A stretch of 64,000 nucleotides of DNA from assembly GCF_026914265.1 (NCBI RefSeq), contig NC_069123.1, positions 51,282,949 through 51,346,948 on the forward strand. The letters run 5' to 3'. Source of the DNA: Mya arenaria. Lineage: Eukaryota; Mollusca; Bivalvia; Myida; Myidae. Numbering within the stretch: position 1 is the stretch's first letter; the number at the start of each line of letters is the position of its first letter. The position numbers were made by a program, and so were the translations under genes. Below, piece by piece: positions 1 to 64,000 of the stretch. Below the pieces are notes generated by a model. That model was not told where the DNA came from. It worked only from the letters and a program-made list of their open reading frames with translations, and did not search any database.

Positions 1-345
1 GGGTCTTGAGTGCGACAGGCTGCATCGTCATTGTGAACATTTAGGGCAATTTCTAAAATCCTTTAATGCATGGTCAAGATACAGCCTGGACAAGGATCAT
101 TTCAACCTTTCACCTTAACATGGTCTTATGCACAACACGCCACCTCATCATGGTGAACCTTCATTGCAAGTTTTTTTGAAATCCTATAATGCATGGTCAA
201 GTTACAGACCGTATAAGGATCAATTCAACCTTTGACCTTTTGAGTACAGAACTTGGTATTGTTTGCGACGGACCGCCTCATCATGGTGAACCCTCATGGC
301 AAGTTTTTTGAAAATCCTAAAATGCATGGTCAAGATACCTAGCGA
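1..345. repeat. Tandem copies of a mollusc dispersed repeat
   Basis: Three imperfect units of about 120-130 bp are visible. Each carries the block AATGCATGGTCAAGATAC or a variant (near 66, 190 and 321) and a block like CATCATGGTGAACC. The array runs off the left edge. The same style of sequence returns at 5740-6110, so this is probably part of a pearl-like element core. Nothing coding is seen. Confidence 0.6.
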
Positions 346-831
346 ACAATTTTAGTCCCGACAGGTGAAGCACTTTCCTACGCACATACTCAGAACAGCC
401 ATTGTGACAACGATGCCTCGCTCACTTCAAGCAGGCTCGACCATAAAATGGAATAATGTTAAGCTAAGTGAATATAAATAATAAATAGTTTTGTTTGTTT
501 TGTCCCTGCAATATCCATCCAAATACTCATCAATGTTATCTTTACGATGACAAAAATAAAAAATACCCTAAAATCACAGATACAGAATGACAACAGTGAG
601 AAGAAATTTTGGATTTTCCTTTCAACCAAATAGTGTACTTCTGTATTAAAATGTTTAACAGTGGAGTCAAAATTTTATCATTGCAGCAAAAACACAAATT
701 AACTATATATTAAAAATAAATGAAAGTCATTGGCTCTTTTAGTCAAAAGCAATGCTGTTATCTTATTGGAATTATTCAGAAAAACAGATGTAAAGGACAA
801 AAAGGAATTCAAAATCTAGCAAAACACATCA
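346..831. other. Downstream flank and probable 3' UTR of the MMD-like gene
   Basis: This AT-rich stretch follows the MMD stop codon on the minus strand. No conserved reading frame is seen, and no convincing AATAAA signal on the minus strand could be placed. The part next to the stop codon should be 3' UTR by position only. Confidence 0.4.
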
Positions 832-3800
832 TCAAACCATTCTGTCAACAATGTTTTCAGTTTTCCCATGCTGGCCGACCAGATATGTATTTATGGCGTA
901 GAAGTGAACGAATGCGCCAAGGAACACGAAGCAGTGCCAGATGGCGTGGGCAAATGGAATAATGCCATCACACTTGAAGAACAGGACCCCAGCCACATAA
1001 ATCACTCCCCCCACAGCAAGCTCATGCACACCTGATGGATCTGTCTGAAAATAGTACAAAAATGATGAATTATGACCGTGAAAAATATTTACAACTCTCC
1101 ATGCCAATTTAAATTTAATTAGTTAGTTATGGGTCAAAACCTATGCATTTTATTTACTAACAAAATTCCTTTATTTACATGACTGTTATACAAAGAATAT
1201 CAGGAAATCAAACTATTTACATTGTATGACCTTGGTGTATGAGCAACTAACCACAAAATCAATAGGGTCATCTATTGATCAGGAAAGGGGTCATCTACTG
1301 ATCATGTTAGGGGTCATCTACTGAACATGATAGGGGTCATCTACTGATCATGTTAGGGGTCATCTACTGAACATGATAGGGGTCATCTACTGATCATGAT
1401 ATAAGTCATCTTCTGATCAGGAAAGGGGTCATCTTCTAATCATGATACAGGTCATCTGCTGATCATGAAAGGAGTCATCTGATGATCATGTTAGGGGTCA
1501 TCTACTGATCATGATAGGGGTTATCTACTGATCATGATAGGGGTCATCTACTGATCATGTTAGGGGTCATCTACTGATCATGATAGGGGTCATCTACTGA
1601 TCATGATAAGGGTCATCTTCTGATCACAAAAGGAGTAGTCTACTGATCATGTTAGGGGTCATCTACTGACCATGGTAGGGGATATCTTCTAATCATGATA
1701 CGGGTCATCTGCTGATCATGAAAGGAGTCATCAGATGATCATGTTAGGGGTCATCTACTGACCATGATAGGGGTCATCTACTAATAATGAAAGGGGTTAT
1801 CTACTGATCATGATAGGGGTCATATAATGATCATGATAGGGGTCATCTACTGATCATGTTAGGGGTCATCTACTGATCATGATAGGGGTCATCTACTGAT
1901 CATGAAAGGGGTAATCTCCTGGTCATGACCAATGTATGTATGTATGTATGTCTGTATGCATTTCTTTAGACCTTGCGGTCAAGGATAACCTGTGAAAGTG
2001 CAAGCACTTATTTCCAACAGGGTCCTTTGTTTTTGCTGAAGGGACACTAGCTGAAGAGACAGCGGTGGGATACAAGGAAGTCCGGGTGCTATACCCTAGC
2101 TCTTTTTCGAAGAGACCCCTAGGTTCTTTTACGTGCTCGGTGTAAAGCACCGATAAGCGGGGTACAACTTTCTGGGGTTAAACCAGTACTGAGTATACCA
2201 CTTTTCCAAGCACTACCCTTTAAATGCCGAGCGCCAGGCAAGGAAGCTACTTGTACCAACTTTTAACATCTTTTGGTATGACGCAACCAGGGATCCAACC
2301 CACCACCTCCCGCTACATAGGCGGATGCTTAACTACTAGGCCACAGAGATGGTTAATATAAAAGGTGTATATAAAATTTGAAGATTAAACAACAGATCAT
2401 TCTTACTTTGACTGGAAACTATTTTATGATATAAACACTGACCATGTATACAATGTTGAACGGACTCTTCACCAATTATAAAAATACATTGATCAGAAAA
2501 TAATGTGTGATACCGATGATGTTCACACTGCCGAACAAAGTGATCCCTGTGTCTGCCATTCTTTGAAGGTTTTTCAAAGTCTTAAGTGCATGAAGCTGGT
2601 TTGAAATGAATAATTTCAAGCTTACCATGTGTGTGACTGCATAAGCTGGACAAATTCCTATAATAAGGTAAAACACTACCTCTAGCGACTTGTATCTGAA
2701 AAACAAGATAAGTAGACAATAGTAAAAATATATTCATGTGTAATAAAAATAGTGTGTCATGTTTATTTACAATAAATTTATCGATTATAAGTAATCTAAT
2801 TCATCTGAGCATAAGTTTCTCAGAAATAATGTGCTAGATAAAGAACATTTCTGAAGCAAGAACATGTATAAGTTGAGTTGTACACCCCAAAGTCATTCAA
2901 TAACATTCATGTTCCAGAGTGAGATTAGCACAGTGTATCACTATAGAGCGGACATTAGCCACAGTTTGCAATGTTTAAGTTTAGTTTATACCGATTTATT
3001 TTAGCTCAATCATGAAGACAGCTGAATGCAGGTAAGAATCAGCCTTGAGTGTGTTCCTTATGTAAAAAAATCACAACAGTACAGGTTTTTCCTTTTGATA
3101 AACCATGAGAGTGTACCCAAGAGACATGGTCATATAACCTCTAGACTAGACTAGACTACTTGCACTCTATTTCAACAATCAGAGGCAACATCTAAGAAGC
3201 ATAACACATGTCTTCAATGAAGCTCAAAGCATGTAAGGTGACATACTTGCTGTGGAAGAGGAACTGGTAGATAATGCCAAGTACAGCCCCGACCCAGACC
3301 ACCCACATGAAGAAATTGTCCACACCTCCGAAGTCCTTCAGCAGCAGCCTGCCATGGACATGGGAAATGTTTAACTATGTTTAAAACATGAAATTGTATT
3401 CATAAACCAACATGAAAATCAAACTCAACTGCAAAACTGAAACAAACAACCTTTAATGCCTACACCAATGAGATTGAATATACTATCTGCATGACTTTGC
3501 ATATCTATTTTGCAAGTTTAACCATATGTCCATGCCAAACAAGAACTAAAATTTGTGATGAATTCATTCAACTTACCATGATGTCAATAAAGCAAATTTC
3601 ATTAAACTTACCAAGGAGTGTAGGAAGCGGAATTCACTGAACTTACCAAGGAGTGTAAGACACGGAATTCATTAAACTTACCTAGGAGTGAAAGAAGCGG
3701 ATTTCATCGAATTTACCAAGATGAGTAAGATGCGGAATTCATTTAACTTACCTGGGAGTGTAAGAAACGGAACTCATTTAACTTACCTAGGAGTGTAAGA

Positions 3801-6800
3801 CACGGAACTCATTTAACTTAACTAGGAGTGTAAGACATGGAACTGATTTCACTTACCTAGGAGTGTAAGACACGGAACTCATTAAACTAACCAAGGAGTG
3901 AAAGAAGCGGAATTTATTGAACTTACCAAGGAGAGAAAGAAGTGGAATTCATTGAACTTACGAAGGAGTGAAAGAAGTGGAATTCATTTAACTTACCAAG
4001 GAGTGAAAGAAGTGGATTTAAACGAACTTACGAGGAGTGTAAGACGTGAAATTCATTGAACTTACGAAGGAGTGAAAGAAGTGGAATTAAACGAACTTAC
4101 GAAGGAGTGTAAGACGTGAAATTCATTGAATTTACTAAGGAGTGAAAGAAGGGGAGTTCATTTAACTTACCTAGGAGTGTAAATCGTGTAATTCATTGAA
4201 CTTACGAAGGAGTGTAAGACGTGGAATTCATTGAACTTTCCAAGGAGTGAAAGACGAGGAGTTCATTCAACTTACCAAGAAGTAAATGAAGCGGAGTTCA
4301 TCGAACTAACCAAGGAGTGTAAGACGCAGAATTCATTGAACTTACCAAGGAGTGAAGGAAGCAGAGTTCATCAAACTTACCAAGGAGTGTAAAACGCAAA
4401 ATTCATTGAACATACCAAGGAGTGTAAGAAGCTTAATTCATTCAACTTACCAAGGAGTGAAGGAAGTAGAGTTCATCGAAATTACCAAGGAGTGTAAGAC
4501 GCAGAATTCACTGAACTTACCAAGGAGTGAAGGAAGCAGAGTTCATCGAAATTACCAAGGAGTGTAAGACGCAGAATTCACTGAACTTACCAAGGAGTGG
4601 AGGAAGTAGAGTTCATCGAAATTACCAAGGAGTGTAAGACGCAGAATTCACTGAACTTACCAAGGAGTGAAGGAAGCAGAGTTCATCGAACTTACCAAGG
4701 AGTGTAAGACGCGGAATTCATTGAACTTACAAAGGAGTGTAAGAAGCGGAATTCATTTAACTTACCAAGGAGTGTAAGAAGCAGCAATGAAGATATAGAT
4801 CACTGCTCGGTCACCAATGTGCAAACAGTGCTTTAGCTTGCTGCAAACACAACAAATCACTTAGGCTTACATGGGTTGACATTTACTTTATTCTTTAATG
4901 CTTAACTTTACATAAATAATTATATCCAAATTTTAAATAACTTCAATCAATCCTGACCAATAACACTGTCTTCAATGAGCAAACTTCAATTTTGCATAAT
5001 TATTTAATGTAAAGTATGCCCAAAATGAGTTACAAGCTACTGCTTACCTTTTAGTCCTAGCAAATGAGAGTGAGTGATACATGGTGGACGTAGTGAACAA
5101 AAAGAACAGTGCCATGCCGTAAATAAGGAGAGCGGCGACCTCGGTTGGGGATGAGGCTCGCTCCTGCATTATCTTCAAACCATAGAGGCTCGGAAATATA
5201 CAGATCTGTGAACAAGCATTATTCATGTGAAGAAAATTACATCAATAAATATACAGTAATTATAGCATGATTTCAAAAAACAACTTCAAATGCCCTCAAA
5301 GTGATAGCCAATACAATGTACACGAAACCAATAAGCGTGACTTGATCTTTTAAAAGAAGACCTGCGTCTTGCAAAAGACACTTTATCTTTTAGAGATTAA
5401 CATTTTTGCCTATTGATTTTAAATGTCCTTGGATGAAAAGGAAACAGTCTAGACATGAGCATATGAAATACAATTGCATAATTTCACCAAATAACCTGAA
5501 GTGTGAACACGACATTTGAGGCAGGGACCTGTTGACTGGGTCTTATGTACGTTTCCACATGGTAAACATTTGTTCTGCTTTGTCGCATGGATGAAAAAGT
5601 TACATATCGGACATTATCAAATGTTTTGTAGTTGTAACCTCTAATTGTGATCTTTGAGGTGCAACCTGGTTCAAGCCTGCCTCTCATCATTCCTATTTAA
5701 GTTAAATTTGTTCCAGATACATACTAGACATTACCATAACTTTTTTATGTAATGTAATACCAAAGTGTGACATTGATCTTTAAGGTAGGAACCTAGGTTT
5801 TGAGTGTGACACATCATCTTCAAGTGGTCAACATTTGCAATGCAGCTAGTTATTTTAAATTCATCGAATGCATGAGGAAATCACACTCCAGGCAGGACTA
5901 TATGTTAAGTAATTGCATACTTGTGCCGAGTAAGATTTAAGTGTGACCTTGACCTTTGAGGCAAAACCTGTGTCTTGCTCATGACTCATCATCGTCATGT
6001 GGTGAACATTTGAGCCTTATTTAATTTATATTTGTCCCATGCATGAGAAAGTTAAAACCGGGACATTGAAATTCAGACGTCAAGACAGACAGTGCGATTA
6101 CTATATGCCACCCTTAAAAGGTATCAAAATACAGTAAAATATATGAAAGTATAGAAAATGATTATTATGCAAATAAAAGAAAAATCTGCAATGTATATAC
6201 ATATACTGTCCAATTTGGTGGACAAGCTCTGGCATACAATAAGCATGTGTATCTGTCTGGAATGGCTTACAGGTTAATTACACTATCAATATGACCAACT
6301 TAAATATCAAAATAATACACATGAAAAACAAAAACAAAAAAAGCTTTCACAGAATAAACAGCTCTGCAAATGAATATTTAAGAATAAAGGTATACATACC
6401 CCATGAGTGAACATGTTGGCCAGGTGCTCCAAGTCTGTTGGCTTGTAGTGCTCCCCATGACTAGCTCTCTCATTCTTTAATCTACAATCAGCATAGATAT
6501 TTTACATTGACAAGCTATATCAAACAAATTTGAAAAATTCAGGTATACTTGGTAAATAAATATTGCTATTAGCTACATATTATTGGCGATCATCTAAACT
6601 TGTCGGACATGTGAAGGTAGATTTGAATCCCTAGAGAGAAAGATTTTGGTCCAAAGAGGAAGATTTTACAGAATGTGCTTATTCCACAATTTCTATAGAT
6701 TTTGTTTGTTTTAGGTACACTTGACATTACATTGTGTTGTTACTTGTGTCCTCGATTAACCTTTTATGTATTTACTGATGGTAAACACTAACTCTTTTCT

Positions 6801-9800
6801 TGCTTCTTGCTTCAATTTTCATAATTTTTAAATTCATTTTCTAGATCACAAGAAGGCCATTATGTAATTTTCAAAGCAAAATAATACTTTTATGAAATAA
6901 CAATTACAAAACAGGAAAGTTATTTATGTAGATGTAGGTGGTAATAGCCTTCCTGATCATTACAAACTTAAACAAAGGATAGTTGCCTTATGGCCCTCCA
7001 TCCAAATAGCTTGCATTTTTATTGCAAGATCCAGACTCATCCTGACAAAAGAGAGTTATTTTCACTCTATTGCTTGTCATAGCAACCACATTTTTTGTTT
7101 GACAAAAAGATTAAAAGGATGTGCATAGCTTCCTAATTGCCCACTTTCTAGTTTAAAAGTTCCATTAACATGTATTGCATACTTCTTGCTTGAGTTATTA
7201 CAACTTCTAGTTTTTCAGGACAGACTTACCAACATTTGTGGCTTTTTTTTCTTCTTAAAAAAATAGCTCAAACATAAGCAGATGTTTTTATCAGTATTTC
7301 ATACAGTTAACGACACAAGAAAAGTCCTAACCCTATAACAATCAAACCAGTGAGCATCAGATGGTGCTCCAGGACAGATGGATGGAGACACAGTAAACCT
7401 ATAGTCTCTGCCAGTGAAACCAGTAGGAGACAAAACACTAGAATTCCATGAACCATTAAAATCATAAGGGGTCATCTACAGGTCAGACACAACTCCAAGT
7501 CAGGTTTGAGTGCCATGGGTGCAGGCATTGCCGAGTTATCTCTCGAAACATTTTCGCATTCAAGGTCACTGTGAACTTGACCTTTGACCCAATGACTCCT
7601 AAAATCAATAAGGGTCATCTCCTAGTCAGGCCCAACTTCCATGTCAAGATTGATGATCATAGGTTCAGGCATTGTTGAGATATCACTGGGAGAAGACTTG
7701 TTAACTTTTTTGCGTTTAAGGTTACTGTGACCTTGACCTTGGCCCGATGACCCCCAAAGTCAAGAGGGTTCATCTACTGTTCAGGCCCAACCTTCATGTC
7801 AAGTTTGATGACCATAGGTCCAGGAGTTGTCGAGTTTGCTTTCAAGATCACTGTGACCTTGACCTTTGACCCCTAAAATCAAAAAGGGGTCATCTACGTG
7901 TCAGGCTTAACCTCCAAGTCAAGATTGAGGGCCATGGGTGCAGGCATTGTCGAGTTATCACTCGGACAACCTTTAACCATTTAAGGTCACTGTGACCTTG
8001 ACCTTTAGCCCGATAACCCCCCAAAACAATAAGGGTCATCTACTGGTCAGGCCCAACCTCCAAGTCAAGTTTGAGGGCCATGGGTGCAGGCATTGTAGGG
8101 TTATCACTCGGACAAACTTTTACCATTCAAGGTCACTGTGACCTTGGCCTTTGGCCCGATGACCCCCCAAAACAATAGGGGTCATCTACTTGTCAGGCCC
8201 AACCTCCAAGTCAAGATTGAGGGTCATGGGTGCAAGCATTGTCGAGTTATCACTCGGACAACCTTTTACCATTCAAGGTCACTGCGATCTTAACCTTTGG
8301 CCCGATGACCCCCCAAAACAATAGGAGTCATCTACATGTCAGGCCAAACCTCCAAGTCAAGTTTGATGGCTATGGGTGCAGGCATTGTTGAGTTATCACT
8401 CGGACAAACTTTTACCATTCAAGGTCACTGTGACCTTGACCTTTGGCCCGATGACCCCCAAAAACAATAGGGTTCATCTACTGGTCAGGCCCTCCAATTC
8501 AAGTTTGAGGGCCATGGGTGCAGGCATTGTCGCGTTATCACTCAGACAACCTTTTACCATTCAAGGTCACTGTGACCTTAACCTTTGGCCTGATGACCCC
8601 CCAAAACAATAGGGAGTCATCTACTGGTCAGGTCCAACCTCCAAGTCAAGTATGAGGGCCAAGGGTGCAGGCATTGTCGAGTTAACACTCCGAACAACCT
8701 TTTACCATTTAAGGTCACTGTGACCTGGACCTTTGGCCTGATGATCTCCAAATCAATAGGGGTCATCTACTGGTCAGGCACAACCACCAAGTCACAAGTA
8801 TGAGGGCCATGGGTGCGGGCATTGTCGAGTTATCAATTGGACAACCTTTTACCATGCAAGGTTACTGTGACCTTGACCTTTGGCCCGATGATCCCCAAAA
8901 ACAATAGGGGTCATCTACTGGTCAGACCCACCTTCCATATCAAGTTTGATGACTAAAGGGTTAGGCATTGTTGAGTTATCACTTGGACAAGCTTTAAAAT
9001 ATTTTACCATTAAAGGTCACTCTGACCTTGACCTTTAACCCGATGAGCCCTAAAATCTATAGGGGTCATCTACTAGGCAGGCCTAACTTTCATGTCAAGT
9101 TTGATGACCATACGTCCAGGAATTTTTTAGTTATCACTCGGACAAGCTTTGGTCTACCGACGGACAGACTGACCTACCGACCAACATGTGCAAAGCAATA
9201 TACCCCTCTTCTTTATAGGGGGGGCATAATAAAACAGAGACAGTAGAAAAAATGTCTTGATTGATTTGTGAGTACATTTCTCACTAAATCAGCTTCAGAC
9301 AGATTTCTTCCATATTAGATATCAACATTGAGAAGTAGAAAACATTGATGGAGTAAGCACGGTTTACCCAAAGGGTAATTTTTTTTTATATTTATTCTAT
9401 TCTAAATATATGCATTGATCCACTTTTTTTTTTACTTCAAGTTGGTTACAATTGCTAAGAATTTCAGACTTTTAATTGTGAGTCTGGAAGCATTTAAATT
9501 GAATCTTTTCTACTGACAATTCTTTAAAAACAGATTCTAAGTTGAGAAGCACTTCAATGATCCTGATAAATAACAGTGACAATTTTTTTGTTTAAACACT
9601 ATTTAAACCTTTATAATAAACACGTCTAAAGATAATACAGTGAACGTGATTCCACGTAAGCATAACTTACTGTAACTTTTTCACCAATAAAAAGTAATTT
9701 CTTTAAACTCAAAAGCTTTGGTGTTGTGAACTTTTGAGATAAAGAATTACATCCTTTGTTATTTTTAAAATCTATACACCATACCGTACAACTTATTTGG

Positions 9801-11668
9801 AAAATGATATCTCTTAAGATGACCGATCCATGAGGACAAATTAGATTGGTCAACAGTGAACATGAATATATAGTACACGTTACGGGCAATGAAAGATAGG
9901 GAGTTTTACACAAAATAGCGATTTGGTAGTGTCTGCATGCAGAGCGAAAGAAGTGGGTTGATCACCATCAGATGCAAATATCCGTTTGTGCAGTGTATTA
10001 TATTTAGGTTCAATGTAAAAAAAAATCACATTGGATGATAAGAATCAAGGTTATTTAATAGCGAACTTGGTCTCCAAAATTCCAGGACAATTGGGGGCAG
10101 AAAGTATAACCAGGCATATAGAAGCATATAAACTGTCTACTCTGGAGCTAGCTGTCAATGTGGTAAGTCTGCCCGCAGATTGAGGGGAAGTCGGTTCAAT
10201 CCCCACCACAGTGGCTTGATGACAAAGGCTCATTAAAGTCACAATAAATAATTTCAACCAGCCAAAATTATATTTTATACATACTTGAACATGTATATCA
10301 TCAAAATAATACATTGCCATAAACATAAAATGAGGTTTGACAAAATTCAAAAATACCCTATACTGTAATATGAAACAAGTGAAGAATGATCGCCGGGCGA
10401 AAATGTAAACAAAGACCAATTCTTGTTGAAAATTATAACTTCGTAAGCTACAAACAAAATACCTGGCTCATAGATGCAGTGGCCCGTAATATACACGTTA
10501 AAACCGGTATTCTTGTCGAGACAAACAGTATACGACGAAAATGCGAATTATCACAAGCGCTAGCCAGACATTGTTCTGTCAAAATGACATAGTACCCGAC
10601 TCGCCTTAATCGATTAGCGAAAGTGAACGAAGGGCTGGAACCACCCAAACACTCAACTCTTTTCCGATGGTTCCCGTCCTTCGGCTGCTTTCGCTAATCG
10701 ATTAAGGCGAGCCAGGTACTGCGTCATTTTGACAGAATAATGTCTGGCTAGCGCTTGTGATAATTCGCATTTTGAAGCATTTTCGTCGTATACTGTTTCT
10801 CTCGACAAGAATACCGGTTTTAACGTGTATATAACGGGCCACTGCATATATGAGCCAGGTATTTTGTTTTTAGCTTATGAAGAAGTTATAATTTTCAACG
10901 AGAATTGGTCTTTGTTTACATTTTCCCCCGGCAAACATTCTTCACATGTTTCATATTACAGTATATGGTATTTTTGAATTTTGTCAAATCTCATTTTATG
11001 TTTATGGCAATGTATTATATTGATAATATACATGTTCAAGTATGAATAAAATATAATTTTGGCTAGTTGAAATTATTTATTGTGACTTTAATGAGCCTTT
11101 GTCATCAAGCCACTGTGATCCCCACCAGATGCATACAGCAATTTGTGCAGTCTATAACACAAAATATTCTTTTTTGAAATCTACCACCAAATTAGTTAAT
11201 GTGATTGACACATTTGAGTAAGACTATGCTATCAGCATTTAATCTGATTCAGTATCAATATCACAGTAAATCACTCGTCACTGTACTAACTTACTTCGAG
11301 GTGTCAACAGAAAACGAAATATTTCTTCTCAGCATTGTTGGAAATTCTCAGTCAAATCGTCCGGGCCAGATTCAACTGCAAAAAAAAACACATGCAAAAA
11401 CACACTATATGTTACAGACTGTCATCCGAAAATCTTCGTCCGAAACTAGAAAACTTTAATTTATTCGGAAAGCAAACACCACTAAAAACACACCGTAATA
11501 AAACGTAATTTTATTTCGTTAAAAAAAAAGAAAAACAAGAAACGCCAGTATGTGGTTTAATTGGTATCTTTTGTGGTAAAATCGGCTGAAATAAATGTGT
11601 TTATACCTGTTGTCATGAATTGTGCATGGCGTACTCTTCTTTTTCGAACCAAATGTCATCTCGCACAT
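832..11668 (-). CDS. MMD: Progestin and adipoQ receptor (PAQR) family protein, monocyte to macrophage differentiation factor type
   Basis: Seven coding exons: 11607-11668, 6400-6481, 5048-5205, 4766-4840, 3247-3348, 2626-2695 and 832-1044. All junctions are GT-AG, and the phases join to a 253-residue protein (human MMD 238). The start could also be the second in-frame ATG at 11659. Signature blocks are [16 protein letters not shown], then STMYHS (S88, H92), [19 protein letters not shown] (D111) and PFAHAIWH (H216, H220). These keep the Ser/His, Asp and HxxxH positions of the PAQR/CREST zinc site. Seven membrane helices are expected. Mammalian MMD proteins sit in Golgi or endomembranes; no ligand can be inferred. 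MMD and MMD2 cannot be told apart here. An alternative first exon lies at 11295-11375. Confidence 0.92.
1262..1930. repeat. 23-bp minisatellite in MMD last intron
   Basis: About 28 head-to-tail units of roughly 23 bp with consensus GGGGTCATCTACTGATCATG plus ATA. Most units hold the palindrome TGATCA. The unit matches part of the longer repeat at 7440-9231 (AGGGGTCATCTACTGGTCAG), so the array probably grew from a fragment of that element. It lies between the last two MMD coding exons and abuts a SINE on its right. Confidence 0.9.
1932..2352 (-). mobile_element. tRNA-derived SINE with TATG/CATA tail
   Basis: Read on the minus strand, the element opens with a tRNA-like head: an A-box-like TGGCCTAGTAGTTAAGC and a B-box-like GGTTGGATCC about 35 bp later. 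A central segment contains GTGCTTTACACCGAGCACG, a self-complementary stretch of the type conserved in several animal SINE families. It ends in a (CATA)n tail at 1934-1960, next to the minisatellite. The family name is not assigned. It is an ordinary intronic insertion. Confidence 0.75.
3573..4765 (-). repeat. 35-bp tandem array carrying copies of the MMD exon 4 splice donor
   Basis: About 34 diverged units of 35 bp. On the transcribed strand the unit reads CTTCTTACACTCCTTG followed by GTAAGTT and about 12 further bases. The first 16 bases are the last bases of MMD exon 4 (encoding SYTP) and GTAAGTT is its authentic donor. The array starts at the exon edge (4766/4765), so it arose by amplification of the exon-intron junction. 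More than 20 units keep an exact GTAAGTT. Splicing from any downstream copy would read TGG TAA, a stop right after the exon's last codon. Confidence 0.9.
5740..6115. repeat. Tandem-core dispersed repeat fragment
   Basis: Two to three units share the blocks GTGTGACCTTGACCTTTGAGG, CATGTGGTGAACATTTG and GCATGAGAAAGTTA. The stretch ends in CAGACGTCAAGACAGACAG and CACCCTTAAAAGG. The same blocks occur in the element at 23944-25068, so this is a decayed relative. It lies in an MMD intron. Confidence 0.6.
6482..7439. other. MMD intron sequence with no recognised feature
   Basis: AT-rich intronic DNA. Both strands were read for conserved peptides and repeats and nothing could be supported. Confidence 0.5.
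7440..9231. mobile_element. Pearl/HINE-like non-autonomous element with a ~144-bp tandem core
   Basis: About 12 units of roughly 144 bp. Each has an AGGTCACTGTGACCTTGACC segment, a GATGACCCCCAAAA segment, GGGGTCATCTACTGGTCAGG and a CAAGTCAAGTTTGAGGGCC segment. The right end carries CCGACGGACAGACTGACC and then GCAATATACCCCTCTTC...GGGGGGCATAA, a terminal hairpin-like motif typical of mollusc elements with minisatellite cores. The left end could not be fixed. No protein is encoded. Six units hold a perfect GGTCAnnnTGACC palindrome. Confidence 0.7.
10080..10206 (+). mobile_element. tRNA-Cys-like SINE head, split by a palindromic element
   Basis: The segment TGGTAAGTCTGCCCGCAGAT followed by GTCGGTTCAATCCCC resembles the anticodon arm (loop with GCA) and B box of tRNA-Cys. 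It is interrupted at 10207 by the palindrome. The target sequence resumes at 11118 with the duplicated bases ATCCCCAC and then CAGATGC. The left limit is approximate. Confidence 0.5.
10207..11117. mobile_element. 911-bp palindromic (foldback/MITE-like) element with 8-bp target duplication
   Basis: Two inverted arms of about 430 bp (about 10207-10645 and 10660-11117) meet around a short spacer. The tips are CACAGTGGCTTGATGAC and its complement. Perfect 8-bp direct repeats ATCCCCAC flank it at 10199-10206 and 11118-11125. An 8-bp duplication fits hAT- or P-type transposases. No transposase is inside, so it is non-autonomous. The arms have drifted by scattered substitutions. It lies in MMD intron 1. 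Confidence 0.85.
11295..11375 (-). CDS. MMD: Alternative first coding exon of the MMD-like gene
   Basis: On the minus strand a T-rich acceptor ending TTGCAG (11376 side) and a donor GAA|GTAAGTTAG (11295/11294) bound an 81-nt exon. An ATG at 11335 opens [14 protein letters not shown] and joins exon 2 in the right phase (AA|A, Lys). If the exon is spliced after exon 1 instead, the upstream frame meets TGA at once, so it would act as a switch to the inner ATG. This is inferred from splice signals and phase; no conservation could be tested. Confidence 0.5.
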
Positions 11669-11937
11669 GAAACGGACGGAGCACACAACAGTTTTTGAAA
11701 CAGCTGAGAATTCCCCGTGCAGAAATACAACTGAGGCAATTCTGTCAAGAAATTTTAAATAAAGTTATCATCGGGTTGCACTTGACCACTTAGAAAGCCG
11801 ATTGTGTCGTAAACCGTTAAGCACTAAACACTTCTTCCAATATTGTGCTCATCAATTCTGAGTTTGATTACTATCTATCTCTGTTTAATGTCAACTCCTC
11901 TTCCGAGTGTTCCTGACATGAACGGTGCGCGCCGGCT

Positions 11938-13581
11938 TCACTGTGGGGGAATGGACACCGGATATAGCTCAAAAAGTGATAAATCGATAAGTGTTTGATT
12001 TTGACTCATGGAAAGTTTTCTATAATTTCTTTGTATTTTATGGTTATATATTATCAAACTCGATGTGTTTCGAATTACTTGATCATGTGCAATATAAGAC
12101 TATGATGGAAATGTGTCTCCTCTTTTGTATAATAGCCCAATTCTCGCCGAAAGTAGCATGATCGCTCACAAATGTTCATTTATGTGGTACGATTTCAAAC
12201 ATAAATCAACAAAGTGAAAATCAAAATAAAAACTGAATCGAGCGATTTCTTTGTAATAACATTATCTAGTAATGTGTAAGATATCAATACGATGTTTTGT
12301 TGTTACGGAGATATTCATACCTTTTGATGCCTTGGCGGTGTACTGGGTATAGATGAAGCAAATAAATAAATGCACAGGGGAAAGCTATTAAGTGGACTGG
12401 GGATAGTAACGATGTATTTAGAATCAAGAGACTGTGATAATGATTACGGCCTTTTACCTATACGCGAGCTCGAGGGAAATTGTTCGATGTTGTCCAAATC
12501 GAGGGATGACAGCAAAAAAATGTTGCTGTTTTTTGTATCTGTATGCACTTAGAACTGTTTCATTCATACAGATTAGTTTACCATGATGTGTTTTTCACAA
12601 GCATCAACGTTCGAGTCGCAAATATCTAAATATTTGAAATACGCCAGTAATCTGATTTATTTAGGAACACAAAACATTTGACCGTATAATGTATGTGGTG
12701 TTTGCCATTCATGTATACAGTATTGCTTTGTAAATCAAGTAGGTACGTTTTTGCACACAGAAAGTCATCAGTAGGGAATGAGATATTGTGATCAAATTTG
12801 GAACACGTGAAGCTTTTTTCTAAGCTTGGGTCGATGTTGCTATTACTTAGAACAGAATAATAGTCTCTGCTCGTTCACTTCAGTGAGAAAGTATGTATTG
12901 TGACCAACCCTGACAATTAAGCAGCTTGCATATGTACGTTCATTTAGGTGAGCATGGATCAAACTCATTGTTAACTAAAGTTTGCTCAATAATTTCTTAT
13001 CAAATTGTACTCCCACTTTTTGCAGATTATTTGAAACAGACATACATGTATATTGTATATTAGCAGTGTTACCCTTCAATTTTTGTCCCATTTTACATGT
13101 TATCACCAGCCCACATATCTCAACTTTGAAACTATCCTCAGTACATAATACGGCTATCCCCAGTACAGTACGGTGAACATTTCTAAGGGCATATCTTTAA
13201 CAGTTTAAAAGTTCCATTGCCAGTTCTTACATTAAAAATAGTTGAGCTTATGCTTGTGAAATCCTTCGATTAAGATTTTTTATTCATTTGATATATTTCC
13301 TAAAAATAACAATACTTGTCGAAATTCTGTAAGTTTCGAGGTGATCATCTCAGATTTGAAGAAACATATTATGGGGTCTGCTAATTCGTAAGCACTTTAA
13401 AGTATACCATAGGCCAAATTTGGCATTCAGCTATTAGTGCAAACACTTGTTTCATTTGTGGATACGGTAGACATGCGTTAACACAGCAAGATCTTACCTC
13501 TGGTAAAGAAAAACAACTGCATAATTGTCTGTTTACTTATCACTTTTTGAGCTATATCCGGTGTCCGTTCCCATACAGTGA
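11938..13581. mobile_element. 1.64-kb TIR element without transposase
   Basis: Near-identical inverted ends of about 45 bp are seen. The left begins TCACTGTGGGGGAATGGACA and the right reads the same inward from 13581 with a few changes. Both continue CCGGATATAGCTCAAAAAGT. The interior has no conserved protein, so it is a non-autonomous TIR transposon upstream of MMD exon 1. Flanking bases suggest a short duplication (GCT on both sides), which is not decisive for a superfamily. Confidence 0.75.
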
Positions 13582-13816
13582 GCTTGTTAGTGAAAAAAAT
13601 AAAACACTGATGAGGCAAATAACATCAGAAAAGTGAGAACTAGGGTATAAAAGAGAACACAATTTAGGTAACATGATAAAAAGTGACTGGTGAACTGGTA
13701 AAAGGATAAAAACACTGCTCGCTTATCTAATGCTTAATGGTTGCCACAGCCACTTTGAATGTGTCAGGGGTGGGGATAGTGACAATATGATTTGGCAAAC
13801 TCTTCCAAAGTAAAAC

Positions 13817-14315
13817 CTAGTGAGGATAGAATGAAAATTTGCGATAGTCAGTTTTTACTTGAATTTGTCTGAAACATAGTGGGTGCATTAGTCTGGTAAA
13901 TCTTATTGGTGTTTGAATATAAGATGGCAGCGTAATAGCAATATGATGATGGTATATGTTGTAAAACATTACAAGTCGGGAATCCAGTCTACGTTGTTCA
14001 AGTGAGCGCCAACCAAGACTTTCCTGCATGTTTGTAACACTGGAGAGAGAAGTCATGTTTAACCCAACGAATAGCCCGACATTGAACCATTTCAATTTTA
14101 TTGGTGTTTGATTTTGTGTGTGGGTGCCAAATTGTGCTTGCATATTCTAACTGCGGACGGACAAGGGTTTTGTAAGCTAAAGTCCTAACACTTTCTGTTT
14201 TTGTTTTTATATTTCTTTTAATGAAGTTGAGAGTATTATTTCCATTGGTGGTAATTCTTGAAATGTGAGTGTTCCAGGTGAGATCTACCACCATAGAAAT
14301 ACTTAATGGAAACAA
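13817..14315 (-). pseudogene. Decayed LINE ORF2 fragment, end of the reverse transcriptase region
   Basis: Two overlapping minus-strand frames together show the usual C-terminal RT block of CR1/jockey-type LINEs: DLTWNTHISRITTNGN, KTLVRPQLEYASTIWHPHT, KIEMVQCRAIRWV, then LGWRSLEQRRLDSRLVMFY in the other frame. A frameshift lies between the two parts near 14020-14040. The catalytic YxDD part is absent, so this is a 5'-truncated dead copy. Confidence 0.85.
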
Positions 14316-14319
14316 AACT

Positions 14320-15890
14320 ATGGCTTAATGTTGTTATAAAACCCTAAGTTAAGACTATCGGGGACAAAACATAAATATTGCTTCCTGAGAGTACTGTAAT
14401 GTATTCAACATTATTACTTCATATCTATCATATGAATAGCTTTAATAAATTAGTCTAATAGTTGAACCCATTGTGTCAACTTCTGCAAGGACCTTGACCA
14501 TTCACAAAAAATTATATGCACTGCACCTGGTTTGAACTTTGTGGCAAGTTGCACCAGTTGCAAAATGTGTCAGCGATTCATTACTGTAAGGCAAATTATT
14601 TAAGCAAGCAATATTTTAGTGCTGCCCTATTGTGACAAAAGCTCACCAAACTCAACTTGAGCTACTTGACCCAGATATACATTACTGAAGACCTGGGAAG
14701 ATTACCATATTATTCGTCCCAGTGAAGACCATGAGCAGTGTCTTCTTGCAGAGACAATCTCAAGTGTGGCGAATTTACAATCTGCCAAGACAGGGTTTAT
14801 ACAAGAGGAAGACGGACATTGGATACCTTTATAACAAAGTAAAATAATATACAAATACATAAGTCATTCGTAATAGATACCCTTAAATTTGTAAAATTAA
14901 GCACATTTAATTGTATGAACACATAAAACAGGCATAAATGTGACTTACTGTGCCTAAAAGACTGAACATTATACATTAATAGTAAAATAAATTATCACTG
15001 CACATGACACAAACTATGGTTTGACGAAACATGGCAATTATCAAAAGAAATGCTTTAATAATAAATGCTAGTGAATTCCTCCATGTTATGCCAGTCTATA
15101 GAATAAAGATTTGCAGTGCTGGAAGAGCAAAATAATACCATTTATTCATGATTTTTATCCAAATGATATTGCAGTTCAAGAGTAAACATTAATCCATCAA
15201 CTTAATGTACTTTATTTGGTACCAGTTCTTCACTATAAAATCACACATTTGGTAATTTCAAAAACAGAAAATTATCAAAATACGGAAAAGTCCTGGTCTT
15301 CTGGTCCATTTGATAGTTGTAAAACAGGGTAAGAGCCACACGCTTTAGATAGCGAAAACAAACATTTAACATGTGAAATAATTGGATATTAACAAAAAGT
15401 TATGTGTGACATCAGATCACACTAATGAACACATGCAGGTGATAAAATCATGAACAGTATGCAAAACAGCACAATAATGGGTATATTACAAGAATGGATA
15501 CAATACATTAACACATTAAAAATCAGTTAAAATTCCAACTTTAAAAAATAGCTGTCGCCAGTCCTGTCCGGCATTTTATTCTAACCATATACTACTTATT
15601 GGTGTTAATTTATTAACTTTAGGGTCAAGCTCCCTCGGAAAGTAAAAAAAAATGATAAAGTGTTTGCTAGTTATTGAGTTTTCTTGCTTAAAGCATGCCA
15701 TGTTGGCCATTTTGGGTGTGTCGCCATTGATAGTCCTATTATTCAAGTAGCGTTAGTATTGACAAAATGTATGAAAAATGTTATTTCTGTGGTGTATTTT
15801 ATACATAACTGTTTTAATTTATCAATTCTCAAACCCTCGTTCAAAACACATTACCGATACATTCAAAATTGCAAAAAGTTGCGTGTCGCC
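14320..15890. other. Intergenic DNA with no recognised feature
   Basis: AT-rich sequence without conserved reading frames, RNA genes or clear repeats on either strand. Confidence 0.5.
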
Positions 15891-15897
15891 AATTTAC

Positions 15898-18800
15898 ATC
15901 AGATACGTTAACGCTTTTCACAATACAAAATTTATTGCACAATATAAACATAGAATATTATGATATGGCGTATTATAGTACTGAAGGTATGAACTAACAT
16001 AATAAAAGTTAAAATACATGGCATGATTTATGTTTTGTTCACACGATGATGCCAAATCCATAAAAGTGCCAGTCAGACAGTCAAAACGCATCAGATATGT
16101 TAAGCTGTTAATGCTATTTGTGACAACAACTTGACTGTCACCAGTCCTAAATGTCGGCGATTTGTAAGTATATATGTATACCTTTGAAAACATATAAGAA
16201 GTAAAAATGATATAGAAAAATTAGAAAAAAATAAGCATTATACAAATTATGCGCATCAGATACGTTTTCATCAAATACGTTAACAACAAAACACAGATCA
16301 TCTTATCTCATCGATTTTCCGTTTTTTTAGTATTCGTGAATTATTTCAACTGTTTTTTTAAATGTCATACGTATCCCAAATGATGACGTAATCAACAAGA
16401 TGTCTGAATATTAAAACATACACGTTGAACAGGTCATTTTGGTGAATTCGTCTTTATACAGAGGTTAAGTGAAACAAGCTTTTATTGAATTTCACATACT
16501 TTGACATTATTATTTATTGTTAAACTATAATTTACTACATCTAGTGGGTTATTAATAAAATAATCACTGTCGTTCCTATGAAAAAGCCTCTCAAACAATG
16601 TTAACGTATTTGATGATTTTGTTAACGTATCTGATGATTGTTCTTGTTCGAGCAAACTGAGGAAAAAAATAGTGTTGTATCGTCTCCAAAATGTTACAAT
16701 GCCGTTGGAATTCCTAGTGTTGTATGTCGCAAGTACAATTTTATTCTTTAACCTTTACTTTTGATATTTGTCTAGGTCAAAGATGACCAAAAGTAGAGCC
16801 GAGTATCAGAGAGAATATAGAGAAAGAAAAAAGAAGAAGGATCCTAACTATCTGAACTCAGAGCGTATAAGAGCTAAAGGAAACAGAGTGTCGATATCCA
16901 AAACGAGTAAGAGAGAACAATCAGCAATAAGGCATAGAAATAAAGAGTACAGTAAAAGATACAGAGCCAAATTAAAGATTAAATCCACATTGAATAAACC
17001 AATCAAGCCAGGAATTGATCTCAGAACAAGTTCCAACAGTATCAAGTTCGACTGATACTTGTATTACGGTAGAACAATGCCAAGAAAATCAAAGTCAGAC
17101 AACGTTACTACAGAAAATGACAGTAAAGCTCAATTTCAAAAGAAAAAATCAGGCCAGAAGATAAAAAGGTCTAAATGTTTGCGACAAGCAAGCTACAAGG
17201 TATGTTCACTTATGAACAAGGTAAATGAGCTAAAGAGAGAAAAGAAAACACTGCAGAAAAGATTTCAGAGATTGAAAGAATAAAAAAGAAAGCCCAATAC
17301 ATCAGCTGGTATGTCATCAGTACGGTCTGATGATAAAGGAAATCAAATGACGCCTAGATCACAAACGAAGCATGACTTAAATATCCTTTGAATAAAGAGT
17401 CGTTCGAGAAAAGTAGTGAAAAAACTTGAGATGTCAAATGCTATTCTTGCTGAAGTAAGAGATGCAGTACAGAAGACGAAATCTCAGTCAGAGAGAGGAG
17501 TGATTATGAGAGTGATAATTGGCAAAATATTGAAAAAGTACAAGTGTCTAGACACTGTCCGAAAACAGACTGGTCTTGGTAGAAAGGGCATGAGTAAGAC
17601 AAACACCAAACAGGTCAACCCTATAGTACGAAAGCGCCTTGAAAAAGAGAGAAACATGATCAAGACAAAAGTCATTCAGTTCATGGAAAGAGACGATGTT
17701 AGTATCCAGATGCCTGGGAAGAAAGACTGCAAAACTTATGAAGGTGAACAGAGACAAGTGCGCATCCTAAATGATTATCTAGGAAACATATATGAGATAT
17801 ACAAAGCTGAAAATCCAACAGAGAAGCTGTCAAAGTCAGTATTCAGCAGGTTCAGACCAACATATATACTGTTGACAAACTTGATTTCTAGAAATACTTG
17901 CCTCTGTAGCAAACACCAAAACTTTGCAATGAAGTTAAAAGCGATGAGATCGGCAAAACTAGAAATATTGCCCAACCCTGAAACAGTAGGGAAAACTATA
18001 AACATGGATGGAATGATGGATATTTTGTCCAAACTAGACGATTCAGAAAAGGTTACATTTGAAAAGTGGCAAAGGGTGAATGATGATGATGACAGCAAGA
18101 AGAGGATGAAGATTGTAAAGGTGGAAATGGAAAAAGTAGAATTTCAAGTATGATGAGAAATGAATATGATGATTTTCTGGGCCATGTTGGGAGGGTAAGA
18201 TCTCAGTATGAAGCACTGAAACAATTGAAAGCAAACTTGCCACCGAATCATGTAATAGTAAACATGGATTTTGCTGAAAATTTTACATGTGGGAACATGG
18301 ATGAGATTCAAAGCGCCTACTGGAATGCTGCATCTGTGACACTTCATCCAGTAGTCGTATATTACAAAGACGACTCCGATGAACATATGAATTACATCTT
18401 TATTTCCGATGTTGGCAACCATAATGCTACAGCTGTGTACACTATCCTGAAAGGTCTCGTTCCCTGCATTAAAGAGATGTTACCCTCCACAACAATGGTC
18501 CACTACTGGACTGATAGTCCATCGTCACAGTACCAAAATAGGTATATATTCAACCTCCTGACAAAGCACAAAGAACTATTTGGCACTGAAGCTCGATGGA
18601 ACTATTACTAATGCGGACATGGCAAAGGGCCATGTGATGGACTAGGGGGTGTTGCAAAAAAACAAGCTGGCAATGCCTGCAAATAAGGAAGGGCGACAAT
18701 ACAAAATGCTAGACTTTTTTAACTGGGCAAAGGCAAACCAAAAAAGCATTAAGTACAAATTCTACTCACAAACTGAGTACGATAACAGTGCAACTGAACT

Positions 18801-19886
18801 TAACGAAGACAAATCGAAAGCAATCCCTGGAACAATGAAGCTCCATGCGATCATTCATGTAAGAAATCAGTTTTACACAGCTACTACATCTTGCTATTGC
18901 GCTCGGTGTTTGGCAAATGACCCATGCATGCACTGGGAAACAGTTCAAAACAACAAACCTGAAAATGAAACATCTAATGGGCAGAAGCATGTCCCTGCAG
19001 TTGGAACGTTTGTTCTGGCCATATATGACAGAAAAATTTACGTGGGAAAAGTCTTAGAGGTTGACTGCAATTCTAAGGATGCCATGTTTCATTTATGGAA
19101 AAGACCCGAGGCAAAGGTCCGATGCTGCTTTTCAGATGGCCCTCAAGAGCTGATGACTTGTGGGTTAACTTCGAAGACATCATATCTACAATAGAAGAAC
19201 CTTCCCCCTATGGCAAGACCAAGAGGCAATACCGATTGAACAATGATGATGTCGCCTTAATTGCTGATGATAAATAATTGTTGTTTCGACGTTTAAACGT
19301 TCCTATTATTTTCACAATTATATGAGAATTATCACTATATTCAAATATTCTCATATAGTTATAGTTATATGCACCTTAAACTGCGATAATGTATGTAGTT
19401 GTGGTATAAAAATGATTTAACAATTATGGATACAGTTGATGATGTTGGTTTATGCTGTTAATTTTAACTTTGTTGTCAGTTTACTATGTTATTAAGTCAA
19501 TGATGTTTTCCATCAGATACGTTAAAATTTTAGTGACCTAAGATTCACGTAAAATATATTTTTAGATATCTAGAAACATTAATCAATTTATACAAATCAA
19601 CTGAGAAAGTTAGCGTGTAATACTTATAAAAATGACTTTATATTGTGTGGATTATATTAGGATATATGAGGAATGACAGATATGTTATATAAATTGAAAT
19701 TTTAAAGTTGTCGAAATATTAGTTATGTTTTAATTGAAAGCATAATGACATGCCTCAAACCTAAACAAAACATATCCGATTTTGATTATAATAAATTAAT
19801 GTTTCTAAATTTCAATTAAAACTTGGTATTAAATAACGAAGTCCACTTTTGACTAAAGAATTATCATTATTTAACGTATCTGATGC
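15898..19886 (+). mobile_element. DNA transposon with repeated 14-bp end motif
   Basis: The transposase remnant at 16783-19277 is flanked by recurring copies of ATCAGATACGTTAA. Plus-strand copies lie near 15898, 16088, 16254, 16269 and 19512; minus-strand copies near 16599, 16621 and 19871. The outermost copies (15898 and 19871-19886) are inverted relative to each other and are my estimate of the element ends. The clustered inner copies look like subterminal transposase binding sites. No target duplication could be confirmed. Confidence 0.55.
16783..19277 (+). pseudogene. Broken DDE-type transposase of a cut-and-paste DNA transposon
   Basis: Pieces in order: a basic N-terminal block (EYQREYRERKKKKDP, 16783-17055); a Lys-rich coiled-coil-like block (about 17100-17283); a helical block with Cys pairs (17416-18150); an RNase H-like core (18150-18611) with NMDFAENF, HPVVVYYKD, ISDVGNH and HYWTDSPSSQY; then GHGKGPCDGLGG and a C-terminal FRWPSRADDLWVNFEDI block. 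Breaks seen: stops after 17055 and 17283, a frame change near 18140, TAA at 18609-18611 between WNYY and GHGKGP, a frame change at the A-run near 18655, and another near 19130. Some early gaps might be introns. The D/D/D-H-G-K-G-P-C-D pattern is that of an uncharacterised metazoan transposase group, possibly Sola-like; the superfamily is not settled. Confidence 0.7.
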
Positions 19887-19889
19887 ATT

Positions 19890-20437
19890 AAAACTAAACC
19901 TTCCTTAACTTGACCAGTTCAGACATTGTGTATGTGATTACAAATGACCCACTATCAGTTTTCTGTTGCTTAAGTGTTCTAGTTTCAATAAATATTGAGA
20001 TAAAAGTAAACATATTCAGGTTGTTTTTCTACATTTTCATCAATGAAGTTGGAATTGTAACTGATTTTGAATGTAACAGACACTATGACACTACAAATAA
20101 TGTAGTATATTATCTACACAGATAAATAAAAATTCTATGTAATAATCCACACCTTTAAAATCTATGCTAAATTAGTTAATAAAAGGAATAGCTTGCTAAA
20201 GACAGGGCTAAAATTTAAACTAATTCTATCAGAAAAAAGTTGATTTTCAATTAATGTAAAATATAAAAAGCTTAAAAAATTGGTCAACAGTTAACATAGT
20301 TAATACAAATTGAGCTGAGAGGTATATTTGCGAATTATGAAAATATGGAACAATATTTGAAATAGAAGTGATAAAATAATGAAAATATCACTGAAGAGTG
20401 TCGATGCATAGATAAATGGTAATACTGTCAAGTCTGG
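19890..20437. other. Downstream flank and probable 3' UTR of TK1
   Basis: AT-rich DNA following the TK1 stop on the minus strand. No reading frame or repeat is supported. A minus-strand AATAAA was not found close to the stop, so the transcript end is unknown. Confidence 0.4.
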
Positions 20438-23400
20438 TTAGATTCTTGGTGGTGCGGTAAATGTGAGCTGGCGGTTGATGCTTCCAGTCAGGTCTTTGAG
20501 GGATCGTTCTTCCTGGAGGGTGGGGGTACCTCGCTGTAAAGAGGTCGCAGACTTGACTGGGGATTTCAACTTGTATGGGGAGACCATTGGGGACTTCCGT
20601 GGAGATTTTTTGGTAGGAGATTTGAAGCAGTCTCTACAAACTGCCCGATACATGTCAGCCCCTCCTATCACTTCTACCTGCAGATTTTAACCAAAAAAAT
20701 TACATGAACGGGAAAAAAATCAGAATGCATATAAAAAATAAAAAAGATAACTGTTCAGCTGAGCTCCATATTAAATGTAGTACAAAGTTCCATTTGATAT
20801 ATGCAAAAAATGGAATTCTCTTAAAGTGTGGTCATTTTTATATGTGCGCGGTTTTCATTATTAATTAAACCAACTCTTTTTTTACTAAATGTACTTCATG
20901 TGTATGTATTTAAATGTTTAATTATCTATCCATAACCATATCCTTAGATCATTTAGATTCTCACCGACTGGTCAGTGGTCATTCTTTTTGTGAAGTAACC
21001 ATCAGAATTACATGTCATGCACACTGCAGACAGCTTGATTACATTTTCTGCCAGTGGAACCAGATTCAAGATGTTTCCAAATCCCTGAAATAAAAGTGTC
21101 CAGTTAATGATAGTAACAATACTTGACACACCAGTGTATTGTTTTTTTTTTAATTTCTATTGAATCACAATGAAAAGTAGTTATTAAAAAAAGTTAATTT
21201 TTACCATATGTAGAAGCAATCTTTGTATGTTTATGTTTATTTAATAACAACGCCTTACATTAAAATTTAAATACATGCAGAATGGCTAAAATGCACTCTA
21301 AAAACTAAAATAAAGAACTTGATCGTATACTTTTATTTTATCTTGTTAAAAGATTTTATCATAGAATTGAAATGTTGGTTAAAATATGTACATAAATACC
21401 ATTTAGATATATCAACATTAGACACTATCAAAGAAGATAAATCTTCGCATTTATTCTTAAAAAAAGATGACACTCTATCAAGCTTTTAAATATAAAATAG
21501 GTTCTCTATCGAAGAGTTTAATCAAATCGGTACCATATGATAGGCAAAGAATAAAAGATAAACAATAACAAAATCTTTTCTTAGCCCAGTGGTCGAAATA
21601 AGCACAAGCCTGTAAGCGATGCACTGGTCAAATGCTTTCTGGGCTTCCTAATCCTGAATTTTATATAGCACCAAGCGCTGCTAAGCATCAGACTTAAGAA
21701 GTTGGGCATGTTCAACCAAAAGATGAATTTCCATGACTGTTAGCCATTACTATTGAAATCAGTTAAGAGCCTACCTTTCTCTGGAATGTTCCATCTAATG
21801 CTGCAACAATGACCACCTTGCCTTTGTCTGCCATCTCATCACAGAACGACACAACATCTGGGAACTGAAGTAGTCAGAAGGAGTAACATACAAGTCTCTA
21901 CATAATGGATGTATTTGTTTAATTTACTCAATTAGAAAGATACAGCACTTTTTTGATACATTTTCACTAAACACTGAAAGAAAAAGTTTTGGTAATAAGG
22001 ACAGTGTTTTTTTTCTGACTAAAAATGGGACTAAAATTCGGCACCACTCACAAAAAAAAAAACCCATCAAGTACTAGAAACAGTATGCTTTTCCCAAAAC
22101 TTTGAATATATTTTTTTTTTTTATGAAGACAACTATTAATAAATCTACTAGTACCGATGTTTTAAAGTGGTCATATTTTCTTTAAAAAGCAGGCTTTGCT
22201 TTCTCTTCTTGAAACAATGGTAAAGTTACAATTTTAGGCATTTGGCGCAATTTTACAATTCAAACGATCCTAGCCTCATTCAAATAACGGAAAAAATGAC
22301 TTCAATTTGTTAAAGTCTTATCTGTAGCACTGCACACAATTATCATATCAACTACTGGAATTATCAACACTTTGCTAGACTTATGTCAGTATGGTTATTT
22401 ATTAACTAGTATGTAATTTATCATTAAGAAAACAAGAACTGTCACGGAGACAGCGCGCTCGACTATTCCGCCGCTTTTCAGTGTAAGGATTGAAAAGTTT
22501 TGGCCAAACATGCATGGATCACTGTTAGATTAGATTTCAATGCAATACATGATGTATTTGCTGAGATATTAACATAAATGTGGTTTTAACCAGAATTTTT
22601 AAGTGTAATAATAAAGGGCCATTATTTGCAAAACACAGTTATCTAACTTGATTATTCAATTAGGTTGGGTGGTTGTATAAAGTCTCAATGCAATTTATCT
22701 AGTAGTTGCTGAGATATTAACCTATGTGTGCTTGCACGCAAAACCTTAACCAGAATTTCTAAGTCAAATAATAAAAGCCTATTTTTTGCATTTAATGCAA
22801 ACAAGAGTTATCTTACTTGGTTAAATAAGTAGGTTGGATGGTTGAGTACCATTGTATCAATTCTCAATGCAATACCTCAAGTAGTTGCTGAGATATTAAC
22901 CTATGTGTGCTTGCACGCAAAACCATAACCAGAATTTCTAAGTCAAATAATAAAGGCCTTTTATTTGCATTAAATGCAAACTAGAGTTATCTAACTTGGT
23001 TAATTGAGTAGGTTGGATGGTTGAGTACCATTGTATCAAGTCTCAATGCAATACATCAAGTAGTTGCTGAGATATTAACCTATGTGTGCTTGCATGCAAA
23101 ACCTTAACCAGAATTTCTAAGTCAAATATTAAAGGCCTATTATTGGCATTAAATGCAAAGTAGAGCTATCAAACTTGGTTAATTAAGTAGGTTGGATGGT
23201 TGAGTACCATTGTATAAAGTCTCAATGCAATACCTCAAGTAGTTGCTGAGGTATTTACCTATGTGTGCTTGCACGCAAAACCTTAACCAAGGGGTGACGC
23301 CGACGCTTGGGTGAGTAGTATAGCTCTCCATATTCTTCGAATAGTCGAGCTAAAAACCTGCACATACAAACTGTCCCTCGTCGATGCCAATGATTTCGTA

Positions 23401-26400
23401 CTGTAGAGCCTCTTCCTCCAGGTCTGCTAGTTTTGTAGCTGCTACTGCTGGAAGTGTTTGTCTGAAAGCAACAACCACATACTGAATATGCTGCTTTGTC
23501 TCAACTGAATACTACAATAGAGAAGAAATCATGTTTCTTCCCCTCCAAGCAGTTAATCATTGCAACATACTGCATACTACAAATAGCAAATGCAGCAGTC
23601 AGAATATAGCACAAGTTCACAACACAGGGTGGGAATTATTTTCACAATGTGAATTTGGCCTCTAAAATTAGTTGCAATAAGAACTAATTTTAATTTCGCT
23701 ATGTGGAGAGTCGTGAACAGTGCTTCAGACTCATTTCCCCAAAAAGAAAAACTTGATGAGGAAAGGCCTTAAGAACAAAACCTATAAATGCATCTAAATG
23801 TAATGTCAAACAAGAGCAGTCACAGACAGCTATATCCCCCGCCTCATGGGGCATTTAATGTAACAACAGCCAATCAATGGTAAGGGTAGTTTCTAAGGAA
23901 CATAAGAAATGTGTAAAATTAAGAAAGGGCAATAACTCTTTCAAACAAGAGCTGTCACAGTATGTGACGAATGCCCCCGAAGGTGACATTGACCTACGAA
24001 CAAGGTCAGTACATGAAAACTTGATCTTGCCTTGACGTGTCAAATACATATGGCAAGTTATTTTAAATTGCCTCTGAACATAAAAAAATACCACCCATAC
24101 TCGACAACCTACACTGTTATGTCCTTATATTCAGAATCCCCTTGTGAATAAACACTTAGTGTATCTTTCACCTTAGAGGAGTGTATCTTTCACCTTAGAG
24201 GTAGGGACATGGGTCTTGCACATGACACGTCGTCTTGGTATGTGGAACACATGTAGCAAGTGATTTTAAAATCTGTCCATACAAGGGAAAGTAACAGCCC
24301 TGACACGACAACCTAAACTCTATGTCCTTATATGCAGCACTCCATTGTGAATAAACAATAAGTGTGACCTTGACCTTTGAGGTAGGGACACGGGTCTTGC
24401 ACGCAACACGTCGTCTTATGTGGAACACATGTGGCAAGTTTTTTTAAAGTCTGTCCATACAAGGGAAAGTTACAGCCCGGACACGACAACCTATACTCTA
24501 TGTCCTTATATGCAGCACTCCATTGTGAATAAACACTAAGTGTGACCTTGACCTTTGAGGTAGGGACACGGGTCTTGCATGCTACACGTGGTCTTGGTAT
24601 GTGGAACACATGTGGCAAGTTATTTTAAAATCTGTCCATAAAAGAGAAAGTTACAGCCCGGACACGACAACTTATACTCATATATATGCAGCACTCCATT
24701 GTAAATAAACACTAAGTGTGACATTGACCTTTGAGGTAGGGACACGGGTCTTGCACGCGACACGTCGTCTTGGTATGTGGAACACATGTGGCAAGTTATT
24801 TTAAAATCTGTCCATACAAGGGAAAGTTACAGCCCGGACACGACAACCTATACTCTATGTCCTTATATGCAGCACTCCATTGTGAATAAACACTAAGTGT
24901 GACCTTGACCTTTGAGGTAGGGACACGAGTCTTGCACGCCACACGTCGGCTTGGTATGTGGAACACACGTGGCAAGTTATTTTAAAATCTGTCCATACAA
25001 GGAAAAGTTATAGAGCCGGCCGGCCGGACGGTGCGCTTTTAATATGCCCACCTTCAGGGGCATAAAAAGGTCAAATTGCAAAAGCCTGACAATATGCGCT
25101 GCGTCACTATATAGTCATAAACGTAAGAGGAATTGCGAAGAAACCAATTTTAAATGTAAAAAAAGGGGCAATAACTCTTTCAAAAATGGCCGAATTGCGA
25201 AAGCCCGACAATATGCCTTGCGTCACTATATAGTCATCAATCTGTGAAAGTTTGGTAGAAATCGCATCAAAACCGTAAGAGGAGTAGCGAAGAAACCAAT
25301 TTTAAATGTAAAATAAACAAATGGCTATAACTCTTTCAAAAATGGTTGAATCGCAAAAGCCTGACAATATGTGCTGCGTCACTATATAATCACCAATCTG
25401 TGAAAGTTTGGTAGAAATCGCATGAAAAACGTAAGAGAAGTTGCGAAGAAACCAATTTTAAATGTAAAATAAACAAATGGCTATAACTCTTTCAACAAGA
25501 GCTGTCACAGAGACAGCGCGCTCGACTATTCCGCTGCTTTTCAGTGTACGGATTGAAAAGTTTTGGCGAAACATGCATGGATCACTGTTAGATTAGATTT
25601 CAATGCAATACATGATGTGCGGAGATATTATCATAAATGTGGTTACGTGCAAAATTTTAACCAGAATGTTTAAGTGTAATAATAAAGGGCCATTATTTGC
25701 AAAACACAGTTATCTAACTTGATTATTCAATTAGGTTGGGTGATTGAATACCATTGTATAAAGTCTCAATACAATACATCAAGTAGTTGCTAAGTTATTA
25801 TCCTATGTGTGCTAACATGCAAGACCTTAACCAGAATTTCTAAGTTGCATAATAAAGGGGCAAAAATTATATAATATTAAAGATAGTTATCTTACTTGAT
25901 TAAATAAGAAGTTTCAATGGACGGGAGCCTGTGTGTAAAGTTTCAATGCAATACATGATGTATTTGCTGAAGCATTGACTTAAAAGTGGTTACATGCAAA
26001 ACCTTAACCAGAATTTCTATGTTGAATAAAAAAGGGGCCATTATTTGAATTTAATGCAAACTAGAGTTATCTTACTTGGTTATTTAAGTAGATTGGATGG
26101 TTGAGTACCATTTTATAAAGTCTCAATGCAATTCATCGAGTAGTTGCTGAGATATTAACCTATGTGTGCTTGCACGCAAAACCTTAACCAGAATTTCTAA
26201 GTCAAATAATAAAGGCCTATTATTTGCATTAAATGCAAACTAGAGTTATCTAACTAGGTCAATTGAGTAGGTTGGATGGTTGAGTACCATTGTATCAATT
26301 CTCAATGCAATACCTCAAGTAGTTGCAGAGATATTAACCTATGTGTGCTTGCACGCAAAACCTTAACCAGAATTTCTAAGTCAAATAATAAAGGCCTATT

Positions 26401-28976
26401 ATTGGCATTAAATGCAAAGTAGAGTTATCAAACTTGGTTAATTATTTAGGTTGGATGGCTGAGCACCATTGTATAAAGTCTCAATGCAATACCTCAAGTA
26501 GTTGCTGAGATATTAACCTATGTGTGCTTGCACGCAAAACCTTAACCAAGGGGTGACGCCGACGCTTGGGTGAGTAGTATAGCTCTCCTTATTCTTCGAA
26601 TAGTCGAGGTAAAAATGGTCGAATCGGGAAAGCCCGACAATATGCGCGGCTTCACTTTATGATCATCAATCTGTGAAAGTTTGGTAGAAATCACATGAAA
26701 AACGTAAGAGGAGTTGCGAAGAAACCAATTTTAAATGTAAAATAAGCAAAGGGCAATTACTCTTTCAAAAATGGTCAAATCAGGTAAGCCCGACAATATG
26801 CCCTGCTACACTTTATGATCATCAATCTGTGAAAGTTTGGTAGAAATCGCATGAAAAACGTAAGAGGAGTTGTGAAGAAACCAATTTTAAATGTAAAATA
26901 AGCAAAGGGCAATAACTCTTTCATAAATGGTCGAATCGGGAAAGCCCGACAATATGCGCTGCTTCACTTTATGATCATCAATCTGTGAAAGTTTAGTAGA
27001 AATCGCATGAGAAATGTAAGAGGAGATGCAAAGAAATGAATGTGGGACGGATGGACGCACACACATGCACGGAAGCACGCCTACCATTACTATATCCCCT
27101 CCCCTTTTCAAGGCGGGGGATAACAATAAATATAATATTTAAACAATAAACAGCTTGTTCTTTTTAAACTGTGCAGGACACTCTAATATTTAAACAGGTG
27201 ACAAATTATTTTTGGGGTTTGCAAACCAATGGAGTCAACCGACTAGTTTAATTTTGAAGATTTTGACTACAGCAAAGTAGACATGACAAGTCTTTAATGG
27301 CAATATAACCGTTGCAAGGTTACACAAATAGTACAAGTCCTTATTTAAAGCATATCAAGCCCAGCAGGCTGTGATAAAAAAATATTTTCATGTTTTTCCT
27401 ATTGCACTTTTAGTGTCTTTTTGCTTAATATTCTCACCAGATAATAAATTAAAACATCAAATTTGTTCTCGAAAAATTGATTTTCATTCAATCACTTGCA
27501 ATACTGCATAGGGTAATTTATTATTTCAAGCAAGTTACAAAACTGACCTGTCATGTGTTGCAATGTTTTCCTTATCATAGCGGATATCTTTCGCATACTT
27601 GACCACTAGACAGCTGTAGTTGGCAATCTGGTAGCGCTTCATTCTCCTCATCAACTCTGTTCTGTTGAACACAATTTTATAAAAGATGTGAAGAATTTTG
27701 AAGAAAATATTTAAATGAAGTTATTAAGATTTTTCCATAGAATACCTGCATGCAAAAAACAACAATAAATATCTATTTACTGATATATTCATTTAAAAAG
27801 TTACAGCTTCCTGACGTTTAAAAATAAACCTTAATTTGATCTTTGTACTGGTCTTACAACCTGGCTTAGAATGGCGTATTTGAAATATTATACTTACGTT
27901 TTACCAGAAAACATGGGTCCAAAGATAACCTGCAAAATTGAAATAAAATAATAATTTTAAGTGAAGTTTGAAAGAGATTGTTGGAATTCAATTTAGGGAG
28001 TGATTTGTCTAATTCAAAAATGGTTATAACAATATATATATAAAATTTTCTTTATGGAAAATATGTTGTTAACACAGTACCAGGTTTTATTCAATGTAAC
28101 AATGGACATTTTTACATTTCACATAATTTAACAAGTCTAAATAAAACTTCTGTTGGTCTTAATATATAGCAGTGTCAGTGTTATTTTATTTTTTGTAGAT
28201 TCAATATTGGAGATTAAACTTATGGTGTAAAATGCTTATAAATATTTACATTTGATGATATGCCAGGGGGTGCATGTTCCTTGCAAACTTTGCAATTCAT
28301 TTTGTTCACAATGTTCAGCGTATTGACAGAGTATGCAAGATCGATGTTCAGGCCATTCATTCATTTTTTTTACAGATTTTAATAAAGAAGTAACAATGCT
28401 GTCAGTTGTTTCTGATGATTTTATAGTCTTAGGACGTCTGCTCGTTTCTCAATTTCTATCCATAGAGGAAGTGCATGGGTGAAAGTTGGAAATTATGAAA
28501 AACCTGAAATATTTTGCTGGGGGTCCCCGGTGGGTCCAGGACAAAACCCTGATAAAACTGATGCCTGTCTTAAAGTACTTTAATATATGGCTATTAAAAT
28601 AATATTTTGAGTTTTTACCAACAAGTTCATACACAAATACAAAGATTTTAATTCATTTGGTCAATAAACTATCAAAATAACAATTATTTGTAGAATATAA
28701 ACCCTTCATATACATGTATACAAAAAAAAATAAAAAATATTGATTAAAATGAATGAGTTCTGAGTGGATTTCAAGTTTTGAGTGGATTTCACGCTCGATT
28801 CCTGTATCACCCTGTACCCTCTTTAACCTATCTCAAATGAAGGAGTTTGCAAAATTGCTTTATTGGAAACTGATAATATTCAGGTATTTTATTTTAATAC
28901 AGCTTACCTGAATATTGCCCATTTTCTTTGCATGACTTATGATCGGAGAAGATATAGCTGGGGAAGATGACATCAT
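20438..28976 (-). CDS. TK1: Thymidine kinase, cytosolic (TK1 type)
   Basis: Phosphorylates thymidine to dTMP in the salvage pathway using ATP. Seven exons: 28908-28976, 27898-27929, 27548-27661, 23368-23461, 21775-21864, 20965-21084 and 20438-20677. All are GT-AG and in phase, giving 252 residues (human 234). The P-loop is [14 protein letters not shown] (about 27-40). The Mg/ATP motif [12 protein letters not shown] has D99, E100 and Q102. The lasso/thymidine region is [20 protein letters not shown]. Zinc ligands are C155, C158, C187 and C190 (CMTC and CRDC). The start follows the match to other TK1 N-termini; a frame stays open upstream to about 29057 but is not conserved. The C-terminal tail has [14 protein letters not shown] repeats and no KEN box. 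Large introns hold nested repeats. Confidence 0.95.
22433..23353. mobile_element. Pearl/HINE-like element, copy C'
   Basis: Begins AACAAGAACTGTCACGGAGA with CGCGCTCGACTATTCCGC and ends TTCGAATAGTCGAGCT, so the ends carry the short inverted motif CTCGACTATTC. The interior has about four tandem units of roughly 180 bp containing GGTTGGATGGTTGAGTACC and GTAGTTGCTGAGATATTAAC. A sister copy lies at 25497-26613. The right end lies about 12 bp from the donor of TK1 exon 23368-23461. Confidence 0.75.
23944..25068. mobile_element. Pearl/HINE-like element B, nested in A
   Basis: Starts ACAAGAGCTGTCACAGTATG with GAATGCCCCCGAAGGTGAC; ends CCACCTTCAGGGGCATAAAA, the inverted counterpart. About five tandem units of roughly 180 bp carry GTGTGACCTTGACCTTTGAGG, CTTGGTATGTGGAACACATG and GGAAAGTTACAGCCCGGACA. 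The flanks (CTCTTTCAA / AAAGGTCAAATTGC) belong to element A. Confidence 0.75.
25497..26613. mobile_element. Pearl/HINE-like element C, nested in A
   Basis: A sister copy of the element at 22433-23353 with the same ends (ACAAGAGCTGTCACAGAGAC with CTCGACTATTCCGC, and TTCGAATAGTCGAGG) and the same ~180-bp core units. The surrounding bases are element A core (GGCTATAACTCTTTCA before, AAATGGTCGAATCG after). This gives the order of insertion: A first, then C. Confidence 0.75.
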
Positions 28977-29109
28977 TTTGACCACTTTCCAAAAAGTGAA
29001 TAACAAAGAAACAATTGATATTGCGCGAAAATCTATACAAATTTCCCTCCAACACAATCAGTGTTACCTAAACGCTTAGTTCGACGCGTAAACGTTTGAT
29101 ATTCAATAT

Positions 29110-29975
29110 ATTTATTGATCCAAAAGAAAATAATGACATGTAAAATTCGGCTTCTCAGTGGTTTAGTAGGTTTAGAACTTTCACTGGACTTCCTAACAGC
29201 TACAAAACCACAAAGCAAAAACATTCACATATTCACAGACTGCCAGGGAGCAATATTAACAGCATTTTCAAGAGAGATTCCCAAGAATACAATTGAAACC
29301 GTTTTTAACATAAAAACATATGTAACAAGTTTAGAGGACAATGGTAATACACTCCATGTGCACTGGATACCGGGACATAAAAACATAGAGGGAAATGAGC
29401 TGGCTGACAAGCAGGCAAAAGAAGGGGCTAAGAAGGCAGCAGAATTTGATGAAGCAGAATTCAATGATGAAAAGAAAGATGCCAGTGATGTCATGCAAAT
29501 GATGAAAAGAAAAGCCATTAATGAAAAATGGTTAGCACAATACCGTTACTCTGAGAGGTCTTTCGCCATACATAACATCTTTGTCACACCAGGGGTCAGA
29601 AACTGCGGTGGTGAAAAGAAAAGAAAAAGTTTCAGCCAAATCAACCAACTCCTTGGGGGTCACACCTGGCTAAAAGATCACTGGTCAAAACAGACACCAG
29701 ACCAAACAGACAACTGTTGTAGTGTCTGCCAAGTTCCTGAAACTGTAGACCACTTCATATTCTACTGCAAAAAGTACGATGAAGCTAGAAGAGGACTGGG
29801 AGAAAGAACATTGCAAATACTATACAGACATTGAACACCCAATGCAGCAATTACGTTGGGGTTACTAGCGGTAGAAATAGAAGAAATAACGAAAAGTGCG
29901 AAAGAAGAACTGATGGATTCATTAAAGCTTATATCTGTCGGAAACAAGCAGGCTATAAATATTTCATTTGATTAG
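29110..29975 (+). pseudogene. LINE ORF2 3' fragment with RNase H domain and CCHC-like end
   Basis: From about 29140 the plus strand encodes LSLDFLTATKP, HIFTDCQGAI and HVHWIPGHKNIEGNELADKQ (RNase H Asp and His/Asp motifs), then LLGGHTWLKDHW and CCSVCQVPETVDHFIFYC, a Cys-Cys-His-Cys cluster. TGA at 29832-29834 interrupts the frame; TPNAAITLGLLAVEIEEI follows in the same frame to about 29970. The order RNase H then CCHC fits I-group LINEs. The 5' part (endonuclease and RT) is absent. The apparent start upstream of 29140 is not LINE-like. Confidence 0.85.
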
Positions 29976-31845
29976 TTTTTTTTCTTTTTAAAAAACACAC
30001 AACTTTCCAAAATTCGAAGTGTCAAAAAAGTAACAAGAGTGCAAGTACATAGAATAAGGCACATAGATGATATCGGCAAAAATATTCGATAAAGTACATC
30101 GAGACCATAGGCGACGAAGACGCCATATTTCGACAAACAACAACAATTAGTCGGTCAATATACACCGTCAATATAGCCACGGACCTATGTAGGTCCATGA
30201 TATAGCCAATGTTTTCTCTGTTACGTCATGATCTATACCGACTGAAAATAAAAGTTGATTTTGTTCATGAATAGTAATACATCAGGAATAGGAGTTTGAA
30301 ATAATTACTCTGACATTGAGAATACATGAATATTGTGATCTTTGCTATATAATTTATTTTTAAGTAACTCGTCATTAGTCCAAATAATTACTATATTAAT
30401 CTTATGTGATTAAGCAATATTTTCTTTAATATAATACGTTAAAAACTGCAGGGTCCTGTAGAATGATATATACACTAGCTTTAATTTGTAAAAGTACATA
30501 CTAACAATCTTGATAAAACATGTAAAGTTACTGTTGAGCCGATTTGAGGCTATTTTAATAAACCATTGTTATATCGATTCTCATATCGGAAACCAAAAAG
30601 ATAAAGGCGTAAGTTGATTTTGTTCTTTATATTTATTTGTAAATATTTGAGTTTTAGCATATACGAGATGAGCTTATTTCAAGCCCTGAAAAAAACATTA
30701 TTACATAGTTATAATAAAATGATGAAATCGTAAAAAATAATGTATAAAAATACAAACAATTTAAAACAAAGACAGATTACATAATTACAGCGAGTTTCGT
30801 GCATTTCATGTAGGTTATTACTTTGTGGAACACAATAAAAAGAAATATACATCTAATTCTTATTTTACAATAAGACACACACAGAATGAATGTAAAACAT
30901 CACTGTAGTTTTTTTTTTGCTTGACTGGGCCTTATCGAAAACGAACCTTGAGCCGGGTTTTAGTTTTTTTTCTTTTGGTTATTATTTCTTTGAGGCGCTT
31001 AAATTTAAAATGGCGGGTTTGACATAAAAATGTAAACAATGCTGATGGCTATTTCTTTGTTTGCATATCTACATGTAATTTATCCTTTCACGCATTCCCT
31101 CATTTTCACTAGGTAATTACTTGAATTCGATATTCAAAGGCAGTCTATTTTATTTATTACAGCGACTGATTTTGGCTGAAAAAAATGGGAAAAAATGCAG
31201 CTTGTTTTGATCTGTTTATTAACCTTGTCACTTTGCAGAGCGTTCAGGGATAATTTTTAATCATTTTGACATTAAAACATATGTTCTGTCAAGAAAAAAA
31301 ACTGTCATAAGACTAAAATAATTTATGGCATTGATCATATTTGACTGCGCATTGACATAGTTTTGGTCCCTGCTAGTCCAAATAATTGTTCGTTGGCAGA
31401 TTTTTTTTACGTTTTTTGATATGGCAAATCATACATGTACAAATTGTTTTGTACCGAACGTTGGAAGTTGTTCTGATTGGGATTCCAGGTTTAAGCAAAT
31501 TGCGCCATAAAATACCATAAAACAAGAAATATTACTAGATAATGTTCTGTTAACCCCCCCGCTGGAAATAGTAAACATGCATTAGGGCATTGTTTTTTTA
31601 CATTCACCTAGACCTTGTTTACGGAATGCTGTCTGGAAATGGTACATATCACATGAAATTACTTGAACTACATATCACATGAAATTACTTAAAGGAAAGG
31701 CACTTTAATTACAATCATTGTCTGATTGTAGTGAAGTGTAAAAACTCAAGGTAAAATTCCTCTTCTCAACGAAATACTTGTATAAATGTTATATTACCAA
31801 CTTTATATGATTGAAAACGTTGTAGATGTTGAAAGATACATCATT
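29976..31845. other. Intergenic DNA with no recognised feature
   Basis: AT-rich, low coding potential on both strands. It contains a short perfect hairpin sequence, GGACCTATGTAGGTCC, near 30181. Nothing else is supported. Confidence 0.5.
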
Positions 31846-32410
31846 TATTGTGTCACCTGACTAGGCGACATATAGGGGTTACTTTTGGCGGCGGTGGCGG
31901 TGGTGCTTAAAGTTTTGTTGGGGGCATATTTTATAGAATAAAAGAGTTATCAACTTAAAACTTCATAAGTAGATAGATCTCATGGAGGAAAATTGCAGTG
32001 CACAATAACAGTAACTATTGCTTTCTTAGTTTTAGAGTAATTGCACTTTGTTAATTTTCATGCTTAAAGTTTTGTCCGGGGCATATCTTGAAGAATATAA
32101 GAGGTATTAACTTGAAACTTGATAGATCTCATTGAGGGCAAGTGCAGTGCACAAGAACCATAACTCTTGCATCTATATGTTTAGAGTTAAATTAACAAAG
32201 GGCAATAACTCTAAACATATAGATGCAATTTTCGTTGTTAATTTTTGTCCGGCTTAACATTGTTACCTTCATTTCAAATGCCACCTAGACTTGAAAGTTA
32301 AATGGCAACATCATTGTCTATAAACGAATAAAATGCCAATCTAACAGCTATAATGTCCACAGTAAATAATATGTGAGGGGACACATCCGACTCGCGGAGT
32401 TCTAGTGTAG
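31846..32410. repeat. Mollusc dispersed repeat with two core units
   Basis: Opens GTGTCACCTGACTAGGCGAC and closes GGGGACACATCCGACTCGCG followed by GAGTTCTAG. Two related units inside carry AAAGTTTTGTTGGGGGCATAT / AAAGTTTTGTCCGGGGCATAT and AGTGCACAA. The design, short paired ends around tandem units, matches the other pearl-like elements in the window. Confidence 0.55.
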
Positions 32411-34139
32411 ATTTTGCAGTGTAAATGATTGTTAGTTGTGACTTGATTTGCATAAAACAGGAAAGAGAATCACCTTTCCTAAATAAAAAAATGTTAGTAT
32501 TAATTTATGGCTATAACTCAAACCTATGCATATATATTAGAAAAAAAATGAAATTATATTGTTTATACATTATTTGTTTTGTCTTTTTTTCTTTTTTTTT
32601 TTGAAGGGTTCAGGCAACCTACATTTGTTTATACATATAATTTGTGAAATTTTCTTTTAAAAACTTGTCATGGATAAACAAATGCAGACCTGTCAGGGTC
32701 ACTTGGATATAGTATTGACCCTCAGCCACCTGCCACAGTCCCAAAACAGCCATCCAGCTTGCTTGAAGATATAAACCCACAATAAATGATTACATTCAAT
32801 AGTTGTCTTCAAAACTTGCATATGTGTATCTAATTTTTCACACTTAGATTTCCCAGTTTGTGGAATTTTTCGCGCTTCAATTTCACAAAATGAAAAGGCT
32901 AGGCTCTCTTGGTTGCACAATGTAGAGGTATAAATATATTTATGTATAAGCGTAATATATAAATGAAGTCAAACTAAATATTCATTTACTGAATATAAAT
33001 GAATTACAGGTGGTTAAATTAAAAATAAATAAATCATTATTAGTCACTGTATCTATGATATTAATATCTTTGATATGATGAATTTCATGATTTTAACACT
33101 AATTCAAATGCTGATGTTAACATCATTTTATGTATCAACCTAATAAACAGTAAACTTATATACATGTACATTTTTTTTTTAATGTATTTAAAAAACAAAT
33201 AATATTGAAATAATTAGGTATAACCTACAGTGTTTGTTATTTTTAAGCTATTTCAAACGATTGATGTGAGCCCTGAAAATGGGTTAAAATGTGTTTTATG
33301 CAATGTGATTTACAAAAATATCCACACAAGCAGGAGGGGTTGGACCAATCCTCACCTCCCCAATTACAAAATATCTTCCGGCGCCACTGATTATACATTG
33401 TAAAAACTACTTTCAATTTGCATTAAATATAATCATTGTTTTGATTGGCTGGGATTTTGATTGACGGTTTTCTCTCTTTGATGAATCTCTTGTTGAGAAA
33501 AATTATGCTATTATTTCATTCAATTTTTGTTAGTCTTGACATTTAAAGTGACACTCTTATTCAAAAAATCAATACACATGTAAAACAAACCTCAATTTGA
33601 GCGATACACCCTCAACTACTTACTAAATAATGCATTTATGGAAAATATTAATTACCGGTACTATTACCATTATTATAACCGTGTATTTTATAGCTGAAAA
33701 TGCAAAAATATTAAATAATTGGTGAATGCTAAAAGATTTACTGCGATCTACTATGGGCTCATAAGGTAGCAATACTGTGTTTTCTGCACATTAATTTTCT
33801 TTTAAATTAAACTTGGTATCCTTCATAACAACAACTGTTTTCGACATTTGTTTGTCCTGGTATATGGTATATTAAAACAATTGTATCAAATGTGTTAAAT
33901 GTCATTTGGGGGTAATAGTGCATCTTAAATTGATGTCAAAATTGAAGTTGGACTTAGAGAAAATTTGCTGTGCTTTTAACAAATACCCTTTACTGGCACT
34001 TGAAACAACCTTAATGACTTACTGCGCTTTAACATTACCCTTTGATTTGACACTGAAAATAATGTTTTTTCATAACTATTTATACATGGGGCCATTAAGT
34101 GTATGCCGTTTAAACAAATTCATTCTTTATCCTTTTCAG
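32411..34139. other. Upstream region of GON4L without recognised coding sequence
   Basis: AT-rich. A good acceptor (TTATCCTTTTCAG) ends at 34139, so at least one upstream non-coding exon of GON4L should lie in or before this region. I could not locate it, nor a promoter. Confidence 0.4.
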
Positions 34140-34187
34140 GTTGATCAATTGCAAGGAAATAATTCTTCATTGAAATGGTTTGATTGA

Positions 34188-37100
34188 ATGCATAAAGCAT
34201 TCTTAAATGTAAAAGAGAAAATGGATGAGGAAAAATCCACATCAGTCAAGGCAGAAAGAAAAAGAGTGTACAAGTCCATATTTGGGCCACAATCAGACTC
34301 AAGTTCTGAATCAAGTAGCAGCAGTAGCAGTTCAGATTCTGACGATGAGTTCTCACCACAGACAGGTAAACTGGAAGTGAAAAATGAAATCAAAGAAAAT
34401 TCAAAAGAAGAAAGTGAAAATACTGAATCAGTAGAAGACAAAGGTAAGAACAAAATGAATCCCATTAAAGAAGAATGCTCAGCCAGTCAGAAGTTGACGG
34501 AGGAATCTGTGTCCAGCGGGATACCTGACCTTCTCTCGAAGGACCAAAAGGCAATGTTGAAAGAGCTATTGGTCAATGAACTGAAATGTGCTGTTGATGC
34601 TGTTGCTGGAGACAAGACTGACTCAGCTGATGATTCTCCAGATCGACCAACTCAACTGTACATGGGGCCATACGGCAAGATAAGGTCGCCATTTAAGAAG
34701 GTCTCATCACTGCAGACATACTCAAAGCAATGCAAGGAAACTCAAAGGTAGATTATGCTCCTACAAAATGTTGATTTATACTGTAAGTGTATATTATTCC
34801 TGCTGAGTGATATATTTTTGGCATTGTCAGTTTGTCTCTCTGTCCATCCATCAACAGCCATTACTATGTAACTTCTTGACAGACATGAATGAAATCATGA
34901 AACTTTTGTCGAAGTGTGTACAAATGTGTAACCAAAGTGCACTGGCACTTGCACATGCATTATCTGGATCTTTTCAGTAACACAGAAACTTCTCTTGAAT
35001 TAGTTAAGAACCCTTAAATTTATATGTCTGGAGCCATTTCTAGATGAATTTATGAAACTTATGTCAAGTGTGCATTATCATAGTGTACTTGCGCATGTAA
35101 TAGTAACGATTCTTTTGGATGAGGGAATTAATGCAAGAGTTATTGCCCTTTAATTAATGATCAGAATGATCAAAGCTAAAAGTCATAACTACCTAACTTA
35201 TAAAAAGATACTTATGAAACTTATGTGATGTATGTATAACTATAGTGCATTTGTGCACATGCAAAATTTGTCTAGATTGGGTAGGTAACATATGAATAAT
35301 TAATTATTATTCTTAAATTATTAAAAAATAGTCCTTTCAGGAAGCATTGTGTGTATCTTTTTATTGAGTTCAATAACACAAACTAAAAATGTGTAATAAA
35401 AACTTAATTGGGGGCACAAGGTAATGCTTGAGCAATTTTTCTTTTGATAATATATAAAGTTGTAAACCCAATTCATTTTTTCTGTGTAACATTAATTCTG
35501 ATGGTTTATTTAATTGAACTCATGTACAACTGCAGTAAAGTGCTGAGTACTGCTGTTTAAGCAATGTTATGAAACAGTTCACTGCATTGAAGTGTGCCAT
35601 TTTTCTTTGAAATTAAAGGGAATAATCTTAACTTTGTGGTTCATATTTGAAATATTCATTATTCTTTCTTAAGATCAAGGAGTTATTATTACTTGCCTTT
35701 AAAACATGTGCTTGCCTCCAATGGTTATTAATTTCCATTACTCATAACTACTTTTCATGTGCCATGTGATTTCTTCACAATTTGATTGATTAATATTACA
35801 ACATTTAATTTCGCTCATCCCTTTTTACTCCTTCACTGGTTTCATCTACTGTTTGCTTTGCTTTTGCTGTCTTGAAAATTTTTGGTTTTCGACGATGCAT
35901 CATTGGATGTTGATATCAATTGTTGAGTTGTTTGTAATAATTTGGCTCGATATTAAAGCTGTTTAAAGTAGTTACTGATGTTCAGGTAAGGTTACAGGTT
36001 ACTTGATTTAATATTTGATTCTGATGACTTGTATCACATTATAGATCATAGAAGTTCACCTATTTACCAGTAAATCAAATTGCTTGGATTCAAATTCTAT
36101 AGGCAATACAATTAGTTTGTCAATTCATTACATAGAACCAGCTATCAATTTATTATAAAGAAGATAATTGTTTGTTTCAGTGTAAGATCACAATATATTC
36201 CACCGACTTAATACCAAATGATATACTAATTGCAAGTAAAGTCATTTTGGAAACGACATCATTGAAATTTGTCCCAGCCCTGTGTGCGCTGACCTTTGAT
36301 TTGTAACTGAGAGCGGGCTAATATATAAATATCAATTTTATTTCACTGAGATATCTCTATAAACCACAGGAAAGCATATAATAAACTGAAAACTTTGTCT
36401 GCCAGGAAATTGACTTCACCACCACGGAAGCGAGCACGACTGTTTGTGGTAGAGGATGATCATGATGGGCACTTGAGTGTCGAGGAAGGAGACAGCAGCG
36501 ATGAGGAACCAGGTGACACCAGCGATCAGCAACTGATAGAACAGCAAGGTATGATGGGTATACTAGGGAGATATTCTTATGTTTTTTTTTATTTAGTTTA
36601 TTGTTGTATTTGTTAATCTTGTTGTACTTTCTGCAAAGCATTATTTAAAAAAAAAATTGTGGTTATGTCTTGAGGTCTTTGTTTTAAAATATGAAAGTTT
36701 AGATTTCGTGTTCTGAATGAGGTTTCAGCAATTGATATCAGGGATCTAACTACTGGCACTGACTGTTTTATTTTAAATGGTATAAAAAAGGTAACCTTTT
36801 TGTATTTTTTTCTGCTTGTACCTGATTTGATTTTAATGATGTAAGAGTTGTGTTTCATACAATGTTCGTTCTGCATTTGTTTAGGTGTTGTAAGTGGAGA
36901 CGAGAGTTCGGAGGGGGAGGGCCTACAGATCGATGAGTCTGACCAGGATATGGACGGTAAACTGGACGGCAAGTCTAACAAGTTTGCCCTCTCCGCCATC
37001 AACGTCAAGTCAATTATACATGTAAGTCTAGAATTAAAGTGCTACACTTTTACAGTACAGTAGTGAACATTTTAAAAATCCCCTGTCACTGTGCAGGGCT

Positions 37101-40100
37101 TGATCAAATATATATATATATATATATATATGTATACTTTTACATAACAGACTTGGTACTAAGTTAATGCTTGTTGCCTTAACTTTTATTTCTGACAGCT
37201 GACAGAATCTACTGATTGCAAATATGTGACTATCAATTAGTGAAAAATAATACCTACAAGCTAGCTCAAAGGTTAATTATTAAAAATGGAATATTATATT
37301 TTATTTAAACTGATGAATTATAAAACTTGTCATCAAAGCATTTAAATTTTACCAGTCATTTGACTAAAATCTTGTACAGAAAAAATGTTAATTGTTATTT
37401 TTTTATCTATGTTCCCATTTAAAAATATAACCCCCGTGGGAAATGGTCCCTTTAAAAAATTACCCCCCCCCCCCCCCCCTCAGAAGCAAATTTACCCATT
37501 TGGGGTTGAAATTAGTGAAAAAAGACACCCATCCATATACACTACTAATTGCCTTCCCCCCATGCGTTATATGTTTTACTGGAACAGCCCTTACTTCAAT
37601 GAAAAATAATCAACATTTAATAAGAGAACACTTTTATACATATATGATTGATTTTTTTTCTGTAGAAAATCATCACAAATGAGAGTGTAGTTGAGATGGT
37701 TCGGAAAGCTGTGCAGGAGGAAATGGCTGGGAAGGAGTTTGAGTATGAACCTAAACTCACCCGCGCCAAGCTGAAGCAGTTTGAGGCACAGGGACAGGTA
37801 TATATTGGTTTTCAAAGCTTTGTTTTAAGCTATGTAGGACTATAAATCTTTTTGTCAACATTGTTTAAATTACCTTAAATATTTTATACTAAAGAAAAAC
37901 TGAAATTCATTCAAAGACTTAATGGATTAAACAATTCTTATATAATTATAACTGTTAAGAAAATGGACCGACTCAGTTTTAAAATGAGAAAAGAAAACAA
38001 GTTTTCTATGACTTCTGAAAGCAGCAGGTGTTACACGCAGGCATAATGTGTTGTCAGGTGCCTGTGAACTGGGGTCTGTCACCAGTGAAGCGTCCAAAGG
38101 CGGAGTCTCCAAACTTTCTGGAAATGGAGCTGCCAGAGGAGGAGGATGACGATGAGGACTTTAACCCTGACAAGGTATGGGAAATGTCTGTTTGTGTAGG
38201 TTGATGCTGGATTCACATTATGAATGGTAGGTGGAATCTTGATTAAATATTTTATGAAATGCATATATTTGCTGATAAAAGTGTGATTTTATGCTTTAAA
38301 TGATATGGTGAAATAGTGTTGTTGTTTTTTAAACCCTAGTTATTGTCATAGCCTTGGCATTTGTATTATTGTGCAAACACTTTAACCATGGACATAACTC
38401 AAATACAAATAGATATTTAAATGAAACTGGCTACAGATGTTGCTGGAGACTCAACGCACATTGATAGCAAGGCTCATAATTTGAGCTTCAGTAAAATTGG
38501 CAATAGGTCTGACCTAATACCATAACACATGAGCATAGCTCTTTACTGAAAGTTTACTCTGCATGGCTCTTATTAATTTTAATTTTATAGACAAAATTAC
38601 ATAATATACAAAGAAATACAGCAAAGTTTGATATCTATATGTTTCTTAATTTTTTGTCTACTGAATAAATGTTGCAGGTGGTTCCAGAGAGTGATGAGGA
38701 CAGTGAAAGTGTGGTGTCGTCCTCGTATGTGAGCGACATTGGCTCACCTGCCCCCTCCACTCCCTTGTCTGCCCCTGTCACCCCTGGGCTAAATGATTCG
38801 ACTACCCGGGCAGATATCACACCCACTAACCTTGACTCAGACATCAGTCAGCAGGTATGTGTGGGTATATATATAAATAACATAAGCGGCAGCAATAGAT
38901 TATGGGAAATGGAACAGTGAAGTTGACTAGTGTTTGTCAAAGGAAAAGGGCATATTTCAATCTACTATAATGAATTGTTGTGTATTTTATAAACCTTTTT
39001 ATTTTATGCTAATATCAAATAGCTGACTGTTGTTTTTTTGTATTGTTTACATTGTAAATATCTTAGTTTTCCTTATGTATCACTGTTTCAGAGTCTTCTG
39101 AGTCCTATGGGGCCTCCCCTGGTTGTGAATGTACCCAGATCCAACAAGAAACCCAGCTGCCTACAACAAAGGTTCAAGGTACATACCTTTAGATAATAGA
39201 TTAAAAAAACATATATCAGGGTAAAACTGGCCATTCAATGACTATTTTGCTGTTGATGGGAGATTCTGTTGAAATTGGAGTAAATGAGATTATTGGCTTG
39301 CTTATTTAACAAATAGGAAGGGCCTGTATGGACGTTAGCATATGTGTTTGGTTAAGTTAAAGCGCAAGTTGTTGTTTTTTACTCATATCTTGAATGCTGT
39401 TTGATGAATTGATGTAATGCTTCACTTTGCATTTGTTCAAGGCGATCAGACAATTAAGATAGATGACCCTTTATGACCCTTAATACAGATTATGATTGAC
39501 TTAAGAAGTTTTGTTCAAGTTTTTCCGCACATTAGGACCATATCGCATAAATATTCAATCAGTTCACGATACTTCACACAAGTGTTAAGGGCCATCAGAC
39601 AATTAAGTTAGACAACTCTTTATAATCCTAAAAACAAGGTTTTGCCCCTGTTTAACTTAATAAGTTGGGTTGAAGATTTTTGGCATGTTGTGACTTTTGA
39701 TATCACAAAAATTACACAACAGACATAATATTTTACCTAAGTATTCAAGGCCTCAAGACAATTATGTTAGTTAAAGCCGTATGATCCTTAAGTTATAGCC
39801 CCTATTTTCAACATCATCATGCACATATTTCATATATTTCAATAATGCATGGTGTTCAGTTAGGTATCTAATAGACAAAGCGCTCTATAGTCAAGCAAGC
39901 TGTCTTACGACAGCTATTGTTTTTATTAATCAAACTCTGATGACTTTTACCCTGCCAGGAATCAGAGGAAATCATAGCTCTGAGAACTCGGTCCAAGTGT
40001 CCTCTAAAGGACCAGACGATCTTCGACCTTGAGGCAAACTTTGTTGCACCTGACATCTCAGAAGATTTGTATGACACATCATGTGATGACAATGACTGGA

Positions 40101-43100
40101 AAACCTTCCTAGTGGACTTCTCCAGACTCCAGCCAGACAGTGAGTAAAGTTTGAGCAAAATGTACAGTCATAATAGCCATGTCATAGGATTGATCTAATA
40201 AGATGAAATATCAAAGTCTGATGATGTGACATTTAAGTTCTGTTTTTTGCTGAGTTTAAATATTCTTAAAATATCTAGAAAGTGAGTTAATGTATCCTAG
40301 ATTAATACAGATACATTAATGACTTAACAAGTATGAAACAATTTTATTTTTTTTAAAAACAACTGATCATCTTTTCTGTATGATGTGTCACATATTCTCC
40401 CTTCCATACTTGTATCATGTTTGTGTTTCAGCAACATTGACAGGGTCGATGGGTGCTTGGTTGGATGAGGATGATGAGGAGGCAGACCCGGAGTACAACT
40501 TCCTAGAGGAGCAGGAGGAGTTTGACCATGAAGACTTCCGCAATGACAGGGCCGTCAAGGTCTCAAGTATGTTAATTTGTGTGTTGAATTTCTTCTACAT
40601 ATAGTGTATTCAGCAACAACAGTGCAAGTCACCATTGTGTAAATGTATAAGTGGAATTACTTCTTTTCACATTTGTTTGATCTCACAAACTCTTTATTTC
40701 AGTTATTTTCATAATGCCATACAAGAACTATCTTGGTCTCCTGAGATGGCATTTTACATGATATTTAAATATACAGTGTATTATGCAATGAAAGGAATAT
40801 TAGGTTCTCTAAAACATGGTATGGTTTATTCATTTTAACAACATGAATGAAAATTATTCTGAAAATGAATTCTGAATTCGTCTTATTAGCAGTGATTGCA
40901 GTGTTAAGTAAGCTATGTTGAATACATCATATTTTGCCAACATTTATTTCTCATACTCCAGAGCGTGAGGTGAACCAGCTGCTGGATGAGCTGTACTCCT
41001 CTCTCGGCGACAATGACCCTCTCAATGAGGATGTCAGGCAGTCCATCAAAGTACAGTCAGAGAAAATTGTGTATGTACACATTGCTTTGATGCTTTCAAA
41101 TAATGCTTTTCTTGTGTTGGTTTTTAGCTCTACTGGCCAAAGGCCAGAAGAGCTTATGTGATGATAATGTGTATGTAGTATGTGCGTCTGTTTGTCTGTA
41201 AACAATTGCTTGTGAACACGATACAGTCTTCAGTTTAGATTGTATCTCGATGAAACTAGTATTTAGATATACATTAGAGCTCGATTCCTTTCGAAAACCA
41301 GCCAGATCCGCCTATGCATGCCTAGATTATGGGCCTTGAAAGTATTAAAAAATCAGTGCATCTGTAAACAATTGCTTTTGAACACGATACAGTCTTCAGT
41401 TTTGATTGTATCTCGATGAAACTTGTACAGTATCTAGATATCCATTAGAGCTCGGTTTCTTTCGAAAACCAGCCAGATCCGCACATGCATGCCTAGATTA
41501 TGGGCCTTGATAGTATAAAAAAATGCTATTGTGTAAACAATTGCTTGTGAACACGATACAGTCTTCAGTTTTGATTGTATCTCGATGAAACTACTACAGT
41601 ATCTAGATATCCATTAGAGCTCGGTTTCTATTGAAAACCAGCCAGATCCGCCTTTGCATGCCTAGATTATGGGCCTTGAAAGTATAAAAACTATCTGTGC
41701 GTCTGTAAACAATTGCTTGTGAACACAATACCGTCTTCAGTTTTGATTGATGATGAAACTTGTACAATATTTAGATATCCATTAAAGCTTGGTTCCTATT
41801 TAAAACCAGCCAGATCCGCCCATGCATGCCTAGATTATGGGTCTTGAAAGTATTAAAAAAATGCTATTTTTAGCTGTGTCTATTCTTAGCCAAGTCTACA
41901 TGAGCAATGTCTATTTTTAGCCAAGTTTACATGTAAAGTCACAATTGCTTGTGAATGTTTGTTCAAATTATGCCCCTGGGGTCATTACTGGCCATGCCCC
42001 GGGGTTCACAGGTTTGGTATACTTAAATTGGGAGTTGTTAAAAACCTTTTTGTCTGAAACAGCTATGCAAATCCTTGCTATTTTGAACTAGGCTTAATTT
42101 AGTGGTCCACTACCATGGTTGTTCAAATTATACCCCTTGGGTCAAAACTGGCATTGCCCCGGGGTTCACAAGCTTCCTAGGGACTTATTTAAGAAATATT
42201 TTCAAAATCCACAAGGCCCATACCTTTGATATTTGTTGTGTAGCATCATATGATAACCGTCTAGCAAGACATTTGAAATTATGCCCCTTGGGCAAAATCT
42301 GGCCCCACCCCTTTTGACTTACTTTTTAATTTTTAAAGCTACAGCAATGAGATTTTGACCATGTGTACTGTTTTGCAAATGAGCATCAATGTTGGCCTTG
42401 GATGTCCTTGACTTTGACCAACTTTTTTTATTTGTAAAGCAACAGAAATAAAATGTTGACCATGAGTACAGTTTGGAAGCAAATATTTTTTACCCTCAGA
42501 TTACCTTTACTTGGCACATATTAAAATAGTTCATGCAACTAATCTGCTTACAACACTTTCTGTCCTCAGATGTTGAACGTGCAGCGTTTTCAGCTTACCC
42601 AAACACAAAAAGTGAACTATATATTTGTTGCCTATTACTCATACGTACATGCTCTGGATTGAAAATGACCACAAGAGCCATGCCAGTAGAGCATAGGCCC
42701 TCTTGGGCCTCTTGTTTAATTTTTGATTGATCTCTATGTCTTAAGGTTAAAGCATTTTCTTCATTGTGCAAAAAAAACAACAAGAATATGGATTAAACAA
42801 GTTTCATCAGATTTCCCCCACTAAATAATCTGATATTGTTATTATAAATGTGTGCAGGCTTCACAGTGACACGAGGAAGCGCTATGAGCAGAGGCTAATT
42901 CTGGAGATTGGGGATGGTGAACGACGACAGATACACGATCAAATGAGGAAGGTAGGTGATATAAAAAATAATTTATTTACTGTCATACTGCAACACATAT
43001 AAAAAGCGGGAATTATTTTAACTTGTTGTTTTGCTTATTAATTTTTTCTTTCATAAATTTTGTTTTTATCTTATTTTGATACTTAATTTCGTGACAGTTT

Positions 43101-46100
43101 ATTTCCATGAATTGTTTTTATCAAACCATGTGTGTATGTTGTTAATCATTTTGAAATAGTTACAAAGCTATTTAACTCTTGCAGCATGTTCAACTGTTGA
43201 CTCAGACGTTTGTGCTGGCTGAGGGAAATACTGAGCTCCAGCCTGTAGCAGATACTGCAGCAATGTACCTGGTATGTCCTGCTTGCGTATGTTAGAGCAT
43301 TTATACTCAATTTGGTAATGTTATGGAGGAAGCATCAATGAGACTGTCAATTGTCATGCTTAAGCTTAGAATGCTTAGAATCAGAAAATTTTATTTTATA
43401 TGCATTATTATATATAAATAGAGGGAGCTGCACCATTTTGGGTCTGGATCTGCGGCTGACACGCAGCAGAGGAGCCATTTCTGGGCATGTAACTTGCCGG
43501 GGTCCCTGGAGCTGCTGAACACATACCGCTCTGTCCCCATACCGGCCCTCACAGAGGAAGACAGGGACAGGCTAGACCTCCTGGACTTTAGGCATGGTTA
43601 GTATGGTTTACACCTGGTACGTGTTCCTAGTATATGAAAATTGATATGAACCTTTATGGTTGTCCCTTTTTTGCACTTAACATTTTTTGGTATGATCATT
43701 TCCTACACATTTATTTCCCATTCCATTTGCTGGCAGAGAACAGTCCAGGGTACTGACAGTTGAGGGTACTGTTTTCGGATAATTTATTTCCAAAAAGCAT
43801 CCAAATTTGTCAACTTCTACATTTTAAGTTGTTTAAATTCATTACCTACTAGATCATATAAAGCTGAACATTAAATCCAGGCATGCTTTTAATGCATTTC
43901 TACAAAACATTTTAACAGTCAAGTTCTAACAGTTACATTGGTGTAACACAGTTCTAGTTTGTTAACACAGCATATGCTGGTGTTGACTCACCTTATCGTT
44001 TCTTGAATATTGCAACAGGCTTTCATTAGAACATTGTCATCCACGTTTTAATCATACTTTATCAACTGCTTAGCTCCTCAATTTCCAATGATCATTGTTA
44101 TTACTTTAAACACATTATATGCTTCTTATCTGTTGTCGTTGGAAATGAAGGAAAACATCAATAAACTGATGAGTGTTTCTTGGGTCAAGTTTTTATTACA
44201 TTGGGGTAACGGTAAAGAACTTTGGCAGGTTAAAGCGACTTTGGATGATTGGCGCAACAGTCTCTTTTTTACTTTTTTTGAAAGGTTACACTGCATGAGA
44301 AAACATGTATAACCCTAGGGCACACAACATTTCATAAACCAGTTTTATGTCTATCTTTAAATTTTACGAATCGGCAAAATATGAGTAAATACTCATATCC
44401 AATATACTATTAGTCTAAATTTGGTCATGATGAGGAGTCAACAATCAAGAAGTATAAACATGTGAGTTACTTAAAATATTGAGCAACTTAAACATTTGAC
44501 ATCACAATACACAGTGTATACATTTGCAGACAACCAGGTCCTGCCCAGTCTTACACACAGACAGATGTTTGTGATGTGGACAAACAAGGTATTCATGTTT
44601 CCTGACCTGTTGCCTGCTGGGGCGTTCTTCAGGCAGTGTGAAATCAAGCGGGACAGATCAAGGGTCAAGTTCCTAGACTCTGAAGACAAGTAGGTTTATC
44701 ACTGTTCAAGCATTTTAATATGTTCATGATGACAATTGATCTTACTAGTCTTGATTATTAGCTGAAATGCTTTCACCTGTTGATAGGTACATGTAGATGA
44801 TAATTATTGTAAAAAGATCTATTAGATATGCTGCTGTCATTGGCATTTTATGAGTATGTTTGTATCACCTCTTTTTTCTAGTCTGCTGGCAATGGGTCTT
44901 GCCCAGTTCCACCATCTTAGTGACAGTCGGGAGTACATCCAGCGCTTCATGCTGCCCTGCAAGTCACTCAAACAGATACAAATACGCATCAAAAACCTCC
45001 GTGCGAATGCTGCTAAGGACAATGCTGTGAAGGTAGACGACCAAGACTTAATGTAACACACAGTACTTATGTCTCCCCTCATGCTAAGAATCTGTCATAC
45101 CTGTCCACTCTAATGTTTTTACCCGTTCAAGGATTTTCATCAAACTTGTGTCAAATGTTCACCACAAAGATGAGGTGTGCACAAGCCACATAACAAGTGT
45201 GGTGACTCAAGGCTATGGTCTCAGTTCAAGGTCAAAGGTTGAAGCCATACATTTAATGCTGACTCCATATCTTCTAAACCCCATGACGGTTTTCATAAAT
45301 AGTATGTCCAATGTTCACCTCATAGACACACCCTCAATTTGCTTCATATCTCCCCAGGCCAAATGTTGTGGATAAGAATGAGACAAGCTTTGGGAGAGAC
45401 AAATGTATTTGTCTTCAAAACACTTGATGAGTTTAAATGTTTGCTGGTACCAGAATACCAGAATTGCATTGATTTCAAATGTTATTAGAATGCAATGCGG
45501 TCATGAACATTTTATTATTTAAAGATAACTAAACCATCATGTTGTATTTCAGTACTGGTGCAAGTTCAAGGTGCTGCCCAGGTTCCCTCAGTGTGCCCAG
45601 AGTTTACACCAGACATGATGAAGGCTCCCTGTGACAGTGGGCTCAACCTGCAGGAAATGCCTGCATGGTGCAAGGTCAGGCCATATCTATTCAAAGCGAA
45701 TTGTTCTTCCTGTCTGCATCTTAATGCTGGAGGCTTTTCATTGTCCTTCAGTCCTTTGATGTTAATGATTTATAGATATACTTAATAAACCAACATCCAT
45801 TGTAATTTGCTGATAATTATTTAAGAGAATCAGATAATGAGTTATGCAACAAATATAATACTGTGTTAAAACTCATTGATTCAGCTTTATAATGTTACAC
45901 AGTGATCCATTCTCTGCAATTTTTCAGTTCTTCAGTGGAGAGGAGGAGGAGCCATATCTGGGTCGGGACCTCCGGGAGATACAGAAGATCAAGCGCAGGA
46001 AGAGGAGGGCTAGACTGAATGCCAGCTTAGAGAAGCCTGATGAATCTATGGTAAGCTCTTGATGATGATTGTAATGTTAGAGGAAGCTGGATTTCTTCTT

Positions 46101-49100
46101 CAACACACATTAATTAGTTATGTGTGAGGAAGCTGAATGTCATTTTTACATACATTGTATACATTGAAAACTGTTAAATAAATCAAGTTTTTATTCTTAT
46201 GCAACTTTTCAGCTTTTATTATAGACATAAGTGCTCTCTTCATTGTTTATTAAAATATATCATGGTTCATAAAATAGTTCATGTTAATTTTTACTGTTCA
46301 GCTGGCAAGATCAGGCTGTTTAACTCCAGTGAATGAGCTGTCTGGGAGTAGTCAGTTTACCTCCTCGTCAAGTGGCCTGTCTACTGATGAACGCTCTCGA
46401 CCTGCCAGGTGGGTGCAAACTGACTGTTTAATAGTCATAATTGTTATTCGTTTCTTTTTCATAAGAAATATGGATATTTCTGATTGGTTAATTTTTTTGA
46501 AATTTGTCACAAGTTAGTACTGAATTGTGAGTTGATACTTAAAATTTCAGGCCAAGACAACGACGACATCCAAGAAGTAGAAGCACAAAGGTTAGCCTAC
46601 CCGCAACTCTCACTAACCAGACGCCTTGCGATCAGACTCATCCAGTAAATGTCAACACGCCAGGCTCAACCCCTGTGACCAGTCAATTTGCTACAACCCC
46701 TGCTGCTCCTGAGGCATCTATTTCATCACCCATGCCTGGCTCATCTTTCCTTTCTATGCCTCTGATCATTGGATCAAGCCCGGTCAAGCTATTTAACACC
46801 CCTATGTCGGTATTCAATGGACAGAATACCTCAGTGCAGACCAGCAACATGTCTCAGACACCTGGTGCACCAATGCATATATCAATTTCCACCCCAGTGA
46901 ACCAGACTGTCCCTGCCCCAGCTGTTAGCCAGAGCCCTATCAAGGTATACTCGTTCCAAAGTAGCACCCCCCTCACATATATACCAGGCCGTGCCAATAG
47001 TAACGGGCAACCAGGGATACCCACACTTGTGTCGTGTGCCAGACCAACCATCATTGTGATTCAGCATGACAACTCTGTGCACGTACAGAACTTCAACACT
47101 ATGCAGCAGAATGTTGCCTCAACATTAGCAGTCAATGCTACAAACACTGTCACTCAGCCTTCAACTTTAAATGCAATGCAACAAATTCCACACTTTTCAA
47201 ATGTGCTGAACTTCTCTAACAATGCACCAAACTCCTTTAATTCTAATTTAATCCAAGACCCTGCTCCTGTGACAACTCATGATACACAAGATAAGAAGGA
47301 TTCCCTTGTAACACTAGAACAGCTGTTCAAACCAATAATGGAAGCTGAAATGGCCTCAGAGATTGATGTCCTGGAGCATTTGGACAAGTTTATGCCACGA
47401 ACAGAAGTAGGATCTTTAAACAATGTTCCAATTACTTCAGGGACAGAAATTCAGACAAGTGAAAATACAGTAAGTGTAGTCGAAAGTATTAAAGACAAAC
47501 TGACATTGCAAGACAATTTAATGCCATTGACAGATGTTAAAATGGTACCATGTACAGTACCTGTGCCATCTATTCAGATTGGGAAAAAGACAGAAAGTGC
47601 ACCTGTGATACACGCCAGTAAATCAGATTCTTTTCCCTCGGTTCCTGAGATAAGCTCTACCAAGGATGACAGTTTAGTTAGTGATGATATTGAGAAATGT
47701 TTTGTGGAAAATTCTAAAACCATATTTAAGCATTGCACTAAACAGGCAATAAATGGGTTACCATTGGTTAACCCTTACAGATCTATTATTGTGTCTATGA
47801 TGAATGGTGTAGAAACAGGACATAACAATACTGTGGATAACACTGAAGGTGCTGCCAATAATTCTAGGACAACTGCAGCTACAGTTCAGGTTGAACATAA
47901 TCAGAACAGTAACTCCAATAGTTCAGCACTTCCAAGTGAGATTCAGTCAGAGATCATCACATCCACCACTCCAGAGCAGCCAGGTGGAGCTAGTGCCAGT
48001 GATCTTGGAGGAGCCCCTAGGTGCCTGTGTACGCCAACCAGAGAGCTGGAAAGTGGTCATACAGGTCTGTCCTCCCCAGCCAATCAGCCAGGGGCCCGAA
48101 CAGCCTTGGAGATGCTTGCCTCCTTTGCCCCAGTGTTCATGCAGACCTCCCCGGCCATGCTCACCAGTCACCAGCTGGCTCTTGAAACAACACCCACCAA
48201 ATGTGGTGACAGGTATGTTCAAGTAGATCCACACACAGGCTCAGGGAGCAAATCTAACCTCTCAGGTCTGCAGAAGTCACCAAAATCTACACAAACTCCA
48301 CGAGGGCGCCCTAGAACTCAGCGCTCCCCCAAGTCAACTCCCAGAAAGATAGCTCCTAAACCAGTCCCTGTAAAATCTCCAAAGTCTTTGCCAAGGATGC
48401 TTGCCCCCAAACCACTGCCACCAGGATCAGAAATGGCTTCTGTTGATCTGATATCAGTTAAAACTCCAAAATCAGGAAAATCGGCAAAATTTAGAATACA
48501 ACTGAAACAACAGGCAAGAGCTATTCTTCCTAAGAACTTTGTGATAAGTACATTTGACACATCACCTGCTAAGAAAGCTGCCTCTAACCTTGTTGATAAA
48601 GCAAAACATCAGGTGAAATCCTCAGGCCAAACCATGTCATCACCAGTAAAGAAGCAGACCATGTCATCAGCCAGGAAGAACCTTCAGAAAGATGCATCAT
48701 TCAGAACCAGCACTAACAAACTTCCTGCAGAGGATGGTGAGAAGTTTTTCTCCAGTAACATTATTTCTTTTAACATGTACATGTATTTTAATTATTCGCT
48801 GCCTGATAATGCACCAAATCTCTATTTTAATGCTTATTAATTTGCATTGAAATTATGTTAACAGGAGACGGAGGTGGGTACGAGGAGGGGGGTTTCGATT
48901 CAGAGAGTGAGGACTTTAGCGGCAGTGATGAGGACATGGACACACAGGGATCGGATGAGGCTATTGACACACAGGTAAAGATGGCCATGGTTACAATGTG
49001 GCAATAAAGAGTGTTTGTGGATGAAAGGCTTGATTATAAATGGGGCAAAACTTCTTTTACATGATTGAACCAGTGAATTGTTCATGAGAATCTTAATGAA

Positions 49101-52100
49101 TCTCCATTTCCTAACTACTTTCAAATTTACAGGGTGAGGACAATTTGCATTTTGTAGTAGTCAGTTTAACAGAAGCAAGTCTGATAGCAAATGCAAATAT
49201 TTCGTGAATCATGTCTGGTTACCTTTACTTATGTATAATATGTTTTTTTAGGGCAGTGATGGTGACGATACACAGGGGACAGAAGAAGATAGCCAGGATG
49301 AGAGCCAGGAGGAAGACGATGCCCACCTCGCTCACCTCATGGCCGCTAGCTCCACTCTCAGGTACATGATCACTCAATGAAAGGAGTATCTTTTCTCTGT
49401 TTGGGAATAATTATCGGACAAGTTTAACCAATACTATTGTACTCTACACACAATAAAGTTGTAAAGGGGTATTTATTGACCTATTTCTGACCTCTCCCAG
49501 ATATGAGCCGGTGCGTGATGAGGACCTGACGCGAGCCAGACTAGGGAAAAAGAGCCGGGACAGGGATCTCACCCTCGCCCTTCTGGCACCAGACATTGTA
49601 GAGGCAGACCCACAGGTATGGGCTTGTGATAGATATGTGTTTGCATTCTCTGTGACTCCTCCCTACCTACTTTAACTCTTGTAAATGGATGACCATATAA
49701 AAAGGAAATCATTCCTAGCATTATTTTTAGAAGAAAATGCAAAGCGGGTCAATTTCAGACCACGCGATAGATGGCAACTGTCAAATGTTAAGTCACTTAT
49801 AAAAATTGAATTTTGCAATAAACGCTGTAAAAGTGACCTTTAAAATAAATAAGATTTCAAATTAGCTCCCAATGTTATCCACTCTATTTTACATTTATCA
49901 GTAATGTAAGATGGATACTGTTAATTCATTTAAGGGAGACCTGCGTGATACATTGTTTGTGCAGTCTTATCTGGCCCGTGTAAAGAAGGCCCTGCGAGGG
50001 GATGTGGACACACTTGAGAAATTCCTTACACTCATGGCCAGCTTCACCAAGACGGACGCCACTCCTGTAGGGGTATGTACCGGCCTTAGGCTGATGGCCT
50101 TGATTGAGCTTATACTTATATTATTCAATTTATCACCATGAAAGATTAGATTCTTATTTCCAGCCCTCCCTTCTTAACTTTCTGAAAAAACTTTGCCTTA
50201 TTTGTCATGCAAGGAGTGTTTGTTTGTTAGATTGATTGATAATTGTCGTAAAAAAGAGCTTTTCAGTACTTTGAAGTTGATCTAGTTTTTCTGTCCCCCA
50301 GCTGTACCAGGAGTTGAAGGTGGTGTTCTCCAGCTATCCGGAGCTGCTTGCAGACTTTGCCAGCTTCCTGCAGCCCGAGCAGGCTCTCCAGTGTGATTGC
50401 TACCAGGCGTGTATGGAGTTTAAGCAGGCCAGAACTTTCCTCAGGAAACTGGAGGTAGAACAGATTCTCTGGCTTATGAATTAAAAGCTGGTTTAATGAT
50501 GTGTGTCTGCTTATATTTATGTAAAATTTGAAGGATGGAAATAAATTATTTATATATGTACAGTATTCTAACATCTTTTATTTCAAAATTGTGTTAGAAA
50601 TTAATACATTCTATTTCTTTCTGTTAAAGATGCACTCTTACTCCCAAATAAGATTTACTATAATTAAAACAATTGTCTTAATATACCAAAAAGGAAGAAT
50701 AAATGTCAAAAACAATGGTTCTTATGAAGAATACCAAGTTTAATTTAAAAGAAAGGTGCAGACAACACGGTATTTTACCTTATAAGACAATAGTAGACCA
50801 CAGTAAATCTTTTAGCAACCACTAATCATTTAAAAAGATATTGTGTTTTAAGCTTTTAAATGCATGGTTACAGTCTTGTTATCAGTAATTAATATTTTCC
50901 ATAAATGCATTATTTAGTAAGTAGTTAAAGGTTCATCACTCAAAATTTCACAATAATATGAGTTGTTTTCACCTCATTGATCTTTACTCTGTGTGTTTCA
51001 GATTTACTTCAGTAAGAATATGGGCCAGTACCAGCGTGTGATGAGAGTGATATCTCGATGGCAGAGGAAGCCTGGGGGTCGGGAGGCGGAGCTACGTGAT
51101 ACAGTGGAGCCCCTTCTCAAAGGCAACAGGCACCTGCTGGACGAGTTCTCAAGATTCTTCCCGCATGATCGGCCCTCGGAGAGGTACACAGGGTCAAATG
51201 TTGTTTCTTATTTTCAGATATGAGTAGTCTTCTCACTGCAGTTAAATAGCATTCTTATATCTATGACAGCTTGTAAATTCTTTCTCCACATATGGCTTTT
51301 GTAGATAAAGACTGTGTAAAGAATTTTGTCACTGATCCAACTTAACAGAGTAGTCTAATAATAATAATACATTCAATACAAGCTTAGTAAAGCTTTTGTG
51401 CTTAGTAGTTTATGACTGTTTTAAGTAGAAATATTTTACATGTTTTCAGCAGCTTATGCAAATTTAAAGAAAGTGCTTTTATGATAATGTAAAAGATGGA
51501 TGAAAAATGATCAGCTTGTATATATCCTTGAATTTGTATAAACACATACTGGTTTCCACCCTGCAGCATGCTGGATGAGTTTGAGGAGATTCAGCTGTCT
51601 GGGAGTGGCGGGGAGTCACCACAGGCGTCCAGCTGTGAGGAGATCTCCCTGCTCGAGCTCGAGGAAACACTAGGAACCAAACGGTGTACTTGCAAATGCC
51701 ACTCAACTGGAGACGACGTGTACAAAATGAGAAAAAAACACTGTTACTCATGCTGCCTCACTGTAAGTCCCTGGAAATACTGGAATAGACCTGGGTTGGG
51801 GATAGTTTTGAGTCTTTAAAGTTGGGCTGTATATTTTAATACAGGAAAATAGTATTTTAAAAAATGATGTCAGCAATATGTCATAGCTTCTTCCATTGTT
51901 GCCAAAATCTTTATATAAAAAAAGTTGTTGCCAAATAAACTACACACTGTGAATCTCATTATTCTTGTAAGAAGTGTTCCTTTACTCTTTATCGTTGATA
52001 CATTGACTTGTGAACTTTCTGAGATTAAAACATTGATTGCTGCCCAAGTTTGTCATTTTTAATAGATTTCAAGTTTGACAATATGAAATTTTTAGTTTAT

Positions 52101-55100
52101 TTTTTCAAATGGAGAGATAATTCCCAGGAATCACATGGTCACCCTTTTTATTGGCTTTAAATGTAGGTAAGGTTTTGTATCTTAAGAATATGTATGTTTG
52201 TCATATACTGCATTCACTCAAAAATATCTTAAATGATGGTCAAAGATGTCTTTTGTAAAACAGTTTCCTGCGCCCCATATATCCCATATCGAGTCACCAA
52301 CTAACCCTGTAATGCATATAACACTCAGCAACTTGTTAACATTGATAAGACACCAACACTATCTGGGAAATGTTTCATTTTATTTTTTTTTAAACATCAG
52401 AGTCTGAATATAGATGCCATTAAGGTATGATCTAAAGATTAGAGTCCAAATATTGAAAATTATGAGGTCACCGCATGATCAGTCCTGAACCAATGGTGTT
52501 GCATCATTCATGTTGGAGGCATAATATATTGGAATTACCTTGTTCTGTTGGTCTGCCCATCCATCCATAGGTCCATCTGTCCAGGGACATCGGTTTAAGT
52601 CGACTTTTCTCCATAACCCCATATGTTTTTGAGGGATTGACTTCAAACTTCATACACACATATTGACTGTGTTGTGGAGAAGTGCTGTGCTTTAGAAACA
52701 AGAAACATATTATGTATTTCATTTTTGAGTTTATGCCCTTTGATTATTTTTTATTCTCATTGTTTTTTATTCTCTCAAAAAAACTGTAATTGAAGTTAAA
52801 GATTGGACTATGCTTTCAAAAACTAAAAAGAACATTTCACGCTTTATTTCTCAAATGTTAAAGTCCCAATGTCTAGGACTTCCTTGTTCCCAAGAACTAA
52901 GGACCATCAAGTTAAGTGATGCCTGCTCATGACAGGGTATTCAAGGAGCATAAATCGCTCCCAGTGATACTTCTTATTACAAGAAGATTGTTTGGTGAGA
53001 GTATTAATCATGCCCTAGTTTTGCATAGAAATATAAATTATAGAAAATTGTAATGGTAAAGTATAACCTAAAGCTACTGTCAATAATGGTTTAAATGAAA
53101 CTGCATCAGATACATATGTAAATGGTTGTATTTCTTGTTACACAGTATTTTTACTAACCTTTTTATAGATGTAAAAAATGTTATCTTAAGCATATGTACT
53201 GGAGTTTATGAGTGAGATGTTGCAAAGACATGTATCATATTTGATCTTGCTTTCAATGAAGCTGAGACTTTATAACTGAAGCTGCTTTTCTGATTCAGGT
53301 GATAGATGGAGAGCTGGTTTACAAAGTTAACAAGTCCACTATTAAGAAGGTGAATGTGGTGTATGGCCCTGCCATATCAGCCAGCAGCCTACTACCCGGC
53401 TCTGCTAACAACCAGCCTGAGGGCATTGACATGGCAGCCCTGGCAAACCCTTCAACTGACCAGCTAGACAAAACCACAGGGCAGTCTGACGCTTTTGCAG
53501 GAAAGTCTGATAAAACATTGAGTGAAATGAAACCTTCGATGAGTATGAATACACCAGAGTCTGGCCTGGATGTTGAGGAGATGAATGGAGACAATGATGA
53601 GAAGATGGACACCACTCCTGCAATGGCTACTCAATCCACTGAACAGGTATGTTATATCAGCATATATCTTTATCAGAACTTAACAACCTCTTTAACTTGT
53701 TAACCTGACCACCTTTTTTTAAAGAGAACAGATAATTATTATTAAAGATAATGAAATAGTTTAACTGACAACACTTGAAAGAATAACCTTTATTTATAAT
53801 TTACATTCACAGTTACCAATGGATGGCAGCCTAGAAGAAGCTATGGAAACAGCTGATGATATTGCGTCAGAATATAACCAGGAAGATAAAGAGGTCTCCC
53901 AGATTTCTGCTGCGACAGAAATTCCGAAATCTTTAAACAATCAGAGTATTGAAAATGCAATTAAGAAGTCAGAAAGTGATGTTAACTTGCCAATTGATGA
54001 TATGCAGTCTGAAGGAAATGAGCCCCATGTACCATTATCAAGAACAACTGGTCCAGTGATTCAAACTTCCGAGAATAGTGTACCTTCTCATATCATAAGT
54101 GACACTTCGCTTGCTAATGACATCCTAGCTGCTGCCTTTAATACTGCATTAGCTTCAGAAATATCCTTAGATTCAATCAGCTTTAGCCATTTGTTGCCTG
54201 ATCAAAAAAATGGAAACAGTTTTTCAGAAGATTCAAAACCGGAAAGCAATTTAAGTGAGTCAAAAGTAGAAGAAGCTACAACTTTAGATGAAGCAAAAAT
54301 AAGGAAAAAGACCGAAGTTGCAAAAACAAATGTTGGTAATGATGCTACCATTCAAGTAACTGACAATCAGTCAAGTGAAGCATGTGATTTAAGTAAATCG
54401 CCACCATTTTCCCCATTTTCCCCGTTTGGTCAGGAAATCCAGAGCATTATGAGCAGCTCCACATTGCAAGGTGCCTGTCAGGGAACTAACGTCACAGTAC
54501 CACCAGCGTCAAAGGGTGTGAGACGTATCACACCAATACCAGTGATAGGTTCTTTTCTGTCTGAGACTTCCTCCTCATTTCAAACTGCAGTAGCGAACTC
54601 ACCAGTTCTGCCAGATGTGCCCATAGTTCACAGCCCTAATAGCCAAGGAGAGAGATCTAATCAACACTTTGGTACAAGTGAAAAGAAACCAGATTCACCT
54701 GAACCTATGTCTTTAAGTGCAGCCCTGAAGTCTGCCAGGTCTACTGATGCAGGTTCAAGCTCTGTGTCCAAGGACGGAACCCAGTTGACAGAGCTGTGTT
54801 CACAAGAATCCGTCCCTATTAGTCTCAGTGTTCCAGTAGTGCATTCTGAAGATGCCAATGTGGCATTTCCTAAACTACCAACAACATTGTCTAATTCTGT
54901 TCTTTTGTCTGAGGAAAGCTTATTTCACTGTTTTTCTAAACCACCACATTTGTCAGATACTTTACACAGTGTGTCTAATCTGACAAACATCCTTTACGCA
55001 TTGGATGGGACTTCCCAACATGGTGCAAGCACGCCCAGCAAATCAAGTAGTAACAGCTCTCTTGAGCCTAATACAAAGTCAAGTTTAACACAAGCAAAAG

Positions 55101-58100
55101 ATGCCGCAGACAATAGTCAACAAAGCACAAATTCCCAGGAAGAAGGAAATCAATGTGCTATTGATGTTTATAATAGTGAAAAACAGACATTGACAAGTGA
55201 CAGTCAAAGTACTGGCTCTAGTAATTCCAGTGAAGAAGGTAGCAAGAATCCCCAGGGTGCCTACTTTCCTCAGAGTGTTCAAAGCATTGAGAACATGGAG
55301 AGGATCCACAGAGGCCTATTTGCCGTGTCCAGTCTGTCAGACACAGACTCCAGCTGTGTCACAACACCCTCAACCAGTGTCACGAAGATCACCAGTGGAA
55401 CAAACATGGAAGGCAATAAGGAACAGGTCATTAAACCCGTACCTGTCACAAAGTCACCTGAGAAAAGACCAAAAATGACCAGAAGAGAGCTACATAAGTC
55501 ATTGCAGTGTGGTGGAAGTGAGGGAAGTGCTGGTGTTTTGGAAGAAAAGATTGAAGACAATGAGAGGGATGATACTAAAAATGTAGAACACATTGATACT
55601 CCAGAAAATAGTGCTATGATTAAAATAGAGCAGGATCTTGAAGAAGGCACTGCAATTGTACCTGTTACTAGTGAAGAACAAGGGTCATGTCAGGTAAGCA
55701 TTGCCGACAGTGAAGAGTTTACAGTGAAGACAGAGACTGACACAGACATGACCAGCATGTGTGAAAGTGATGCATCTAGCAGGGGCAAGAAGAAATCCAA
55801 GCACAAGAAACACAAGTCAGACAAGGAGCACAGGAAAAAGAGGAAGAGAAAAGACAGGGATGCAGATATGCCTAGGGAAAAGAAATCCAAGAGGAAGCGG
55901 GTTGAGGAACCAAATGACAGCCCTGTCAATGTTATCTCCCAGGTAGTAATATAAAAGTACCAATAGTAACGGTATTTTTATGCCCTGAAATTGGGAATAT
56001 TAAAATTGCGTCCATCCATCCTTCCTTTCGTAAGATTTTTTTGTCACACATAAAGACCCACATCACTACTTAAAAGTTCATGGTCACATGTAGAGGTAAA
56101 TCATTATGGAATGTTACATATATACACTGACTCACTGAGTATAGATTAAAAGATGGTCGTGTCCGGGCTGTAACTTTTAAAATAATATTCAACAGATGTT
56201 TGACTCATAAAAACAACATGTCACAGATAGGGCTAACCTTACCTCAAGGTCACAGTAAGAGGTTAATCAATTTGGACGGCTGCATATATGCACAGAGTAT
56301 AGTTGATTTATGTATATGTTTGGGCTTTAACTTTGTCATGAAAGGAGGGATTTTGAAATGATATGCTTCAGCTGTTTGGCATACAATGATGTGTTGCGTG
56401 GGTTTTGCATGTCACAACCTGGAAAGACAAGGTCACACATAGAGATAAATCAGAGTATATGTGGTCATGTCAGGGTTGTATTTGTCATGAGAGAGGGGAT
56501 AATTGAAATAATCATGCCTCACATGAAGGTGTGTCAGTTACAAGATGCAGGTCTCTATCTCTAATCATGGGGTCCTGCTTATATGCTTAACATTTATATT
56601 GTCTCTTGATGAATGGAGGCCTTTGATTTGCTTGGCACTTTGGGAACATTCTTTATTTACAGTGACAGCTCTTGTTTGCTTTTTTGCCATATCTATATTC
56701 CATTCTTAAGTTTTTGAAGTGTTTGATAAATTAGATTTGTGTTCATAAGATAATGCACATGTCAAATTATTTGTACATTATTAATAGAAAATGGTTGACT
56801 CTCTAACCACCCCATTGACAGATGTATTATTTTAAGATAAAAGCTAACATTGTTCAGAATTCTATCTTAAACTAGACTGGCAATGCCATCTACATTTCTT
56901 GGTTGAGGATGTTAGGAAGACAAAAAAGTAAAGTCCACTGAAAACATACATTTGTTTACACAGAAGGCTGCCAGTTCTGCTGTGTCATCACCGGAAGCAG
57001 GAGGTTCACCAGAGGAACCCAACTGGTCCAAGTATGATAGTCCACTTGATTAATTAATAATGTAGCTTTTCTTTTAAAGCCTGTTCTTTATGGTAAATGA
57101 TAACTTGTACAAACATGACAACACATTATGAATTTACAAATTTTTGTATTATACTCCTGCAAATGCAGAAGGGGAGTATATTGGATTCACCATACAATCC
57201 TTTGGTCTGTCTATTGGTAAAAGTTTGTTGAGCAAATTACTCCCACACCTTTAAAGGTATCAATGAGGCATCACACAATAACCTTACAATGTGAAGTACT
57301 GTCTGGCGTATTTTTGTGACCTACCTATCTTTTCTTATAGTTACTAGTCATTGAATATGATTTTTTTACACTTATGGCTATTGGAGTTTGTGCAGCAAAC
57401 TACTCCATAAGGTTTCAGATATAACTCTGAAACTTGGTACACAATACCACCAGTGTCTTTCCTTGTCATTCTTACATTAAATTATATCCATCTAATTTCA
57501 TTGCTTACTATTGTGTTAGAACTTTACAAAAAAAATAGTTTAAAATATGTTTACAACAAAAATGTAGCATATAGGGCTTTATGAATGATACTGTACCTTC
57601 AGGGAGACAGACAGGACAATTTTAGAGACATGCAAGGTTCATGGGATCAAGGATAAAACCTTCCATAAGATCGCAAAAACCCTTGGCACTGTAACAGCTA
57701 AACAGGTATGTTTTTCACTATTTTTCTGAGAGCCTCTGGCTAATTGAATAATAAAAATTAATTCATAAGTTGGACAGGCTCTTTACTTTTAAGTGAATGC
57801 TTAACTGTGCTGTTATAACATACTGTAATAATTAGGACGATACTTTCTTAAACATGATGAAAATTGCTGTTTTGTGATAAATGGAATAAAATGCCATACT
57901 TATGTTAATGATATGATTGCCACTATACTTTTCAAGGACCTTAGAGGAATATAATTAAAAAACATGCTATCGGTACATACTCTAAGGATATTTTAAGAGG
58001 TTCTTTTCTTGTGAGCTTACTGTCACTTGACTGATAGGCTTGAAGTACGAGTCTTACTGAAGGATTTTCATATATCAGCATATAAGTTAACAAACTATTT

Positions 58101-58196
58101 TATTTGTAGGTTCAGACACGGTTCAGCCACCTGTACAGGGTGATATTTGGTGGTTCAGCATTCAGCGACAAGAAAGAGGACAGTTCATCCAGCTGA
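34188..58196 (+). CDS. GON4L: GON-4-like protein (chromatin/transcription co-regulator)
   Basis: 31 coding exons, about 2,907 residues: 34188-34747, 36406-36548, 36885-37021, 37666-37797, 38058-38174, 38678-38854, 39092-39178, 39959-40139, 40432-40566, 40962-41070, 42858-42951, 43185-43271, 43422-43596, 44530-44689, 44882-45032, 45553-45674, 45928-46050, 46302-46408, 46551-48736, 48865-48974, 49252-49361, 49501-49615, 49935-50072, 50302-50454, 51002-51183, 51567-51762, 53299-53646, 53813-55942, 56964-57031, 57603-57705, 58110-58196. All are GT-AG. Conserved blocks: INVKSIIHKIITNESVV, EPKLTRAKLKQ, LRTRSKCPLKD, DPEYNFLEEQEE, DFRNDRAVKVS, EDNLLAMGL, RIKNLRANAAKDN. Then come an AT-hook-like PRGRPRT (about 1516), a Sin3 PAH-like region (about 1773-1930), CxCxCH/CxxC cysteines, a Lys/Arg-rich nuclear signal (about 2780-2815) and a C-terminal SANT/Myb-like domain. 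Exon 45553-45674 is one base short and shifts frame. In vertebrates GON4L works in the nucleus with YY1/Sin3-type complexes. Confidence 0.93.
34800..35240. repeat. Diverged tandem dispersed repeat in GON4L intron 1
   Basis: Two to three weak units share CTATGTAACTTCTTGACAG / ATGAAACTT(A/T)TGTC and GTGTGCA-type blocks spaced about 160 bp apart. The style is that of other tandem-core repeats here, but the ends are not definable. Confidence 0.35.
37107..37132. repeat. TA microsatellite
   Basis: A run of about 12 TA dinucleotides in a GON4L intron. Confidence 0.9.
37463..37479. repeat. Poly-C run of 17
   Basis: A homopolymer of 17 C in a GON4L intron, followed by TCAGAAGC. It is prone to length error in sequencing. 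Confidence 0.9.
39330..39850. repeat. Tandem dispersed repeat in GON4L intron
   Basis: Three diverged units of about 170 bp share a GACAATTA(A/T)G(A/T)TAG block next to a (G/C)AAGGCxATCAGACA-like block. No coding potential. Confidence 0.5.
41127..42716. mobile_element. Pearl/HINE-like element in GON4L intron
   Basis: Begins TAGCTCTACTGGCCAAAGGC and ends GCCAGTAGAGCATAGGCCCT with TCTTGGGCCTCTTG, so GCTCTACTGGC is inverted at the two ends. Four tandem units of 165-169 bp (starts near 41203, 41368, 41537 and 41706) carry AACAATTGCTTGTGAACACG and CCAGCCAGATCCGCC. A second, non-tandem half follows. The left end is about 57 bp from the splice donor at 41070. Confidence 0.75.
52500..52740. repeat. 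Dispersed repeat fragment in GON4L intron
   Basis: Contains CCATCCATCCATAGGTCCATC and GGGATTGACTTCAAACTTCA, blocks of the type common in mollusc repeats. No ends or duplications are visible. Confidence 0.35.
55943..56963. repeat. GON4L intron holding tandem dispersed repeat
   Basis: Between 55980 and 56650 there are three weak units of about 170 bp with blocks such as GAGATAAATCA, TATATGCACAGAGTATA and GTC(C/A)GGG(C/T)T(G/T)TA. The rest of the intron shows nothing. Confidence 0.4.
57140..57545. repeat. Dispersed repeat in GON4L intron
   Basis: Opens with the imperfect hairpin ATACTCCTGCAAATGCAGAA then GGGGAGTATATTGG, an end type shared with other mollusc non-autonomous elements. The right end is not clear. 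Confidence 0.4.
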
Positions 58197-58795
58197 AGAG
58201 GGTGATATTTGGTGGTTCAGCCACTTATACAGGGTGATATTATGTGGTTCAGCCACTTATACAGGGTGATATTTGGTGGTTCAGCATTCAGTGACAAGAA
58301 AGAGGACGGTTCAGCTTTCCGTACAAAGTGATATTAGATGGTTCAGTAATCTTTACAGAGTGAGATTTGGTGGTTCAGCAATCTGTACAGGGCGATATTT
58401 GGTGGTTTAGCAATCTGTACAGGGCGATATTTGGTGGTTCAGCCATCTGTACAAGGCGATATTTGGTGGTTCAGCAATCTGTACAGGGCAGTATTTGGTG
58501 GTTCAGCAATCTGTACAGGGTGATAATTGGTGGTTCAACAATCTGTACAGGGTGCTATTTGGTGGTTCAGCCATCTGTACAAGGCAATATTTGGTGGTTC
58601 AGCAATCTGTACAGGGCAATATTTGGTGGTTCAGCAATCTGTACAGGGTGATAATTGGTGGTTCAGCAATCTGTACAGGGTGATATTTGGTGGTTCAGCA
58701 ATCTGTACAGGGCAATATTTGGTGGTTCAGCAATCTGTACAGGGCGATATTTGGTGGTTCAGCAATCTGTACAGGGTGATATTTGGTGGTTTATC
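58197..58795 (+). repeat. 32-bp tandem array in the GON4L 3' UTR copied from the last coding exon
   Basis: About 17 units of 32 bp, consensus GGTGGTTCAGCAATCTGTAC plus AGGGYGATATTT, start directly after the stop codon. The unit equals the coding stretch of the last exon that encodes HLYRVIFGGSAF (58128-58163). One larger block near 58270-58310 also repeats CATTCAGTGACAAGAAAGAG from the same exon. Because 32 is not a multiple of three, three units make a 96-nt cycle. The array reads through without a stop in all three forward frames over about 58367-58859. Confidence 0.9.
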
Positions 58796-59258
58796 ATTCA
58801 GTGACAACATGCTGCAGGCCCTTAACAGTGATGCTTCCATGTTACAACACAATATTTAACTTTTGTGTGGTGTTCTGTAGAATAATATTTACAAAATGGA
58901 CTTCATAATACTTTATCAAAGCCATGATTGTTATCAAACATTTAAATGGAAAGTCATTGATATCAGTGAAATATACTTTTTAAAAGTATGTAATATGTAT
59001 TGTTTAATGTTGTCATTGTACAATTATATATAGCAGATCATGTTCAATTTACTCTGTCAAAGTGCTAGGGCAAGTTACACCATTGTATGAGTATTTGAAA
59101 TATTTAACCCGTGTTTTGACTTAATGTTCATGAAAATAATAATGAGCAACAAAAATTTATGCAACCTTCAGGAAAGTGAGGAATGTTTTTTGGTGCTTTT
59201 ATTTTATTTGATTGATTGAAGCAAATTGTTACTATTATTTAATAGTTATTGTGTGTTA

Positions 59259-59264
59259 ATAAAA
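59259..59264 (+). terminator. Candidate poly(A) signal of GON4L
   Basis: AATAAA about 1.06 kb after the stop codon, after the 32-bp array. A second AATAAA lies at 59414-59419. Which one is used cannot be told. Confidence 0.5.
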
Positions 59265-59269
59265 TTGAA

Positions 59270-60649
59270 AATTTCATGACAGAGTTAAACTTACACCCTG
59301 AAGTTTTTCAGTGCCATTTTAAGTTTGAAGCATTACCATCATTTTTTACCTCATTTCTACTTGACTTTTTTCCCAAAGAGGATACAGACAATATATTGTC
59401 ATAAGTTCATAAAAATAAAGGCTTTGTGTCACTGTCAGAGTCATCATTATGGTTACATAACTATGGCCACAACTCAATAACCATACAGAATATCCTTGTG
59501 CAACATTGTTACCTGTGATAATATGTGTAACAAAGATGGTAACTTAAAAAAACAACAGTGATTGACAAAATGTTTTGATCAAGTGTATAACTCAACAGAA
59601 TTTACTTTACAGTACAGTCAAACCTGGTTGAATGGTCACCTGCTTTTTAAAGGCCTTCTGCCTTATCAGACCACTCCAAATACCCCCCTTACGTTTTATC
59701 TGTATAAAGTATGTGCATAAAGCCGCCAACTTTCTAATGCGGCCACATATAAACACTAATTAGCGGCCACTAATCCCTTGTCATTGACACTTCTAATAAT
59801 AACATTTATCAATACACAGCTGTAATTGCATACTGAAGATTACGTTATGGTACGACAGCCTCAGATATTTCCATCATCCAGTGAAAATGCATATAAAATC
59901 ACACAATTGCCATTCGTGTTTACTCATTGAGAAATCATGTTTATAACACGTTGGCCAACATTTTGATCAAAATTGAAGATACTGACATTTGTCATAGCAT
60001 TGTATCATTCAAAAACTTTAAACTTGTCCATCACTAAAAATAATGTAATGTTTCCAGTGACTGTTCTTTGGCTTAAATAATAGTTACGACCATTACCATA
60101 TATCTGCATATTTATTCTTGCTTTTTGAGGTCTTGTGACAATTTTGTCCACACGAAACTTCAGTGGTAGGCTGTCCTTGACCAAAACATGACCCCTATTG
60201 ATCTTGAGGTTAAAAGATCAAAATTGAAGGTCAACATTTTTAAGAAAGGAATATCTACGCAATAACTAGAGAATGGTTTCACCTAGGACTATTAAGTTTA
60301 ACAGATTAGGTTTTCATTGAGCAGCTGATGAACCCTATTGTTTATGCGTTTAGTAGGTCAAAGGTCAAGATCACTCACATCAGTCTTGTGAAATCTTTTG
60401 TCTTCGAAGTAACTCAAGAACGGAAGAACCTATGACCTTGAAACATGGTAGCTTGTCCTTTACTAGACTGATCCCTATGTAGGGGAGCAGATCTAAGATC
60501 AAGGTCACGTTCGAAAGTCTTATATAAACTTTATCCGCAATTCAATCTTTCGCATGATTTGACACAGCTGCGCTCAGGGAACATTAAACTCAATTGTCGT
60601 AAATCCTGGGAATGAATATGACAAGAGCATAATTTCAAATAAAGGTGAG
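59270..60649. other. Intergenic gap between converging genes, with repeat fragments
   Basis: A fragment at 59620-59780 holds ACAGTCAAACCTGGTTGAAT and AGCGGCCACTAAT, typical of a dispersed animal repeat. A fragment at 60150-60540 has AGGTCAAAGGTCAAGATCAC and ATGACCTTGAAACATGG, related to the tandem-core elements. No gene is seen. Confidence 0.5.
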
Positions 60650-60655
60650 TTTATT
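60650..60655 (-). terminator. Candidate poly(A) signal of the right-edge minus-strand gene
   Basis: TTTATT on the plus strand, AATAAA on the minus strand, about 670 bp after the stop codon of the exon at 61328-61517. It suggests a 3' UTR facing the GON4L end tail to tail. Confidence 0.4.
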
Positions 60656-61327
60656 TATACAAAGGAATAAAACATCAACAGTAATACTGATAAGAATATA
60701 AAAAAACTGTTCGGTGAAACACACGAATATATGGATCTAAAAATATTCATTGCATGAAACAATTACACATACAAAGTATCTGAACCATACCCTTTTTGCT
60801 AACCATTATACAAATGCCATTATGTCAAAAATATAATGAAACACAAGAGTAGGCTTTTCAGCAGTGTTAAAAATCCTAAAAAAAACTATTTTCATTTAGC
60901 TATGCTAAAATTCCTAACAAATTCTATAAAAACTAGAATGTGCATTTACAGGTACACAATAGATTAGTGTTATAAAACCAACATGCTGTTAATGTAATAC
61001 AGAAATACATCATGCAATGTAATACCATTGTGCTGCATACAAAAAATCAGATAAACCCTCATGGTCTTTGGCTGCATCTACGGTTTGCTCAACATTATTG
61101 TTAAAACAAATCAGTTTATGAAACAAGAAAAACTTAACAAAGTCTTATAATAAAAAATAACAATAGAATTGCAAAATGCGCCAAAATGTAATAAAAACCA
61201 CTTTGTGTCAAAGAAAACAGGACTAGTATCAGTCAAGCTAATATTAACAGTAAATAACTAAATAAAAACACTTCATTAAACATTCTAGTACTAGAGACTT
61301 GGTGCAGTTGGAATCACTGATCCTTGA

Positions 61328-61517
61328 TCAGTACCTACGGCACACAGGGATAGGCTTATGAGCTGGCACTATATCGGCCTTCAGCATACTCAGGCTATTT
61401 CCAAGAAAGTTGAACTCCCGCCTTAACGCATAGTTGCTCTTGTCCACCACGGGACCATTTCGACTGTGATCGTATTGACGCTGCTCACGCTCACGCCCAG
61501 TTTTGTAGTACGTTAGC
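61328..61517 (-). CDS. Candidate terminal exon 1 (most distal) of an unidentified gene
   Basis: Acceptor TTTAAACTCAG|G, then one base completing a codon, 62 residues and TGA. The peptide begins LTYYKTGREREQRQYDH and ends ADIVPAHKPIPVCRRY. It is basic and polar with no membrane segment. It shares its entry phase with the three exons at 61748-61892, 62246-62387 and 63091-63340. The family is not recognised; the body of the gene should lie right of the window. Confidence 0.6.
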
Positions 61518-61747
61518 CTGAGTTTAAAAATTCCAGATATTTTTCTGTGCACTGACACGCAAATGTTATGATTTTAACTTGTTACCCAAGCCTATTATCT
61601 ATGCTTAATGACAGATGACTTGAAGTGAAGTTATTACCATTTCTAAGTATACATATGAGAAAAAACACCATATTAGGGAGCTATGAGTGCATGATTCATT
61701 ACTTGTGCAAGCAGATGATACTTGAACATTATTATGTTCATGAAATA

Positions 61748-61892
61748 TCAGACTTTGAAGTGTGGTTTTCGAGGAGGCAGCTCATTTAAAGGAACTATAA
61801 AGCTACGTTCTGGCGGATTCATTAATGGATTAACATTATCTTCCCCTTCATTTAAGGCCCGACACCGCCTATGCCGTATTCTGTCAATGTTA
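61748..61892 (-). CDS. Candidate terminal exon 2 of an unidentified gene
   Basis: Strong acceptor (ATTCTTTTTGCTCTTTCAG|T), then 47 residues in the shared phase and TGA. The peptide begins NIDRIRHRRCRALNEGED and ends with NELPPRKPHFKV. It is Arg- and Pro-rich without a recognised domain and without similarity to the neighbouring candidates. Confidence 0.6.
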
Positions 61893-62245
61893 CTGAAAGA
61901 GCAAAAAGAATATTTTACAAGAAATGGTCCACCTACAACACCAATAACAAAGTTTTATCTCCCAGCACCAACAAGGGGAAAATCATGTACTTTTTAACAT
62001 GCAGAAGTGAATGATGCAGCCAAAGAAAACATGAGCAAGTGCATCAGTTAGGCAAACAATATGTACAAGGGAAGTCATGAATTGCACTCATAAATTTGGC
62101 AAAAAAAGCACCAAACTTGGGATAACATGCACAGCAAAGCAATATATATGTATGACAAAGTAGAAATTAAGTAAAATGGTGTAACAATAATACTGACTGG
62201 TGAGTGTCAACAATAAAACACTATGCTTTTGAAACAGAAGGTGAT

Positions 62246-62387
62246 TCACTTGCTTGGGTGAAGAATGTCATATATTTGATCTCGCTGAATTTTTTTCAGT
62301 GACTCAGGGGTCTTTTTTCGGATGATATCTTCTTTAGGGCGCCGAACAAATTTCTTAGTTTTCTGTGGAGGGTTTAAAGAACATTCC
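62246..62387 (-). CDS. Candidate terminal exon 3 of an unidentified gene
   Basis: Acceptor TGTCTGCTTGCAG|G, then 46 residues in the shared phase and TGA. The peptide begins ECSLNPPQKTKKFVRRPK, is strongly basic, and ends with RDQIYDILHPSK. It has no recognised domain. Confidence 0.6.
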
Positions 62388-62690
62388 CTGCAAGCAGACA
62401 TTGCCATGCAAAGTGTTAATAAGCATGATAATTATAATACTTTGTTATTGGTAGAAAATGCATTTAATGCTACATGTATAAACAATTGTGTCCCTACCAC
62501 AAGGTAAGGAACTATAACAAGCATTTAAGGACATCACAAAATGCATTTCAACTTAATATAAGAATGACTGATCATGCATCAGGGCAACTTAATCTGTTGA
62601 TCAAGCATACAAGAAAGTGTGCATTTTAATGTTGTGCTCCAACACGTAATTAGGAGGTTATAGTATGTGTATTAAAGGTGAACAGACTTT

Positions 62691-63067
62691 TAAGGTATCC
62701 CATGCACGACTGTGTGAAATTTAGATGCCTGGTGACCCCATAATAACTCCGGTATCATTTGAAAGGTTGTTATGTGTGTGAGAAGGAATTTGTTAAACAT
62801 ACACTAAAATTATGAAAAAACTATCTTGGCGTTGATATATGGCATTTCAGGTCCAATTTCTGTTAATATAAATAACAAAAACAGAAAGTGCAATCACTTC
62901 TCCATGGTCTCTTATTTGGGGTGATTATTTTATATATCAGTAATCAGCAGGCTATTCCGAATCAAATGGTACCAAAATTATATGCAGTCACTAGCATCAA
63001 CACTTTAACATTATCACCAATGGCTCGATAAAAAGACATAAACATTAGTACTTCGGATACCTTAATA
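62691..63067. mobile_element. Small TIR (MITE-like) element
   Basis: About 375 bp bounded by TTAAGGTATCC and its inverted form GGATACCTTAA. No reading frame. It sits between terminal-exon candidates 3 and 4. A TTA-type duplication is possible but not certain. Confidence 0.55.
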
Positions 63068-63090
63068 GTCAATAAAGATGCAACAAACGC

Positions 63091-63340
63091 CTAATCAAGG
63101 TGACCGGAAATGAAACTTTTGTCTATATTGACACCATCATGTTTACTAGCCATTTCAAAACGACCAACATTTAGATTATATCTTCTGTTGTTTTTATTTT
63201 CATCTTGAGTATAATCAGAATTCACTTTTCCAGGATAAACAACAGCATAGGCAAGATCACAGTGTGGATTTAAGCTCTGTCTTTGACGATATCGGTTGTT
63301 AAAGCCCGCTGAATTTACACGAAATTTTTCCAATTCATTC
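63091..63340 (-). CDS. Candidate terminal exon 4 of an unidentified gene
   Basis: Strong acceptor (TCTATTTCCAATTTTCAG|G), then 82 residues in the shared phase and a stop. The peptide begins NELEKFRVNSAGFNNRYR, contains NPHCDLAYAVVYPGK with an ITIM-like LAYAVV, and ends with DKSFISGHLD. It is polar throughout, as a cytoplasmic tail would be. No known family is recognised. Placed most 5' of the four good candidates, it would be the first terminal exon reached by splicing. Confidence 0.6.
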
Positions 63341-63759
63341 CTGAAAATTGGAAATAGAAATTGAGACACTTGACAAGTGTAAGCCATAATGCCTCAAACA
63401 AGTCCTGTTGTTAAACCACTTAAGCAATGATGTGAGGGACTTGATCACAGACAAACCTACTAAGAATCTATTGTATCAAAAGTCTATTACTCTGTTATCA
63501 ACGCTGGAAGCAAAAAATAATTTATTTAAAGGTAATTAAGATTTGGATCGCAATAATCGTTTCTGATTTTGTACAGAACTGAGCAGTTATTACAGCATTT
63601 TAAACTTGGTCATTTTGACACGTAAATGATGAAACAGTTATTCAGACAACTTCTCACTGCAAATTTTAAAACATGTAACCAAGTCCATTTAATAAAAAAA
63701 GCTTTATTTCAAATGCAATTCAGGATGGTAACTAAAGATAGTTAACATAAATGCCCTTT

Positions 63760-63799
63760 TCAGAGAGGTAACTGGTAACTATTTTCTGGTGTACTCTTC
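63760..63799 (-). CDS. Weak fifth terminal-exon candidate
   Basis: Acceptor CATCATTCTGTAG|G, then 12 residues (KSTPENSYQLPL) in the same phase and TGA. It is so short that chance is a fair explanation. It is listed because the phase again agrees. Confidence 0.2.
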
Positions 63800-63806
63800 C
63801 TACAGA

Positions 63807-64000
63807 ATGATGTGTTAACCAATAAAGCTGAGCTTGTACTTGCAAATTGCCAATTAAAGTTGAGGAGGGGTGCATTCCAATAACACAGTTATTTGCAACT
63901 TCACATGTTGATTGCAGTGTCATAGGCAAAAGGAGTTTGGTACAATTTTGTAATAATACTATTTATAATGAGGCTGTATCAAAATGAAAGCAAGTTGCAA
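63807..64000. other. Right edge of the window, no recognised feature
   Basis: AT-rich DNA, presumably intron of the minus-strand gene that enters from the right. Confidence 0.3.

Follow-up and report, generated by a model that had tools for sequence, protein, structure and literature searches.

Does the minus strand near the end of this Mya arenaria DNA carry the 3' end of a gene with several interchangeable last exons? The first-pass annotation had proposed this for positions 61328 to 63799 of the window (the whole stretch of 64,000 nucleotides that was analysed), on the grounds that four stretches each have a 3' splice acceptor, one base that completes a codon, an open frame and a stop, and that all are entered in the same phase, so that one upstream donor could be joined to any of them.

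Structure of the four candidate exons

The sequence was described accurately: each of the four minus-strand stretches has a YAG acceptor, one leading base, an open frame and a stop codon, and the entry is in intron phase 2 in every case. In the order of the minus strand these are candidate terminal exon A (63091..63340, acceptor TTTCTATTTCCAATTTTCAG, 82 codons, TAG stop), candidate exon B (62246..62387, acceptor ATGGCAATGTCTGCTTGCAG, 46 codons, TGA stop), candidate terminal exon C (61748..61892, acceptor TATTCTTTTTGCTCTTTCAG, 47 codons, TGA stop) and candidate terminal exon D (61328..61517, acceptor TCTGGAATTTTTAAACTCAG, 62 codons, TGA stop). The acceptor of C is the richest in pyrimidines among the four (15/17, with the preceding AG at 40 nt), followed by those of A (14/17, AG at 28 nt), D (10/17, AG at 27 nt) and B (9/17, AG at 52 nt). 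The frames of A to D are all already open for 15-21 codons 5' of the acceptor; thus, acceptor and frame opening do not coincide. A fifth stretch on the same strand (63760..63799) does have the proposed acceptor at 63799 (10/17 pyrimidines), yet the frame behind it is open for no more than 12 codons, and it probably arose by chance.

The four encoded peptides are indeed mutually dissimilar and basic, with net charges of +2, +7, +3 and +6. Common ancestry of the four tails was considered and rejected, as their similarity is not significant (best blastp E-value 0.80). No convincing copies of the four exons were found elsewhere in the window: the best tblastn E-value beyond the exons themselves is 0.79.

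Chance level of the cluster

The frequency of such clusters was determined for a region of 2,800 nt (64000-61201, minus strand), counting frames of at least 46 codons behind acceptors scored over 17 nt. With a threshold of 9/17 pyrimidines, which keeps all four candidates, at least four frames in one phase were found in 57/400 dinucleotide shuffles, and the same pattern is present in 57 of 164 overlapping real tiles from elsewhere in the window, with its coding parts retained. At 8/17 the region holds two phases with four frames apiece, and a phase with at least four is seen in 102/400 shuffles and 89/164 real tiles; at 10/17 three of the four candidates survive, and three are reached in 77/400 shuffles. 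Given these frequencies at thresholds of 8-10/17, the bare pattern of an acceptor followed by a frame is ordinary: the sequence facts behind the four-exon cluster are right, but in the form in which it was proposed the cluster does not exceed chance.

Rarer outcomes are obtained with an AG-exclusion filter and with stricter settings, six in all, which were picked post hoc with the data already seen: four frames in one phase at 9/17 with a 25-nt AG-exclusion filter occur in 18/1000 shuffles and 2/82 tiles, and with a 28-nt rule in 12/1000 shuffles and 1/82 tiles; three in one phase at 10/17 in 54/1000 and 6/82; two frames with acceptors of 13/17 or better in 4/1000 and 2/82; and the pair of A and C, with acceptors of at least 14/17, is matched in 2/1000 and 1/82 without any AG rule and in 1/1000 and 1/82 with the 25-nt rule. 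The 28-nt rule passes only three of the four candidates, because the AG preceding the acceptor of D is at 27 nt. Within the 2.8 kb, 10 acceptors reach 12/17 pyrimidines or more; of these, A and C alone open at least 46 codons, both in the same phase.

Coding signal of the individual stretches

Codon-position asymmetry was compared with a null of equal-length stop-free stretches from unmasked parts of the window. The asymmetry of A is 36.2, a value reached by 0/355 null stretches (null maximum 24.2; the stretches overlap and are therefore not independent, and by a rough count there are 21 separate open runs of this length among them). The median asymmetry of presumed coding blocks of the same length is 19.1. 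The value of D is reached by 135/1489 such overlapping stretches, that of C by 1138/3903 and that of B by 1775/4157. As a positive control, presumed coding blocks were hand-picked from long open reading frames, with transposon-like ones among them: 16/26 blocks of 82 codons are above the 95% point of the null, and for the shorter lengths these are 11/35 (62 codons), 10/49 (47 codons) and 11/52 (46 codons). At these low pass rates, the test can say little about B, C and D. By asymmetry, A is thus strongly coding-like and D weakly so, while B and C resemble noncoding frames, at low power for lengths of 46-62 codons.

For codon usage, a model was trained on the long open reading frames of the window and scored against 143 background stretches, many of which may be real exons; background stretches score as high as or higher than A in 142/143 cases with the synonymous score and in 66/143 with the full score, and as high as B in 41 and 29, C in 109 and 30 and D in 24 and 19 of the 143, respectively. 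For B and D the full score is highest when read in the proposed frame, whereas A and C do not score best there. With a simpler codon model, C is the only one of the four that does not score best in the proposed frame, and B alone has a score above zero. Codon usage therefore speaks against A, despite its strong codon-position asymmetry, and lends no support to C. GC content rises sharply at D (0.51, flanks 0.33/0.31) and less at B (0.39, flanks 0.29/0.30) and C (0.42, flanks 0.36/0.31), with no rise at A (0.34, flanks 0.38/0.34). Altogether, only one or two of the four stretches show any sign of protein coding.

Donor sites and polyadenylation signals

GTs located beyond the first 10 nt of each exon were scored out of 9 against the donor consensus. 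Exon A has no phase-2 GT in this range, C has a single one, GCGGTGTCG, which scores under 6/9, and D has four, all under 6/9. A, C and D thus lack a phase-2 donor of at least 6/9 and each is easier to read as a terminal than as an internal exon. Exon B has one weak internal phase-2 GT and a phase-2 donor, CAAGTGAAT, that scores 7/9 and is located at 62249, exactly at the stop; its use would make B an exon of 138 nt with phase 2 on both sides and its end at 62250. Donors in other phases, which speak against the terminal reading, are present in A (a phase-0 site of 7/9 at 63225 plus two sites of 6/9), in C (two of 6/9) and in D (one of 6/9).

The sole AATAAA on the minus strand between the stop of A and position 60500 is at 60650..60655; it follows D and likely marks the 3' end of the gene. 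Further minus-strand copies are located upstream of A (63708 and 63526), within A (63198, which counts against A as a candidate) and, as the next one past 60655, at 60116. Exon A is followed by other hexamers, ATTAAA at 62630 and 62468, TATAAA at 62934 and AATACA at 62673; the first of these (62625..62630, minus strand) has a T-rich stretch after it and may be a poly(A) signal of its own for A. B is followed by one GATAAA (61959), and between the stop of C and the acceptor of D none of the ten hexamers sought is present. The positions of these hexamers suggest that A and D can each have a 3' end to themselves, and that B and C would share the end of D or use weak signals.

Alternative last exons as the preferred reading

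Our preferred reading is that the region is the 3' end of an animal gene on the minus strand in which two or more of the four candidates serve as alternative last exons, A being the first choice, D the second and C a possible further one. We hold this tentatively, at somewhat under even chances. For A and D, which have strand and phase in common, it is the simplest single account, and to this extent the earlier proposal of alternative terminal exons stands; B and C, however, are without independent coding support. A is favoured as a last exon because of its strong codon-position signature, its strong acceptor and the missing phase-2 donor, and D because it is GC-rich and precedes the AATAAA at 60655. 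The scarcity of pairs such as A and C behind acceptors of 14/17 or better also favours this reading, at settings picked post hoc.

Acceptors, phases, frames and signal hexamers are seen directly in the sequence, whereas exon use, poly(A) sites, a donor further upstream and regulation are inferred. The gene body and the shared donor would lie beyond position 64000, outside the window, and an upstream exon ending two bases into a codon would either be spliced to A or skip past it. Splicing to A would lead to a proximal 3' end, with the poly(A) site near 62630, and splicing past A to a downstream acceptor would lead to an end near 60655; every choice would give the protein its own short C-terminus with a net positive charge. 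As no canonical signal is present from the stop of B or of C to the next acceptor, these two would use the 60655 end together with D, and the choice between the three would then be a choice of acceptor inside one long last exon.

A search for an upstream exon in 63341-64000 found nothing convincing: there are three donors of at least 6/9, none of them preceded by a phase-2 frame of more than 24 codons. The frame of 24 codons, with its donor at 63904, is a weak candidate.

The main competitor, which we consider rather unlikely, is a single ordinary 3' end with one true last exon, most probably A, or else D, and with the other stretches being chance frames in AT-rich intron or UTR sequence. It is consistent with the abundance of such clusters in shuffles and real tiles (57/400 and 57/164) and with B and C not being separable from null frames by asymmetry, a test of low power at 46-47 codons; moreover, any one frame of 46-47 codons stays open with a probability of about 5-6%, and the last 4 kb of the minus strand offer 42 acceptor-like sites with 10/17 pyrimidines or more. 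It has to contend with the fact that A and D each carry some independent coding signal, in the same phase and on the same strand. At the opposite extreme from several last exons, none of the four stretches may be coding and the region may be non-coding intergenic or intronic DNA. The full codon scores, unremarkable for all four (66, 29, 30 and 19 of 143 background stretches are as high for A, B, C and D), are compatible with this, but many of these background stretches may be real exons themselves, the asymmetry of A is above that of every null stretch, and D combines a GC peak with a plausible poly(A) site; we therefore regard it as very unlikely.

A different role for B is also conceivable, if improbable: B could be a 138-nt cassette exon, phase 2 on both sides, that is spliced to D, with A either forming a proximal end by itself or ending another gene. 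The apparent TGA stop would then belong to the donor (CAA|GTGAAT). The donor at 62249 scores 7/9 and keeps the frame, and a phase-2 exon that runs into a GTGA donor is expected to meet a TGA immediately; however, a GT at a stop is frequent by chance, as any G-ending codon before a stop creates one, and C has no comparable site, as GCGGTGTCG, the sole phase-2 GT counted in it beyond the first 10 nt, scores under 6/9.

Possible long-range RNA pairing

A repeat scan identified a 19-nt inverted pair with 95% complementarity between 62434-62452 and 61940-61958, with the arms about 47 nt before the acceptor of B and about 48 nt before that of C. The arm at 62434-62452 also forms a 17-nt pair (94%) with 61135-61151, past D. 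The duplex energies are -21.4 kcal/mol for the arms before B and C and -13.5 kcal/mol for the pair with 61135-61151, and the predicted fold of 62480-61871 retains 18/19 pair positions. Across the window, the core motif is found in three exact copies, which all fall within the candidate region, and in one mismatched copy at 45855; four such matches were found in 0/100 shuffles. The best stem score, on the other hand, is equalled in 48/300 shuffles and in 10/17 real plus-strand tiles, and RNA pairing as a regulator is therefore kept as a lead only. If it operated, binding of 62434-62452 to 61940-61958, or more weakly to 61135-61151, would loop out B or B, C and D. That a single gene has four alternative tails and that the choice of the downstream acceptor is steered by long-range RNA pairing, in the style of docking-site competition, we consider highly improbable.

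Homologues and comparison with known systems

No family was found for any of the four peptides in a Pfam search, and a PDB search returned no convincing relative, its four weak hits (E-values 0.44-0.77) looking like chance. Searches of IMG/VR (A alone, D alone, B and C joined) and of GTDB genomes (A to D joined) found no relative either; both collections hold viral and prokaryote DNA, and absence from them says little. The whole window has no match in Rfam at the gathering threshold.

A receptor or channel tail had been suggested by the annotation, which pointed to the ITIM-like string LAYAVV in one of the four peptides. The string does fit the ITIM consensus, but when the four peptides are shuffled with their composition preserved, 34% of the shuffles hold at least one such match. 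As there is also no family or structure match, the receptor or channel reading is unsupported, although a basic tail would suit a receptor. No transmembrane-like segment is present in 63341-64000, where the best mean hydropathy over 19 residues is 1.23.

Alternative last exon splicing in itself is a well known kind of splicing (PMC8904962, PMC9470587). In Drosophila neuroglian (nrg) and erect wing (ewg), Elav is described to inhibit 3'-end processing at proximal ends (PMC8904962), and the arrangement proposed here is similar in that a proximal or a distal last exon would be chosen, with different C-termini as the outcome (PMC8904962). Unlike nrg and ewg, the present locus has up to four candidates, known from sequence alone, and B and C are without a canonical poly(A) signal of their own. 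Crustacean Dscam1 is described as one cell-surface receptor with variable cytoplasmic tails (PMC5465998). Here, in contrast, 63341-64000 shows no transmembrane segment and the four peptides match no family, and the resemblance is conceptual only. Among the literature matches listed, none describes, by its title and the start of its abstract, a bivalve or mollusc gene of such a kind. Confirmation of four interchangeable tails by RNA would make the locus a compact natural example of how an animal gene diversifies its C-terminus; as things stand, it mainly illustrates how readily phase-matched clusters of acceptors and frames appear in AT-rich animal DNA.

Other features of the window

The candidate gene points tail to tail towards a probable multi-exon gene on the plus strand (34188-55954), which has large exons of biased composition and presumably resembles GON4L. 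This plus-strand gene encodes a paired amphipathic helix repeat at 50981-51220 (PF02671, E-value 1.9e-5, above Pfam's cut-off). An RNase H-like open reading frame on the plus strand (29100-29834; PF00075, E-value 3.8e-8) is probably derived from a retroelement. The region 10201-13600 contains an inverted repeat with a stem score of 479, compared with 29.5-48.5 in the other 16 plus-strand tiles, and is perhaps a mobile element; at about 10.45-10.98 kb, open reading frames on opposite strands share a string of 11 residues. Long tandem arrays are found at 1265-1928 (unit of about 23 bp), 3560-4782 (about 35 bp), 7885-9150 (about 146 bp), 22673-27036 (about 156-181 bp), 41187-41862 (about 169 bp) and 58120-58791 (about 32/64 bp), and fragments that resemble the 146-bp array are seen again at about 60.2-60.4 kb.
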